NCBI RefSeq assembly: GCF_001428305.1
Contig: NZ_LMRZ01000005.1
Location: 359,393 to 423,392, forward strand
Direction: 5' to 3'
From: Janibacter sp. Soil728
GTDB lineage: Bacteria > Actinomycetota > Actinomycetes > Actinomycetales > Dermatophilaceae
DNA length: 64,000 nt
Shown piece after piece: positions 1 to 64,000 of this stretch. The notes under the pieces were generated by a model that searched no databases, was not told where the DNA came from, and worked only from the letters and a program-made list of their open reading frames with translations. A program made the position numbers and the translations under genes. Each line of letters starts with the position of its first letter. Positions within the stretch are counted from its first letter, which is position 1.

Positions 1-31
1 GAGCCGGGGCCACCTCGACGGTGCGGGACAT
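1..31 (-). CDS. 5' end of an unidentified gene downstream of sufT
   Basis: Ten codons (MSRTVEVAPA) are visible before the window edge. The ATG lies 28 bases after the sufT stop on the same strand, and an AGAGGA-like ribosome site precedes it. Spacing and strand suggest that it continues the suf operon. The product cannot be identified from ten residues. Confidence 0.4.
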   Translation of the reverse strand, partial: MSRTVEVAPA

Positions 32-59
32 GGGATGTCCTCTCAGGTGTTCTGGGGAC

Positions 60-389
60 TCAGATGTTGAAGCCGAGAGCGCGCAGCTGCTCGCGCCCGT
101 CATCGGTGATCTTGTCGGGACCCCACGGCGGCATCCAGACCCAGTTGATCCGGGAGTCGGTCACGAGGTCGGTGAGGGCCTGGGAGACCTGGTCCTCGAT
201 GACATCGGTGAGCGGGCAGGCCGCGGAGGTGAGGGTCATGTCGATGACCGCGTGGTTCTGCGGGTCGACGGTGATGCCGTAGACGAGGCCGAGGTCGACG
301 ACGTTGATCCCCAGCTCGGGGTCGACGACGTCGCGCAGCGCCTCCTCGACATCAGCGACATTGCTCGGGGTCGGTGCCTGGGCAGTCAT
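60..389 (-). CDS. sufT: SufT-like metal-sulfur cluster protein (DUF59/MIP18 family)
   Basis: A 109-residue protein of the DUF59/MIP18 family, which helps Fe-S cluster maturation or delivery in the cytoplasm. Visible family features are the DVVDPELGINVVDLGLVY segment near residue 20, the TLTSAACPLTD segment with the single conserved cysteine, and the WMPPWGPDKI stretch close to the C-terminus. The ATG at 389 overlaps the sufU stop (ATGA) and has an AGGAGA site a few bases upstream, so longer in-frame starts were rejected. It is the last complete gene of the suf operon here; in actinobacteria this gene usually closes sufBDCSU. The role in cluster delivery is known from family members, not shown by this sequence. 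Confidence 0.9.
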   Translation of the reverse strand: MTAQAPTPSNVADVEEALRDVVDPELGINVVDLGLVYGITVDPQNHAVIDMTLTSAACPLTDVIEDQVSQALTDLVTDSRINWVWMPPWGPDKITDDGREQLRALGFNI

Positions 390-855
390 GCGGTCTCTCC
401 TTGGGATGCGGTCGCGATGTCGACGCCGGCCTGGGCCAGCGCGTCGGTGAGGGCCATCCAGCCCAGCAGAGCACACTTCACGCGCGCTGGGTACTGGGCG
501 ACGCCGGCCAGGGCGACGCCGTCGCCGATGACGTCTTCGTCACCCGGGTCCTGGCCGCGGCTGGTCAGCATCTGGCGCATGGCCTCGTGCACGACCATGG
601 CGTCGTCGACGTCCACCCCGGTGATCTCCTCGGCGAGGATCGAGGTGCTCGCCATGGAGATCGAGCAGCCCATCGCCTCGTAGGAGATGTCGGTGATCTT
701 TGCGTCGCGCCCGGTGCCGTCGAGGTGGACGCGCAATGTCACCTCGTCACCGCAGGTCGGGTTGACGTGGTGCACCTCGGCCAGCTGACCCTCGCGCAGG
801 CCGTGACCGACCTGACGCTTGGAGTGGTCGAGGATGAGCTCTTGGTACAGGTCCA

Positions 856-856
<1 letters not shown>
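386..856 (-). CDS. sufU: SufU, Fe-S assembly sulfurtransferase
   Basis: A 156-residue SufU/IscU-fold protein. SufU takes persulfide sulfur from SufS and passes it to the SufBCD scaffold. The expected zinc ligands are present: Cys35 and Asp37 in NPTCGD, Cys64 in AMGCSIS and Cys128 in ARVKCALLGW; the insertion between the second and third cysteines typical of SufU versus IscU is also present. The ATG at 856 overlaps the sufS stop, so the two genes are translationally coupled. The pairing sufS-sufU is normal for Gram-positive bacteria, which lack SufE. Confidence 0.95.
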
Positions 857-2918
<2,062 letters not shown>

Positions 2919-2949
2919 GTTCGTCGTCTTTCCTTCGTGAAGTGTGTGG

Positions 2950-3285
2950 TCAGTCGGCCAGCGCGACGAGGACGTCACCGTCGGCGCTCACCTGGACGGT
3001 GTGCACGGCGACGGGGACGGTCGCCGGGAGGCTGGTGGGCCGACCGGAGAGCAGGTCGAAGCGGGAGCCGTGCAGCCAGCACTCGATGGTGCAGCCGTCG
3101 ACCTCGCCCTCGGAGAGCGAGACCTTGCCGTGGGTGCACTCGTCGTCGATCGCGTGGACGGTGCCGTCCTCGGTGCGCACCACGGCGATGACGCGACCGG
3201 AGACCTCGGCCTTGGCGGCCTCCCCGGTCGTCAGCTCGTCGAGGTGGCAGACCCGGATGAAGCCGGGCTCGGCGACAGCGCTCAT
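2950..3285 (-). CDS. Rieske-type ferredoxin inside the suf operon
   Basis: A 111-residue soluble [2Fe-2S] Rieske protein, similar to the ferredoxin subunit of non-heme oxygenases. Cluster ligands are visible as CTHGKVSL and, 17 residues later, CWLHGSRF (two Cys and two His). No oxygenase partner is encoded nearby. It overlaps the sufD stop by four bases and sits between sufD and sufC, a position seen in many actinobacterial suf operons. An electron-transfer role during cluster assembly, or a role as a client protein, is inference. Confidence 0.92.
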   Translation of the reverse strand: MSAVAEPGFIRVCHLDELTTGEAAKAEVSGRVIAVVRTEDGTVHAIDDECTHGKVSLSEGEVDGCTIECWLHGSRFDLLSGRPTSLPATVPVAVHTVQVSADGDVLVALAD

Positions 3286-4451
3286 GCAGCGCCCCCTTCG
3301 AGCTCGACGTCGATCGCGGCCATGATGCGCTCGCTGATCTCGGGGTCACCTACCCGCTGGACGATGCTGTTGAAGAAGCCGCGCACGACCAGTCGACGAG
3401 CCTCGTCCTCGGGCACACCACGCGACTGCAGGTAGAACAGCTGCTGGTCGTCGAAGCGACCCGTCGTCGACGCGTGGCCGGCACCGATGATCTCGCCCGT
3501 CTCGATCTCGAGGTTGGGGACGGAGTCGGCACGCGCGCCGTCGGTGAGGACGAGGTTGCGGTTGAGCTCGTAGGTCTCGGTGCCCTCGGCCGCCGCGCGG
3601 ATGAGGACATCGCCGACCCACACGGTGTGCGCGGTCTCGCCCTGGAGCGCGCCCTTGTACTCGACATTGCTCGTGCAGTGCGGCGCCTCGTGGTCGACGA
3701 AGAGCCGGTGCTCGAGGTGCTGCCCGGCGTCGGCGAAGTACACGCCCAGGCCCTCGAAGGAGCCACCGGGACCGGCGTAGGTCGCGTTGGTGTTCAGTCG
3801 CACGATGCCGCCACCGATGGTGATGGCGATGTGTCGCACGCTCGCGTCACGACCGACGACGACGTCGTGCTGGCCGAGGTGGTGGGCGTCATCGGCCCAG
3901 TCCTGCAGCGAGACGATGGTCAGCTGCGAGCTGTCACCGGAGATGACGGAGAGCAGCTCGGTGTAGTCGGTCGTACCCGAGTGCTCGACCACGACCGTCG
4001 CCTTGGCGAAGGCGCCGACGCGCACGACGTGGTGCGAACGCACGGTCTCGCGGGTCGCACCGTCGAGCCGGATGCGCACCGGCTCGGTGAGCTCCGCCTC
4101 GGCCGGGACGTCGATGACGACGACCGAGTCACCGCTCGCCGCCACAGCAGCAGCGCGGTCGGACGGCAACGGGACGCCAGCAGCGCGCACCTCGTCGGCG
4201 GACACCGTCGAGCGGGTCACACCTTCGGGCAGCTCGTGCGTGACGGCGAGGGAGGAGCTGTCACCGGCGTCGCTGAAGAGATCGGTCAGCTCGCCGACCG
4301 GCGTGAAGCGCCAGTCCTCCTCGCGCCCGGTGGGCACCTCGAAGTCGGAGACCTGCCAGGAGCGGATGCGCTCCGCGCGGGACTGGTCCGGGACGAGTGT
4401 GTCCGCGGAATGGGTATGGGCCTTGGGGCCCGAGTCAGCCAGCAGGCTCAT
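3282..4451 (-). CDS. sufD: SufD, Fe-S scaffold subunit
   Basis: A 389-residue SufB/SufD-family beta-helix protein that forms the SufBC2D scaffold in the cytoplasm. The conserved C-terminal block is visible: GAGHASTTGRFDDQQLFYL followed by GVPEDEARRLVVRGFF, including the histidine used for cluster assembly in SufD. The N-terminal WRFTPVGEL segment is also typical. The start ATG at 4451 overlaps the sufB stop (TGATG), and the stop overlaps the Rieske start, so the three genes are tightly coupled. Confidence 0.95.
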   Translation of the reverse strand: MSLLADSGPKAHTHSADTLVPDQSRAERIRSWQVSDFEVPTGREEDWRFTPVGELTDLFSDAGDSSSLAVTHELPEGVTRSTVSADEVRAAGVPLPSDRAAAVAASGDSVVVIDVPAEAELTEPVRIRLDGATRETVRSHHVVRVGAFAKATVVVEHSGTTDYTELLSVISGDSSQLTIVSLQDWADDAHHLGQHDVVVGRDASVRHIAITIGGGIVRLNTNATYAGPGGSFEGLGVYFADAGQHLEHRLFVDHEAPHCTSNVEYKGALQGETAHTVWVGDVLIRAAAEGTETYELNRNLVLTDGARADSVPNLEIETGEIIGAGHASTTGRFDDQQLFYLQSRGVPEDEARRLVVRGFFNSIVQRVGDPEISERIMAAIDVELEGGAA

Positions 4452-5872
4452 CAGCCGACGGCTCCTTCCATCTGGAGTTCGATGAGACGGTTGAGCTCGA
4501 GGGCGTACTCCATCGGCAGCTCGCGCGCGATGGGCTCGACGAAGCCACGCACGATCGTCGCCATGGCCTCCTCCTCGTTGAGCCCGCGGGACATGAGGTA
4601 GAAGAGCTGGTCCGCGGACACCTTCGAGACCGTGGCCTCGTGACCCATCTGCACCTCGTCCTCGCGGACGTCGACGTAGGGGTAGGTGTCGGACCGGCTG
4701 ATCGTGTCGACGAGCAAGGCATCACACACGACATTGGACTTGCTGTTGGTCGCTCCCTCGAGGACCTGCACGAGGCCTCGGTAGGAGGTGCGACCGCCAC
4801 CACGTGCCACGGACTTGGAGATGATCGAGCTCGAGGTGTTGGGGGCGGCGTGCACCATCTTGGCGCCCGCGTCCTGGTGCTGCCCCTCGCCGGCGAAGGC
4901 GATCGAGAGGGTCTCCCCCTTCGCGTACTCGCCCATGAGGAAGCACGCGGGGTACTTCATCGTCACCTTGGAGCCGATGTTGCCGTCGACCCACTCCATC
5001 GTCCCGCCCTCGGCGACCGTGGTGCGCTTGGTGACGAGGTTGTAGACGTTGTTGGACCAGTTCTGGATGGTCGTGTAGCGCACGCGGGCGTTCTTCTTCA
5101 CGACGATCTCGACGACGGCGCTGTGCAGCGACGCGGTCGTGTAGATGGGCGCGGTGCACCCCTCGACGTAGTGCACGGAGGAGCCCTCGTCCGCGATGAT
5201 CAGCGTCCGCTCGAACTGGCCCATGTTCTCGGTGTTGATCCGGAAGTAGGCCTGCAGCGGGATGTCGACGTGGACGCCCGGCGGGACGTAGATGAAGGAG
5301 CCACCCGACCACACGGCCGTGTTGAGCGCCGCGAACTTGTTGTCACCGGCGGGGATGACGGTGCCGAAGTACTCGCGGAAGAGGTCCTCGTGCTCGCGCA
5401 GCCCGGTGTCGGTGTCGACGAAGATGACGCCCTGCTGCTCCAGGTCCTCGCGGATCTGGTGGTAGACGACCTCGGACTCGTACTGGGCGGCGACGCCGGC
5501 GACGAGGCGCTGCTTCTCCGCCTCGGGGATGCCGAGTCGGTCGTAGGTGTTCTTGATGTCGTCGGGCAGCTCGTCCCACGAGGCGGCCTGGTTCTCGGTG
5601 GACTTCACGAAGTACTTGATGTTCTGGAAGTCGATCCCGGTGAGGTCGCTCCCCCAGCTCGGCATGGGCTTCTTGCCGAAGAGGCGCAGGGACTTCAGAC
5701 GCAGGTCGCGCATCCACTGCGGCTCGCTCTTGCGGTCGCTGATGTCGAGGACGACATCCTCGTTGAGGCCACGCTTGGCGTTCTGGCCTGCCGCGTCGCT
5801 GTCGGACCAGCCGAACTCGTAACGGCCGATGTCCTTGAGCCCAGGGTTGAGCTCTTCGATGTTGGTGCTCAT
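4451..5872 (-). CDS. sufB: SufB, Fe-S scaffold subunit
   Basis: A 473-residue SufB. It carries the canonical features of the cluster scaffold: the [17 protein letters not shown] segment, the [10 protein letters not shown] segment with the conserved cysteine, and the C-terminal [16 protein letters not shown] block. The start is the ATG at 5872 (MSTNIEEL), which overlaps the sufR stop by four bases; the much longer open frame upstream is arginine- and proline-rich shadow sequence of sufR. First structural gene of the operon, under the control of the preceding regulator. Confidence 0.97.
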
Positions 5873-6597
5873 CGGGTGGACCTCTCTGTGTGGGGACGCG
5901 CCCCCGGGGTGGGGACGAAGGTGGTGCAGACGTGATCGCCTTGGGCCAGGGTGGCCAGGCGTTGGACATGGACGCCGAGGAGGCGGGAGAAGGCGTCGGT
6001 CTCCGCCTCGCACAGCTCGGGGAACTCCGCAGCGACGTGCTGGACCGGGCAGTGGCCCTGGCACAGCTGCAGGCCGACGACGACGTCGTCGCCGACCGTG
6101 CGGGCGCTGGCAGCGTAGCCCTCGACGCGAAGGGCGTCGACGAGTGCCTCGGTGCGGGCGCGCGGGTCGTCGCCCGCGGCCGCGATCTGGCTCTCGCACC
6201 GCTCCTCGAGGGAGCGGATGCGCTGGTCGGCGAAGGCGCGCACGGCGTCCTCGCCGCTGGTCTCGCGCAGGAAGCGCATGGCATCGGCGGCCAGCTCGTC
6301 GTAGTCCGCGGTCAGGTGCTCGTGCCCGGTGTCACCGACGACCCACTCGCGGGCAGGGCGGCCGCGGCCGCGCTTGCCCGTGTGGGGCGCCCGACTGGTC
6401 ACGGCACCGGTCTCGGCCAGCTGGTCGAGGTGTCGGCGCACGCCGGTGGCGGTCAGACCCAGCTGGGCGGCCAGCACGGCCGCGGTGATCGGTCCCTGCT
6501 CGCTGATGACAGCCAGGACGCGGTCTCGCGTGCGCGCATCACGAGTCACGTCGTCGGGGACCGACGGCGTCTTCGTGAGGTGCGGAGAATTAACCAC
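5869..6597 (-). CDS. sufR: SufR-type Fe-S-sensing repressor of the suf operon
   Basis: A 242-residue winged-helix regulator. Residues 20-65 form the helix-turn-helix ([21 protein letters not shown]), followed by an RGRPAREW wing. The C-terminal half holds clustered cysteines (LCQGHCPV, then PELCEAE) and one near the end (DHVCTT), the pattern that ligates the [4Fe-4S] cluster in SufR. Family members repress suf when holo. It is the first gene of the operon and overlaps sufB. The GTG at 6597 was chosen because a TAACAT box ends six bases upstream and no ribosome site exists, which fits a leaderless mRNA; the in-between ATG codons are out of frame. Confidence 0.93.
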
Positions 6598-6684
6598 ACA
6601 TCCATGTTACGTAATTAGCGGCACAAGGCAACAAAGGCATCCCTAACCCGAGGCCGTCGACCATGCTGCCTAGACTCGCCTCTC
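6598..6684. promoter_or_regulatory. Divergent promoter region sufR / ABC transporter
   Basis: On the minus strand TTGCCT and TAACAT are 16 bases apart, and the TAACAT ends six bases before the sufR GTG. A perfect palindrome TTACGTAA (6606-6613) covers the -10 box and could be an operator for SufR autoregulation. On the plus strand TAGACT (6671-6676) ends eight bases before the GTG of the ABC ATPase gene. Both genes therefore look leaderless. Operator function is inference. Confidence 0.55.
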
Positions 6685-7392
6685 GTGACACGTGCCGTCG
6701 TCGTGGAGGACCTGCGCCGCGTCTTCGGCGACACCCGCGCCGTCGACGGGGCCACGTGGGCTGCCGAGACGGGCGAGATCACCTGCGTCCTCGGCCCCAA
6801 CGGCGCCGGCAAGACGACCACCATCGAGTGCCTCGAAGGCCTCCAGCGTCCCGACTCCGGGACCTGCCGGGTCCTCGGCACCGACCCGTGGCAGGCAGGC
6901 GCCGACCACCGGGCCCGCGTCGGCGTCATGCTCCAGGACGGCGGGCTCCCCCAGAGCGTCTCGGCCGCGCGCCTCCTCGGGCACCTGCAGCGGCTCTACC
7001 GGAGCCACCGCGTGGACGAGCTGATCGAGCGTCTGGACATCGCCCCCTTCGCCCGGACGCCGGTGCGCCGCCTGAGCGGTGGGCAACGCCAGCGCGTCGC
7101 CCTGGCCGCCGCGCTGCTCGGTGACCCGCAGGTCGCCTTCCTCGACGAGCCGACCGCGGGGCTGGACCCGCACGCCCGGCTGGCCGTCTGGGACCTGCTC
7201 CGTGAGCGGCGGGACGAAGGCGTCGCGCTCGTCGTCACCACCCACGGCTTCGACGAGGCCGAGCGCCTGGCAGACCGCATCGTCATCCTCGACGGCGGCA
7301 CGGTCGTCGCGGACGGCACCCCCGCTGCCATCGCCGCGGGGGGCCGGCTCGAGGACGCCTACTTCGCCCTGACCGGAGGAACCCGTGGCTGA
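6685..7392 (+). CDS. ABC transporter ATP-binding protein (ABC-2 type exporter)
   Basis: A 235-residue ATPase. Walker A is GPNGAGKTTT near residue 38, the Q-loop follows in VGVMLQDGGLPQ, the signature is LSGGQRQR and Walker B is VAFLDEPTAGLD, with the switch histidine in VVTTHGFDEAE. Sequence type matches the DrrA/CcmA-like exporter ATPases. It overlaps the permease gene by eight bases. In mycobacteria an equivalent ABC pair sits between sufR and ctaA, so the location is conserved; the exported substrate is unknown. Confidence 0.9.
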   Translation: MTRAVVVEDLRRVFGDTRAVDGATWAAETGEITCVLGPNGAGKTTTIECLEGLQRPDSGTCRVLGTDPWQAGADHRARVGVMLQDGGLPQSVSAARLLGHLQRLYRSHRVDELIERLDIAPFARTPVRRLSGGQRQRVALAAALLGDPQVAFLDEPTAGLDPHARLAVWDLLRERRDEGVALVVTTHGFDEAERLADRIVILDGGTVVADGTPAAIAAGGRLEDAYFALTGGTRG

Positions 7393-8140
7393 GACCACAC
7401 TCTCCCCCGCCGAGCCGCAGGGGCGCCGCATCCTCGCGCAGGCACGCTTCGAGGCAGAGATCCTCGCCCGCAACGGCGAGCAGCTGCTCGTCTCGCTCGT
7501 GCTGCCCGCCCTGGCGATGGTGGCCCTCATCGCCTCGCCCTACCCGGATCTGCCCGAGCCACGAGTGGCTCTCGTCGTCCCTGGCGTGCTCGCCCTGGCC
7601 GTCGTGTCGACGGCCTTCACCGGCCAGGCGATCCAGACCGCCTTCGACCGGCGCTACGGCGTGCTGCGCCTCCTGGCCACCTCGCCCGTCGGCAGTGACG
7701 GGCTGCTCGCCGGCAAGGCGGTGGCCGTGGCCGTGATCGCCATCGTCCAGCTCGTCGTCCTCGGCGCACTCGGTGTCGCCCTCGGCTGGCGGCCGGACCT
7801 GCTCGGCCTGCTCCTCGCACCGCTCTCTGCGGCGCTGGGCGTCTGGGTCTTCGTCTCTCTCGCGCTCCTCCTGGCCGGAGCGCTGCGGGCGGAGGCCGTC
7901 CTGGCACTGGCCAACCTCGTCTGGGTCCTGCTCGCCGGTGTCGGGGGTCTGCTCCTGCCCGGCGACACCGTGGGCGGCCTCGACGCGATCGTGCGCTGGC
8001 TGCCCTCCGGAGCCCTGGGCGACGCCTTCCGCGACGGCCTGACCGGTGCCGGAGTGCCCCTGCTGCCCTGGGCGGTGCTCGCGCTGTGGGGCGCCGTGCT
8101 CAGCCTCGCGGTGGTGCGCACCTTCCGCTGGCGGGACTGA
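7385..8140 (+). CDS. ABC-2 type transporter permease
   Basis: A 251-residue integral membrane protein with about six predicted hydrophobic segments (for example residues 36-52, 60-78, 110-128, 135-162, 170-190 and 225-245) and the ABC-2 permease layout: a cytoplasmic N-terminus, then FTGQAIQTAFDRRYGVLRLLATSP, the coupling region. The GTG start at 7385 has a GGAGGAA site upstream and lies within the ATPase gene's end. Partner of the preceding ATPase; the substrate cannot be read from the sequence. Confidence 0.88.
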   Translation: MAETTLSPAEPQGRRILAQARFEAEILARNGEQLLVSLVLPALAMVALIASPYPDLPEPRVALVVPGVLALAVVSTAFTGQAIQTAFDRRYGVLRLLATSPVGSDGLLAGKAVAVAVIAIVQLVVLGALGVALGWRPDLLGLLLAPLSAALGVWVFVSLALLLAGALRAEAVLALANLVWVLLAGVGGLLLPGDTVGGLDAIVRWLPSGALGDAFRDGLTGAGVPLLPWAVLALWGAVLSLAVVRTFRWRD

Positions 8141-8180
8141 CCCCTTCGCCCCCGTGGTCGAGCACGCTCTGGCTACGACA

Positions 8181-8192
8181 TACCGTAGTGGC
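8181..8192 (+). promoter_or_regulatory. Leaderless promoter -10 box of ctaA
   Basis: TACCGT (8181-8186) ends six bases before the GTG start. A GTCGAG hexamer 18 bases further upstream (8157-8162) could serve as -35. There is no ribosome site, so ctaA is probably translated from a leaderless transcript. Confidence 0.5.
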
Positions 8193-9107
8193 GTGTCACA
8201 GACCCTCTCCTCGGCAGCCCGCGCGTGGCTGCCCCGCCTGCTGCTGCTCAACCTGATCGCCGAGGTCGGCATCGTCGTCACCGGCGGGCTCGTCCGCCTC
8301 ACCGGGTCCGGGCTCGGCTGCCCGACGTGGCCCGAGTGCGTGCCCGGTTCGTACGTGCCGACGGTGGAGCAGGAGGAGGGCCTCCACAAGTTCATCGAGT
8401 TCGGCAACCGCACACTCACGGGTGTCGTGGGCATCCTCGCCCTGCTCGTGCTGTGGGGCCTCTACCGCTGGGCTCGTGAGCGTCCCGAGCTGATCCGGGC
8501 CGCGTGGGTCGTGCTGGCCGGCGTGGGCGCCCAGGCGATCGTCGGCGGCATCACGGTGCGCACCGGCCTCAACCCCTGGATCGTGGCCTTCCACTTCCTG
8601 TGCTCGATGGGGCTCGTCGCCGTCTCTGCATGGCTGTACTGGCGATACACGCAGCCGGGCGGTGCGACCCGCTCGCTGCTCCACCCGCTCGTCACCCGTC
8701 TGGAGTGGGTGCTCTCGGCCGTCGCCGTCGTCGTCCTCGTGCTCGGCACCGTCGTCACCGGCTCCGGACCCCACTCCGGCGACGCCGACGCCCCCGCCCG
8801 CACCGGCTTCGACCCGCGCACCATCTCGTGGCTGCACGCCGACGCCGTGATGCTCTTCATCGGGATCTGTGTGGCCGTCTGGCTTGGAGCCAGGCTCACC
8901 GAGAAGGCAGCCGGCCCGGCCCGCGCCTGGTGGTTGGTCCTGATGGTCACTCTCGCCCAGGGCCTGATCGGATATGTCCAGTACCTGACCGATCTGCCCG
9001 AGGTCCTCGTCCTGGCCCACATGTTCGGTGCCAGCGCCCTCGTCGTCGTCATCGTCCGCGCAGTCGTCCTGTCGAGAAGCCCTGAGCCCCTCCCCTCAAC
9101 CGACTGA
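8193..9107 (+). CDS. ctaA: Heme A synthase CtaA (COX15 family)
   Basis: A 304-residue, eight-helix membrane enzyme that oxidises the C8 methyl group of heme O to make heme A for cytochrome aa3. Heme-ligand histidines are visible in HKFIEFGNR, AFHFLCS, WLHADAV and LAHMFGA, and the extracytoplasmic cysteine pair is in GCPTWPEC, as in the Bacillus subtilis type. The GTG at 8193 was chosen because a TACCGT box ends six bases before it; the upstream open frame is shadow sequence. The heme O synthase ctaB lies convergently 380 bases away, so the two steps of the pathway are side by side. Confidence 0.95.
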   Translation: MSQTLSSAARAWLPRLLLLNLIAEVGIVVTGGLVRLTGSGLGCPTWPECVPGSYVPTVEQEEGLHKFIEFGNRTLTGVVGILALLVLWGLYRWARERPELIRAAWVVLAGVGAQAIVGGITVRTGLNPWIVAFHFLCSMGLVAVSAWLYWRYTQPGGATRSLLHPLVTRLEWVLSAVAVVVLVLGTVVTGSGPHSGDADAPARTGFDPRTISWLHADAVMLFIGICVAVWLGARLTEKAAGPARAWWLVLMVTLAQGLIGYVQYLTDLPEVLVLAHMFGASALVVVIVRAVVLSRSPEPLPSTD

Positions 9108-9120
9108 GCCCCACCACACA

Positions 9121-9174
9121 GCTGGTTCGAAGAAGGACCGCGACCTCGGGGTCGCGGTCCTTCTTCGAACCAGC
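9121..9174. terminator. Perfect 25-bp hairpin after ctaA
   Basis: Left arm 9121-9145 and right arm 9150-9174 are perfectly complementary, with a TCGG loop. It begins 13 bases after the ctaA stop. Between two convergent genes it probably acts as a bidirectional terminator, although no T-run follows on either strand. Confidence 0.75.
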
Positions 9175-9176
9175 GA

Positions 9177-9220
9177 GTCAACGACACCCCGCGTCCCCGA
9201 GCACGCGAGGTGTCGTTGAC
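9177..9220. terminator. Second hairpin in the ctaA-ctaB spacer
   Basis: GTCAACGACACC at 9177-9188 pairs with GGTGTCGTTGAC at 9209-9220; a further five pairs (CGCGT/ACGCG) form after one mismatch. It starts two bases after the first hairpin, making a tandem pair of strong stems. Confidence 0.6.
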
Positions 9221-9221
9221 C

Positions 9222-9486
9222 CCCGAGCCGGCCATGAGGCGCACAGCGGACGGCGAGGGGGGGCGGCGCAGCATCAAGCCGAAGTCCGGCACGACAACCG
9301 CCGGCCACACGACGACGACCCTTCGAGACGCTTGCTGCGCAATCTCCTCAGGAACCGGACTTCGGCAGCGCGCCGACCCTCCTCGCCGGGAGCGACGCGC
9401 AAGCGGGACAGCGCGTCGACCTGCCCCCTTCGGGAGCGATGGCATCCACGACACCCGACCACGCGGGTCGTGCAGGCTCGAATGCG
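9222..9486. repeat. Non-coding spacer with a REP-like dispersed repeat copy
   Basis: I see no gene here. Positions 9318-9359 hold a CCCTTCGAGACGCT..TGCGC..CTCAGGA..CCG element that recurs at 45880-45925. It is bracketed by a 12-base inverted repeat, GCCGAAGTCCGG at 9278-9289 and its complement at 9355-9366. This resembles the small palindromic repeats scattered between genes in many actinobacteria. Confidence 0.55.
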
Positions 9487-10440
9487 TCAGGCGAGGCCGG
9501 GCAGCGGCAGGTGCAGCAGCGGGTCGATCGCGACACCGAGGAAGAGCAGGGTGACGTAGGTGATCGAGAAGTGGAAGAGCCGCATCGGCTTGAGGACCGA
9601 CTGCTTGGTCTCGCCCGTCTTGGCCACGGCCAGCAGGCGGTGCGCCTCGGCGACGAAGAGCGCCCCCGAGGCGACTGCGGCCACGACGTAGATCCACCCC
9701 ATGTCGGCCACCGGGATGAGCACGAGGGAGGTCAGGACCATCACCCACGAGTAGGCGACGATCTGGCGGGCCACGGTCGTCATCTGCCTGACGACGGGGA
9801 GCATCGGCACACCGGCTGCGGCGTAGTCGTCGGCGAAGCCGATGGACAGCGGCCAGTAGTGCGGCGGCGTCCAGAAGAAGATCACGAGGAAGAGGATGAT
9901 CGCGGGCCACTCGACGGAGTTGGTCACGGCGGACCAGCCGATGAGTGTCGGCATGCACCCGGCGATGCCGCCCCAGACGATGTTCTGCGAGGTGCGCCGC
10001 TTGAGGATCATCGTGTAGAGGACGGCGTAGAGGACGATCGCAGCGAGCGAGAGCATGGCCGACAGCGGGTTGACGAGCAACCATAGCCACGCAGTCGCGA
10101 GAGCCGTCAGCACGAAGGCGAAGATCAGCGCACCGCGGGCCGAGGCCTCGCCGGTGACGAGCGGACGGTTCTGCGTGCGGCCCATCTGCGCGTCGATGTC
10201 ACGGTCGTAGACCATGTTGAAGGTGTTGGCCGCCCCAGCGCTCAGGCTGCCACCGACGAGCGTGAGCAGGATGAGCGAGAGGGACGGGACGCCGCGCTGG
10301 GCGAGGAACATCACCGGGACCGTCGTCACGAGGAGCAGCTCGATGATCCGAGGCTTCGTGAGGGCGACGTACGCACGCACGGTGCGACGCCACGGGCGGG
10401 TCGCCGGCGACAGCTCGCGCGTCGACTCGAGAGTGGTCAC
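9487..10440 (-). CDS. ctaB: Heme O synthase (protoheme IX farnesyltransferase) CtaB
   Basis: A 317-residue UbiA-superfamily membrane prenyltransferase that adds farnesyl to heme B. The first aspartate-rich motif is [15 protein letters not shown] near residue 72 with TQNRPL after it; the second is in [10 protein letters not shown]. About eight or nine membrane segments are visible. The GTG at 10440 has an AAAGG site upstream. Convergent with ctaA and divergent from tkt, exactly as in the corresponding mycobacterial neighbourhood. Confidence 0.96.
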
Positions 10441-10610
10441 GGACTGCCTTTGCCGAAGGGGGTTGGTCGGGCCGCGCCGGACGCTGGCCTGAGGCCCACT
10501 CTACCCGTGCCCCGGAGTCGATCCGGCCCCGCCCCACGGAGCGTCGCGCACATCACGTGCGCACTAGTGTGGAGGCGAGCACGCACGCCTCCGCAGCAGA
10601 AAGGTCCTCC
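10441..10610. promoter_or_regulatory. Divergent promoter region ctaB / tkt
   Basis: On the minus strand TAGAGT (complement of 10498-10503) is a -10 candidate about 57 bases before ctaB. On the plus strand TAGTGT (10565-10570) is a -10 candidate about 40 bases before the tkt GTG. No convincing -35 hexamers are seen. An AAAGG ribosome site precedes each start. Confidence 0.4.
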
Positions 10611-12851
10611 GTGAGCACGGACACCGGCACCTCCCCCAAGGCTCCCGCGAAGAAGGCAGCCAGCAGCGCTGCCCCCAAGGGCACCACCCGCACCGTCGCC
10701 TCGGCGAACCCCGGCGGCAAGGCAGGAACCTCCTCCCGGTCAGCGGACCTGCCGATGCCGGTCGCCAAGAAGACCGGCTGGAAGGACCTGGACGTCCGCG
10801 CGGTCGACACGGTCCGCCTGCTCGCCGCGGATGCGGTGCAGGAGTGCGGCAGCGGCCACCCGGGGACGGCGATGAGCCTCGCGCCCGCCGCGTACCTGCT
10901 CTACCAGCAGGTCATGACGCACGACCCCTCCGACCCCACCTGGCTGGGTCGAGACCGTTTCGTGCTGTCGATCGGGCACTCCTCGCTCACGCAGTACATC
11001 CAGCTCTTCCTCTCCGGCTACGGCCTCGAGCTGAGCGACCTCAAGGCGCTGCGCACCTGGGGCTCGTTGACTCCTGGCCACCCGGAGGTCCACCACACGC
11101 CCGGCGTCGAGATCACCACCGGTCCCCTCGGGTCCGGCATCGCCTCCGCCGTCGGCATGGCGATGGCCCAGCGTCGCCAGCGTGGGCTCTTCGACCCCGA
11201 GGCCAAGGCGGGGGCCTCCCCCTTCGACCACACGATCTGGTGCCTCGCCTCCGACGGTGACCTGCAGGAGGGCGTGTCCGCGGAGGGCAGCTCGCTCGCC
11301 GGCCACCAGGAGCTCGGCAACCTCAACGTCATCTACGACGCCAACCAGATCTCCATCGAGGACGACACCGATATCGCCTTCACCGAGGACGTGGGTGCGC
11401 GCTACCGGGCCTACGGCTGGGAGGTCATCGACGTCGACTGGCGCAAGACCGGTGACGGCAACGCCTATGTCGAGGACGTCGACGCGCTCTACGCGGCGAC
11501 CCAGCAGGCGAAGAAGAACACCAAGGCGCCCACCCTGATCGTCCTGCACACGATCATCGCGTGGCCGGCCCCCACCAAGCAGGACACCGGCGCCTCGCAC
11601 GGCTCAGCGCTCGGCGTGGACGAGGTCGCGGCGACCAAGGAGCTGCTCGGCTTCGACCCGAAGAAGGACTTCGCGGTCGAGAAGGCCGTCCTCGACCACA
11701 CCCGCGAGGTCAAGAAGCGCGGCAAGGCCGCCCACAAGGACTGGGACAAGAAGTTCACGACCTGGCGCAAGGCCAACCCGGAGCGTGCAGAGATGCTCGA
11801 CCGGATCGTCGCGGGCAAGCTCCCCGCCGGCCTCGACAAGGCGCTCCCGACCTTCGAGACCTCGGACAAGGGCCTGGCCACGCGCGCCGCGTCGGGCAAG
11901 GTCCTCACCGCCCTCGCCGACGTCATGCCCGAGCTGTGGGGCGGGTCCGCAGACCTCGCCGGCTCCAACAACACGACGATGGACGGCCAACCCTCCTTCA
12001 TCCCGAAGGGCAAGCAGACCAACACGTGGAAGGGCAACGAGTACGGCCGCACCCTCCACTTCGGGATCCGCGAGAACGGCATGGGCATGGCCATGAACGG
12101 CATCGCCCTCGAGGGACTGACCCGCGTGTACGGAGGCACCTTCCTCGTCTTCTCCGACTACATGCGCCCCGCAGTCCGCCTCGCGGCGCTGCAGCAGCTG
12201 CCCGTCACCTATGTGTGGACCCATGACTCGATCGGTCTCGGGGAGGACGGTCCGACCCACCAGCCGATCGAGCACCTCGCCGCGCTGCGTGCGATGCCCG
12301 GGCTCGACGTCGTGCGTCCGGCCGACGCCAACGAGGTCAGTGTCTGCTGGGGTCAGATCCTGAAGAACACCTCGACCGCGGCTCTCGCGCTCTCCCGTCA
12401 GGGCACCCCGACGATCGACCGGTCCGAGTTCGCCCCCGCGAAGGGAGCGGCCAAGGGCGCGTACGTCCTCGCCGAGTCGTCGACCGACGTCCCCGACGTC
12501 ATCCTCGTCGCCACCGGCACCGAGGTGGCCGTCGCCATGGAGGCACGGATCACCCTCGAGAAGGCCAAGATCGGCACCCGTGTGGTCTCGATGCCCTGCC
12601 GCGAGTGGTTCGACCAGCAGAGCAAGGCCTACAAGGACAAGGTCCTCCCGGCTGGCGTGCGGGCCCGCGTGTCCGTCGAGGCGGCCACCCCCTTCGGCTG
12701 GCGCGACATCATCGGTGACGCCGGAGAGAGCGTCGCCATCGACCACTTCGGCGCCTCGGCCGACGCCGGGACCCTCTACGAGAAGTTCGGCATCACGCCG
12801 GCCGCCGTCGTCAAGGCGGCCAAGGCCTCCATCAAGAATGCGAAGGGATGA
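10611..12851 (+). CDS. tkt: Transketolase
   Basis: A 746-residue thiamine diphosphate enzyme of the non-oxidative pentose phosphate pathway. Visible motifs are [10 protein letters not shown], the Mg/TPP-binding [10 protein letters not shown] followed by YDANQIS, and GIRENGMG with the catalytic region ETD-like [16 protein letters not shown]. The first ~55 residues are an Ala/Lys/Ser-rich extension ([14 protein letters not shown]) not part of the enzyme fold; the conserved body begins at [10 protein letters not shown]. The GTG at 10611 has an AAAGG site; an upstream in-frame ATG at 10557 has none. First gene of the six-gene operon tkt-tal-pgi-zwf-opcA-pgl. Confidence 0.96.
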
Positions 12852-12856
12852 TCGAC

Positions 12857-13987
12857 ATGGCACAGCTGCCCACCGCACCCCCACCCATCGCCGCGCTGCG
12901 CGAGGCCGGAGTCTCGGTCTGGCTCGACGACCTCAGCCGTGAGCGCCTGCGCTCCGGCAACCTGCAGGAGCTCATCGACACGAGCGGGATCGTCGGCGTG
13001 ACGACCAACCCGTCGATCTTCCAGGCCGCACTGGCCGACGGCGACGCCTACACCGAGCAGCTGACCCAGCTGGCCGGCGAGGGCAAGGGCGTCGACGAGG
13101 TCGTCTTCGCCCTGACCACTGACGACGTGCGCGAGGCGTGCGACCTCTTCGCCCCGATCTACGAGGCCACCGACGGGGTCGACGGCCGCGTCTCCATCGA
13201 GGTCGATCCGCGCCTGGCGCAGGACGCCGACCAGACCGCTGTCGTCGCCAAGCAGCTCTCCGAGACGGTCGACCGCCCGCAGGTCTACATCAAGATCCCC
13301 GCGACGCAGGCGGGTCTGCCCGCCATCACCGCGACGCTCGCCGAGGGCATCAGCGTCAACGTCACGCTGATCTTCAGCCTCGAGCGCTACCGCGCAGTGA
13401 TGAACGCCTTCGTCGAGGGCATCGAGCAGGCCCTGGCCGCCGGCAAGGACATCTCCACGATCCACTCGGTCGCGTCCTTCTTCGTCTCCCGCGTCGACAG
13501 CGAGGTCGACGGCCGGCTCGGCGAGATCGGCACGGAGGCCGCCAAGGCACTGCGCGGCAAGGCCGGCCTGGCCAACGCCCGGCTCGCCTACCAGGCCTAC
13601 GAAGAGGTCTTCGCCACGCCACGGTGGCAGCGCCTCGAGACCGAAGGGGGACGCCGCCAGCGTCCGTTGTGGGCCTCCACCGGCGTCAAGGACCCGGCCT
13701 ACCCGGACACCCTCTATGTCACCGAGCTGGCCGTCGACAACACGGTCAACACCATGCCCGAGAAGACGCTCGACGCGACCATCGACCACGGTGAGATCAC
13801 CGGGGACGCCGTGACCGGCACCTACGTGGAGTCGCAGCAGGTCCTCGACGCCCTGGAGGGCCTGGGCATCAGCTACACCGAGGTCACCGCCAAGCTCGAG
13901 AAGGAGGGCGTGGAGAAGTTCGAGAAGGCCTGGGCCGAGCTGCTCGGCGGGGTCGAGGCCGAGCTGTCCAAGGCGGCCTCGAAGTGA
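12857..13987 (+). CDS. tal: Transaldolase
   Basis: A 376-residue class I aldolase that transfers dihydroxyacetone between sugar phosphates. The Schiff-base lysine is in [11 protein letters not shown], and TTNPSIFQ and [15 protein letters not shown] are family signatures. Length matches actinobacterial Tal. The ATG at 12857 sits nine bases after an AAGGG site; an alternative ATG at 12848 overlaps the tkt stop and would add three residues but leaves no room for a ribosome site. Translationally coupled to tkt. Confidence 0.95.
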
Positions 13988-15600
13988 CCAGCCTGACGGT
14001 CGCCGCTGCAGGAGCCGCCGCGGACGCCGTCGCCGGCCACGTGCCCTCGCTCGTCGCTGACGCCGTCGCGAGCCGGATCTTCGCGCAGGACGCCACCCTG
14101 TGGGGTCCTGACGCGCAGGAAGAGGCCACCAAGCGCCTGTCGTGGGTCGGTCTGCCACGCACCTCCCGCCACCTCGTCGGTGAGGTCGCGGCCCTGCGCG
14201 AGCAGCTGCGCGAGCAGGGTGTCGACCGAGTCGTGCTGTGCGGCATGGGTGGATCCTCACTCGCCCCCGAGGTCATCTGTGCCACGGCAGGCGTCCCCCT
14301 CGTCGTCCTCGACTCGAGCCACCCTGACCAGGTACGCGCGGCCGCGGTGGACCTGGAGCGCACCGTCGTCGTCGTCTCCAGCAAGTCGGGCTCCACCGTC
14401 GAGACCGACAGCCAGCGGCGGATCTTCGAGCAGGCCTTCACGGACGCGGACATCGACCCCTCGCAGCGCATCGTCGTGGTCACCGACCCCGGCAGCCCCC
14501 TCGAGGAGGACGCTCGGTCCAAGGGCCAACGGGTCGTCAATGCCGACCCGGACGTGGGTGGCAGGTACTCGGCCCTCACCGCCTTCGGCCTCGTCCCCTC
14601 CGGTCTGGCCGGCGTGGACATCGAGGACCTTCTCGACGACGCCGAGTCGGTCGCCGACCTCCTCGCCGAGGATGACGAGGCCAACCCTGCCCTGCGTCTG
14701 GGTGCGGCCATGGGCGGGACCGATCCCCTACGAGACAAGATCTACCTCGTCGACCACGGGAGCGCCGCTCACGGCCTCGGTGACTGGGCCGAGCAGCTCA
14801 TCGCCGAGTCCACGGGCAAGCAGGGCAAGGGGCTGCTGCCCGTGGTCCTGCTCGCACCGGGTCACAGCACTCCCCCGGACGACGCGACGATCGTGCGGCT
14901 CGTGCCCGAGGACGGCGACGAGGCTGCCCCGGAGGCCGCCTCGACCGTCGATGTCGGTGGCTCCCTCGGAGCGCAGTTCCTCCTGTGGGAGACGGCGACG
15001 GCAGTTGCCGGCCGGCTCCTGGGGATCAACCCCTTCGACCAGCCCGATGTCGAGAGCGCCAAGCAGGCCGCACGTGACCTGATGTCCGGCGACGGCGAGA
15101 CCACCACCACCGCCGACGCGAGCGACGGACCGGTGACGATCGCCCACTACGGAGACGACTGGTTGGGTGGAGCGAGCACGCTCGAGGGCGCCGTCGAGGC
15201 GCTCCTGGGTCAGCTCGACCCCGAGCACGGGTACGTGGCCGTGATGGCCTACCTCGATCGGGAGGCGGACGCCCCCTTCGCCCAGGTCGCCGACGCGCTC
15301 GCGGAGCGCGTGCAGCGCCCCGTGACCTTCGGCTGGGGGCCTCGGTTCCTGCACTCCACGGGGCAGTACCACAAGGGTGGTCCGGCCACCGGCGTCTACA
15401 TCCAGGTCACCGACGTGCCTCAGCAGGACCTGCCGGTCCCCGGGCGTGACTTCACCCTCGGCGAGTTCATCACTGCGCAGTCGGCCGGCGACGCCCAGGT
15501 GCTCGCCGACCACGGTCGACCGGTGCTGGTCCTGCGCCTGAGCGACCACGATGCCGGTCTCGCCCGCGTCACCGAGGCCCTGCGCGGTGGGCAGGCATGA
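13984..15600 (+). CDS. pgi: Glucose-6-phosphate isomerase
   Basis: A 538-residue enzyme interconverting glucose 6-phosphate and fructose 6-phosphate. SIS-domain phosphate-binding segments are visible as [11 protein letters not shown] near residue 85 and [12 protein letters not shown] near residue 132, with [13 protein letters not shown] in the second domain. It belongs to the actinobacterial/archaeal-like branch found inside pentose phosphate operons rather than the E. coli Pgi form. The GTG start overlaps the tal stop (GTGA) and its own stop overlaps the zwf ATG. Confidence 0.93.
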
Positions 15601-17141
15601 GCCCGGCTCGCGTCACGGCCGAGTCCAACCCGCTGCGCGACCCCCGCGACAAGCGTCTGCCGCGCATCGCCGGCCCGTGCAGCCTCGTGCTCTTCGGTGT
15701 GACGGGTGACCTCGCCCGCAAGAAGCTCATGCCGGCCATCTACGACCTGGCCAACCGCGGCCTGCTGCCCCCCGGCTTCTCGCTCGTGGGATTCGCCCGC
15801 CGTGACTGGGCCGACCAGGACTTCGGCAAGGTCGTCTACGACGCGGTCCGAGCGCACTCCCGCACCCCCTTCCGCGAGGAGGTCTGGCGCAGCCTGTCCG
15901 AGGGCTTCCGATTCGTCCCGGGCACCTTCGACGACGACGACGCCTTCGACCTGCTCGCGCAGACCGTCCGGGAGCTCGACGAGCAGCGCGGTACCGGAGG
16001 CAACCACGCCTTCTACCTGTCGATCCCTCCGGGGTACTTCTCGACCGTCTGCCAGCAGCTGCAGCGGTCCGGCCTGGCCACCGGCACCGAGGACTCCTGG
16101 CGACGGGTGGTCATCGAGAAGCCCTTCGGGCACGACCTGGGCAGCGCACAGGAGCTCAACGCCATCGTCGAGGAGGTCTTCCCCCCGGACGCGATCTTCC
16201 GCATCGACCACTACCTCGGCAAGGAGACGGTCCAGAACCTCCTCGCGCTGCGGTTCGCCAACCAGATGTTCGAGCCGGTGTGGAACAGCCACTACGTGGA
16301 CCACGTCCAGATCACCATGGCCGAGGACATCGGCATCGGTGGCCGGGCGGGGTACTACGACGGCATCGGGGCAGCACGAGATGTCATCCAGAACCACCTC
16401 CTCCAGCTGCTCGCCCTCACCGCCATGGAGGAGCCGACGAGCTTCGCGGCCGGCTCCCTGCGCGCCGAGAAGGAAAAAGTGCTGGAGGCCGTCCGGGTCC
16501 CCGAGGACCTCGGTCGCGGCACCGTCCGCGGTCAGTACGCCGCGGGCTGGCAGGGCGGCGACAAGGTCATCGGCTACCTCGACGAGGACGGCGTGGCCGC
16601 TGACTCGACGACCGAGACCTATGCCGCCGTGCGTCTCGACATCGAGAATCGCCGCTGGGCCGGAGTGCCCTTCTACCTGCGCACCGGCAAACGGCTGGGT
16701 CGGCGGGTGACCGAGATCGCGGTCGTCTTCAAGAGGGCGCCGCACCTGCCCTTCGCCGACACCGAGACCGAGGAGCTGGGCCAGAACGCCGTCGTCATCC
16801 GGGTCCAGCCGGACGAAGGGGTGACCATGCGGTTCGGCGCGAAGGTCCCGGGCAACCAGATGGAGGTGCGGGACGTGACGATGGACTTCGGCTACGGGCG
16901 CGCCTTCACCGAGTCCAGCCCCGAGGCCTACGAGCGACTCATCCTCGACGTGCTGCTCGGTGACCCACCGCTCTTCCCGCGCCACGAGGAGGTCGAGCTC
17001 TCCTGGAAGATCCTCGACCCGATCGAGCGGCACTGGAGCAAGCAGAAGGGTCGCGTCGAGCAGTACGGCGCCGGCACGTGGGGCCCGCCCTCGGCCGACA
17101 CGATGATGCAGCGTGACGGACGAACCTGGAGGATGCCGTGA
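15597..17141 (+). CDS. zwf: Glucose-6-phosphate 1-dehydrogenase
   Basis: A 514-residue NADP-dependent enzyme catalysing the first oxidative step of the pentose phosphate pathway. The dinucleotide fold is FGVTGDLARKK near residue 33, the catalytic/substrate motif is RIDHYLGKETVQN, and EKPFGHD is the third family signature. ATGA overlap with pgi upstream and GTGA overlap with opcA downstream show tight coupling to its activator. Confidence 0.97.
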   Translation: MSPARVTAESNPLRDPRDKRLPRIAGPCSLVLFGVTGDLARKKLMPAIYDLANRGLLPPGFSLVGFARRDWADQDFGKVVYDAVRAHSRTPFREEVWRSLSEGFRFVPGTFDDDDAFDLLAQTVRELDEQRGTGGNHAFYLSIPPGYFSTVCQQLQRSGLATGTEDSWRRVVIEKPFGHDLGSAQELNAIVEEVFPPDAIFRIDHYLGKETVQNLLALRFANQMFEPVWNSHYVDHVQITMAEDIGIGGRAGYYDGIGAARDVIQNHLLQLLALTAMEEPTSFAAGSLRAEKEKVLEAVRVPEDLGRGTVRGQYAAGWQGGDKVIGYLDEDGVAADSTTETYAAVRLDIENRRWAGVPFYLRTGKRLGRRVTEIAVVFKRAPHLPFADTETEELGQNAVVIRVQPDEGVTMRFGAKVPGNQMEVRDVTMDFGYGRAFTESSPEAYERLILDVLLGDPPLFPRHEEVELSWKILDPIERHWSKQKGRVEQYGAGTWGPPSADTMMQRDGRTWRMP

Positions 17142-18262
17142 TCGTCGATCTGCCCAACGCCAGCACCTCCGCCGTCAGCCAGCGGCTGATCGAGATCCGC
17201 GGGGACGTCGGGGCCATGGCCCTCAGCCGCGTGCTCACCCTCGTGGTCGTGGTGCCCGAGGACGACGCCGAGGACGCGCTGGCCGTCGCCAACTCGGCAA
17301 GCCACCAGCACCCGGCGCGGATCATCTGCGTGATCATCGCCAACCCGCGCGGCAAGGCTCGCCTCGATGCCCAGATCCGGGTCGGGGGCGATGCCGGGGC
17401 CTCCGAGGTGGTCGTCCTGCGTCTCTACGGTGAGCTGACCCGGCATGCCCGCAGCGTCGTCACGCCACTCGTGCTGCCGGACTCACCGGTCGTCGCCTGG
17501 TGGCCCACCGACGCACCCAAGGACCCTGCAGCCGACCCCGTGGGGGCCATGGCGCAGCGACGGATCACCGACTGCGCTGCGGCCGAGGGCATCTCGTCGA
17601 CCCTCAAGCGGTTGGCACGCACCTACGCACCGGGCGACACCGATCTCGCGTGGAGCCGGATCACGCTGTGGCGCGGGCTGCTCGCGACGACGCTGGACCA
17701 GGCTCCCTTCGACCAGGTCACCGCTGCGACTGTCGTCGGCGGCGAGGACTCCCCCTCGGCCGACCTGCTGGCCGGGTGGCTCCAGCACCGTCTGCGTTGC
17801 CCGGTCTCCCTCGTGCGCTCACGCACCGGGTCCGGGCTGGTCAGCGTGCGACTCGAGCGAGCCTCCGGTCCGATCGACCTCGTGCGCCCGCTCTCTGACG
17901 ACACCGCAACCCTCGACCAGGCCGGCCAGCCGCGTCGAGCCATCGCCTTGGCACCGCGCTCCGATGCCGAGTGCCTGGCCGACGAGCTGCGCCGTCTGGA
18001 CCCCGACGAGGTCTACGAGGACGCCCTCACCCGCGGTCTGCCCAAGGTCACCCGGCGACGGATGACGATGACCGATGCGGTCGAGGACGGGCTCGTCCCC
18101 TCCCCGAGCGACGCCCGACGGGTGACGGAGGAGCTCGCGGACAGCTCCAAGAAGGCTCTGCGCAGCGCCATGGTCGAGGCCGCGCCAGAGCAGGCACACT
18201 CTGACACCGAGGCGGTCAAGTCCGCTGTCCTCGACCGCCTCGACTCGGCGGACCCGGCATGA
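17138..18262 (+). CDS. opcA: Glucose-6-phosphate dehydrogenase assembly protein OpcA
   Basis: A 374-residue OpcA, the protein needed for assembly and full activity of G6PDH in actinobacteria and cyanobacteria. Family features seen are the N-terminal ASTSAVSQRLIEIRGDVG, ARIICVIIANPRGK and the SPVVAWWPTDAP segment. It sits directly after zwf with a four-base overlap, the usual arrangement. No enzymatic residues are expected. Confidence 0.95.
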   Translation: MIVDLPNASTSAVSQRLIEIRGDVGAMALSRVLTLVVVVPEDDAEDALAVANSASHQHPARIICVIIANPRGKARLDAQIRVGGDAGASEVVVLRLYGELTRHARSVVTPLVLPDSPVVAWWPTDAPKDPAADPVGAMAQRRITDCAAAEGISSTLKRLARTYAPGDTDLAWSRITLWRGLLATTLDQAPFDQVTAATVVGGEDSPSADLLAGWLQHRLRCPVSLVRSRTGSGLVSVRLERASGPIDLVRPLSDDTATLDQAGQPRRAIALAPRSDAECLADELRRLDPDEVYEDALTRGLPKVTRRRMTMTDAVEDGLVPSPSDARRVTEELADSSKKALRSAMVEAAPEQAHSDTEAVKSAVLDRLDSADPA

Positions 18263-18993
18263 GCGGTGCGGCACCGCTCGTGCTGCGCCACCCGGACACG
18301 ACGAGCGTGGCCGCCATGGCGGGTGGGCGGCTGCTGGCTGCCGTCCAGGACGCGGTCGTGGAGCGGGGCATCGCCCACGTGGCCCTGACCGGTGGGTCGA
18401 TGGGGTCGGCCCTGGTCTCCGCCTTGGCCCAGCACCCTCAGCGACAGATCGTGGACTGGTCCCGCGTGCACGTCTGGTGGGGCGACGAGCGCTACCTGCC
18501 GGCTGGTGACGGCGACCGCAATGACACCCAGAACGACCGTGCCGGCCTGTCGTCGCTGGGTCTGCTGCCGGAGCACGTGCACCGGGTCGCCGGCCCGGAC
18601 ACCTCGGCGTCGGCGGAGGAATCAGCCGCTGCCTACGAGCAGGCACTGCGCGAGCACGGGGCCGGGCTGTGGGACATCGTCCTGCTCGGCGTGGGTCCCG
18701 ACGGTCACGTCGCCTCGCTCTTCCCCGGGCACCCTGCACAGTTGACCGCCGACGTCCTCGCAGTGGCGGTGCACGACGCCCCCAAGCCTCCGCCCGTGCG
18801 GGTCACGATCACGATCGAGTGCCTGTCCAACTCTCGCGAGGTGTGGTTCGTCGTGGCCGGCCAGGACAAGGCCGAGGCTGTGGCCGCAGGGGTCGGCGGG
18901 GCCGCTGCCGCGCAGAGCAGCGCAGCGCAGGTCCGTGGACTCGAGCGCACCCTCTGGCTGGTCGACGAGGCCGCCGCGTCCCGCCTGGCCTGA
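18259..18993 (+). CDS. pgl: 6-phosphogluconolactonase (DevB type)
   Basis: A 244-residue hydrolase converting 6-phosphogluconolactone to 6-phosphogluconate. The DevB/NagB fold motifs are ALTGGSMGSAL, VHVWWGDERYLP and LLGVGPDGHVASLFPG, which contains the catalytic histidine. It is the last gene of the operon, overlaps opcA by four bases, and its stop is followed at once by a strong hairpin. The next enzyme, 6-phosphogluconate dehydrogenase, is not in the window. Confidence 0.95.
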   Translation: MSGAAPLVLRHPDTTSVAAMAGGRLLAAVQDAVVERGIAHVALTGGSMGSALVSALAQHPQRQIVDWSRVHVWWGDERYLPAGDGDRNDTQNDRAGLSSLGLLPEHVHRVAGPDTSASAEESAAAYEQALREHGAGLWDIVLLGVGPDGHVASLFPGHPAQLTADVLAVAVHDAPKPPPVRVTITIECLSNSREVWFVVAGQDKAEAVAAGVGGAAAAQSSAAQVRGLERTLWLVDEAAASRLA

Positions 18994-19046
18994 GCACGGC
19001 CGAAGGGCGGCACCTCCTCGCGGAGGTGCCGCCCTTCGGCCGTGCT
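18993..19046. terminator. Perfect 25-bp terminator hairpin between pgl and rbpA
   Basis: Arms 18993-19017 and 19022-19046 are perfectly complementary around a TCGC loop. The hairpin starts on the last base of the pgl stop codon and ends 12 bases before the rbpA stop, so it serves convergent genes from both sides. Confidence 0.85.
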
Positions 19047-19058
19047 GTGGTCAGTCGA

Positions 19059-19409
19059 TCACTGGATCAGGCCACGGTCACGCAGCTCGCCCAGACGCTC
19101 CTCGAGGATGGCTTCACCCTCGGTGTCGGAGCGACGCTCCTTGACGTAGGCGAGGTGGGTCTTGTAGACCTCTGCGGTCGGAGCGGCCGGCGGGTTGTCC
19201 TTGTCCTGCCCTGCGGGCAGGCCGCAGCGCTGGCAGCGCCACTGCTCGGGGATCTCGACGCTGTCGTCAACCGAGAAGGACGGCGTGACCTCGTGGCCGT
19301 TGGCGCACCAGTACGTCACGAAGGCTCGCGGGGCTGCGTCGCCACGCTCGGCCTCGCCCATGGGTCCGGCGCCGATTCGGCTACCGCGGATCGCGCTGCC
19401 ACCTGCCAT
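19059..19409 (-). CDS. rbpA: RNA polymerase-binding protein RbpA
   Basis: A 116-residue actinobacterial transcription factor that binds sigma and stabilises open complexes. The N-terminal tail (SAIRGSRIGAGPMGE) and the core zinc site, with cysteines in YWCANGHE and WRCQRCGLP, are clear, as is the C-terminal sigma-interaction helix ERRSDTEGEAILEERL. The ATG at 19409 has an AGGAG site five bases upstream. It follows secG by 27 bases. Confidence 0.96.
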   Translation of the reverse strand: MAGGSAIRGSRIGAGPMGEAERGDAAPRAFVTYWCANGHEVTPSFSVDDSVEIPEQWRCQRCGLPAGQDKDNPPAAPTAEVYKTHLAYVKERRSDTEGEAILEERLGELRDRGLIQ

Positions 19410-19436
19410 ACGAGCTCCTGGTGTGTGAGTGACGCG

Positions 19437-19682
19437 TCAGGCGTCGAAGCGGTCGACGAGGCCGATGCCGACGATGGCCGTGAACCAGATCAGCCCAATG
19501 ACCACGGTGAACCTCGAGAGGTTGCGCTCGGCGACGGAGGAACTGCCCAGGGACGCGGACATGCCGCCACCGAACATGTCGGACATGCCACCGCCCTTCC
19601 CCTTGTGCATGAGAACGAGCAGAGTGAGGATCAAGCCGGTGATCACGAGGATCACCTGCAGTCCGATGCGGACGGCGTTCAC
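19437..19682 (-). CDS. secG: Preprotein translocase subunit SecG
   Basis: An 81-residue membrane protein, a helper subunit of the SecYEG channel. Two membrane helices (about residues 5-25 and 57-76) flank the family's glycine-rich loop KGKGGGMSDMFGGG. The GTG at 19682 begins the first helix. Location downstream of tpiA is conserved across actinobacteria. Confidence 0.93.
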   Translation of the reverse strand: MNAVRIGLQVILVITGLILTLLVLMHKGKGGGMSDMFGGGMSASLGSSSVAERNLSRFTVVIGLIWFTAIVGIGLVDRFDA

Positions 19683-19776
19683 GCGATCAGGTCCTTGTCG
19701 GTCGGAACATTCGGGTGTGGTGCCATCGTGATGATGGCGCCCGCGTCAGGATACCTCGCGGGCCGGCACATGGACC
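19683..19776 (-). promoter_or_regulatory. Spacer tpiA-secG with hairpin and possible secG promoter
   Basis: On the transcribed strand a TATCCT -10 candidate precedes a hairpin GGCGCCATC/GATGGCACC (one G-U pair). The hairpin may reduce read-through from tpiA and the box may provide separate expression of secG-rbpA. Both roles are inference. Confidence 0.35.
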
Positions 19777-20571
19777 TCAGGTGGTCAGGTGCTGCTGATA
19801 TCGGCAGATCGCGGCGAACTCCTCGGGCTGCAGCGAGGCTCCACCGACCAGCGCCCCGTCGACATCGGCACCGGCCATGATCGAGGCGACATTGCCCGAC
19901 TTCACCGAGCCGCCGTAGAGGACCCGCACCGCGTCAGCAGTCTCTGACGAGTACAGCTGTGCCAGCTTGCCGCGGATCGCCGCACACACCTCCTGCGCGT
20001 CCTCGGGTGTCGCGACCTCGCCGGTGCCGATGGCCCACACGGGTTCGTAGGCGACGACGACGGTCTGTGCCTGCTCCGGGGTGACGCCCGCGAGGCTCCC
20101 CTCGACCTGCGCCAGGACGTGCGCGACGTGCTCGCCCGCCTGTCGCACCTCGAGGCCCTCGCCCACGCAGACGATCGGCACGAGCCCGTGACGGAAGGCC
20201 GCGACGGCCTTGCCTGCGACGAGCTCGTCGTCCTCGCCGTGCCCGTCACGACGCTCGCTGTGACCGACCACGACGTAGCTGCAGCCGAGCTTGGCGAGGA
20301 AGGCTCCCGAGATGTCGCCGGTGTAGGCGCCCTCGTCGTGGGGACTGAGGTCCTGGGCGCCATAACGCAGCGCGAGCCGGTCGCCCTCGACGAGCGTCTG
20401 GACCGAGCGCAGGTCGGTGAAGGGAGGGATCACGACGACCTCGACGCTGGCCACGTCGTGCTTGGCGTCGCGCAGCGTCCAGTCGAGCTTTTGTACCAGG
20501 TGGGTGCCCTGGCGGTGGTCGAGGTTCATCTTCCAGTTGCCCGCCATGAGCGGGGTGCGTGCCCGGGCCAT
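19777..20571 (-). CDS. tpiA: Triosephosphate isomerase
   Basis: A 264-residue TIM-barrel enzyme. Catalytic residues are visible: Lys in AGNWKMN near residue 12, His in VVGHSERR and Glu in [12 protein letters not shown]; the phosphate loop is [10 protein letters not shown]. The ATG at 20571 has a perfect AGGAGG site and lies one base after the pgk stop. The longer open frame upstream is pgk shadow. Confidence 0.97.
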
Positions 20572-20572
20572 G

Positions 20573-21781
20573 TCAGCCCTCCTCACCATCGAAGACGGAC
20601 AGTCCCGGCAGTTCCTTGCCCTCGAGGTACTCGAGGCTGGCGCCTCCACCGGTGCTGATGTGGCCGAAGTCGCTGTCGGCGAAGCCGAGCTGGCGCACGG
20701 CGGCAGCCGAGTCACCACCACCGACCACGGTGAGGGCTCCCCCCTTCGTCACCTCGACGAGCGCGCGGGCCACGGTCTCGGTGCCGGCCGCGTACGGAGC
20801 CATCTCGAAGGCCCCCATCGGTCCGTTCCAGAAGACGGTCCGGCAGTCGGCGAGCTTGTCGGCGAAGTGCTTGGCCGAGTCGGGGCCGATGTCCAGGCCC
20901 ATCCGGTCGGCCGGGATCGCATCGGCGGCGACGACCTCGTGGTCGGCGTCCGCGGAGAAGTCCGTGGCGGCCACGACGTCAGTCGGGAGGACGATCTCGA
21001 CGCCGTCGCGCTCGGCTCGCTCGAGGTACTCGGTCACGACGCCGAGCTGGTCCTCCTCGAGGAGGCTCCTGCCGACCTCGTGCCCCTGGGCCTTGAGGAA
21101 GGTGAAGACCATCCCCCCACCGATGAGGAGCCGGTCGGCCGTGCCGAGCAGGTTGTCGATGACACCGAGCTTGTCGCTGACCTTGGCGCCACCGAGGACG
21201 ACGGCGTAGGGACGCTCCGGGTCGTTGGTCAGACGCTGCAGGACATCGACCTCGGTCTGCACCAGCCCGCCCATCGCGGCAGGCAGCCGGGTGGCGATGT
21301 CGTAGACGGATGCCTGCGCACGATGCACGACGCCGAAGCCGTCGGACACGTAGGCGTCCGCGAGCTGTGCCAGCTGGTCGGCGAACGCGCCCCGCTCGGC
21401 CGCGTCCTTGCTCGTCTCGCCCGGGTTGAAGCGAAGGTTCTCCAGCAGGGCCACCTGGCCGTCCTGCAGTCCCTCGACAGTGGACCGTGCCGAGTCACCG
21501 ACCGTGTCGTCGGCGAAGGCCACGTCGGCGCCGATCAGCTCGCCGAGACGGACCGCGACCGGCGCCAGGGAGAACTGCGGGTCCGGCGCCCCCTTGGGTC
21601 GCCCGAGGTGGGCGCACACGACCACCCGCGCACCCGCTCCGGACAGCTGCGTGATCGTGGGCAGCGAAGCCCGGATCCGGCCGTCGTCAGTGATGCTCTG
21701 GCCGTCCAGCGGGACGTTGAGGTCGGAGCGGACGAGGACGCGCTTGCCGCGCAGGTCGCCGAGCTCAGCGAGGGTCTTCAC
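20573..21781 (-). CDS. pgk: Phosphoglycerate kinase
   Basis: A 402-residue two-domain glycolytic kinase making ATP from 1,3-bisphosphoglycerate. The N-domain signature is [12 protein letters not shown], with AHLGRPKG and ENLRFNPGE, and the C-domain nucleotide loop is [15 protein letters not shown] start at 21781. Gene order gap-pgk-tpiA is standard and all three genes share the strand with short gaps. Confidence 0.97.
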
Positions 21782-21817
21782 GAGGTGAGGTGCCTTTCGG
21801 GTGGTGCGTGCGGTGGT

Positions 21818-23912
<2,095 letters not shown>

Positions 23913-23969
23913 CGGTGGGTTCCTTCCACGTCGTCTGCTGTTCCCGTCATCGCTGCTGCGTCGCCGGGT

Positions 23970-24920
23970 TCACGAGAGGATGTCACGATAGGCCGCCGCG
24001 AGTCGCAGTGCGTCATGCTCCCCCGCCCGGTCCAGCCGCGCGAGCGGGGCGACGGCCAGTTCTGCGCCGAGCGTGATGCAGGCGCGCTCGAGCCGGTCGT
24101 GCTCCTCGATGGTGGAGGGATCTGCCAGCACGGTGTCGAAGCGCAGCTCCGGTGCCATCGCGTGCAGGGTCTCCAGGTGCTGGGTGGCGGAGAACCCGCG
24201 CGTCTCCGCGGTGTGCATCTCCAGGTTGAGCGTCAGCACCTTGCGGGCGCTCGCCCGGGTCAGGGCGTCGCGAAGCTCTGGGACCAGCAGGTGCGTGAGG
24301 ACCGAGGTGTACCAGGACCCGGGCCCCAGGATGATGTGATCCGCCTCCTCGACCGCCTCGACCGCCTCGGGCCGGACCGGAGGATTGGCGGGGACGAGGG
24401 AGATCGACTCGACGAGGCCCGTCGTGCCGGCCACCTCCACCTGACCGCGGACCGTGGTGATCGCCGCTGGGTCCGCAGGGTCCAGACCGCTGACCTCGGC
24501 GACGAGATCGAGGGGGACCGCAGCCATGGGCAGCACTCGTCCGCGCGTGCTGAGCAGCCGGCCCACGAGGTCCAACCCGCTCACCGGGTCCTCGTGCAGC
24601 TGCCAGAGGGCGACGATGAGCAGGTTGCCCAGCGCGTGGCCAGACATCTCACCCTCGCCCGTGAACCGGTGCTGGAGGACGTCGCTCCACGTCTGGCCCC
24701 ACTCGCTGTCGTCGCACAGCGCGGTGAGGGCCATCCGCAGATCCCCGGGGGGCAGGACCCCGTAATCGGTGCGCAGCCGGCCAGAGGACCCACCATTGTC
24801 CGCGACCGTCACGATCGCGGTGACCTGGTCGCAGACGAGACGAAGGGCGGACAGGCTCGCCGCCAGCCCGTGGCCACCACCGAGGGCGACCACCTTGGCC
24901 GACCTCAGGGCGTCCACCAT
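23970..24920 (-). CDS. yvcK: YvcK/CofD-like gluconeogenesis factor
   Basis: A 316-residue protein of the CofD superfamily that binds UDP-sugars and, in Bacillus and Mycobacterium, links carbon metabolism to cell-wall synthesis. Signatures are VALGGGHGLAASL at residue 12, VADNGGSSGRLR near residue 42, and LPPGDLRMALTAL. The ATG at 24920 is five bases from a GGAG site; a GTG at 24923 is too close to that site. Part of the conserved uvrC-rapZ-yvcK-whiA unit. Confidence 0.94.
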   Translation of the reverse strand: MVDALRSAKVVALGGGHGLAASLSALRLVCDQVTAIVTVADNGGSSGRLRTDYGVLPPGDLRMALTALCDDSEWGQTWSDVLQHRFTGEGEMSGHALGNLLIVALWQLHEDPVSGLDLVGRLLSTRGRVLPMAAVPLDLVAEVSGLDPADPAAITTVRGQVEVAGTTGLVESISLVPANPPVRPEAVEAVEEADHIILGPGSWYTSVLTHLLVPELRDALTRASARKVLTLNLEMHTAETRGFSATQHLETLHAMAPELRFDTVLADPSTIEEHDRLERACITLGAELAVAPLARLDRAGEHDALRLAAAYRDILS

Positions 24921-24922
24921 CA

Positions 24923-25837
24923 CTACTCCTGCCCCAGGTCGCGATGGACCACGAAGGTCGTGACCTCGTCCGAGGCCAGTCGCGCGGCGACGGCCTCCGC
25001 GATGGCGACGGATCGGTGCTTGCCTCCGGTGCAGCCGACGGCGAGCGTGACGTAGCGGCGGTTCTCGCGCTGGTAACCGGCGATGACCGGGTCCATCAGG
25101 GTGTCCACGCCATCGATGAACTCCTGGGCGCCCGGCTGGGAGAGCACGAAGTCGGCGACCTGGGTCTCGCGACCGGTGTGCGGACGCAGCTCAGGTACCC
25201 AGAAGGGGTTGGGCAGGAAGCGCATGTCGAAGACGAAGTCGGCGTCCAGGGGGACCCCGTACTTGAAGCCGAAGGACAGCACCGCCAGCCGCAGCCGCTC
25301 GGCGCTACCCGTCATGAAGAGGGGGCTGACCTTGCGACCGAGCTGGTGGACGTTGAGTCCCGAGGTGTCGACGACACTCTCAGCCGTGGCCCGCAGGTCG
25401 GCCAGGACCTCCCGCTCACGCACGATGGCGTCCAGCAGCCGTCCCGTGCCCTGGAGCGGGTGCGGGCGCCGCACGCTCTCGAAGCGACGCACGAGTGCCT
25501 CGTTGGTGGCGTCGAGGAAGATCAGGTGGGTACGCCAGCCACGCTCCTTCAGCAGCCGGATCGACTCGGCGAGAGTCTCGAAGCCCTGCGCTCGCACGTT
25601 GAGCACGATGCCGATGCGCTGGATGGGGCTGTCACCGACGAGCTTGCCCTCGCGCTCGGCCGAGACCTGCAGGAGGTCCGGCAGCAGGCTGATGGGCAGG
25701 TTGTCGATGACATACCAGCCCTGGTCCTCCATGACCTTGCCGACCGTCGACCGGCCGGCACCGCTCATGCCGGTGACGACGACGATCTCGGGCCCGGGGC
25801 CACCTGCTTCACGCATCACGGTGTCGACTTCACTCAC
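24923..25837 (-). CDS. rapZ: RapZ/YvcJ nucleotide-binding protein
   Basis: A 304-residue P-loop protein. The Walker A is GMSGAGRST, with arginine where lysine is usual, as is common in actinobacterial members. The C-terminal domain contains the conserved [16 protein letters not shown] motif that in E. coli RapZ binds metabolites and the adaptor function for RNase E. Whether this protein handles small RNAs in actinobacteria is unknown. GTG start at 25837 overlaps the uvrC stop by four bases. Confidence 0.94.
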
Positions 25838-27777
25838 GGCTGCTCTCCTTCGTCGAGGACCTCACCGGTGGTGAGGTTCACGGCGGGTGTCGGGGTCTCC
25901 CCGGCCAACTCTGCCGCAATCCGCTGCGCCAGTGCAGGTCCGATCCCCGCGGTGGTCGCGATCTCCTCCGGGCTGGCGGCTCGGATCTGCTTGACGGAGC
26001 CGAAACGAGCCAGAAGTGCCCCACGTCTGGCCTCGCCGAGACCGGGGATCCCGTCGAGTGCACTCCGGGTCATCGACTTGCTGCGACGCTCCCGGTGGAA
26101 GGTGTTGGCAAAGCGGTGCGACTCGTCGCGCAGACGTTGCAGCAGGTAGAGCGCCTCGCTGGTCCGCGGGAGGATCACGGGGTGCTCGTCCCCCGGCACC
26201 CAGACCTCCTCCAGCCGTTTGGCCAGACCCACGATGGCCACGTCGTCGACACCCAGCTCGTCGAGCACCTGCTGGGCAGCGGCGACCTGGGGGGCCCCAC
26301 CGTCCACGACCACGAGGTTGGGTGGGTAGGCGAAGCGGCGCGTCTCCCCCGTGTCAGGGTCGGTCGCCTCGCGCTCACGGTCCTTCAGGTGCCGCTGGAA
26401 GCGCCGGGTGAGGACCTCGTGCATGGCCGCGGTGTCGTCGGTGCGGCCGTCGATGTCGCCTCGGACGATGAATCGGCGGTACTCGGCCTTGCGGACCAGC
26501 CCGTCCTCGAAGACGACCATCGACCCGACGACGTCGCTGCCCTGGATGTGGCTGATGTCGTAACCCTCGATACGTAGGGGGGCGTCGTCCAGACCGAGGA
26601 TCTCCTGCAGGTCCTGCAGTGCCTGGCTGCGTGCGGTCAGGTCGCCCGCTCGGGCGACCTTGTGGCGAGCCAGCGACTGGTGGGCATTGCGGGCGACGGT
26701 CTCCATCAGGGAGCGCTTGTCACCACGTCGGGGTACGCGCAGGTCGGCGCTGCTCCCCCGTCTCTCACTGAGCCACGCGGCGACCTGCGTGGGGTCGGGC
26801 GGCAGCACCGGGACGAGGACCTCCTTCGGGACGTTCTCGCCCCCTTCGCCGCCGTACACCTGCTGGAGGAGGTGCTCGACGAGTCCGGGCAGGTCCTCGG
26901 CGTCCTTCTCCGCGACCCAGCCCCGCTGGCCCCGGATACGTCCCCCGCGCACGTGGAAGACCTGGATGGCCACCTCGAGCTCGTCGTCGGCGAGGGCGAA
27001 GACATCGGCGTCGGTTCCGTCCGGCAGAACGACCGCGGACTTCTCGAGGGCCTTGGTCAGGGCTGCGACGTCGTCGCGCAGACGTGCTGCCTGCTCGAAG
27101 TCGAGGTCGGCTGCGGCGGACTTCATCCGGCGCTCCAGACGTCGGACGAAACGCGCCGTGTCCCCGGCCAGGAAGTCGCACAGCTCTTGGGCGAGGGCGC
27201 GGTGCTCCTGCTCGCTGACGCGGCCCACACAGGGTGCCGAGCACTTGTCGATGTAGCCCAGGAGACACGGGCGCCCCGACTGCTCGGCGCGCTTGAAGAC
27301 GCCTGCGCTGCAGGTACGCACCGGGAAGACCCTCAGGAGCAGGTCGAGCGTCTCGCGGATCGCCCACGCGTGCGTGTAGGGACCGAAGTACCGCGTCCCC
27401 TTGCGCTTGGCCCCGCGCAGGACCTGGGCTCGGGGGTACTCCTCGCCCAGGGTCACCGCGAGGTAGGGATAGGACTTGTCATCGCGGTACTTGACGTTGA
27501 ACCGCGGGTCGTACTCCTTGATCCACGAGTACTCGAGCTGCAGGGCCTCGACCTCGGTGGAGACGACCGTCCACTCGACGCTCGCGCCGGTGCGCACCAT
27601 GCGGGAGGTGCGGGGGTGAAGCGCACCGATGTCCTGAAAGTAGGACGAGAGGCGAGAGCGCAGCGACTTGGCCTTGCCCACATAGATGACTCGGCCGTGC
27701 TCGTCCCGGAAGCGATAGACCCCGGGGTCGGTCGGGATAGCCCCCGGAGCGGGACGATAGGTTGCCGGATCTGCCAC
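25834..27777 (-). CDS. uvrC: UvrABC excinuclease subunit C
   Basis: A 647-residue nucleotide excision repair nuclease. The N-terminal GIY-YIG domain is visible in [22 protein letters not shown], the four zinc-site-like cysteines in [17 protein letters not shown], the UvrB-binding UVR motif in [13 protein letters not shown], the RNase H-like second nuclease in [22 protein letters not shown], and tandem helix-hairpin-helix motifs at the C-terminus. The GTG at 27777 has a TAGGCT box six bases upstream and no ribosome site, pointing to a leaderless transcript. Confidence 0.96.
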
Positions 27778-27783
27778 CCCTCG

Positions 27784-27789
27784 AGCCTA
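27784..27789 (-). promoter_or_regulatory. uvrC -10 box overlapping an upstream stop codon
   Basis: TAGGCT on the minus strand lies six bases before the uvrC GTG. Its first three bases are the TAG stop of the Rieske lipoprotein gene, so the promoter and the end of the upstream reading frame share bases. Confidence 0.5.
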
Positions 27790-28173
27790 CGAGACGACCA
27801 CGTCAGCCCCGTCGACGGTCGCGGTCCTCGGTGTCAGGCCCTCGGTGGCCGGGCCCTGGGTCACGGCGCCGTCTGCGAGGGCGAACTGGCTGCCGTGGCA
27901 GGGGCAGACGATCGCCTCGGCCGTCACCTGGTCGACCGCGCACCCCTGGTGGGGGCAGCGCACGTCAAAGGCCTTGAACTCGCCTGGTCGAGGCTGGGTG
28001 ACGACGACCCCGTCGCGGACCAGCCCCCCGCCCTCGGGCACGTCACTCGTCGCGACCCGAGCGCCTGCGCTCTTCTTCTCGGAGTCCTGCGTGGAAGCGC
28101 AGGCGCTCAGTGCGCCGACCCCGCCCACGGATGCGGCCGTGAGGCAGATGGCTGTTCGGCGAGTGGTCGTCAC
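27787..28173 (-). CDS. Rieske [2Fe-2S] lipoprotein, Tat-exported
   Basis: A 128-residue protein with an N-terminal Tat-like signal (TTTRRTAICL), a hydrophobic core and a lipobox LSAC with Cys25, so probably anchored to the outer face of the membrane. The cluster ligands are CPHQGCAV and CPCHGSQF, a standard Rieske site with disulfide cysteines as in cytochrome bc/arsenite-oxidase-type small Rieske proteins. GTG start with a GGAGG site. The redox partner is unknown; nothing nearby suggests one. Confidence 0.9.
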   Translation of the reverse strand: MTTTRRTAICLTAASVGGVGALSACASTQDSEKKSAGARVATSDVPEGGGLVRDGVVVTQPRPGEFKAFDVRCPHQGCAVDQVTAEAIVCPCHGSQFALADGAVTQGPATEGLTPRTATVDGADVVVS

Positions 28174-28384
28174 GGTGGCCTCCGGGCGTGTGATGGTTGG
28201 AAGGTTGCCATCGTCCCACCACCGCCGCTCAACGGCTGATCGTCAGGACTTGGTAACGAGCCGGACACGGTCTTGCCACGTGAGACCGATCTCGCCCTTC
28301 GGGGGCCTAGATTCCCCTCCACAGCCTGCGACACCGACGTTGCCGGCCGCGGCCCCACGGCCAGACCCCTAACCAGGAGGACTC
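28174..28384 (+). promoter_or_regulatory. Promoter region of the liv operon
   Basis: TAGATT at 28308-28313 is a good -10 candidate about 70 bases before livK. No convincing -35 or operator is visible. An AGGAGG site precedes the livK GTG. Confidence 0.4.
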
Positions 28385-29614
28385 GTGAACAGGCGTTCCG
28401 TCATCTCTACCGGTGCGACGCTCCTCGTCGCATCCATGGCCCTGACCGCATGCGGAACCCGCGGCGGCGACAGCGGCGGCTCCGGCGATGCAGGCGGCAG
28501 CGGCGACAAGGTCGTCAAGATCGGTGTCATCTCGCCGCTGTCCGGCGACCTCTCCGCCCTCGGCCTCGGCATCCAGCACTCCGTGGAGCTGGCAGCCAAG
28601 CAGGCGAACGAGTCAGGCGACCTCGGCGACTGGAAGATCGAGGTCGCTCCCGAGGACGACGAGGGCAAGCCCGAGGTCGGCAAGAACGCTGCCTCCAAGC
28701 TCGCCTCCGACAAGGACGTCATCGGCGTCGTCGGCACCCTGAACTCCTCCGTCGCAGGACCGGTGCAGCCGATCCTCGACAAGGCGAAGATCACCATGGT
28801 CTCGCCGGCCAACACCAACCCGACCCTGACCCGTGGGGCCAAGCCGGTCGATGCGCCCGCGCGCACCTACGACAACTACTTCCGCACCTGCACCACGGAC
28901 GACGTGCAGGGCCCCTTCGCCGCGCGTTACCTCTACGAGAAGGCCGGCATCAAGGAGCTGGCCACCGTCCACGACAAGAAGACCTACGGTCAGGGCCTCG
29001 TCGACGCCTTCTCCGCCGAGTACAAGAAGCTCGGCGGCAAGATCGTCGCGGCCGAGACCATCAACCCGGACGAGGACAAGTTCTCGGCCGTCGTCTCCTC
29101 GCTCAAGGCCAAGAAGCCGAAGGCGGTCTACTACGGTGGCGAGTACCCGCAGGCCGCACCGCTGAGCCAGCAGATGAAGGCCGGCGGTCTCGACGTCCCC
29201 CTCATGGGCGGAGACGGCATCTTCTCGGGTGAGTACATCAAGCTCGCCGGCAAGGGCTCCGCCGGCGATCTGGCCACCTCGGTCGGCGCGCCCACCGAGA
29301 GCCTCGAGGCCGGCAAGAAGTTCCTCGACGACTACAAGGCGGCTGGCTACAGCGACCCCGCGGAGGCCTACGGCGCCTACGCCTACGACGCCGCCACCGC
29401 CATCATCAACGCGATGAAGGTCTCCCTCAAGGACGCCGAGACGGTCGAGGACGCCCGTCAGGCCACCATCGACGCGATGAAGGATGTCTCCTTCGACGGC
29501 GTCACCGGCAAGGTCGCCTTCGACGAGTACGGCGACACCAAGACCCGCATCCTGACGGTCTACGAGGTCAAGGGCGGCGCTTGGAAGGACGTCAACACCG
29601 AAGAGTTCAAGTGA
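28385..29614 (+). CDS. livK: Branched-chain amino acid ABC transporter substrate-binding lipoprotein
   Basis: A 409-residue LivJ/LivK-type binding protein. The signal peptide ends in a lipobox LTAC with Cys23, followed by a glycine/serine linker and the type I periplasmic-binding fold beginning IGVISPLSGDLSALG. It delivers Leu/Ile/Val or related amides to LivHMGF. GTG start with AGGAGG. A stable hairpin follows the gene before livH, which commonly lets the binding protein be made in excess. Confidence 0.92.
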   Translation: MNRRSVISTGATLLVASMALTACGTRGGDSGGSGDAGGSGDKVVKIGVISPLSGDLSALGLGIQHSVELAAKQANESGDLGDWKIEVAPEDDEGKPEVGKNAASKLASDKDVIGVVGTLNSSVAGPVQPILDKAKITMVSPANTNPTLTRGAKPVDAPARTYDNYFRTCTTDDVQGPFAARYLYEKAGIKELATVHDKKTYGQGLVDAFSAEYKKLGGKIVAAETINPDEDKFSAVVSSLKAKKPKAVYYGGEYPQAAPLSQQMKAGGLDVPLMGGDGIFSGEYIKLAGKGSAGDLATSVGAPTESLEAGKKFLDDYKAAGYSDPAEAYGAYAYDAATAIINAMKVSLKDAETVEDARQATIDAMKDVSFDGVTGKVAFDEYGDTKTRILTVYEVKGGAWKDVNTEEFK

Positions 29615-29646
29615 TCGACCTGGTCTGACTCCCACGTCGGACCAAC

Positions 29647-29685
29647 CGCTGGGGTGGGGAGGCGTCACGCCTCTCCACCCCAGCG
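29647..29685 (+). terminator. Intercistronic hairpin between livK and livH
   Basis: CGCTGGGGTGGGGAGGCG (29647-29664) pairs with its near-complement ending at 29685, with one G-U pair and a very short loop. It lies 33 bases after the livK stop and probably works as an attenuating terminator or as a 3' stabiliser of livK mRNA. Confidence 0.65.
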
Positions 29686-29781
29686 TTGAGCACGACCTCT
29701 CGACGCCAGTCGACACACCTCTCGACACTTCCCTCGACACGTGGTGACCGCACGACCTGCGCTCACGCCCCAGGAGGACAC

Positions 29782-30741
29782 GTGGAACTAGTCGCCCAGC
29801 AGATCGTCAACGGTCTGACCATCGGGTCCCTGTACGCGCTCATCGCCGTCGGCTACACCGTCGTCTACGGCATCATCCAGCTGATCAACTTCGCGCACGG
29901 TGAGATCTTCATGATCGGCGCGTTCGGTGCGCTCTCGACCTCACTGATCCTCTTCCCGGGCCAGACCGCCCTGTGGACCCTCCCCCTCATCCTCATCGGT
30001 GCCGTCGCTGCGGCCGTCGCGGTTGCCGTCGTCATGGAGCGGATCGCCTACCGCCCGCTGCGCAACGCGCCGCGCCTGGCTCCACTCATCACGGCCATCG
30101 GCATCTCGGTCTTCCTGCAGGAGCTCGTCCGGGTGGGCTACAACGACCCGACGCTCTTCATCTCGGACGCCAACCCCTTCGACTTCCCCTCCGCCAAGCA
30201 GAAGGTCGTCTTCCCCCGGGTCGACGGCATCTCCGGAGAGTCCTTCGACCTCGGCGGGATCATCCTGCAGCGACCGGCGATCTTCACCGTGGCCTGTCTG
30301 GCCATCAGCGCGATCTGGCTCTGGTACTACATCAACCGCACCCGCAGCGGCCGTGCCATGCAGGCCGTCTCGCAGGATCCGGACACCGCCCGTCTCATGG
30401 GGATCAATGTCGACCGGATCATCGTCACCGCCTTCGCGATCGGCGCGGCGCTCGCGGCCGTCGCCGGTGTCGCCTACGGCCTGCAGACGACCAACATCAA
30501 CTTCAAGATGGGCTTCATCTACGGGCTCAAGGCCTTCACCGCCGCCGTCCTCGGAGGGATCGGCAACATCCAGGGCGCCGTCGTCGGTGGCCTGGTCCTC
30601 GGGATCCTCGAGTCGATCGCCATCCAGTACTTCCCCGGCGGCTCGCCGTGGAAGGACATCTGGGCCTTCTCGATCCTCATCCTCGTCCTCGTCTTCAGAC
30701 CCCAAGGAATCATGGGCGCAAAGGTGGTGGACCGCGCATGA
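29782..30741 (+). CDS. livH: Branched-chain amino acid ABC transporter permease LivH
   Basis: A 319-residue membrane permease. The family start QIVNGLTIGSLYALIAVGYTVVYG and the coupling segment RTRSGRAMQAVSQDPDTARLMGINVDR are present, with about eight membrane spans. The GTG at 29782 has an AGGAGG site; the open frame upstream lacks any. It overlaps livM by four bases. Confidence 0.94.
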   Translation: MELVAQQIVNGLTIGSLYALIAVGYTVVYGIIQLINFAHGEIFMIGAFGALSTSLILFPGQTALWTLPLILIGAVAAAVAVAVVMERIAYRPLRNAPRLAPLITAIGISVFLQELVRVGYNDPTLFISDANPFDFPSAKQKVVFPRVDGISGESFDLGGIILQRPAIFTVACLAISAIWLWYYINRTRSGRAMQAVSQDPDTARLMGINVDRIIVTAFAIGAALAAVAGVAYGLQTTNINFKMGFIYGLKAFTAAVLGGIGNIQGAVVGGLVLGILESIAIQYFPGGSPWKDIWAFSILILVLVFRPQGIMGAKVVDRA

Positions 30742-32405
30742 GCAAGCTGTCCCACAATCCCCGTCTCGCGGGCCCGCTCGCGCTGGCCGGCTCCGTCCTC
30801 CTCATCGTCTCCGGCCTGCTGTCCTGGAGCTACGAGCCGATCCTGGGCGACATCTCGGTCCGCTTCTGGCCGGTCACCCTGCAGGTCTACGCCATCGTCA
30901 TGGGCGTGATCGCACTGCTCCTCGCGCTCGTCGCCGCCGGGCCGCTGGGCCGCTGGTCACAGCACATCGACCCAGCCCGCGGGCTGCGCACCATGGGTGT
31001 CACGGCTGCGATCTTCGCCGTCACGACACTCGTGGCCATCACGCACCAGACCGGTGGCCTCATCAACGCCAACGAGGGCGTCTGGATTGCTCTCGTCGGG
31101 GGCCTGCTCATCGCGGCCGCCGGCTACCTGCGGCCGGAGACCAAGGTCCTCGACCCGGCTGAGATCGCACTGCCGGCCTGGCTGGAGATCATCGTCATCG
31201 CCCTGCTCGTCGGGCTCGGTCTCTACACGGCGCAGTACGCCCTGAAGCAGACAGACCCGTGGGTGCTCGTGCTGCTCGTCGGCATGCTCATCGGCGTGAC
31301 CCTGACGGCGACCCGCTCCAACATGGCCTCGTGGGTGGGTGGCGTCACGATGCGACACCAGCGGGTCTTCCTGCTCGCGACCTTCGTCGTCGTCCTCGCC
31401 TTCCCCTTCACCCAGGGTGGGTCGGAGGCCAACCTCAACATCGCGGGCAATGTCCTGATCTTCGCGGCCACCGCGCTCGGGCTCAACATCGTCGTCGGGC
31501 TGGCCGGCCTGCTCGACCTGGGCTACATCGCCTTCCTCGGTGCCGGCGCCTATGTCGGCGCGACGATGTCGTACTCGGCCTTCGCGACGATCGGGTGGAA
31601 GCCGCCCTTCCTCGTCGTGATGCTCATCGGCGGCCTCGTCTCCAGCATCCTCGGCCTGATCATCGGCTCCCCCACCCTGCGGGTGTCCGGTGACTACCTC
31701 GCGATCGTGACCCTCGCCTTCGGTGAGATCTTCCGACTGGCGATGTTCAACCTCGACGGCCAGTCAGGCCCGATGATCACCCGTGGGTCCAACGGCATCA
31801 ACGCCATCCCGGACCTGAACTTCTTCGGGTTCAACTTCGGGCAGACCCACAACATCCTGGGCATCGACATCCCCCGAGCAGGCAACTACTACTTCGTCCT
31901 CATCGCCCTCATCGTCTTCGTCATCATCGTCTTCACCCACCTGAACAACTCACGCATCGGGCGTGGCTGGGTGGCGATCCGCGAGGACGAGCGGGCGGCC
32001 GAGGCGATGGGTGTCAACGTCTTCGGACTGAAGATCCTGGCCTTCGCCGGCGGCGCCTCGCTCGCCGGTATGGCGGGGACGGTCAAGGCCCACATGGACC
32101 AGGCCGTCTCTCCCGACAGCTACATCTTCCTCGAGTCGGCCTTCCTGCTCGCTGCCGTCGTCCTCGGCGGTATGGGCACGGTCGGTGGTGTCCTCATCGG
32201 GGCCGCCATCTTGAAGTTCCTTCCCGAGAAGCTGCGCTTCCTCGACGACTACCGGCTCCTGATGTTCGGCCTCGTGCTCGTCGTCATGATGCGGGTGCGC
32301 CCCGAGGGACTCATCGCGAGCAAGCGGCGTCAGCTGGAGTTCCACGACGACGACGAGGAGTTGGCCGAGACAGTGGTCATCGACGAGCTGGAGGCAGCCA
32401 AGTGA
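30738..32405 (+). CDS. livM: Branched-chain amino acid ABC transporter permease LivM, long form
   Basis: A 555-residue permease. The LivM core begins near residue 235 (LNIVVGLAGLLDLGYIAFLGAGAY) and contains the coupling segment NSRIGRGWVAIREDERAAEAMGVN. About 230 residues with several extra hydrophobic segments precede the core, making it longer than the roughly 300-425 residues of E. coli-like LivM; this long form occurs in actinobacteria. The tail is acidic (HDDDEELAETVVIDELEAAK). ATG overlaps the livH stop. Confidence 0.93.
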   Translation: MSKLSHNPRLAGPLALAGSVLLIVSGLLSWSYEPILGDISVRFWPVTLQVYAIVMGVIALLLALVAAGPLGRWSQHIDPARGLRTMGVTAAIFAVTTLVAITHQTGGLINANEGVWIALVGGLLIAAAGYLRPETKVLDPAEIALPAWLEIIVIALLVGLGLYTAQYALKQTDPWVLVLLVGMLIGVTLTATRSNMASWVGGVTMRHQRVFLLATFVVVLAFPFTQGGSEANLNIAGNVLIFAATALGLNIVVGLAGLLDLGYIAFLGAGAYVGATMSYSAFATIGWKPPFLVVMLIGGLVSSILGLIIGSPTLRVSGDYLAIVTLAFGEIFRLAMFNLDGQSGPMITRGSNGINAIPDLNFFGFNFGQTHNILGIDIPRAGNYYFVLIALIVFVIIVFTHLNNSRIGRGWVAIREDERAAEAMGVNVFGLKILAFAGGASLAGMAGTVKAHMDQAVSPDSYIFLESAFLLAAVVLGGMGTVGGVLIGAAILKFLPEKLRFLDDYRLLMFGLVLVVMMRVRPEGLIASKRRQLEFHDDDEELAETVVIDELEAAK

Positions 32406-33286
32406 GCACCGCGACCGTCACACCGTCCGACGCCGAGGCCTCGGGCGAGGGCAAGGTCATCCTCGATGCCCGCAACGTCACGATGCGCTTCGGCGGCCTC
32501 GTCGCCGTCGGCGATGTGTCGATGGAGGTGAGAGAAGGCGAGATCGTCGGCCTCATCGGACCCAACGGCGCCGGCAAGACGACCTTCTTCAACTGCCTCA
32601 CCGGGATGTACAAACCGACGGAGGGACAGGTCTCGCTCTTCGGCACCACGATCCCGCCGAAGCCTCGGGCCGTGGTCAAGGCGGGGATGGCTCGCACCTT
32701 CCAGAACATCCGCCTCTTCAGCAACATGACCGCGCTCGAGAACGTCATGGTCGGCCGCTTCTGCCGCACCTCCTCCGGAGCCTTCACCTCGATCATCCGA
32801 GGTCCGAAGTTCCGCCGGGAGGAGGCCGAGACGACCGCGCGGGCGCACGAGCTGCTCAAGTACGTGGGGCTCGAGGCCAGTGCCCACCTGCTGGCTCGCA
32901 ACATGCCCTACGGTGACCAGCGTCGCCTCGAGATCGCGCGCGCCCTCGCGACCGATCCCAAGGTGCTGCTGCTCGACGAGCCGACCGCGGGGATGAACCC
33001 CAAGGAGACCGAGCAGGCCATGGCGCTGATCTTCAAGATCCGCGACTCCGGTCTGGCCGTCGTCGTCATCGAGCACGACATGCGCTTCATCTTCAACCTC
33101 TGTGATCGTGTCCTCTGCCTCGTGCGGGGCGAGGTGCTCGTCGAGGGCACCCCCGGCGAGGTGCAGTCGGACCACCGGGTCATCGAGGCCTACATCGGTG
33201 CGGCTGATGACGAGGACGAAGAGGTGGAGCCGCTCGAGGTCACGACGGCCTTCAGCGAACCCGACCACGAGGAGGAGGGCCGATGA
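32402..33286 (+). CDS. livG: Branched-chain amino acid ABC transporter ATPase LivG
   Basis: A 294-residue ATPase with Walker A GPNGAGKTTFFN, the Q-loop MARTFQNIRLF typical of LivG, a signature in MPYGDQRRLEIARAL (degenerate, as usual in LivG) and Walker B VLLLDEPTAGMNP. A 30-residue acidic C-terminal extension (DDEDEEVEPLE) is present. GTG start overlaps livM; stop overlaps livF. Confidence 0.94.
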   Translation: MSTATVTPSDAEASGEGKVILDARNVTMRFGGLVAVGDVSMEVREGEIVGLIGPNGAGKTTFFNCLTGMYKPTEGQVSLFGTTIPPKPRAVVKAGMARTFQNIRLFSNMTALENVMVGRFCRTSSGAFTSIIRGPKFRREEAETTARAHELLKYVGLEASAHLLARNMPYGDQRRLEIARALATDPKVLLLDEPTAGMNPKETEQAMALIFKIRDSGLAVVVIEHDMRFIFNLCDRVLCLVRGEVLVEGTPGEVQSDHRVIEAYIGAADDEDEEVEPLEVTTAFSEPDHEEEGR

Positions 33287-33996
33287 GCGCGATGCTCGAG
33301 GTGAAGGACCTGGAGGTCTCCTACGGCAAGATCGTCGCGGTCAAGGGCATCTCCTTCTCCGTCGACGAAGGGGAGGTCGTCACCCTCATCGGGACCAACG
33401 GTGCCGGCAAGACGACCACCCTGCGCACGATCTCCGGTCTGCTCCGGCCCAGTGGTGGCGAGATCACCTTCCAGGGCAAGCGGATCGACAGCATGCCGGC
33501 GCACGAGATCGTCACCATGGGCTTGGCCCACTCCCCCGAGGGTCGACGCATCTTCCCGAAGATGACCGTGGAGGAAAACCTTCGTCTGGGCGCCTTCGGG
33601 CGTCGCGACAAGGAGATCACCAAGGACATCCATGCCGCGTACGAGCTCTTCCCGATCCTGGGTGAGCGCAACAACCAGCCGGCCGGCACCTTCTCCGGTG
33701 GCGAGCAGCAGATGCTCGCCATGGGTCGGGCCATGCTCTCGCGGCCGAAGCTGCTCATGCTCGACGAGCCCTCGATGGGTCTCTCCCCGATCATGATGAA
33801 GAAGATCATGTCCACGGTGAAGACCTTGCAAGCCCAGGGCACGACCATCCTGCTCGTGGAGCAGAATGCGCGCGCCGCCCTGCGTCTGGCGACCAAGGGC
33901 TATGTGCTCGAGGTCGGCAAGATCGTCACCGAGGGCACCGGCCACGACCTGCTGCACAGCGACGAGGTCCGCAAGGCATATCTCGGCGAGGACTGA
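33283..33996 (+). CDS. livF: Branched-chain amino acid ABC transporter ATPase LivF
   Basis: A 237-residue ATPase with Walker A GTNGAGKTTTLR, the LivF-type AHSPEGRRIFPKMTVEENL Q-loop region, signature FSGGEQQMLAMGRAL-like segment and Walker B LLMLDEPSMGLSP. Last gene of livKHMGF; a long imperfect hairpin follows. Confidence 0.95.
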   Translation: MSAMLEVKDLEVSYGKIVAVKGISFSVDEGEVVTLIGTNGAGKTTTLRTISGLLRPSGGEITFQGKRIDSMPAHEIVTMGLAHSPEGRRIFPKMTVEENLRLGAFGRRDKEITKDIHAAYELFPILGERNNQPAGTFSGGEQQMLAMGRAMLSRPKLLMLDEPSMGLSPIMMKKIMSTVKTLQAQGTTILLVEQNARAALRLATKGYVLEVGKIVTEGTGHDLLHSDEVRKAYLGED

Positions 33997-34030
33997 CGCT
34001 CGCTCCTCGCCGCCTGTTGGTCTGTCGGTC

Positions 34031-34138
34031 GGCGAGGAGTGGGGGTGGCGCACGCCGAAGTTCGCCAAGTGATCGTGCACGTCACCTGGACCTGTCAGGC
34101 GAACTTCGGTTTGATGCGCGCCACCCCCACTCCCCGCC
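34031..34138. terminator. Long imperfect hairpin between livF and uvrA
   Basis: Left arm GGCGAGGAGTGGGGGTGGCGC then CCGAAGTTCGCC; right arm has the complements in reverse order. The outer stem (about 20 bp, one mismatch) is separated from an inner 12-bp stem by an asymmetric bulge; about 30 unpaired bases form the loop. It fills almost the whole space between the convergent livF and uvrA ends. Confidence 0.7.
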
Positions 34139-34144
34139 TTCCCG

Positions 34145-37237
<3,093 letters not shown>

Positions 37238-37316
37238 GCCTCCACCTTAGGTGCCGCCACCGACAGCCCACTCCACCCTCTGCGCAGGGCTGGTCCTCAC
37301 GGCCTAGCCTGTGACG
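37238..37316. promoter_or_regulatory. Divergent leaderless promoters uvrA / GH15
   Basis: On the minus strand TAAGGT (37249-37244) ends six bases before the uvrA GTG. On the plus strand TAGCCT (37305-37310) ends six bases before the ATG at 37317. No SOS (LexA) box of the mycobacterial GAAC-N4-GTTC type is visible in this 79-base space. Confidence 0.5.
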
Positions 37317-39173
37317 ATGAGCACCCCGATCGAGGACTACGCAGCCATCGGCGACACCGAGACCGCGGCCCTGGTGTCGATGAAGGGGTCGGTGGACTGG
37401 TTGTGCCTGCCGCGCTTCGACTCATCGTCGAGCTTCACCGCACTGCTGGGTACCCCCGAGCACGGCCGGTGGCTCATCGGGCCGGTCGCCGATGCCGAGA
37501 CCACGCGCGCCTACCGCGGTGATTCCTTCATCCTCGAGACCGTTCACCGGACGGCCACGGGCGCGGTCAAGGTCATCGACCTCATGCCGCTCGGCGATGG
37601 CCGAGCCGACCTCGTGCGCGTCGTCGAGGGCCTCGAGGGCGAGGTGGAGATGCAGCAGGAGTGGGTCGTGCGCTTCGGCTACGGCCGCATCCGTCCCTGG
37701 GTGGCGCACTCCCCCGGTCACGAGCAGGACACCGAGGTCATCACCGCCATCGCCGGCAACGACATGCTGGTCTTCCGCGGTTCTCGACTTCCCCGACCCG
37801 ACGGCGCACACCACCGCGACCGGTGGACGGTCCGGGCCGGCGAGCACTACAACTTCTCGACGACCTGGGTGGCGTCGTACAAGCCCATCCCCCCGCCGCT
37901 GGACATCCACTCGCGCATCGAGGCCACCCACGACCGTTCCTCGCGGTGGGCCGCACGCTGCACCTATGAGGGCCCGTACCGGGCCGAGGTGGTTCGTTCG
38001 CTGCTCACCCTGCGACTGCTGACCGACACCCGGAGGGGCGGCATCGTCGCCGCAGCCACGACGAGCCTCCCGGAGGACTTCGGCGGCAGCCGCAACTGGG
38101 ACTACCGCTACTGCTGGCTCCGAGACGCCTCTCTCACCCTCGAGTCGCTCCTGAAGTCGGGCTACGTCGGCGCGACCAAGCTGTGGCGCGACTGGCTGGT
38201 GCGCGCGATCGCCGGCGATCCCGAGGACATGCAGATCATGTACGCGGTCGATGGTGGCCGCGAGCTGCCCGAGCGCGAGCTGGACCACCTGCCCGGCTAT
38301 GCCGACAGCCTCCCGGTGCGCATCGGCAACGGCGCCGTGAACCAGAAGCAGACCGACGTCCTCGGCGAGGTCATGATCGCCCTCGAGGACGCGCGCGCCC
38401 AGGGCCTGAAGGAGTCGCCCCAGTCCTGGGCCGTTCAGCGAGCCCTCGTGGGCAACCTCGCGGAGCACTGGGACCAGGCCGACAACGGGTTGTGGGAGAT
38501 CCGCGGGCCCTTGCGCCACTTCACCCACTCCCGGGTGATGGTGTGGGCCGCCTTCGACCGAGCGATCCGGGCCGTGGAGCTGCACGGGTACGAAGGGGAC
38601 GTGGAGCGGTGGCGGGACCTGCGCGAGCGGGTGCGCGCGGACGTCCTCGCGAAGGGATGGAACGAGGAGAAGCAGTCCTTCACGCAGCACTTCGAGACCG
38701 ACGAGGTCGACGCCTCCCTGCTCCTGATCCCCATGGTCGGCTTCCTGCCCCCCGACGACCCTCGGGTACTGAGCACCGTGGCGGCCATCGAGCGCGACCT
38801 CATGCGCGACGGCCTCCTCCTGCGGTACCGCACCCAGAGCGGCGTCGACGGTCTCGAAGGCGACGAGCACCCCTTCCTCGCCTGCTCGTGGTGGCTCGTC
38901 AGCGCCTATGCCCTCACCGGCCAGCTCGACAAGGGCCATGCGCTCATGCGACGCCTGTGCGGTCTGCTCAACGACGTCGGTCTCGTCGCCGAGGAGTACG
39001 ACGTCGGCGGACAGCGCCAGGCCGGCAACTTCCCCCAGGCCTTCAGCCACCTCACCCTCATCGGCGCTGCGTACGCGCTGCGCGACGCGGAGGCCGCCGA
39101 GGAGCACGGGCAGGAGCCCGAGACCGACGACACCGCCACTCCCATCCACCCCGTCGAAGGAGCACCAGCATGA
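37317..39173 (+). CDS. GH15 family glycoside hydrolase (glucoamylase/trehalase-like)
   Basis: A 618-residue protein with the layout of bacterial GH15 enzymes: an N-terminal beta-sandwich (IEDYAAIGDTETAALVSMKGSVDWLCLPRFDS) and a C-terminal alpha/alpha barrel (GGSRNWDYRYCWLRDASLTLESLL, then GNGAVNQKQTDVLGEVM). The actinobacterial relatives include trehalases as well as glucoamylases; the exact substrate cannot be decided by eye. The ATG at 37317 was preferred to a GTG six bases upstream because of the TAGCCT box. Its stop overlaps the next gene, suggesting a shared transcript. Confidence 0.88.
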   Translation: MSTPIEDYAAIGDTETAALVSMKGSVDWLCLPRFDSSSSFTALLGTPEHGRWLIGPVADAETTRAYRGDSFILETVHRTATGAVKVIDLMPLGDGRADLVRVVEGLEGEVEMQQEWVVRFGYGRIRPWVAHSPGHEQDTEVITAIAGNDMLVFRGSRLPRPDGAHHRDRWTVRAGEHYNFSTTWVASYKPIPPPLDIHSRIEATHDRSSRWAARCTYEGPYRAEVVRSLLTLRLLTDTRRGGIVAAATTSLPEDFGGSRNWDYRYCWLRDASLTLESLLKSGYVGATKLWRDWLVRAIAGDPEDMQIMYAVDGGRELPERELDHLPGYADSLPVRIGNGAVNQKQTDVLGEVMIALEDARAQGLKESPQSWAVQRALVGNLAEHWDQADNGLWEIRGPLRHFTHSRVMVWAAFDRAIRAVELHGYEGDVERWRDLRERVRADVLAKGWNEEKQSFTQHFETDEVDASLLLIPMVGFLPPDDPRVLSTVAAIERDLMRDGLLLRYRTQSGVDGLEGDEHPFLACSWWLVSAYALTGQLDKGHALMRRLCGLLNDVGLVAEEYDVGGQRQAGNFPQAFSHLTLIGAAYALRDAEAAEEHGQEPETDDTATPIHPVEGAPA

Positions 39174-39838
39174 GCCAGACCTACGACCCCGACGTCACGC
39201 CCGGTGGGCCCTGGTCCACCCGCGAGCTGACCGGGTTGATCATCCGCAAGATGTCCGTGTCCGAGATGCACAACAACGTCTACCTGCTCACCTGTCGCAC
39301 GAGCGGCGCCCAGCTGCTCATCGACGCGGCCGACGAGGCCGAGCGGATCCGGGACCTCGTCGCGGTCGGTGGCTCCGGTCTGGACCACCTCGTGACGACC
39401 CACCAGCACTGGGACCACGTGCGGGCACTCGTCGAGGTGACCAAGGACCTGTCCCCCGAGACCCACGCCGGTGAGGACGACGCCTCCTCGCTTCCCCAGC
39501 TGCCGGACCACCGGCTGCGTCATGGCGACCGGATCGCCTTCGGTGACGCGGTGCTCGACGTCGTCCACCTGCGGGGGCACACTCCCGGGTCGGTGGCGCT
39601 GGCCTACGACGACCCTGACGGACATGTCCACCTCTTCAGCGGTGACAGCCTCTTCCCCGGCGGTGTCGGCAACACCAAGATGGCGGGCCAGAGCTTCCAG
39701 GCCCTGTTCGCCGACGTCACCCAGCGGGTCTTCGACGTGTACGACGACGACACCTGGGTCTACCCGGGCCACGGGTCGGACACGACCTTGGGCACGGAGC
39801 GGCCGCACCTCGACGAGTGGCGCGAGCGCGGCTGGTGA
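39170..39838 (+). CDS. Metallo-beta-lactamase-fold hydrolase (glyoxalase II-like)
   Basis: A 222-residue MBL-fold protein with the metal motif THQHWDH, a later RGHTPGSVAL histidine, FSGDSLFPGG aspartate and the final YPGHGSDTTLG histidine, so both metal sites are complete. The arrangement matches glyoxalase II-like hydrolases. It overlaps the GH15 gene by four bases and probably shares its transcript; substrate unknown. Confidence 0.87.
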   Translation: MSQTYDPDVTPGGPWSTRELTGLIIRKMSVSEMHNNVYLLTCRTSGAQLLIDAADEAERIRDLVAVGGSGLDHLVTTHQHWDHVRALVEVTKDLSPETHAGEDDASSLPQLPDHRLRHGDRIAFGDAVLDVVHLRGHTPGSVALAYDDPDGHVHLFSGDSLFPGGVGNTKMAGQSFQALFADVTQRVFDVYDDDTWVYPGHGSDTTLGTERPHLDEWRERGW

Positions 39839-39928
39839 GGTTCCCGGGCGCGACGTCGTGACGTGCGAGGTTGACGGCCCATGACCGAGCCATCACAATC
39901 ATCACTTCACGACATCGCTACCCGCCAG

Positions 39929-39988
39929 TAACGTTTCGGCGGTGTCCCTCTGGCCACAGAGGCCTGACCAGACTCGAGGACACCCGTC
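39929..39988 (+). promoter_or_regulatory. Promoter and structured leader of the BASS symporter gene
   Basis: TAACGT (39929-39934) is a -10 candidate. The predicted mRNA start then falls at about 39941, the first base of a stem GGTGTCC (39941-39947) with GGACACC (39978-39984). Inside it CTCTG and CAGAG form a second stem. The GAGG ribosome site is partly inside the outer stem. The leader may regulate translation; no known riboswitch class is recognised. Confidence 0.4.
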
Positions 39989-40879
39989 ATGAACGACTCC
40001 GCACTCATCTCCATCGGGCTGCCGATTGCGCTCGCGATCATCATGTTCGGCCTCGGGCTGAGCCTCACGGTCGGCGACTTCCGCCGGATCGCTCGTTCGC
40101 CCAAGGCCGTCGTCGTGGCGCTCGTCCTGCAGATCCTCGTGCTGCCGCTCGTCGCCTTCGGCCTGGTCATCGCCTTCGACGTCGATCCGTTGCTGGCGGT
40201 CGGTGTGATGCTGCTGGCAGCCTCCCCCGGCGGGACCACTGCCAACCTCTTCAGCCATCTCTTCCGGGGCGACGTGGCCCTCAACATCACGCTCACGGCC
40301 ATCAACTCGGTGTTGGCAGCGGTGAGCATCCCGGTGATCACCAATCTCGCGATCAACTACTTCGCCGCGGACGGCGAGCTCGGACTGCAGTTCGGCAAGG
40401 TCCTTCAGGTCGTCGCCATCGTCCTCGTCCCCGTGGCGCTGGGCATGGCCGTCCGTCGGCGCTCACCCGCCTTCGCCGTGCGCGCCGACAAGCCCGTGCG
40501 CATCTTCTCCATCACCGTGCTCGTCATCGTGGCCGTCGGGGCCCTGGTCGGCGAGCGGGCCAACCTGGGCACGTACCTCGAGCAGGTCGGAGTGGTGACG
40601 GCGCTCTTCTGCCTCGCGAGCCTGACGCTCGGCTACGTCGGCGCCCGCGTCATGCGACTGGACGCCCCCCAAGCCATCGCCACCGCGATGGAGGTCGGCA
40701 TCCACAACACGACGATCGCCCTGACCATCGCCCTCAGCGTGCTGGGCAGCACCGAGGTCGCGATCGCGGCCGCCATCTACTCCATCTTCATGTACATCTT
40801 CGCGCCCGCCTTTGGCTTCGCCATCAGCCGCGGCACCCGTGCCGCGGCGAGCAGCCCGGCAGCGCAACGGGTGGACTGA
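39989..40879 (+). CDS. Bile acid:sodium symporter family (BASS) transporter
   Basis: A 296-residue membrane protein with about nine or ten hydrophobic segments and BASS motifs: IMFGLGLSLTVGDFRRI near the N-terminus, AASPGGTTANLFSHLFRGDVALN, and EVGIHNTTIALTIALS, which correspond to the crossed sodium-binding helices. Bacterial members move organic acids or keto acids with sodium; the substrate here is unknown. GAGG ribosome site before the ATG. Confidence 0.9.
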   Translation: MNDSALISIGLPIALAIIMFGLGLSLTVGDFRRIARSPKAVVVALVLQILVLPLVAFGLVIAFDVDPLLAVGVMLLAASPGGTTANLFSHLFRGDVALNITLTAINSVLAAVSIPVITNLAINYFAADGELGLQFGKVLQVVAIVLVPVALGMAVRRRSPAFAVRADKPVRIFSITVLVIVAVGALVGERANLGTYLEQVGVVTALFCLASLTLGYVGARVMRLDAPQAIATAMEVGIHNTTIALTIALSVLGSTEVAIAAAIYSIFMYIFAPAFGFAISRGTRAAASSPAAQRVD

Positions 40880-40895
40880 CCGGCTCCAGCGGTCG

Positions 40896-41528
40896 TCAGT
40901 GGGTGGCGGCGACGGTTGCACCGAAGCCGATCATCACCACGCCCATGGTCGCCTCGATCCGGCGCCGGGCACGCGGGGCGGTCAGCGCACCCCGGGCCCG
41001 GTCGGCGAGCAGGACGATGCCGGTGAGCCACACCGCGCCGATGGCCACGAGACTGAGCGCGTAGACCGCCAGGACCGGCAGTCCGGCCCCACCCCCGACA
41101 AATTGCGGGAGGACGGCCAGGTTGAAGGCCAGCACCTTGGGGTTGGTGATGTTGCACAAGAAGCCCTGAGCGAGGGTTCGGCGACGGTCACCGCGCGCCC
41201 CGGATCGAGCCGTCGACTCCTCCTCGGGAGTGCCGCTGAAGTCGCCCTTCCACGCAGCTCGCAGTGCCTGCGCGCCGAGGAGGAGCAGGTATGCCGCGCC
41301 CACCCACTTGACGGTCAGGAAGAGCGGTTCGCTCGCGACGATGATCGCCCCGAGACCCCCGGCCGCCAGCAGTCCCTGGACGGCCCCCGCAGCACTGACC
41401 CCTGCCATGGTGAGCAGCCCCTCGGAGCGGCCACGCACGAGTGACGCCCGCAGGGTGAGCGCGGTGTCCGGCCCCGGCGCAATCGTGATGACGAGCACCA
41501 GCGCGAGGAAGGAGAGGTAGGTCGTCAT
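40896..41528 (-). CDS. LysE family amino acid exporter
   Basis: A 210-residue LysE/RhtB-type exporter with about six membrane segments and the family motif ITIAPGPDTALTLR near residue 15, then CNITNPKVLAFNLAVLPQF. It would export an amino acid or related molecule. ATG at 41528 with a TAGTGT box eight bases upstream and no ribosome site, hence probably leaderless. Divergent from an EamA exporter only 24 bases away. Confidence 0.9.
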   Translation of the reverse strand: MTTYLSFLALVLVITIAPGPDTALTLRASLVRGRSEGLLTMAGVSAAGAVQGLLAAGGLGAIIVASEPLFLTVKWVGAAYLLLLGAQALRAAWKGDFSGTPEEESTARSGARGDRRRTLAQGFLCNITNPKVLAFNLAVLPQFVGGGAGLPVLAVYALSLVAIGAVWLTGIVLLADRARGALTAPRARRRIEATMGVVMIGFGATVAATH

Positions 41529-41566
41529 GAGAGCGAACACTAGGGTGAGGCCGTGAGTCGTGTCGA
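41529..41566. promoter_or_regulatory. Overlapping divergent -10 boxes of lysE and eamA
   Basis: Only 24 bases separate the two start codons. TAGTGT on the minus strand (41542-41537) and TAGGGT on the plus strand (41541-41546) share the bases 41541-41542. Each ends 6-8 bases before its start codon. A TCGACA -35 candidate for lysE (41566-41561) lies inside the eamA coding sequence. The two promoters cannot be occupied at the same time. Confidence 0.55.
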
Positions 41567-42440
41567 TGCCATCCCAGCACCCGTCCTCGTGCTGGGTGGC
41601 GTGCTCTCCGTCCAGTTCGGTGGAGCTCTGGCTGCGACACTCGTCCCCCAGATCGGCGCGGCCGGATCGGTCATCCTCCGGCTGGGCATCGCCACCCTCG
41701 TGCTCCTCGCGATCGCCCGGCCCCGGTGGCGTGGGCACAGCCGTCGTGACCTCGGGACCATCATCTGCTTCGGAATCGCGATGGGCCTGATGAACTTCGC
41801 GTTCTACGCCTCGCTCGGCCACCTGCCGATCGGGGTGGCCGTGACCATCGAGTTCGTCGGACCGTTGACGCTCGCGGCCGTCCTCTCCCGCCGCCCGCGC
41901 GACCTGCTCGCCGTCGCCACCGCCGCGATCGGCGTCGTGCTGATCTCACGTGCCCTGAGCCTGCCCTTCGACCAGCTCGAGACCACCGGCATCCTGCTGG
42001 CCCTCGCGGCCGGAGCCTGCTGGGCCGCGTACATCGTCTTCTCCGGCCGCACCGGCGCAGCCTTCCCCCAGCTCGAGGGCCTGGCCCTGGCCATGGTCGT
42101 CGCGACGGTGGTCGTCCTGCCCTTCGGGCTGTGGGATGTCGCTCGGCACGGCACCGCTGCCTGGGACGGGGAGGTCCTGCTCAAGGGCCTGGGCATCGCC
42201 GTGCTCTCCTCGGTCCTGCCGTACTCGCTCGAGCTCTTCGCCCTGCGGCGTCTGGCTCCGGCCGTCTTCGGCATCCTGCTCAGCCTCGAGCCCGCGGTCG
42301 CCGCTCTTGCGGGCCTCATCGTCCTCGGTCAGAGGCTCTCCGGGGTGCAGCTCTTCGGGATGGCCCTCGTCGTCCTCGCCAGCGTCCTTGTCCTGGGCCT
42401 GGGCGCGGCCCGTCGGCCGAAGGCCGAACTCCCCGTCTGA
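41553..42440 (+). CDS. EamA/RhtA-like exporter (DMT superfamily)
   Basis: A 295-residue, ten-segment membrane protein made of two EamA repeats. Similarity is to RhtA-type threonine/homoserine exporters, seen in GHLPIGVAVTIEFVGPL and ALRRLAPAVFGILLSLEPAVAAL. Leaderless GTG start six bases after TAGGGT. Back-to-back with a LysE exporter, so the pair may serve amino acid efflux under different conditions. A strong terminator follows. Confidence 0.9.
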   Translation: MSRVDAIPAPVLVLGGVLSVQFGGALAATLVPQIGAAGSVILRLGIATLVLLAIARPRWRGHSRRDLGTIICFGIAMGLMNFAFYASLGHLPIGVAVTIEFVGPLTLAAVLSRRPRDLLAVATAAIGVVLISRALSLPFDQLETTGILLALAAGACWAAYIVFSGRTGAAFPQLEGLALAMVVATVVVLPFGLWDVARHGTAAWDGEVLLKGLGIAVLSSVLPYSLELFALRRLAPAVFGILLSLEPAVAALAGLIVLGQRLSGVQLFGMALVVLASVLVLGLGAARRPKAELPV

Positions 42441-42464
42441 CGGCCCGTCCTGCTCGGCAGACAT

Positions 42465-42509
42465 GACGAAGGGGGCCGCTCACCGTGATGGTGAGCGGCC
42501 CCCTTCGTC
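42465..42509. terminator. 20-bp terminator hairpin between eamA and terC
   Basis: Arms 42465-42484 and 42490-42509 are perfectly complementary with a GTGAT loop. Each arm contains the octamer CGAAGGGG or its complement. Serves convergent genes. Confidence 0.85.
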
Positions 42510-42530
42510 GGAGGACGGGAGGACCTGTGA

Positions 42531-43520
42531 TCAGCTCCGCGAGCCGATGTCCGCCTTGGCGTCCTTGTTGGACTTCCACAGGCTGGCGATCGTCGTCACA
42601 CCGAGGATGACGACGATGGCGCCGAGCGAGAAGACCGTCGAGATCTCTGGGACGGCCACGTGCTCTCCACCGTTGATGAAGGGCAGCGTGTTCTCGTGCA
42701 GCGCATGGAGGATGAGCTTGACACCGATGAAGGCCAGCAGGACCGACAGACCCAGACTCATGTAGACCAGCTTCTTCAGCAGACCACCGATGAGGAAGTA
42801 CAGCTGCCGCAGACCCATGAGGGCGAAGAGGTTGGCCGTGAGGACGATGTACGGCTCCTTGGTCAGGCCGTAGATCGCCGGGATCGAGTCGAGCGCGAAG
42901 AGCAGGTCCGTCATGCCGAGTGCGACGACCACGATGAAGATCGGGGTCGCGACCCGCTTGCCGTTCTCCTTGGTGAAGAGCTTGGCCGACCACTCGCTCG
43001 TGCTCGGCACGGTGCGCTGGAACCACTTGACGACCCCGTTGGGCTCCCAGTCCTCCTCCTCGTCGTCGCCGCTGGTCGCGAGCTTGATCGCGGTGTAGAT
43101 GAGGAAGGCGCCGAAGATGTAGAAGACCCAGGCGAACTGGTTGATCGCGGCAGCGCCGACGAAGATGAAGATCGTCCGCAGCACGATCGCGATGATGATG
43201 CCCCACAGCAAGGCGGTCTGCTGGAAGCGCTGCGGGACGCCGAACTTCGCCATGATGATGATGAAGATGAAGAGGTTGTCGACCGAGAGCGAGTACTCGG
43301 TCAACCAGCCGGCGAAGAACTCGGTGCCGCGGTCACCGCCTTCGGCCAGCCACAGCCCGATGCCGAAGGCGATGGCTGCCGTGACGTAGATCCCGAGGGT
43401 GACCGAGACCTCCTTCGTCGAGGGCACGTGTGGCCGGCGGGCCACCATGATCACGTCGAAGGTCAGCACCGCTGCGGCCACGGCGAGCGTGAGCAGCCAC
43501 ACCCACGTCGGCACCTCCAT
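42531..43520 (-). CDS. TerC/Alx family membrane protein (Mn2+ exporter candidate)
   Basis: A 329-residue membrane protein with about nine hydrophobic segments. TerC family features are EYSLSVDNLFIFIIIM near residue 80 and GMTDLLFALDSIPAIYG near residue 210, holding acidic residues in helices that may bind metal. The ATG at 43520 begins MEVPTWVWL; longer frames run into the riboswitch. Control by an upstream Mn2+ riboswitch supports a role in manganese export, as established for Alx and YkoY relatives. The name TerC (tellurium) is historical. Confidence 0.9.
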   Translation of the reverse strand: MEVPTWVWLLTLAVAAAVLTFDVIMVARRPHVPSTKEVSVTLGIYVTAAIAFGIGLWLAEGGDRGTEFFAGWLTEYSLSVDNLFIFIIIMAKFGVPQRFQQTALLWGIIIAIVLRTIFIFVGAAAINQFAWVFYIFGAFLIYTAIKLATSGDDEEEDWEPNGVVKWFQRTVPSTSEWSAKLFTKENGKRVATPIFIVVVALGMTDLLFALDSIPAIYGLTKEPYIVLTANLFALMGLRQLYFLIGGLLKKLVYMSLGLSVLLAFIGVKLILHALHENTLPFINGGEHVAVPEISTVFSLGAIVVILGVTTIASLWKSNKDAKADIGSRS

Positions 43521-43577
43521 GGTGCCGCCGCTGATGATCGCCGGCTGGAGCGAGGAAATGGTGGACAAGAGAAGCCT

Positions 43578-43691
43578 TCCGGACAGAGGAACACACGTCC
43601 GGAGGTCTCTCCCACCTGGGTCAGGCCCCTGCCCCGGGCCGGACGGACCGACCGTGCTGACGAGACAGAGCTCCGGGGATACTCCCCTCCG
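43578..43691 (-). ncRNA. yybP-ykoY (Mn2+) riboswitch upstream of terC
   Basis: Read on the minus strand, P1 is CGGAGG (43691-43686) paired with CCTCCG (43605-43600). The conserved loops follow exactly: GGGGAGTA after the 5' P1 strand, CGTCAGCACGG in the middle and GGGAGAGACC before the 3' P1 strand. A second hairpin, TCCGGAC/GTCCGGA (43603-43578), uses bases of the P1 3' strand, so it can form only when P1 is open. It is followed by a pyrimidine-rich stretch and looks like the expression platform of an Mn2+-ON transcription switch. Family recognition is by consensus; direction of switching is inference. Confidence 0.85.
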
Positions 43692-43752
43692 TTGCCTCGA
43701 GTCTCTCACGCCATGGGAGCTGATGTGCCGAACCCCGAGGCGAGGGCCTGCG

Positions 43753-45840
43753 TCAGCGGGTCGCGGCCGTCATCTGCCGCAGCTCCTTCTTCAGGTCACC
43801 GATCTCGTCGCGCAGCCGGGCTGCCAGCTCGAAGTGCAGGTCGGTGGCCGCCTGGTGCATCTGGTCGGTGAGCTCCTGGATGAGGCGAGCCAGCTCGGTC
43901 GCCGGCAGGTCCCGTCCGCGCTCGGCCGGCTCCGCGCCCGCCGTGCCGCCCCGGCTCTTGCCTCGGGACTGGCTCCGCCCGGACCCGAGCAGCTCGGCGG
44001 TGTCGGCGTCCTCTCGTCGGAGCATGTCGGTGATGTCCGCGATCTTCTTGCGAAGCGGCTGGGGGTCGAGCCCGCGCTCGCGGTTGTAGGCGATCTGCTT
44101 GACCCGGCGACGCTGGGTCTCGTCGAGCGCCTGCTGCATCGACGGAGTGACCTTGTCGGCGTACATGTGCACCTGACCCGACACATTGCGCGCGGCGCGA
44201 CCGATGGTCTGGATGAGCGAACGCGCACTGCGCAGGAAGCCCTCCTTGTCGGCATCGAGGATGCTCACGAGCGAGACCTCGGGCAGGTCGAGCCCCTCGC
44301 GCAGCAGGTTGATCCCCACGAGGACGTCGTACTCGCCCAGCCGCAGCTCGCGCAGCAGCTCCACGCGCCGGAGTGTGTCGATGTCTGAGTGGAGGTAGCG
44401 CACCCGCACCCCCTTGTCGAGGAGGTAGTCGGTCAGGTCCTCGGCCATCTTCTTGGTCAGGGTCGTCACCAGCACCCGCTCGTCACGATCGGCCCGCTGG
44501 CGGATCTCGTGCAGCAGGTCGTCGATCTGGCCCTTGGTCGGCTTGAGGACGACCTCGGGGTCGATGAGGCCGGTCGGCCGGATGACCTGCTCGACGTACC
44601 CGTCGGACTTGGCCATCTCGTAGTCGCCGGGCGTCGCCGAGAGGTAGACCGTCTGCCCGGTGCGCTCGAGGAACTCCTCCCACGTCAACGGGCGGTTGTC
44701 CATCGCGCTGGGCAGCCGGAAGCCGTGCTCGACGAGGGTGCGCTTGCGGGAGGCGTCGCCCTCGTACATGGCACCGATCTGCGGCACGGTCTGGTGCGAC
44801 TCGTCGATGACGAGGAGGAAGTCCTCGGGGAAGTAGTCGAGCAGGCAGTTGGGGGCGGTGCCGGGCAGGCGTCCGTCGATGTGCATCGAGTAGTTCTCGA
44901 TGCCTGCACAGCTGCCGACCTGGCGCATCATCTCGATGTCATAGGTGGTGCGCATGCGCAGCCGCTGGGCCTCCAGCATCTTGCCCTGGCGCTCCATGCT
45001 CGCCAGCGTCTCCTCGAGCTCGGTCTCGATGCCCGCGATGGCGCGCTCCATGCGCTCCGGCCCGGCGACGTAGTGGGTCGCCGGGAAGATGTGCATCTGC
45101 TCCTCCTCACGCACGATCTCGCCGGTGAGCGGGTTGAGGGTGTGGATGCGCTCGATCTCGTCGCCGAAGAACTCGATCCGCACGGCGAGCTCCTCGTAGA
45201 CCGGGATGATCTCCACCGTGTCGCCGCGCACCCGGAAGGTGCCGCGGGTGAAGGCCAGGTCGTTGCGCGTGTACTGCATCGTGACGAACTTGCGCAGCAG
45301 CTCGTCACGGTCGATCTCGGCCCCGACCTCGAGCGTGACCATCCGGTCGACGTACTCCTGGGGGGTGCCGAGGCCGTAGATGCAGGAGACCGAGGCGACG
45401 ACGACGACATCGCGTCGGGTGAGCAGGTTGTTGGTGGCGCTGTGACGCAGCCGCTCGACCTCCTCGTTGACCGAGGAGTCCTTCTCGATGTAGGTGTCCG
45501 ACTGGGGCACATAGGCCTCGGGCTGGAAGTAGTCGTAGTAGCTGACGAAGTACTCGACGGCATTGTTGGGCAGCAGCTCGCGGAACTCGTTGGCCAGCTG
45601 TGCGGCCAGCGTCTTGTTGGGCGCCATCACCAGGGTGGGTCGCTGGACCTGCTCGATGAGCCATGCGGTCGTCGCGGACTTGCCGGTGCCCGTGGCGCCG
45701 AGGAGGACGACGTCCTGCTCTCCCGCCCGGACCCGCTGCGTCAGCTCGGCGATCGCCTTGGGCTGGTCACCGGCCGGCTCGAAGTCCGAGACGACCTCGA
45801 AGGGAGCCACCGTGCGTTGCAGATCAGTCACCGGGCGCAT
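43753..45840 (-). CDS. uvrB: UvrABC excinuclease subunit B
   Basis: A 695-residue helicase-like repair protein. Walker A is GATGTGKS near residue 49, the beta-hairpin with [25 protein letters not shown]-like DESH in [10 protein letters not shown], motif VI in QTIGRAARN, and the C-terminal UVR motif [18 protein letters not shown] start seven bases after a TACGGT box, no ribosome site, probably leaderless. With uvrA and uvrC it completes nucleotide excision repair within 20 kb. Confidence 0.97.
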
Positions 45841-45847
45841 GACGTCA

Positions 45848-45853
45848 ACCGTA
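45848..45853 (-). promoter_or_regulatory. Leaderless -10 box of uvrB
   Basis: TACGGT on the minus strand ends seven bases before the uvrB ATG. The preceding gene on this strand ends at 45955, leaving about 100 bases that hold a repeat element. Confidence 0.45.
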
Positions 45854-45878
45854 TGTCACTCCACCGACAGCGGTTCCT

Positions 45879-45952
45879 GCCCTTCGAGACGCTCGCCCGC
45901 TGCGCGGACTCCCCCTCAGGACCCGAGGCGCGCCAGCGCCGCCTCGAAGGGC
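45879..45952. repeat. REP-like dispersed repeat, second copy
   Basis: CCCTTCGAGACGCTCGC..GCTGCGC..CTCAGGACCCG matches the element at 9318-9359 with small insertions. GCCCTTCGAG (45879-45888) and CTCGAAGGGC (45943-45952) are inverted copies that could pair across the element. It lies in the non-coding gap upstream of uvrB. Confidence 0.55.
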
Positions 45953-45954
45953 CC

Positions 45955-46308
45955 TCAGAAGTCGACCGGGTACTCCGTCAGCCGCTCGCGGGAGTCGCCG
46001 CTGCGAATGACCCTCCAGTGGCCGCCGGGACCGCGGCGCAGGGTCCATCGACCCAGCCGCGCGATGGGCGCAAGCGCCATCACCAGGCCACGCACGGCGT
46101 CCTCGGCCTCCTCATCCTCGGCGGCGTCGTTGGCGCCGGTCACGAGGAAGCGCAGGTGGATCTGCGGCTGCCCTCTCACGATCTCGACCGACCGGTCCTC
46201 GACGCGGTGCCCGAGGGTGAGCAGCTCCTCGGCCCGGGGCAGCAGGCTCTCGGGTGGGATGCCCGGCGAGACCCCGTGGACGTCGACCGCGACGCGGTAG
46301 GACGGCAC
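45955..46308 (-). CDS. Conserved-looking hypothetical protein
   Basis: A 117-residue protein starting directly after the coaE stop on the same strand, so probably co-transcribed. It is mixed acidic/basic without membrane segments or signal peptide. Codon usage is like its neighbours, with GC-rich third positions, which supports coding. Segments such as SYRVAVDVHGVSPGIPPESLLPRA and QIHLRFLVTGAND suggest a small alpha/beta fold. I do not recognise a family. Confidence 0.7.
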   Translation of the reverse strand: MPSYRVAVDVHGVSPGIPPESLLPRAEELLTLGHRVEDRSVEIVRGQPQIHLRFLVTGANDAAEDEEAEDAVRGLVMALAPIARLGRWTLRRGPGGHWRVIRSGDSRERLTEYPVDF

Positions 46309-47508
46309 TCAGGCCCCCTGACCCTCGGGGGACCACCCGGTCTCGCGCGCCCAGGCCTCGATCCGCTCGTGCGCTGCGTCGAACCACGGCTCCTTGGCCT
46401 CTGCGTACTCACCCCGCCGAAGGCCGGAGGCGGCGAGTCGCTCCTTCTCGGCGCGGTAGTCCACCCGCGCCGACTCCTCGGAACGCAACCAGTCGCGGAA
46501 GAGCACCGCCCACCGCCAGCCGGGTGAACCCACCTCGCGCACGTGCAGGTGAAGGAGCACCGCGGGATCGCAGCCGAGGTGGTAGCGCTTGGGCCAGGGC
46601 GCTCCGTCCTTCGACGAGTCCTGGTCGATCCCCTCGATCCGGGGCCACCCCCCTTCGACCATGGCCTGGCGGAAGGCCGAGGAGTCCGCCACGGCGAGAT
46701 CGGTGACCCCGATCTGCAGGTCGATGATCGGCTTGGCGTACATCGGCACCGCCGTCGAGCCGATGTGGTCCACCGTGACGGCAAGATCACCGAGTCGGTG
46801 GCGCAGGCGGGCAATCTCTCGCGCGGCCTGACCGGCCCAGTCGGGATCAACCTCGTGCAGGACCACCTCGTGCGGCGCCCGCACCGCGGTGGACGTCGCC
46901 AGGTTGTCGGCGAAGGGGGCCAGCCGCTCCTGCCGCAGCCGGTCGACGGCCACGACGAGGTCCTCGGGGCTGCCGTTGTTGTCGAGCAGCACGTCGGCGA
47001 CGGCGCGACGCTCCTCGTCCGTGGCCTGCGCCGCGATGCGTGAGCGGGCCTCGTCCTGCGGCATCCCCCGCAGCTCCACGAGGCGATGCACCCGCTCCTC
47101 CTCGTCGGTGTCGACGACGAGGACGAGGTGGTACTCCCCCGCCATGCCCTTCTCGACGAGCAATGGCATGTCGTGCACGGCGATCGCGGTGCCGGCCTCC
47201 TGCGCCGCGGCGAGACGCTGCGCCGTCCGCCCCCAGATCGCCGGGTGGGTGATGCCCTCCAGGGCAGTCAGCGCCTGCGGGTCGCCGAAAACCACGCGTC
47301 CCAGAGCGGGCCGGTCCAGGGCGCCGTCGGTCGTGAAGACGCCGTCGCCGAACCGCTCCCGGATCTGGTCCAGCGCAGGCTCCCCCGGCTCGACCACCTC
47401 CCGCGCGATGAGGTCGGCGTCGACGACGACGGCCCCGAGCTCGGCCAGCCGGCGGGAGACCGTCGACTTGCCCGACCCGATTCCACCTGTGAGTCCGATG
47501 CGCAGCAT
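46309..47508 (-). CDS. coaE: Dephospho-CoA kinase fused to a GrpB/UPF0157 domain
   Basis: A 399-residue fusion. Residues 1-200 are CoaE, the last step of coenzyme A synthesis: P-loop GLTGGIGSGKST at residue 6, DADLIAREVVEPG, and HDMPLLVEKGM. Residues ~215-399 are a GrpB/UPF0157 nucleotidyltransferase-like domain with VDHIGSTAVPMYAKPIIDLQIGV. Mycobacterial CoaE has the same two-domain form. ATG at 47508 lies seven bases after a TAGGAT box and has no ribosome site, so probably leaderless; the longer open frame upstream is rejected. Confidence 0.94.
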   Translation of the reverse strand: MLRIGLTGGIGSGKSTVSRRLAELGAVVVDADLIAREVVEPGEPALDQIRERFGDGVFTTDGALDRPALGRVVFGDPQALTALEGITHPAIWGRTAQRLAAAQEAGTAIAVHDMPLLVEKGMAGEYHLVLVVDTDEEERVHRLVELRGMPQDEARSRIAAQATDEERRAVADVLLDNNGSPEDLVVAVDRLRQERLAPFADNLATSTAVRAPHEVVLHEVDPDWAGQAAREIARLRHRLGDLAVTVDHIGSTAVPMYAKPIIDLQIGVTDLAVADSSAFRQAMVEGGWPRIEGIDQDSSKDGAPWPKRYHLGCDPAVLLHLHVREVGSPGWRWAVLFRDWLRSEESARVDYRAEKERLAASGLRRGEYAEAKEPWFDAAHERIEAWARETGWSPEGQGA

Positions 47509-47521
47509 GGGCCCGATCCTA
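47509..47521 (-). promoter_or_regulatory. Leaderless -10 box of coaE
   Basis: TAGGAT (47521-47516 on the minus strand) ends seven bases before the ATG. It is the closest match in the window to the actinobacterial housekeeping -10 consensus among leaderless genes. Confidence 0.5.
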
Positions 47522-47582
47522 TGCACGTCCACCGACGACGAAGGCGCCGTCTTGGGGAGACGTGCTCTGCCCGCGTCACGAG

Positions 47583-47619
47583 AAGGGGGCGCCGCACCGG
47601 ATCGGTGCGACGCCCCCTT
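47583..47619 (-). terminator. Terminator hairpin after rpsA
   Basis: AAGGGGGCG..CGCACCG (47583-47599) pairs with its reverse complement at 47603-47619 with one mismatch and a three-base loop. It lies 20 bases after the rpsA stop. Confidence 0.75.
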
Positions 47620-47638
47620 GTCAGAGGTGCTGCTCGGG

Positions 47639-49156
47639 TCAGTTGCCCGTGAGCTTCTCGCGGAGCGCGGCGAGCGCCTCGTCGGAAGCCAGCGTGCCCT
47701 CGTTGGTCGGTGCCTGGGCACCGGCGCTCGGGGTGGACGAGCTGCTGCTGCTGCTGCTGCCACTGCTGTCCGAGCTGTACGAGGTGGCGGCGACGGTGTC
47801 GTTGCCACCCTCGGCGGCGGCTGCGTCGTCCGCAGCAGCCTTCTCGACCTGGGCGCGGTGCGCCTCCCAGCGCGAGTGGGCGTCGGCGTACTGCTTCTCC
47901 CAGGCCTCACGCTGCGTGTCGTAGCCCTCGAGCCACTCGTTGGTCTCGGAGTCGAAGCCCTCGGGGTACTTGTAGTTGCCCTGCTCGTCGTACTCGGCAG
48001 CCATGCCGTAGAGCGTGGGGTCGAACTCCGTGACGTTGGAGCCGTCCTCGTTGGCCTGCTTGAGGCTCAGCGAGATGCGGCGACGCTCGAGGTCGATGTC
48101 GATGACCTTGACGAAGATCTCCTGGCCGACGTTGACGACCTGCTCGGGCAGCTCCACGTGGCGCTCGGCCAGCTCGGAGATGTGGACCAGACCCTCGATG
48201 CCGTCCTCGACGCGCACGAACGCACCGAAGGGAACCAGCTTGGTGACCTTGCCCGGGACGACCTGACCGATCGCGTGGGTCCGGGCGAAGTGCTGCCACG
48301 GGTCCTCCTGCGTCGCCTTGAGCGACAGGGAGACGCGCTCGCGGTCCATGTCGACGTCCAGGACCTCGACCGTGACGTCGTCGCCGACCTCGACGACCTC
48401 GGACGGGTGGTCGATGTGCTTCCAGGACAGCTCGGAGACGTGGACGAGACCGTCGACGCCACCCAGGTCCACGAAGGCACCGAAGTTGACGATCGAGGAG
48501 ACGACGCCCGTGCGGACCTGCCCCTTCTGGAGCTCCTTGAGGAAGGTCGTGCGGACCTCGGACTGGGTCTGCTCGAGCCAGGCACGACGCGACAGGACCA
48601 CGTTGTTGCGGTTCTTGTCGAGCTCGATGATCTTGGCCTCGATCTCCTTGCCGACGTACGGCTGGAGGTCGCGGACGCGACGCATCTCCACGAGGGAGGC
48701 GGGGAGGAAGCCACGCAGGCCGATGTCGAGGATGAGTCCACCCTTGACGACCTCGATGACGGTGCCGGTGACGACGCCGTCCTCTTCCTTGATCTTCTCG
48801 ATGGTGCCCCAGGCGCGCTCGTACTGCGCGCGCTTCTTGGACAGGATGAGCCGGCCTTCCTTGTCCTCCTTCTGGAGGACGAGGGCCTCGACGAGGTCGC
48901 CGACGGCGACGATCTCCGAGGGGTCGACATCGTGCTTGATGGACAGCTCACGCGAGGGAATGACGCCCTCGGTCTTGTAGCCGATGTCGAGAAGCACCTC
49001 GTCGCGGTCGACCTTGACGATGTGGCCCTCGACGATGTCGCCATCGTTGAAGTCCTTGATCGTGGCGTCGATGGCGGCGAGAAGATCTTCCTCAGAGCCG
49101 ATGTCGTTGATGGCAACCTGAGGGGCGGCGGTCGTGTCGACCGTGCTGGCAGTCAT
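47639..49156 (-). CDS. rpsA: 30S ribosomal protein S1
   Basis: A 505-residue S1 with four S1 RNA-binding domains: about residues 36-105, 120-190, 205-275 and 292-360, each showing the G(x)V/I..G.FV pattern such as VVSSIVNFGAFVDLGGVDGLVH. This four-domain form is normal for actinobacteria (six in E. coli). The C-terminal 130 residues are low-complexity, with a run of eight serines mainly encoded by AGC repeats. ATG at 49156 with a GGAG site. Essential for translation initiation on structured mRNAs in proteobacteria; in leaderless-rich actinobacteria its role is less clear. Confidence 0.96.
   Translation of the reverse strand: MTASTVDTTAAPQVAINDIGSEEDLLAAIDATIKDFNDGDIVEGHIVKVDRDEVLLDIGYKTEGVIPSRELSIKHDVDPSEIVAVGDLVEALVLQKEDKEGRLILSKKRAQYERAWGTIEKIKEEDGVVTGTVIEVVKGGLILDIGLRGFLPASLVEMRRVRDLQPYVGKEIEAKIIELDKNRNNVVLSRRAWLEQTQSEVRTTFLKELQKGQVRTGVVSSIVNFGAFVDLGGVDGLVHVSELSWKHIDHPSEVVEVGDDVTVEVLDVDMDRERVSLSLKATQEDPWQHFARTHAIGQVVPGKVTKLVPFGAFVRVEDGIEGLVHISELAERHVELPEQVVNVGQEIFVKVIDIDLERRRISLSLKQANEDGSNVTEFDPTLYGMAAEYDEQGNYKYPEGFDSETNEWLEGYDTQREAWEKQYADAHSRWEAHRAQVEKAAADDAAAAEGGNDTVAATSYSSDSSGSSSSSSSSTPSAGAQAPTNEGTLASDEALAALREKLTGN
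47741..47760. repeat. GCT trinucleotide tract in rpsA
   Basis: Six to seven GCT units on the plus strand encode an AGC serine run near the rpsA C-terminus. Trinucleotide units keep the frame if the tract expands or contracts. Confidence 0.7.
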
Positions 49157-49257
49157 GTAGTAGGAACTCCGATTGTGGACAGATGATTGTGCGGGACGGG
49201 TGCATCGCACCCGCGTGCCCGGGTGGGCACACAAATACGCTTGCTCATCGTAGTGGG
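49157..49257 (-). promoter_or_regulatory. rpsA leader with two hairpins
   Basis: On the minus strand the leader has GTGCCC/GGGCAC (49230-49215, four-base loop), then CGGGTGC/GCACCCG (49213-49197, three-base loop), then about 40 bases to the ATG. A TATTTG stretch upstream may be the -10. The paired hairpins could support autoregulation by S1; this is inference. Confidence 0.35.
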
Positions 49258-49304
49258 TCCGGGGCGAAGGGAGCAAAGCAGGGTCGTCGACTAGCGTCCG
49301 CCCC

Positions 49305-50132
49305 ATGGACGAGCAGCACGTCGAGTACACAGAAGCGGTCAGCCGCCGGGCGAGCAGCCAGGCCGAGACGGTCACGGCCAACCGTGGCTGGTGGGACCAG
49401 GAGGCCTCTGCCTACCTCGTCGAGCACGGGCCCTTCCTCGGTGACGCCGACCTCGTCTGGGGCCCTGAGGGATGGTCGGAGGCCGACCTGCACGTGCTCG
49501 GGGACCCGGGCAGCCTCGAGGGCCGCACCGTCCTCGAGTTCGGCGGCGGTGGTGCTCAAGGTGGGCGGTGGTGCGCCGCTCGTGGCGCCCGGGTCGTCTC
49601 GACCGACCTGTCCGCCGGGATGCTGCGCTCGGCCCGGACGATCGATGCCCGCACCGAGGGAACGGCCCCACTGCTCACTCAGGCGGACGCCACGCGGCTG
49701 CCCTTCGCCGACGCGAGCTTCGACATCGTCTTCTCCGCATACGGGGCCACCCCCTTCGTCGCCGATTCCGCGGGGCTCATGGCGGAGCTGGCCCGGGTGC
49801 TGCGACCCGGGGGCCGGCTCGCCTTCTCGACGACCCACCCGATCCGATGGGCCTTCCCCGACGTGCCGGGTCCGGAGGGCCTGACCGCCACCATGTCCTA
49901 CTTCGACGAGCGGCCCTATGTCGAGGCCGAGTGGGACGAGGCCAGCTATGTGGAGCACCACCGCACCATGGGACACCGGATCGCAGAGATCCTCGACGCC
50001 GGGCTGATCCTGCGCGCCGTGCACGAGCCGGAATGGCCTCAGGACAACACCGAGGTGTGGGGCGGCTGGTCACCCTTGCGGGGCCAGCACCTCCCGGGGA
50101 CGGCGATCTTCGTCGCCACCCGGCCCAGCTGA
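49305..50132 (+). CDS. Class I SAM-dependent methyltransferase
   Basis: A 275-residue methyltransferase of the UbiE/type 11 group. Motif I is VLEFGGGGAQGGRW near residue 77, motif II region VVSTDLSAGML, and post-motif LPFADASFDIVFSAYGATPF. C-terminal WGGWSPLRGQHLPGTAIFVA is typical of an actinobacterial subfamily of unknown substrate. ATG lies seven bases after TAGCGT (49292-49297); probably leaderless. Stands alone between divergent rpsA and a terminator. Confidence 0.88.
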   Translation: MDEQHVEYTEAVSRRASSQAETVTANRGWWDQEASAYLVEHGPFLGDADLVWGPEGWSEADLHVLGDPGSLEGRTVLEFGGGGAQGGRWCAARGARVVSTDLSAGMLRSARTIDARTEGTAPLLTQADATRLPFADASFDIVFSAYGATPFVADSAGLMAELARVLRPGGRLAFSTTHPIRWAFPDVPGPEGLTATMSYFDERPYVEAEWDEASYVEHHRTMGHRIAEILDAGLILRAVHEPEWPQDNTEVWGGWSPLRGQHLPGTAIFVATRPS

Positions 50133-50161
50133 GCCGGGCCCCGACCCCGGAGCCGAGACAC

Positions 50162-50205
50162 CAAGGGCCGGGTCGGCGTCATGGATGACGTCGGCCCGGC
50201 CCTTG
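50162..50205. terminator. Terminator hairpin between methyltransferase and DUF3068 gene
   Basis: Arms of about 21 bases (50162-50182 and 50185-50205) pair with two G-U wobbles. Further out GAGACAC and GTGTCTC can extend the stem. Serves the convergent ends. Confidence 0.75.
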
Positions 50206-50220
50206 TGTGGTGCGGGTGTC

Positions 50221-51213
50221 TCAGCGCCCGAAGACCGGGTCCTCGCGCGGGTCGTCGTTGCGCTCCGTCTCGGGGGTGCGGCGGCGCCCGATGACGAGCG
50301 AGAGCACCAGCCCGCCGAGGAGCAGCACGATCCCGAGGATCGTGAAGATCAGGGGCAGGGTCGACTGGACCATGTGCAGCTGCGCCGACTTGGACTTGTA
50401 GTCCTCGACATTGCCGGCGACCGTGTCCGGCGTGAACCGGGAGGTCGTCTCGAGCGCGTTGAGCGTCTTGCCGTTGTACCGGAACTCCTGCTTCTGCTCC
50501 TCGACGCGGTCGAGGACGACGCCGGTGACCGGGTCGACCCAGAAGGTGCGCTTGTTGGAGTAGTAGCGGTCGGCCTCGACAGCGCCGGAACTGGCGGACC
50601 CGCCGAAGAGGTTGCCCGGAAGCTCACGCGTCGCGTACTTGGTCTCCGGGACCTCCTGGGTGAACACGTAGGTGTTCATCCCCTGCAGGTCCTCCTCACC
50701 GGTGAACTTGACGGGGAAGGCGTCGCCGACCGTGCTGTCCCACCACGTGTAGGTGTCGACCGGCTGGGTGTCGAAGGGGAACTTCACGAGCAGGCCAGAG
50801 CGCTCGACGGCCTCGCCGTTCTTCGACTCGCCGCAGCAGTTGATGGCTTCGCCGGTGTGCCGGTCGAAGACGAGCACCTCGGTGCTGCCGTCCATCGGGA
50901 TGTTGTCACCGTTGTTGTCGCTGACCTGACCGCTGTTCCAGATCGCGACGTCCTTGCCGGTCTCCTCCGAGGCCTGCTTGGACGCCTCCGGGTCACCGAT
51001 GATGCGCGCCGTCGTCGTCAGCTCACCCTGGCCGGGCTCGACATTGTCGGCGTCGAAGAACTTGGCATTCGAGTCCTGCACGACCTGGGTCGTGTTCTGG
51101 TCGGTCGGAACGACCGCCAGACGCGGATATGCATAGAACTTGAAGAGCAGTCCCATGGTGAGGATGAACGCGCCGACACACATGATGATCATCGGCAGCA
51201 GGTACTTGCGCAC
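50221..51213 (-). CDS. DUF3068 (PorA-like) membrane-anchored surface protein
   Basis: A 330-residue protein with one membrane helix at residues 7-25 and another near 290-312, leaving a large extracytoplasmic domain between them and a short arginine-rich cytoplasmic tail. Segments such as DSTVGDAFPVKFTGEEDL, YVFTQEVP and WVDPVTGVVLDRVEEQ match the DUF3068 family, found in actinobacteria and often listed as porin PorA-like. An INCCGES cysteine pair lies in the outer domain. The GTG at 51213 has an AGGAGGG site, so the 42-residue longer frame is rejected. Placed at the edge of the envelope glycan cluster; function unknown. Confidence 0.8.
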   Translation of the reverse strand: MRKYLLPMIIMCVGAFILTMGLLFKFYAYPRLAVVPTDQNTTQVVQDSNAKFFDADNVEPGQGELTTTARIIGDPEASKQASEETGKDVAIWNSGQVSDNNGDNIPMDGSTEVLVFDRHTGEAINCCGESKNGEAVERSGLLVKFPFDTQPVDTYTWWDSTVGDAFPVKFTGEEDLQGMNTYVFTQEVPETKYATRELPGNLFGGSASSGAVEADRYYSNKRTFWVDPVTGVVLDRVEEQKQEFRYNGKTLNALETTSRFTPDTVAGNVEDYKSKSAQLHMVQSTLPLIFTILGIVLLLGGLVLSLVIGRRRTPETERNDDPREDPVFGR

Positions 51214-51335
51214 GAGAGAACCCTCCTTGGCCCTAAATAACTTACCGGACAGTAGCACCTCGTGAGCGCCGCCTCCGTCCGAGGACAGACTAGGCGACGT
51301 GGCCTTCACCACGTCGGATGAACGCGAGCGCCGTG

Positions 51336-51845
51336 TCACCGGCCCGCGGCCCCGAAGAGCCGGGAGACGACGAGGTCGACCGGACGGTCCACCCCGACCC
51401 GCTCGGTCCGCATCCCGAGATGGTCAGCGGGCGCCAGGTCGGACGGCATGTCGCCCACCATGACGCACCGACGCGCGTCCGCCCACGGCGCCCGACGCAG
51501 GGCCTCGCGGAAGAGGCCGTCGAGGGGCTTGCGACAGCCGCACTCGTCACGACCGTGCGGGCACACCACGATCGCGTCCAGCCGGCCGCCCTCCCCCGCG
51601 AGAAGGCCGGCGAGTCGTGCGTGCACCGCCACGAGGTCGGCGCGGCTCATCAGGCCGCGCGCGATCGCCCGCTGGTTGGTGACGAGCACCGTGCGACACC
51701 CGGCACGCGTGAGCCGACCGACCGCCTCGGCCGCCCCGGGGAGCAGCTCGAGATCGTCAGGGCGGGTGACATAGCCGTCCGGGACGCGGACATTGAGCGT
51801 CCCGTCGCGATCGAGGAGGGCGAGATCGAAGGGAGCACCGTCCAC
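51336..51845 (-). CDS. gmhB: D-glycero-D-manno-heptose-bisphosphate phosphatase (GmhB-like HAD)
   Basis: A 169-residue HAD-IIIA phosphatase. The nucleophile motif is LLDRDGTLN, motif II TNQ is VTNQRAIARGL, the zinc-binding loop is CPHGRDECGCRKP, and motif IV is MVGDMPSDL. These match GmhB, which removes the 7- or 1-phosphate in heptose precursor synthesis. The start is uncertain: GTG at 51845 is the first in-frame start giving a normal N-terminus but has no clear ribosome site; a start overlapping the gmhA stop with a non-standard codon is possible. Confidence 0.8.
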   Translation of the reverse strand: MDGAPFDLALLDRDGTLNVRVPDGYVTRPDDLELLPGAAEAVGRLTRAGCRTVLVTNQRAIARGLMSRADLVAVHARLAGLLAGEGGRLDAIVVCPHGRDECGCRKPLDGLFREALRRAPWADARRCVMVGDMPSDLAPADHLGMRTERVGVDRPVDLVVSRLFGAAGR

Positions 51846-51889
51846 GGGCGCGGGAAGCGCCGGCGGGCCGAACCACCACGGGCTCGGTA

Positions 51890-52498
51890 TCAGGACGGGT
51901 CCTGCATGGCCAGGTCGACCGCCTCGCACCAGGCATGCGCCCACAACATGTGGACCTCCTGGATCCGGGGGGTCTCGCTGGACGGCACGACGAGGAGGTG
52001 ATCGGCCAGAGCGCCCTGACCGGCCCCCTTCGCGCCGGTCATGAGGATGGTCGCCACGCCACGTCGTCGAGCCTCGGCCAGCGCCGCGACGACATTGGGG
52101 CTCGTGCCCGAGGTCGACATCGCCAGCAGGACGTCTCCCGGTCGCCCGAAGGCCTGCACGCCGCGCAGGAAGACCTGGTCGAAGCCGTAGTCGTTGCCGA
52201 TCGCGGTGAGCGACGAGTGCGACTCGGCAAGGCTGATGGCGGGAAGGGGGTGGCGGTCGTGGATGCACTTGCCGAGGAACTCCGCGGCCACATGGCTGGC
52301 GATGGCCGCCGAGCCGCCGTTGCCCGCGACGAGCAGGGTCCCACCCGCACGCAGCGCATCGAGCACGACCTGTCCCGCGGCCTCGACGGCCTGACGCTTC
52401 GCGGGCGCGCCGATCTGCTCCGCGAGCGCTACCCAGGCGGCGATCCCGGCACCGAGCTGCTGGGCCACGAGGCCGGTCCCGGTCTCGGTGGATGTCAT
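51890..52498 (-). CDS. gmhA: Sedoheptulose-7-phosphate isomerase GmhA
   Basis: A 202-residue SIS-domain isomerase that converts sedoheptulose 7-phosphate to D-glycero-D-manno-heptose 7-phosphate. Motifs are LLVAGNGGSAAIASHVAAEF, AISLAESHSSLTAIGNDYGFD and AMSTSGTSPNVVAAL, with the metal/catalytic residues of GmhA. ATG overlaps the hddA stop by four bases, so the genes are coupled. The substrate can come from the tkt/tal pathway encoded earlier in the window. Confidence 0.92.
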   Translation of the reverse strand: MTSTETGTGLVAQQLGAGIAAWVALAEQIGAPAKRQAVEAAGQVVLDALRAGGTLLVAGNGGSAAIASHVAAEFLGKCIHDRHPLPAISLAESHSSLTAIGNDYGFDQVFLRGVQAFGRPGDVLLAMSTSGTSPNVVAALAEARRRGVATILMTGAKGAGQGALADHLLVVPSSETPRIQEVHMLWAHAWCEAVDLAMQDPS

Positions 52499-53538
52499 TG
52501 CTGCCCCTTCCAGGTCGTGACGCCGTGCTTGGTGAAGGTGAACTCCGAGACCGACAGCCCCAGGCGGATGAGCTCGTCGGCGACGACGTGCCGCTTCTCG
52601 AACTCGCAGATGAAGATCATGTGCCCGCCACCGCCGGCACCCGTGACCTTGCCACCGAAGGCCCCGCAGCCGAGTGCCGTCTCCACGGCCTCGGCGATGA
52701 GGGGCGTGGTGATGCGCGAGGACATCTTCTGCTTCTGCTGCCAGGCCTGGCCGAGGAGGTGGCCGATCTCGTCGACCTTGCCGCGCAGGAGGGCCACGCG
52801 CATGGCGTCGGCGAGGTCGCGTTGGGCCCGCAGGCCCGCCACGGCGTCCTCGTTGCCCGTCTCGTACCGGGTGACCTGGTCCTCGATGATGTGGTCGCTC
52901 ACCCGCGTGCGGCCGGTGTAGGCCAGCAGCATGTTGTGCTCGAGCTCGTGGACGGTGTCGGGACGGATCCGCAGCGGGTTGACGACGACCTGGCCGTCCT
53001 GACGGAACTCCATGAAGTTGAACCCGCCGAAGGCGGCCGCGTACTGGTCCTGGTACCCGCCGGGGATCTGCAGGTCCTCACGCTCGAGCCGGTAGGCCAG
53101 CTCGGCGATCTCGTGCGGCCCCAGGTCCAGACCGCAGTGCCTGGCGACGAGGTCGATGACCGCGACCATGACGGCGCTCGAGCTGCCCAGGCCGGAGCCG
53201 GGAGGCGCATTGGTGTGCAGGAAGAGGTCGAACCCGTCGGAGCGGATGGCGCCCTCGAGGGTCATGATCCGAGCGATCGCGGCCTTGGGCAGGTCGAGGG
53301 TCCCGTCGAGCACGAGGGGGGTCCCCACCTCGTACCCGATCGAGGTCCCGTAGTCGTGCGACTCGACCGTGATGTGCCCGTCGGAGCGCGGCCGAAGGGT
53401 CGCGTAGGCATAGCTGCCGATCGTCGCACTGAGGACGGCTCCCCCTTCGCGCTGGGGGAAGGGGGCGACATCGGTGCCCCCACCGGCGAAACTGACCCGA
53501 AGGGGTGCGCGGGCGCGCAGCACGGGACGCACGGTCAT
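52495..53538 (-). CDS. hddA: D-glycero-alpha-D-manno-heptose 7-phosphate kinase HddA
   Basis: A 347-residue GHMP kinase. Motif 1 is RAPLRVSFAGGGTDV, the phosphate loop is PPGSGLGSSSAVMV near residue 110, and motif 3 is VTGAGGGGHMIF. With gmhA and gmhB this matches the GDP-D-glycero-alpha-D-manno-heptose branch (alpha-1-phosphate), which needs a guanylyltransferase (HddC) not present in the window. ATG at 53538 with GGGGAGG. The order acyltransferase, hddA, gmhA, gmhB resembles the mycobacterial Rv0111-Rv0115 region. Confidence 0.9.
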   Translation of the reverse strand: MTVRPVLRARAPLRVSFAGGGTDVAPFPQREGGAVLSATIGSYAYATLRPRSDGHITVESHDYGTSIGYEVGTPLVLDGTLDLPKAAIARIMTLEGAIRSDGFDLFLHTNAPPGSGLGSSSAVMVAVIDLVARHCGLDLGPHEIAELAYRLEREDLQIPGGYQDQYAAAFGGFNFMEFRQDGQVVVNPLRIRPDTVHELEHNMLLAYTGRTRVSDHIIEDQVTRYETGNEDAVAGLRAQRDLADAMRVALLRGKVDEIGHLLGQAWQQKQKMSSRITTPLIAEAVETALGCGAFGGKVTGAGGGGHMIFICEFEKRHVVADELIRLGLSVSEFTFTKHGVTTWKGQQ

Positions 53539-53578
53539 GGATGTCCTCCCCAGAGTGGAAATCAGCGATTATTACCGA
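53539..53578. promoter_or_regulatory. AT-rich divergent promoter hddA / acyltransferase
   Basis: The stretch GATTATTA (53567-53574) is the only AT-rich block here. On the minus strand it reads TAATAAT, a -10 for hddA with a leader of about 30 bases. On the plus strand GATTAT ends six bases before the ATG at 53579. The two -10 boxes overlap almost completely. Confidence 0.45.
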
Positions 53579-54796
53579 ATGGTAGGCGACGAGATCAGCA
53601 CCGCGAGGCATCGTCCGGGACGCATCCTGGGACTCGACCTGCTCCGGGCCGTCGCGGCATGGCTCGTCCTGCTCTCGCACGTCGCCTTCTGGACCGGGGC
53701 CGGGGCGCACGGCACGCTCGGTGGTCTGGCCGTTCGGGGAGAGCTGGGTGTGGCGGTCTTCTTCGCGCTCTCCGCCTTCCTGCTGTCCACCCCCTTCGTC
53801 CGTCGTGGGCTGGGCGGGCACGCGCTGTGGTCCACGGGCCGATATCTCGTGCGGCGCGCGGCGCGCATCCTCCCCGCGTACCTGGTGACGCTCGTCGCGG
53901 TCGTCGCCGTCGCCGCCGCCCTGGGTGGCGCGGCGGGCAGCGTGCTCGACCTGCCCACGGTGCTCGTGCACCTCGTGGTCGGCCAGGGGTTCAGCGGTCG
54001 CACCTTCCAGTCCTTCACCCAGACCTGGAGCCTGACCACAGAGATCACCTTCTACCTCCTCCTGCCTCTCATCGCGCTCGTCGTCGCCCCCCTCGTGCGC
54101 GCCGACTCCCCCGCCGCCCGGGCGCGGCGGATGCTCGTGCTGTGTGCCGTGATCGCCGTCGGTGGACTGTGCGTGCAGGCAGCCTCGGTCCTCGTGCCCG
54201 ACCCCCAGTGGGCCGGCGTGCTGGCCACGAGTGCTGCCGGGCACGCGGCGTGGTTCGCGATCGGCACGGCGACGGCGGTGCTGGTCGAGGCCGAGCGGGC
54301 CGACATCGAGGTGAGCCCGCGACCGATGCTGTCGGTCCTGCGCTCGAGCCCCGGGACACTCCTGCTGCTGGCCCTCGTCGTGTGGATCATCGCCTCGACC
54401 CCCGTTGCCGGTCCACGAGGCATCGAGGCCCCGACACCTGCTGAGGCATTGGCCGCCGAGCTGCTCTACGGGGTCGTCGCCGCCTGCCTGCTGCTCGCCG
54501 GGACCTCGCGCGGCCTCACCGAGTCCCTCACGTCCTCACCCTGGGCGGGTCTGCTGCGCTGGCTCGGCAACATCTCGTACGCCGTCTTCCTCTGGCACGT
54601 CCTCGTCCTGCAGGTGGTCTTCGCCATGCTGGACCTACGACTCTTCGCGGCGCCCTTCGCCCCGACACTGCTCCTCGTGACGGTCGTCAGCGTTGGCCTG
54701 GGGCACCTGTCGTGGACGCTGGTCGAGCGTCCGATCCTGGACCGCGCACACCGCGCCTCGGTCGCACCAGAGCCGCAACCAGCACCCCGAGGGTGA
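53579..54796 (+). CDS. Membrane acyltransferase (family 3, OafA-like)
   Basis: A 405-residue acyltransferase-3 protein with about ten membrane helices. LGLDLLRAVAAWLVLLSHVAFW carries the catalytic-type histidine, followed by GELGVAVFFALSAFLLSTPFVRR, RRAARILPAYLV and TQTWSLTTEITFYLLLPL; C-terminal ISYAVFLWHVLV holds a second conserved His. It likely O-acylates a cell-surface polysaccharide. The ATG at 53579 is preferred (leaderless box); an upstream ATG at 53537 overlaps hddA. Its last 110 bases overlap the end of the convergent aftD gene. Confidence 0.9.
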   Translation: MVGDEISTARHRPGRILGLDLLRAVAAWLVLLSHVAFWTGAGAHGTLGGLAVRGELGVAVFFALSAFLLSTPFVRRGLGGHALWSTGRYLVRRAARILPAYLVTLVAVVAVAAALGGAAGSVLDLPTVLVHLVVGQGFSGRTFQSFTQTWSLTTEITFYLLLPLIALVVAPLVRADSPAARARRMLVLCAVIAVGGLCVQAASVLVPDPQWAGVLATSAAGHAAWFAIGTATAVLVEAERADIEVSPRPMLSVLRSSPGTLLLLALVVWIIASTPVAGPRGIEAPTPAEALAAELLYGVVAACLLLAGTSRGLTESLTSSPWAGLLRWLGNISYAVFLWHVLVLQVVFAMLDLRLFAAPFAPTLLLVTVVSVGLGHLSWTLVERPILDRAHRASVAPEPQPAPRG

Positions 54797-57700
54797 GTGC
54801 CCCGAGCAGCTGCGAGACGAGCGAGCCGGCTGACTGACGCTCGGCCACTCCGAGCACGGCGAGCGCGACACCGGCTCCGGTCAGGACCAGGGCGACGGCC
54901 AGGGCGCGGCGGCGCAGCGGCACCAGGGCCCCGACGACGGAGGCCAGCATCCCCAGCGGGCCGGCCACCAGGAGGCCGACGACCGCGGCGGCAAGGGCTG
55001 GGGTGAGCACGACCAGAACGGCGGGTGCGCCGGGCCCTGCCCCCTCGGCCGACGCCGCACTGCCGTCCACGCTGTCATCGGCATGGTCATCCTCAGCACG
55101 GCTCTCGCCGTCCACTGCGTCCGTCGCGTCAGGGCCACGCGCTGCGGCGCGGCGCCGCACCACGATCTCGAGCAGCGCCCACAGGCACAGGAGCACGACG
55201 AGCGCTGCTCCACCGGCCAGCGCGAGTCGGTGCTGCTCGTTGGGCGCGAAGTCGACCACGACCCGGGACGTACTGCCCTCCGGGACGACGAAGGCCTGCC
55301 GCCACCCGTCCACGGTCACGGGCTCGAGCTGGCGCCCCTGATCGTCCGTGGCGCGCCACCCGGCATTGGCTCCCTGGCTCAGGGCCAGCACGGACCGCCC
55401 GCCGGGGCCGACGTCGAAGACCCACCGGCCGACGTGCTCACGGCGGCTGGTCACCGTGCGCTCCGGCGCGACCTGCGTGCGGGTCCACCCGGTCGGGACG
55501 AGCGAGACCGTCTCCGGCAGCAACCCGGGGACGGCGCGCGCGCTGACCTCACCGTCTCCCGCCGGGAGATCACCGCATGCCGTCGCCGGGACCGGCTCAC
55601 CGGCGATGAGGGCGCGACGTGAGGCGGTGAGGGACAGCCCGATCCGCCCGTCGTCCCGACCGACCGCGCCAGCCTCGCTGCAGGGCAGGGTGAGCGGACC
55701 TGTCGGCCCGGAGAGGCCGTCGAGGCTCACCTCGGGCGCTGACCACGAGGCCCGCCCCGCAGGCCGGGTGAAGGTCAGGGAGAGGGTCCGCGTGCGTTGC
55801 TCGGGGATCCGCAGGCTCGTCCCGGTCGGGAGCACGTAGCGCCCGGAGTCCGTCGCCACGGTCACCGACCCGGCAGGACGATCGAGCGTGAGGGTGCTGA
55901 CCTGCTTCTCGGCGCCGAAGTCGAGCGCGAGGGTGGGTTCGGCGGTGCGTGCGGACGGACGCCAGCGGGTCGCGGGATCCTTGTCGATCGCGGCGATCGG
56001 CCACGCCGTCAGCCCGTCGGCGGGCCGGGCGTCGTCGGGCAGGGTGCTGCCGCCAAGACTCCACGGCGCGGCGACCACCGCCTGACCGGACTCGTCCGCG
56101 CGGGCTCGGACCGTCGCGGACACCGTGGTCTGCGGCAGCGGCCCCACGCGCCGCACGAGGTCTGGCGGGTCCTCCCCCAGCTCGGGGTCCGCCGCGCCTC
56201 GGGGGTCCCTCGTGAGGAGGACCGGTCCGGGTCCCTCCGGGACGCTCAGGCCCGTCGACAGCCGTGGTCCGTCCTCCAGCTCGAGCTCACGCACCCCCAG
56301 GGGTTGCTGTGCGGTGCCGGCGAGGCCTGCGTCAGCCGTCAACGAGATGGTCAGTGTCCGGCGTTCCCGGCCGTCGAGCGGCACCCGCCAGGTCGTCGTC
56401 CCCCGCAGGCGGTGGCCCTCGCTCCCGTCGACCTCGACCCCGGCGATCCTGGCGATGTCCGCACCCCAGGCCTCGTGGAGCAGGAGCGCGTCCGGTCGGC
56501 TGCCGTCCGGCAGGTCCACGGTGACGGTCTGGGTGGGTGCCTCGTCGCCACTCAGCCAGGCAGTGCGTGAGTCACCGTCGACCATCGCGGCCGGTCCGTG
56601 GCCCGCCCCGCGCCAGTCGGCGGCGAAGGGGTCAGCAGCGCTGGAGCTGACGTGCAGCGCGTCGAGCCCCTCGTAGAACCGCGTCGTCCGCCCCACCGCG
56701 GTGCCTCCCGGGGCCAGATCGCGGGTCCCCACGACTCCTGGTCGCACGTCGTCAGCAGGCAGTGTCGGCCCGTGGCCGCGTGCCGGGGGGCGACCGGAGT
56801 TCAGTGCCTGCCACCGCAAGGTGTCGGACCGGACGTCAGCGTGTGCGCCGTCGGACGCCGTGGTCAGTGCGTCGGGGTCGAGCAGCCCCGCCGCGACGAG
56901 CGCGAACCAGGCCTCGGGCGCACCCGCCACGGAGACCGTGCTCGCGCTCGGCACGAGGGACGCCGGGGTTGCCGGCTCGTCCAGCCGCCACACGCTGATC
57001 CGCTCGGTGCCCTCCCCCACCGATCCGGCGAGGCTCACCCCGGGACTCGCGGAGAAGGTCGCTGCCACCTGCCGCGAGTCCACGGCACCGACATCCGGGT
57101 CGAGGCCTCCTCGGACGACGACCCGTGAGACGCCCAACCGCCGCAGGCCCTGGGCGAGCGTGGGCTGGCTGCGTCCGGTCGCGGTGAGATCGTCCACCCG
57201 GTCGAGGATGCGGGTCGCGCCGGGGTGTCCCAAGGGCGCGGCCGCCCGGACGAGCACCGGCGAGCTGGCGAGCGCCGTCAGGGGCTCGTCGGTGAGCCGA
57301 CCCCACGTGAAGTCCGCACTGCGCGCGCCCGGCAGGACGAGCGTGGTCCCCCCGTCGGTCGCGGCCATCGAGTCGATGTCGGCGGCGATGTCCTGCCACG
57401 CGGTCGGCACCCCGTCCGCGGCCCAGGCATCGCCCACCCGTGATGCCCACAACGGAGCCAGCGAGCCGACGAGGGCCAGCACCGTCCCGACGACGACCAC
57501 CTGACGCACGAGTGCCCCGGCACCACGCTCGACCCGGGTGGCCCAGTGCGCGAGCAGTCCGACGCCGATCGCCACGGGCAGCCGGATCAGCACATCCGCC
57601 TTGTGGACATTGCGGAAGGGAGCGAGGGACCCGTCGAGCCAGCCCTGGACCGTCGTCGACAGGGGGCCGGAAGCCGACCCGGAGCGGCCCACCGCCATGA

Positions 57701-58763
57701 CGACGACCCCGACGAGGACGAGCGTGAGCGCCCACCGGGTGAGGTGGCGACCGGCCACGGACGCAGCCTCCCCCCCGGCGTCGTCGTGACCCGAGCGGCG
57801 ACGGACGAGACCGGCGAGCCCGAGGCCCGCCACCGTCGTCGTCGCGATGATCCCGGTCACCGACTGGGCCAGCAGCCAGCCGCTCTGCCAGGTCGGGTGA
57901 TCGCCCCCCGTGAGGATGTAGGCGATCCAGTGGTTGGCGCCCCGCAGCACATTGGTGACGGACGCGACCGCGGTCGTCGTCGAGGCGAGCTCGATGTGGT
58001 CGAGGAAGGGGTACGAGTAGCGGCCGAGGACCACGAGCGGACCGAGCCACCACGCGGAGCCGAGGGCTGCTCCCCCGCACCACCAGAGCAGTGCGCGCCA
58101 GCGGCGTCGCCCGCCCGGCGCCAGCACGATCCACGCGGCCGCAGGGACCAGGGCCACCAGCGAGACGGTGGCGTTGACACCGCCGAGGCACGCGGTCAGC
58201 AGACCGGTCCCCACCGCCATGCGCCGACGGGTCGCGGGCAGGGCACCGGGGGCCACCCCCTTCGCGGCGAGCAGGACCAACCACGGGGCGAGCGCCTGGG
58301 GCCACACCTCCACCGAGATCTCGGACAGCACGGTGAGCACCCGAGGCGACAACGCGAAGGCCGCGCCGACGACCAGTGCCGGGATCGTGGGCAGTCCGCC
58401 CACGCGTCGAGCCAACAGCTCCGCACCCACGAAGGAGACGACGAGGATGAGCGTCCACCACACCCGCTGGGTCACCCAGCCGGGGGCTCCGACAGCATCT
58501 CCCGCCAGGAAGACCGGGCCCATCGGCCAGAGGTACCCGTAGGCCTGGTTCTGCAGCTCTCCGATGCCGGTGTGGTCGTTCCACGCCCACAGGGCCCGTC
58601 CCAGGTAACGGCCCGGGGAGATGACGAGGTCGCTCTTGGTGTCGGGTTCGAGCATGCCCGGGGCCACCAGCCAGGGGATCACCGCGACGAGCAGGACCGC
58701 GACGATCCGCTGCAGGCGCGCCCTGGCGACGTCGACGACGCTCGGGTCGCTCCCTTCGGTCAT
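54687..58763 (-). CDS. AftD-like arabinofuranosyltransferase (DUF3367 family)
   Basis: A 1358-residue protein. Residues ~20-460 are a multi-span GT-C type membrane domain (about eleven segments; EPDTKSDLVISPGRYLGRALWAWN in the first outer loop). Residues ~460-1220 are extracytoplasmic and include two discoidin/F5-8-like carbohydrate-binding stretches (VDGDSRTAWLSGDEAP and IDKDPATRWRPSAR). Residues ~1225-1355 add more membrane helices. Size and domain order match mycobacterial AftD, an alpha-(1,3)-arabinofuranosyltransferase. The donor and acceptor in this organism are unknown. Start overlaps the upstream methyltransferase stop; the last 36 codons overlap the acyltransferase gene. Confidence 0.88.
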   Translation of the reverse strand: MTEGSDPSVVDVARARLQRIVAVLLVAVIPWLVAPGMLEPDTKSDLVISPGRYLGRALWAWNDHTGIGELQNQAYGYLWPMGPVFLAGDAVGAPGWVTQRVWWTLILVVSFVGAELLARRVGGLPTIPALVVGAAFALSPRVLTVLSEISVEVWPQALAPWLVLLAAKGVAPGALPATRRRMAVGTGLLTACLGGVNATVSLVALVPAAAWIVLAPGGRRRWRALLWWCGGAALGSAWWLGPLVVLGRYSYPFLDHIELASTTTAVASVTNVLRGANHWIAYILTGGDHPTWQSGWLLAQSVTGIIATTTVAGLGLAGLVRRRSGHDDAGGEAASVAGRHLTRWALTLVLVGVVVMAVGRSGSASGPLSTTVQGWLDGSLAPFRNVHKADVLIRLPVAIGVGLLAHWATRVERGAGALVRQVVVVGTVLALVGSLAPLWASRVGDAWAADGVPTAWQDIAADIDSMAATDGGTTLVLPGARSADFTWGRLTDEPLTALASSPVLVRAAAPLGHPGATRILDRVDDLTATGRSQPTLAQGLRRLGVSRVVVRGGLDPDVGAVDSRQVAATFSASPGVSLAGSVGEGTERISVWRLDEPATPASLVPSASTVSVAGAPEAWFALVAAGLLDPDALTTASDGAHADVRSDTLRWQALNSGRPPARGHGPTLPADDVRPGVVGTRDLAPGGTAVGRTTRFYEGLDALHVSSSAADPFAADWRGAGHGPAAMVDGDSRTAWLSGDEAPTQTVTVDLPDGSRPDALLLHEAWGADIARIAGVEVDGSEGHRLRGTTTWRVPLDGRERRTLTISLTADAGLAGTAQQPLGVRELELEDGPRLSTGLSVPEGPGPVLLTRDPRGAADPELGEDPPDLVRRVGPLPQTTVSATVRARADESGQAVVAAPWSLGGSTLPDDARPADGLTAWPIAAIDKDPATRWRPSARTAEPTLALDFGAEKQVSTLTLDRPAGSVTVATDSGRYVLPTGTSLRIPEQRTRTLSLTFTRPAGRASWSAPEVSLDGLSGPTGPLTLPCSEAGAVGRDDGRIGLSLTASRRALIAGEPVPATACGDLPAGDGEVSARAVPGLLPETVSLVPTGWTRTQVAPERTVTSRREHVGRWVFDVGPGGRSVLALSQGANAGWRATDDQGRQLEPVTVDGWRQAFVVPEGSTSRVVVDFAPNEQHRLALAGGAALVVLLCLWALLEIVVRRRAAARGPDATDAVDGESRAEDDHADDSVDGSAASAEGAGPGAPAVLVVLTPALAAAVVGLLVAGPLGMLASVVGALVPLRRRALAVALVLTGAGVALAVLGVAERQSAGSLVSQLLGALTLGVLVAALVRPRRGVRGPGSDARPASTTGAPGQR

Positions 58764-59482
58764 CGGCGACGCAGGATGAGCAGCAGGTTCCAGGTGATGA
58801 CCTCACGCACGCCGGGCAGCCGCAGGACGTGTGCCGCCACGTCCGGCAGATAGCGCGGGCGGGCGGCGAGCACGTCGGCATCCGCCCCGTGCGCCCAGTC
58901 CAGCCCCTGCCGCACGCTCACCCGGTGCAAGGTCTCTCCGACCCGGTTCTTGGGCGGGTGACCGTGCTTGCGCTCGTAGCGCGCGATCGCTCGCTGACCG
59001 CCCAGCCAGTGCCACGGTGAGGTCTCGTGACCACCCCAGGGCGAGAGCCAGTTGGTGTAGGACAGGAAGACCAACCCGCCGGGTCGCGTCACCCGCAAGA
59101 GCTCGTCGGCCACGGCCTCCGGGTCGGGGACGTGCTCCCACATGTTGCTGGAGAAGACGATGTCCACGCTGCCGTCGGCGACCGGTAGGCGGAGGGCATC
59201 GCCCACCACTCCCCCGTCGCGGACGGACGCGACGCTGGCGTCGTGGTCGACGGGGACGTAGTGGGCGCCTGCGGCGCGGAAGGCCCGAGCGAACTCGCTG
59301 GGTCCCGCCCCCACATCGAGGACGGTGCGCCCCTCGAGGGAGGTGTGCTCCCGCAGGAGGGCGATCGAGTCCCCGGCCAGCTCGGAGTAGAAGCGGTGCG
59401 GGTCGCTCTGCTCCACCAGGAAGGAGCGGAAGAGGCGCACCGAGCGGCGCACGCCGCGAGGCATCGGCTCACTGGAGGTCAT
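58760..59482 (-). CDS. Class I SAM-dependent methyltransferase next to aftD
   Basis: A 240-residue methyltransferase with motif I LDVGAGPSEFARAFR near residue 58, VPVDHD, and SVDIVFSSNMWEHVPDPEAVADELLRVTRPGG. The WLSPWGGHETSPWHWLGG stretch is characteristic of a subgroup that sits beside AftD homologues. ATG at 59482 is seven bases from a GGAGG site; a GTG at 59488 is too close to it. Four-base overlap with aftD implies coupled translation and a possible role in modifying the same glycan or its lipid carrier (inference). Confidence 0.87.
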   Translation of the reverse strand: MTSSEPMPRGVRRSVRLFRSFLVEQSDPHRFYSELAGDSIALLREHTSLEGRTVLDVGAGPSEFARAFRAAGAHYVPVDHDASVASVRDGGVVGDALRLPVADGSVDIVFSSNMWEHVPDPEAVADELLRVTRPGGLVFLSYTNWLSPWGGHETSPWHWLGGQRAIARYERKHGHPPKNRVGETLHRVSVRQGLDWAHGADADVLAARPRYLPDVAAHVLRLPGVREVITWNLLLILRRR

Positions 59483-59495
59483 CGGCACGCCTCCA

Positions 59496-60368
59496 TCATG
59501 GACGACGCGCGATCAGCTGGATGGTCGGGCGGCTGCGCGGCGAGACCAGACGCTGCCCGACGACGAGGGGAACGCTGGCGACCGCGGCCGCGAGGACCGA
59601 CCGGGAACCGAGGACACCGCGAGGTCGCGGGCCGGGACGCACCGCCCTCGCGAGGCTGGCCGCATCGACGCTCAGGCTGTCGAGGAGCAGCCGGCGGACC
59701 CGGATGTCGACGAAGCCGGCCTTCGCGGCGGCGCGGGCCAGCGAGTCGGCCGAGAAGAATCGGATGTGGGTCGGGTCCTCGAGCATCCACCAGGCGGCCC
59801 CGTAGCGCTCGACCCCGGAGCTGTCGCCGGCCGGCGTGATGAAGCTGGCCCGGCCCCCGGGGCGCAGCAGCTCCCAGGACGAGCGCAGCGCGATGTGCGG
59901 GTCGGTGACGTGCTCGAGGACGTGGATGCCGTAGACGAGATCCTGCTCGCCCGGAAGTCTCGAGGCGTCCTCGATCCCCCCGACCCGCAGGTCGCCGCGG
60001 GCCCGCACGACCTCGTCGACACCGACACCGAGCTGGTCGGGATCGACGCCGGCGACCTCGGCACCGTCGTCGAGGAAGCGCCGCAGCATCGACCCGGACC
60101 CGTAGCCGACCTCGAAGACCCGCGACGGCACACCATCACGCACCAGCTCCCGATAGGTCAGGTCGAGCCGGATGCGGTCCAGGGTCGGCTCGCCGCCATA
60201 GGCCAGGTCACGGTGGTCGGCGGGGCACCGCTCCAGGTCACGCCGCAGGTGCCCGCAGCGCTCGCACTGCTCCACCACGCACCCCCCGCGGATCGCGTAC
60301 CCGCGCACGACGGCATCGCACACCTCACAGCCGACGTGGCCACTCTCACCTACCGTTGGGTAACTCAC
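59496..60368 (-). CDS. Methyltransferase with N-terminal zinc ribbon
   Basis: A 290-residue protein. An N-terminal Cys cluster (CEVCD near residue 14 and CERCGH near residue 35) resembles the zinc ribbon of SAM methyltransferases acting on sugars (as in TylF/NovU C-methyltransferase relatives). The Rossmann part has VFEVGYGSGSMLRRFLDDGAEVAGVDPD and YGIHVLEHVTDP. GTG at 60368 lies six bases after TAGGCT (60380-60375), no ribosome site, so leaderless. Thirteen bases before the next methyltransferase on the same strand. Target unknown; sugar methylation is inference. Confidence 0.85.
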   Translation of the reverse strand: MSYPTVGESGHVGCEVCDAVVRGYAIRGGCVVEQCERCGHLRRDLERCPADHRDLAYGGEPTLDRIRLDLTYRELVRDGVPSRVFEVGYGSGSMLRRFLDDGAEVAGVDPDQLGVGVDEVVRARGDLRVGGIEDASRLPGEQDLVYGIHVLEHVTDPHIALRSSWELLRPGGRASFITPAGDSSGVERYGAAWWMLEDPTHIRFFSADSLARAAAKAGFVDIRVRRLLLDSLSVDAASLARAVRPGPRPRGVLGSRSVLAAAVASVPLVVGQRLVSPRSRPTIQLIARRP

Positions 60369-60423
60369 AGCGTTAGCCTATCCGTCGGTGCCGCGACAGC
60401 CGTGACGCCGACAAGGAGTGACG
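60369..60423. promoter_or_regulatory. Divergent region methyltransferase / GT4 gene
   Basis: TAGGCT on the minus strand (60380-60375) is the leaderless -10 of the methyltransferase gene. The plus-strand GT4 gene has an AAGGAG ribosome site at 60413-60418. A plus-strand promoter was not recognised in these 55 bases and may lie within the methyltransferase coding region. Confidence 0.4.
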
Positions 60424-61662
60424 ATGACGCCGACCACGGCAGCCCCGAAGGAACGACTTCGGGTCCTCTACCTCTCGTGGCGCGACCGGGAGAATCCCGA
60501 GGCCGGAGGGGCAGAGACCTTCACCGAGCGGACCTCCGAGGTCCTGACGCAGGCCGGGCACGAGGTGACGATCTTCACCGCGTCCTTCCCCGGCGCCAGC
60601 CCGCGCACCCAGCACGGAGACGTGTCCGTCGTGCGCCGCGGCTCGAAGTTCAGCGTCTACCTCCACGGCATGTGGCACGTCCTGCGGCACGGCCGCAGCT
60701 ACGACGTCATCCTCGACGTGCAGAACGGCGTGCCCTTCTGGGCGCCCCTCGTGGCCAGGGTGCCGGTCATCAACATCGTCCACCACGTCCACCGCGACCA
60801 GTGGGGTGCCGTCTTCGGCCCCAAGATCGCCCGCCTGGGCTGGCTCCTGGAGTCCAAGGTCGCACCGCGGGTCTACCGCGGCAGCCGGTACGTCACCGTC
60901 TCGAAGTCCACGCGCGCCGAGCTCGAGGAGCTGGGAGTCGACCCCCAGCGCGTCGACCTCGTCTACTCGGGCAATGACCGTCCCGCCGATCTCGATCGTT
61001 ATGCCCGTCTGGAGCGCACCGAGACCCCGACCATGCTCTTCCTGGGGCGGCTCGTCCCCCACAAGCACGTCGAGCAGGCCGTCGACATCCTGGCCTCCCG
61101 CGCTCAGACCCACCCTGATCTGGAGCTGCACGTCGTCGGTGGCGGCTACTGGGAGGCAGCGATCGCCGACCACGCGCGCGCCCTCGGGGTCTCCGACCGC
61201 GTGCACCTGCACGGCTTCGTCGAGGAGTCGCACAAGCACGAGCTGCTCGCTCGGGCGTGGGTCGTCGTCATGCCCTCGCACAAGGAGGGCTGGGGGCTGA
61301 CCATCGTCGAGGCCGGCCTGCACGCCACCCCCGCGGTCGCCTACAGCTTCGCCGGCGGCCCCAGCGAGTCGATCGTCCATGGACGCACCGGCCTGCTCGC
61401 CGACTCCGTCAGCGAGTTCGAGGAGCACGTCATCACCCTCGTCGACGAGGCCGCCCTGCGCCGCGACCTCGGCCGCACCGCCCGGCTGTACGCGAGCTCC
61501 TTCGACTGGGTCCGCGCCGGCCACCGCCTGGAGTCGGTGATCCGTTCCGTCCTCGGCCTCAGCGATCGCTACCGCGACGACGTCATCGACCTCGACGCGC
61601 TCATCGCCCACCGCACGGTCGAGGAGTCGCCCGTCGACGAGCTGGCGGCCGTGGCCTCCTGA
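60424..61662 (+). CDS. Glycosyltransferase family 4
   Basis: A 412-residue GT-B retaining glycosyltransferase. The N-terminal domain begins RVLYLSWRDRENPEAGGAE with the donor-side glycine loop, the linker is VSKSTRAELEELGV, and the C-terminal domain carries the nucleotide-sugar motif MPSHKEGWGLTIVEAGLHATP (E-x7-E) followed by FAGGPSESIVHGRTGLL. It would add a sugar from a nucleotide donor on the cytoplasmic face. ATG at 60424 is five bases from AAGGAG. A strong hairpin follows. Confidence 0.9.
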   Translation: MTPTTAAPKERLRVLYLSWRDRENPEAGGAETFTERTSEVLTQAGHEVTIFTASFPGASPRTQHGDVSVVRRGSKFSVYLHGMWHVLRHGRSYDVILDVQNGVPFWAPLVARVPVINIVHHVHRDQWGAVFGPKIARLGWLLESKVAPRVYRGSRYVTVSKSTRAELEELGVDPQRVDLVYSGNDRPADLDRYARLERTETPTMLFLGRLVPHKHVEQAVDILASRAQTHPDLELHVVGGGYWEAAIADHARALGVSDRVHLHGFVEESHKHELLARAWVVVMPSHKEGWGLTIVEAGLHATPAVAYSFAGGPSESIVHGRTGLLADSVSEFEEHVITLVDEAALRRDLGRTARLYASSFDWVRAGHRLESVIRSVLGLSDRYRDDVIDLDALIAHRTVEESPVDELAAVAS

Positions 61663-61685
61663 CCGGTCACCACACCGCACCACGC

Positions 61686-61725
61686 CGAAGGGGGCGTCCG
61701 CTCAGCTGAGCGGACGCCCCCTTCG
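61686..61725. terminator. 40-base palindromic terminator
   Basis: A perfect palindrome from 61686 to 61725 with no separate loop bases; the outer ends are CGAAGGGGGC and its complement. It lies between the convergent GT4 gene and the small DUF2613-like gene. Confidence 0.85.
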
Positions 61726-61743
61726 CGTGGGGTGTGGGGCAGG

Positions 61744-61899
61744 TCAGCTGTTGTAGTTGATGACCTGGTCGTTGGTCTGCGGCATCGAGGCACTGCTCTG
61801 CACCTGGACGATGCCGAAGATCGCGAGGGCGGCCAAGAGCGCGCCGACGACGGTGCCGCCCACGTTGTAGGCGATCTTCTTCGAGGCGTCGTTGTTCAC
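61744..61899 (-). CDS. Small membrane protein, DUF2613-like
   Basis: A 51-residue protein: a short basic start (NNDASKKIAYNVGG), one membrane helix (about residues 13-32, VVGALLAALAIFGIVQVQ) and a polar tail ending MPQTNDQVINYNS. The GTG at 61899 has a GGAGG site seven bases upstream. Length, layout and location in an aftD neighbourhood match the DUF2613 small secreted/membrane protein encoded beside aftD in Mycobacterium (Rv0236A). The family assignment is by eye. Function unknown; it could be an accessory subunit of the AftD-like enzymes. Confidence 0.75.
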   Translation of the reverse strand: MNNDASKKIAYNVGGTVVGALLAALAIFGIVQVQSSASMPQTNDQVINYNS

Positions 61900-61989
61900 T
61901 GGTGGTCCTCCATGGTGCGGATACGAATCGTGCCCACTGTATACCGGCCGGTCACTTGCCGCGACCCCGTCCGGGGTGTCGCCCTCGTC

Positions 61990-63666
61990 TCACTCACGAC
62001 GGTGACGAAGGAGCACCACAGCGCTGAGCAGGACGGCGCCGGCCGTGCCCAGCAGTCCCAGTGCGCGCAGCCGGTCCGGTGGAGGTGCGCTCTGGGTGCT
62101 CGGGCCCAGGTCGTGCACCTCGAGGTCGCCCACCGTGGTGGTCGGGGTGCCCGACAGGTCCGGCACGGAGCCGGCCGGAGCGGGTTGGTCCCGCTGCACG
62201 ACGACCCACCGGACGCCGAGCGAGCGCAGCACCGCGACGGTGTCACCCCCTTCGTCCAGGGAACGGGTGACCCGTGCTGCCGCCGGGTCCTCGCCCGCCA
62301 CCGTGCCGTCCCTCAGCGGGAGTCGGTCGTCGGAGACCACGGGCTGCGGCAGGAGCCGGTTCCACGGGTCGAGGACCACCCGGTCGTCATTCCACGCGTA
62401 GCGCCGATATGTGGACCAGGGGAAGACGGCGACAGGGTCGCCCGAGTCCGCGAGCTGCTGGGTCACCGTGCGCACGTCCTGCGGGTAGTCGACGCTTCCC
62501 CACGCTCCGGCGTGGCCCCAGGCGAGCGAAGGGAGGGTGGCCACCGGCCACGCCACGGCGAGGAGCATCGGCACCACGGGGGCCTTGCGCTCGACCAGCC
62601 GGTCCACGACGACCGCGGTGGCCACCGCGAGCAGCAGGACCCACAGTGCAGTGAACTTCTGAGCGTCCCGCAGGAGCCCGCCGCCCGGGACGTGTGTCAC
62701 GACCGCCTCGAGCAGGCCGGGGCCTCCGGGCACCGCCGCCAGGGCGGCCACGAGCAGTCCGATCACGCCGGCAGCCGTCGCGGCCCGCTCCCTGGGTTCG
62801 CTCCACCAGCTGCGTCGACCCACGGCGAGTGCGAGCACCAGGAGGACCGCGACAAGGGCAGCCAGAGCGACCGGCCAGGTCGTCCGTTCGACGAACCAGG
62901 TGCGGTCGTTCCACAGCCCGCCGCCGAGGACGAGAGATCCCACGACACCGAAGGGGGTGTCCGCGCCCGCCGCGAAGGCATCGGCCCCCTGGGCATCGGC
63001 CGCCTTGGGCGCCGAGCGGAGGAAGGGCCACCACCACGCCGCGTTGGCCAGCAACGAGGTCCCGATGACGATCGCGAGGTCGCGCAGCACCGCGCGAAGA
63101 GGTCCGCCGATGCACACGACGGTGACGGTGGCCAGCACGGTGGCCAGCACACCCGGGGTGGACCCGCCGAGTGCCGCGGCCGTGAGCGCGACCACCAGCA
63201 GCGCCCGGCCGCGCCGGTGCCTCACCCGGGTGGCAGCCGACAGGACCCAGGGCAGCATCGCGAAGCCGAGCAGGTAACCCCAGTGGCCGATGCCCAGACG
63301 CTCGCCGACCCACGGGTTCCAGGACCACAAGACCGCGGCCGCCGCAGCACCGGGCACCGTCCGCGCGAGACGTCCCGCACCGGCTCCTCCCACGACGAAG
63401 GCACCGAGAAGCAGGATCTTCTGCACGAGCCAACCGGGCAGCACCAGGCCGAGGAGCGCGACGACGAGGTCATTGGGAACCGCCCTGGGGACACTGCCGT
63501 CGATCCCGAGGGTGCGTGCCGACAGGGACAGGTCAGGGACGAAGACGAGGTCGTAGTGGAGGGTGTAGCCCGGGGCCAGCGCCGGCCCCAGGGCCAGCAG
63601 CCCGAGCACCACCCCGATGGCCGCGCCGACGGCGGTGAGGTGCCGCTCCCCCTTCGTCATCGACAC
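61990..63666 (-). CDS. Large polytopic membrane protein, GT-C-like (AftD N-terminal-like)
   Basis: A 558-residue protein with about twelve membrane segments, the last at the very C-terminus. The N-terminal outer loop has HYDLVFVPDLSL, acidic residues placed as in GT-C glycosyltransferases, and the WSWNPWVGERLGIGHWGYLLGF segment recalls the membrane half of AftD. A soluble stretch (about residues 400-520) follows. No carbohydrate-binding modules are seen. GTG at 63666 is one base after the upstream stop; an ATG at 63660 is an alternative start. Probably a second glycosyltransferase of the cluster; donor and acceptor unknown. Confidence 0.8.
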   Translation of the reverse strand: MSMTKGERHLTAVGAAIGVVLGLLALGPALAPGYTLHYDLVFVPDLSLSARTLGIDGSVPRAVPNDLVVALLGLVLPGWLVQKILLLGAFVVGGAGAGRLARTVPGAAAAAVLWSWNPWVGERLGIGHWGYLLGFAMLPWVLSAATRVRHRRGRALLVVALTAAALGGSTPGVLATVLATVTVVCIGGPLRAVLRDLAIVIGTSLLANAAWWWPFLRSAPKAADAQGADAFAAGADTPFGVVGSLVLGGGLWNDRTWFVERTTWPVALAALVAVLLVLALAVGRRSWWSEPRERAATAAGVIGLLVAALAAVPGGPGLLEAVVTHVPGGGLLRDAQKFTALWVLLLAVATAVVVDRLVERKAPVVPMLLAVAWPVATLPSLAWGHAGAWGSVDYPQDVRTVTQQLADSGDPVAVFPWSTYRRYAWNDDRVVLDPWNRLLPQPVVSDDRLPLRDGTVAGEDPAAARVTRSLDEGGDTVAVLRSLGVRWVVVQRDQPAPAGSVPDLSGTPTTTVGDLEVHDLGPSTQSAPPPDRLRALGLLGTAGAVLLSAVVLLRHRRE

Positions 63667-63667
63667 G

Positions 63668-64000
63668 TCAGGACCGGTGCAGGGCTTCGATCTCGGCGAA
63701 GGCGGAACCTATGGCCGCGCACTGGGTGGGCAGGTCGTGGTGGGTGAGCGCATGGGCGCGGTTGGCCACGGCGACCTCCGCCCGCACACGCGGGTCCCGC
63801 AGGAAGTGCAGGAGCGAGTCCGCGAGTGCTTCGGCGTCGTCCTCCACCAGACGGTTCGGGGGCTGGACGGCTTCGTCGTTGGTGCCACAGCGGGTGGTCA
63901 CGATCGGCAGCCCGCAGGCCAGCGCCTCGAGGTAGGCCAGACCGAGCTGCTCGGTCCACTTCCACGTCGGACGCGGCGCCGTGGTGAAGACGGCCGCGGA
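63668..64000 (-). CDS. Glycosyltransferase family 4, C-terminal part (5' end outside window)
   Basis: The last 110 residues of a GT-B enzyme. EQLGLAYLEALACGLPIV contains the E-x7-E nucleotide-sugar motif, followed by TTRCGTNDEAVQPPNRLVEDDAEALADSL and a terminal helix. The reading frame is open to the window edge, so the gene starts to the right. It lies directly upstream of the polytopic membrane protein with a one-base gap and is probably the preceding gene of the same operon. Confidence 0.85.
   Translation of the reverse strand, partial: SAAVFTTAPRPTWKWTEQLGLAYLEALACGLPIVTTRCGTNDEAVQPPNRLVEDDAEALADSLLHFLRDPRVRAEVAVANRAHALTHHDLPTQCAAIGSAFAEIEALHRS

Follow-up and report, generated by a model that had tools for sequence, protein, structure and literature searches.

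The locus and its genes

The right-hand part of the window, by which we mean the whole 64,000-nucleotide stretch of Janibacter sp. Soil728 DNA that was analysed, carries the genes below. Every gene named in an earlier, sequence-only reading of this DNA was recovered in its place by Pfam and NCBIfam profile searches.

50221..51339 (probable start near 51210), minus strand: pgfA/lmcA (DUF3068, PF11271)
51336..51845, minus strand: gmhB-like HAD phosphatase (HAD Pfams)
51890..52498, minus strand: gmhA-like phosphoheptose isomerase (SIS_2)
52495..53538, minus strand: hddA-like GHMP heptose-7-phosphate kinase (GHMP Pfams)
53474..54796 (start between 53474 and 53579), plus strand: acyltransferase-3, TmaT-type by position (PF01757, 89 bits)
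54687..58763, minus strand: aftD-type GT-C glycosyltransferase 1 (AftD1, 1358 aa)
58760..59488, minus strand: mtrP-type methyltransferase
59496..60368, minus strand: second methyltransferase (MT2; Methyltransf_23)
60418..61662, plus strand: GT4 glycosyltransferase (Glycos_transf_1; counterpart of cg3166)
61744..61899, minus strand: DUF2613 small protein (PF11021, 24.3 bits, cut-off 22.1)
61990..63666, minus strand: mmpA, predicted GT-C glycosyltransferase related to AftD
63668..64000, on to 64777 in window numbering (L004:3668-4777), minus strand: second GT4

The second GT4 gene leaves the window at its edge and is complete in the adjoining stretch, L004. Extension of the sequence to the right, as had been proposed, shows that the cluster runs on for about 11-12 kb past this edge, through genes for a GT2 enzyme, a second AftD-type enzyme (AftD2; GT-C_AftD domain 190 bits, cut-off 26), a flippase, a methyltransferase, an acyltransferase-3-like protein (identified by reading the sequence and weakly alike to the acyltransferase of the window) and a sugar-nucleotidyltransferase, after which comes polA, also assigned by reading. 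A phage, a plasmid or a recent island was considered for this region and dropped, GC being high throughout and the locus recurring across genera.

PgfA, MmpA and the remaining core proteins

The window PgfA lies well above the thresholds of both PF11271 (260 bits, cut-off 29.5) and the NCBIfam equivalog NF053601 (260 bits, cut-off 160). The AF2 model of the protein encoded by 50221-51210 (pLDDT 93) is a beta-barrel with one long N-terminal and one long C-terminal helix, which is the LmcA-like arrangement with terminal membrane helices, and it matches LmcA (7shw) in Foldseek with a TM-score of 0.81-0.82 by target, the next matches being LIMP-2/CD36. Family model and fold are thereby common to the window protein and to PgfA/LmcA (MSMEG_0317, Rv0227c, NCgl2760), although in sequence it is far from LmcA (20-22% in the Foldseek alignments), and trehalose mycolate is not to be expected in this host.

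MmpA has no Pfam match and reaches 372.9 bits against the equivalog NF053599 (cut-off 210). The best PDB match to its AF2 model (pLDDT 92) is AftD (6w98, E 6.9e-9), with AglB as the only other enzyme matching at E <=0.001; hhalign of MmpA against the AftD N-terminus gives a probability of 99.0 (E 2.4e-18), and an invariant acidic residue is aligned between the two families (D39 in the first loop of MmpA, D45 in AftD1). A profile of the MmpA alignment found no match among PDB sequences, and the link to AftD is seen solely by fold and profile-profile comparison. Because fold and profile both match the GT-C domain of AftD, MmpA is probably a glycosyltransferase. The MmpA paper takes the likeness to AftD as the sign of a membrane anchor rather than of an enzyme, and it states that MmpA lacks homologues outside corynebacteria and mycobacteria. 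Five more genomes, including one of the mycolate-making family f6, were scored with the same two models, and MmpA and PgfA each passed the equivalog cut-off in 5/5.

AftD1 scores about 520 bits against PF11847 (520-522; cut-off 26), matches AftD 6wbx at 6e-90 in phmmer and has the GT-C domain and the F5/8-type C domain in common with known AftD. The acyltransferase gene is convergent with aftD1 and overlaps its 3' end; acyltransferase-3 is a large family, within which the protein is a putative TmaT by position and by a profile seeded with f6 genes. MtrP shows 45-68% identity to nine other aligned sequences, four of them from f6, with 53 invariant columns over the 10 sequences, spread along the whole protein. 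The first GT4 enzyme is 37-44% identical to the GT4 of the locus in six f6 stretches, and its M. tuberculosis counterpart, as that of cg3166, is presumably Rv0225. MT2 is lineage-restricted, with relatives in stretches L040, L061, L075 and L078-L080.

The heptose genes

The names gmhB, gmhA and hddA rest on best matches, all under the curated NCBIfam cut-offs: heptose-bisphosphate phosphatase (122 bits, cut-off 178), phosphoheptose isomerase (168 and 159 bits, both below cut-off) and HddA (278 bits, cut-off 600), respectively. The nucleotidyltransferase next to polA scores 290 against mannose-1-P guanylyltransferase (cut-off 440) but 85 against HddC (cut-off 300), so that the former is the better fit. 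A close hddA (at least 68% identity) is present in 27 of the 119 family genomes, that of the window included, and in 27/27 it lies on the PgfA contig, 0.75-10.5 kb from the PgfA gene. All 27 also hold the second AftD type, which is found in 36 of the 119; AftD as such is found in 63 of the 119, every one of them PgfA-positive. Judged by this linkage, the heptose genes truly belong to the locus as a component particular to this lineage, and to this extent the sequence-only reading, which had joined them to a candidate surface-glycan system, stands. The Kribbella and Nocardioides loci that were inspected carry no heptose genes.

The Rv0111-Rv0115 region of M. tuberculosis likewise has hddA, gmhA and gmhB next to an acyltransferase gene. 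The window differs in that its heptose genes and acyltransferase are embedded in a pgfA-aftD locus.

Relationship to the tmaT locus and conservation across genomes

The set of PgfA/LmcA, TmaT-type acyltransferase, AftD, MtrP, a GT4 and MmpA is that of the Corynebacterineae tmaT locus (NCgl2759-NCgl2765; cg3163-cg3168; Rv0226c, Rv0227c, Rv0228 and neighbours) taken with aftD (cg3161), where the same six families lie close together. By gene content, then, the window locus is the counterpart of the tmaT locus plus aftD in a host lacking key mycolate genes, and its closest relative is this locus and not only Rv0111-Rv0115. The earlier remark that the AftD link was unlike the mycobacterial region proved mistaken: AftD, TmaT, LmcA, MmpA, a GT and MtrP stand together in C. 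glutamicum cg3161-cg3168 (cg3164 being LmcA and cg3165 MmpA), and all six families occur together in five of the nine f6 stretches fetched (L041, L042, L043, L045, L049). The other four hold five families with no AftD in range (L044), PgfA, AT3 and AftD (L047), or a second PgfA copy only (L046, L048). The relative strands of AftD and AT3, AftD and MmpA, and PgfA and AT3 in the fetched f6 loci are as in the window, but two three-gene blocks stand in swapped order, and the locus here adds the heptose genes, the second AftD type, the second GT4, GT2 and MT2.

The comparison across named genomes covered the 80 loci with the best MtrP matches; MtrP was the search gene and is counted by selection among the six core genes, and other layouts are under-sampled for the same reason. 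Of these 80, 57 have five or six core genes in one place, counting MtrP; the genera include Kribbella, Nocardioides, Nonomuraea and Micromonospora. Among the 53 loci where some 10 kb of sequence was available to either side, the figure is 45. AT3 lies downstream of and opposite to AftD wherever both are held (53/53 named loci, 5/5 in f6), AftD and MmpA share a strand (60/60 and 5/5), and PgfA and AT3 are on opposite strands (48/48 and 6/6); accessory genes differ between genera. The clustering is beyond chance. The neighbourhood comparison, which the sequence-only reading had named as a possible way of overturning it, thus found the genes recurring together, both at the MtrP loci and in the hddA-PgfA pairs (27/27).

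In a midpoint-rooted tree of MmpA (42 rows), the six f6 rows form one clade (99/95) and the window's own family is split in two, so that with this root and this split the tree does not date the locus; its spread suggests that the locus may be older than mycolates.

Mycolate and arabinan markers

EmbC is absent from the window's own genome; it was found in 14/14 f6 genomes as against 0/32 other PgfA-positive genomes. Pks13 gave two matches in the own genome (best E 2.8e-28), neither over the cut-off. A one-protein, full-length Pks13 was found only in the same 14 f6 genomes and in 0/36 searched genomes outside f6, the sole over-cut-off row there (G023) being a sum over a modular synthase. The own genome has no match to DPPR synthase and six background-level matches to DprE1 (best 41.8 bits). 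The earlier statement that no mycolate or arabinogalactan genes accompany the locus holds genome-wide for these four markers. With no Pks13 over the cut-off, trehalose corynomycolate, the known substrate of MmpA, is not expected here, and with no DPPR synthase, true DprE1 or EmbC the known arabinose-donor route is missing. The window genome differs in both respects, mycolate and decaprenylphosphoryl-arabinose (DPA) markers, from the hosts of the tmaT locus.

Discussion

The host lacks key mycolate genes and heptose genes have joined the set, which suggests that the locus is able to make a different surface glycan or glycolipid. We consider it reasonably likely that this is an actinobacterial locus for assembly of an envelope glycan or glycolipid, homologous to tmaT-lmcA/pgfA-mmpA-GT4-mtrP with aftD and working without mycolates or DPA-fed arabinan. 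Gene identities, conserved company and the absence of the four markers form the sequence-based part of this account, and from them we infer a mechanism. The cytoplasmic GT4 enzymes and MtrP would begin a lipid-linked saccharide and methylate it, or act on it in some other way, after which the TmaT-type acyltransferase would acylate it and the flippase carry it outward. Outside, the GT-C enzymes MmpA, AftD1 and AftD2 would add sugars from polyprenyl-phosphate donors other than decaprenylphosphoryl-arabinose, while PgfA, a barrel anchored in the membrane as LmcA and CD36/LIMP-2 are, may handle the lipid part. Heptose from gmhA/gmhB/hddA would be added in a subset of the family, together with the second AftD-type enzyme. 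Mycobacteriales, on this view, would have put this machinery to use for trehalose mycolates and LM/LAM.

Several observations count against this account. To our knowledge no product or activity is known for the locus outside Mycobacteriales. At 23 of the 80 MtrP loci there are four core genes or less, and in most Frankia-type loci MtrP is the sole one present; PgfA relatives exist outside the locus too; AftD has no match in seven of the 70 family genomes that are PgfA-positive. Orientation varies for MmpA and GT4 (opposite at 26 and on one strand at 33 of 59 named loci) and for MtrP and AftD (one strand at 34, opposite at 31 of 65). Even in C. glutamicum the six genes are not tied to one pathway: MmpA, MtrP and TmaT are reported to act on the acetylation and transport of trehalose corynomycolate, and LmcA on LM/LAM.

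A special case of our favoured account, whose probability and that of the account as a whole are not mutually exclusive, is lipoglycan (lipomannan-like) maturation, in which PgfA/LmcA and its neighbours would lengthen or complete a mannan anchored on phosphatidylinositol, the role that LmcA has in C. glutamicum. Loss of LmcA/NCgl2760 there is reported to truncate LM and abolish LAM, and MptB-family matches over the cut-off occur in family members G139 and G307. We nevertheless think it rather unlikely: the most that the own genome offers is a partial MptB match of 26 bits (cut-off 40), G085, G214 and G042 have none while carrying the locus in part or whole, and published work has LM/LAM unaffected in C. 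glutamicum by loss of tmaT, mmpA or mtrP, and LM/LAM migration unchanged, with LAM up, on depletion of PgfA in M. smegmatis. LM/LAM as the general product was set aside, as the distribution of the MptB family does not track the locus. An ordinary capsule- or O-antigen-like island, resembling the tmaT locus merely through common GT-C, GT4, acyltransferase and methyltransferase parts, would suit the flanking flippase, GT2, GT4 and nucleotidyltransferase genes, the differing accessory genes and the variable strand relations. It is improbable when PgfA and MmpA match specific equivalog models rather than generic domains, one set of six families keeps reappearing as a group across many genera and MtrP is invariant at so many columns over its whole length.

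The grouping of TmaT-type, MtrP and MmpA genes as in C. glutamicum would also fit the acetylation and export of a trehalose lipid, on another long-chain trehalose ester made without Pks13; this seems to us highly improbable, one-protein Pks13 being confined to f6 among the genomes searched, and a glycan would better account for the GT4 enzymes, the two types of AftD and the genes for heptose. Least credible of all is the product proposed in the sequence-only reading, a heptose-containing, acylated, methylated and arabinan-like polymer made by AftD-type enzymes. Two AftD-type genes, one of them matching mycobacterial AftD at 6e-90, and the tight linkage of the heptose genes speak for it, but the window host lacks the known arabinose-donor route (DPPR synthase, DprE1), EmbC is likewise absent, and membership of the AftD family does not fix the sugar. 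Arabinan is accordingly rejected as the product on the donor route; of that reading, the surface-glycan locus with its heptose genes is kept, and the arabinan and the remark on AftD are not.

More tentatively than for the favoured account, and as a proposal that may well prove wrong, we suggest that TmaT-PgfA-MmpA-MtrP-AftD is an older actinobacterial envelope system and not a mycolate invention, with the related GT-C proteins MmpA and AftD at its core and MmpA itself a glycosyltransferase, and that mycolate-free carriers use it both to make and to send out a glycolipid that is acylated, or else a lipid-linked glycan, bearing heptose in part of the family. One paper states that DUF3068 proteins occur exclusively in actinobacteria, and word-based literature searches returned, among the matches listed, no paper stating the locus outside Mycobacteriales; the papers drawn on are PMC8698533, PMC8972800, PMC9678360, PMC7775120, PMC9558356 and PMC11127046. 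Database names such as 'trehalose lipid delivery protein' extend to proteins of genomes without mycolate markers (the own genome and G042) and would need revision. If MmpA is a GT-C enzyme, its acetylation and transport phenotype would be read differently. PgfA, MmpA and TmaT have been studied as mycomembrane factors, and the papers disagree on whether trehalose mycolates or lipoglycans are what the DUF3068 protein works on; the PgfA of M. smegmatis is reported to bind an analogue of a trehalose mycolate. Mycolate-free carriers of the locus would let these two roles be separated.

Organisation and identity of the locus

The window lies at G000:C5:359393-423392 of a 3.64 Mb genome, and the sequence-only observation on positions 50221-64000 was sound. 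The genes are, from left to right:

pgfA/lmcA (DUF3068), minus strand
gmhB, minus strand
gmhA, minus strand
hddA, minus strand
acyltransferase-3, plus strand
aftD1, minus strand
MtrP-type methyltransferase, minus strand
second methyltransferase, minus strand
GT4, plus strand
DUF2613, minus strand
mmpA, minus strand
second GT4, minus strand

The contig continues to the right with a GT2, a second AftD-type gene (AftD2, 1468 aa, with CBM_AftD and with PF11847, the latter at 186 bits), a polysaccharide flippase, a methyltransferase, an acyltransferase-3-like gene (named from its own sequence; blastp against the window's acyltransferase gives 4e-7), a sugar-nucleotidyltransferase and then polA, assigned by reading of the sequence. 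The left flank has a methyltransferase, a protein with an S1 domain that is read as rpsA and, more distantly, TerC; the locus therefore sits between polA and rpsA (flank spans: window 47639-49381 and, in a fetched stretch, L004:15848-18628).

Two of the proteins exceed NCBIfam equivalog cut-offs: PgfA reaches 260 bits with 'cell envelope lipid trafficking protein PgfA' (cut-off 160), and MmpA reaches 372.9 bits with 'MmpA family trehalose lipid delivery protein' (cut-off 210). The order in C. glutamicum is AftD, cg3162, TmaT, cg3164 (LmcA), cg3165 (MmpA), putative GT, cg3167, MtrP, where the names LmcA and MmpA are deduced from the place of these genes between TmaT and the GT. Published accounts present this tmaT locus as a conserved feature of corynebacteria and mycobacteria, and MmpA as without homologues outside them (PMC8698533, PMC8972800).

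Among nine stretches fetched from the mycolate-making family f6, five hold all six core families (PgfA, acyltransferase-3 or AT3, AftD, MtrP, GT4 and MmpA); L044 is short of AftD alone in the range it covers, three families are present in L047, and L046 and L048 carry nothing but a second PgfA copy. In f6 the genes run AftD> AT3< PgfA> MmpA> GT4< MtrP> (L042), whereas the window, read in the same direction, has MmpA> GT4< MtrP> AftD> AT3< PgfA>, and two three-gene blocks have therefore swapped places. It is close to certain that PgfA, MmpA, AftD and MtrP belong to the tmaT/aftD locus, and likely that the acyltransferase and GT4 do so; the mechanism of the locus we infer.

Occurrence in the actinobacteria

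DUF3068 occurs in 65 of 396 genomes sampled across the phylum, 64 above cut-off. A search of genome_contigs with an alignment of ten MtrP sequences gave at least 593 relatives, and the best 80 were taken further; Mycobacterium, Corynebacterium, Nocardia and Rhodococcus are absent from their titles. Profile searches, run at thresholds chosen for this analysis, find six core genes at 30 of these 80 loci, five at 27 and fewer at 23, where MtrP counts as present because the loci were selected through it. Restricted to the 53 loci with roughly 10 kb to either side, the figures are 24, 21 and 8. The genera named include Kribbella, Nocardioides, Nonomuraea, Actinomadura, Jiangella and Micromonospora, which chemotaxonomy places among those lacking mycolic acids. 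The closest named relative among the matches listed is a Janibacter MAG (MtrP 86%; DNA identity 76-79% over the common stretch).

Relative strands are constant wherever both genes are present for AftD/AT3, AftD/MmpA and PgfA/AT3, and variable for MmpA/GT4 (opposite at 26 loci, the same at 33) and MtrP/AftD (the same at 34, opposite at 31). Three stretches from the deep family f20 (L055-L057) resemble the window's locus at its right-hand end, in that relatives of GT2, AftD2 and the flippase adjoin PgfA and MmpA.

Mycolate and arabinan-donor markers

The EmbC and Pks13 searches covered 50 genomes: four that lack PgfA, and 46 drawn from the 65 with PgfA. EmbC is present in 14, all of f6, and the same 14 have a one-protein Pks13 above 2580 bits; a fifteenth row above cut-off, G023, owes its score to summation over a modular synthase, and weak matches, as any ketosynthase gives, occur in 42 of the 50, including the window's own genome. 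Among 18 genomes, a mycolate-family DPPR synthase query matched four (two of f6, G343 with 20.7 bits, and G128 with 47%) and was not found in the window's own genome or three other members of its family. DprE1 matched all 18 at a loose threshold, with at least 366 bits in only two f6 genomes and G128, and 51.3 bits or less, the level expected of related oxidases, in the own genome and the remainder. Among carriers the MptB family has a patchy distribution: 8 of 18 genomes give a match at E 0.001, and seven are above cut-off.

The large genome G128, of another family, has AftD1, MtrP, GT4 and PgfA grouped (L053), and neither EmbC nor Pks13 was found there in the 50-genome searches. Elsewhere in this genome, at G128:C1:3891864-3894859, DPPR synthase (47%) adjoins DprE1 (46%), and because of this adjacency G128 may make a pentofuranose donor.

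MmpA and PgfA

The predicted MmpA model (mean pLDDT 92) has mycobacterial AftD as its top structural match (E 6.9e-9; TM-score 0.59 by query), followed by the oligosaccharyltransferase AglB (5e-4) and, at E > 0.001, DPY19, OST, PglB, ArnT, AftB and Emb proteins. Profile comparison aligns MmpA with the AftD N-terminal domain over 461 columns (probability 99.0, E 2.4e-18). D39, in the first outer loop and invariant in 37 MmpA sequences, aligns with D45, invariant in 16 AftD sequences, and AftD2 has a glutamate there; this residue we take to be the putative GT-C catalytic base. On these comparisons, MmpA looks like an enzyme. A partial MmpA-AftD likeness was noted in 2021, in a paper that proposed a membrane anchor (PMC8698533).

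The PgfA model (pLDDT 93) best matches M. smegmatis LmcA and next the LIMP-2/CD36 family, a likeness also reported for LmcA (PMC8972800). PgfA-family genes also lie apart from most or all locus genes within fetched stretches (L046, L048, L051, L052, L054, L060, L063-L069, L071-L074) or as neighbouring double copies (G432, G469, G494, G181). Two NCBIfam models carry names that refer to trehalose-lipid delivery (NF053599) and polar growth (NF053601), yet their cut-offs are far exceeded by proteins of the window genome and of G042, both without mycolate markers, and by proteins of genera that are not known to make mycolates.

The heptose module and the history of the locus

Within the organism's own family of 119 genomes, 70 have PgfA above cut-off (71 at E 0.001) and 63, all PgfA-positive, have AftD. 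The second AftD type is present in 36 (136-211 bits, table read by eye, partial matches in G481 left out), and 27 have an hddA of at least 68% identity, leaving out three matches at 34-38%. These sets are nested: every one of the 27 is among the 36, and every one of the 36 among the 63; the hypergeometric values obtained ignore relatedness and are a guide only. In all 27, hddA shares a contig with a PgfA gene at 755 to 10,501 bp, within 1.4 kb in 24. For the last step of the pathway the assignment is less firm: the nucleotidyltransferase beside polA scores higher with mannose-1-P guanylyltransferase (290, cut-off 440) than with HddC (85, cut-off 300). Heptose genes also occur at five of the best 80 of at least 593 MtrP loci (L075, L077-L080), one being from an Aeromicrobium MAG.

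The proposal of a heptose-containing, arabinan-like polymer was half right: the heptose genes are a linked module of the locus, but an arabinan product is not supported, the own genome being without EmbC, DPPR synthase or DprE1 above background.

In two stretches from the own family (L035 of G085 and L037 of G139) MmpA lies on a long branch separate from the window type, and the family may therefore hold two versions of the locus. Of 93 stretches searched for polA and rpsA, 10 have a match to the former and 11 a match to the latter. Because several other genera have one of these genes close to the locus, and L121 has both, the chromosomal position of the locus may be an old one.
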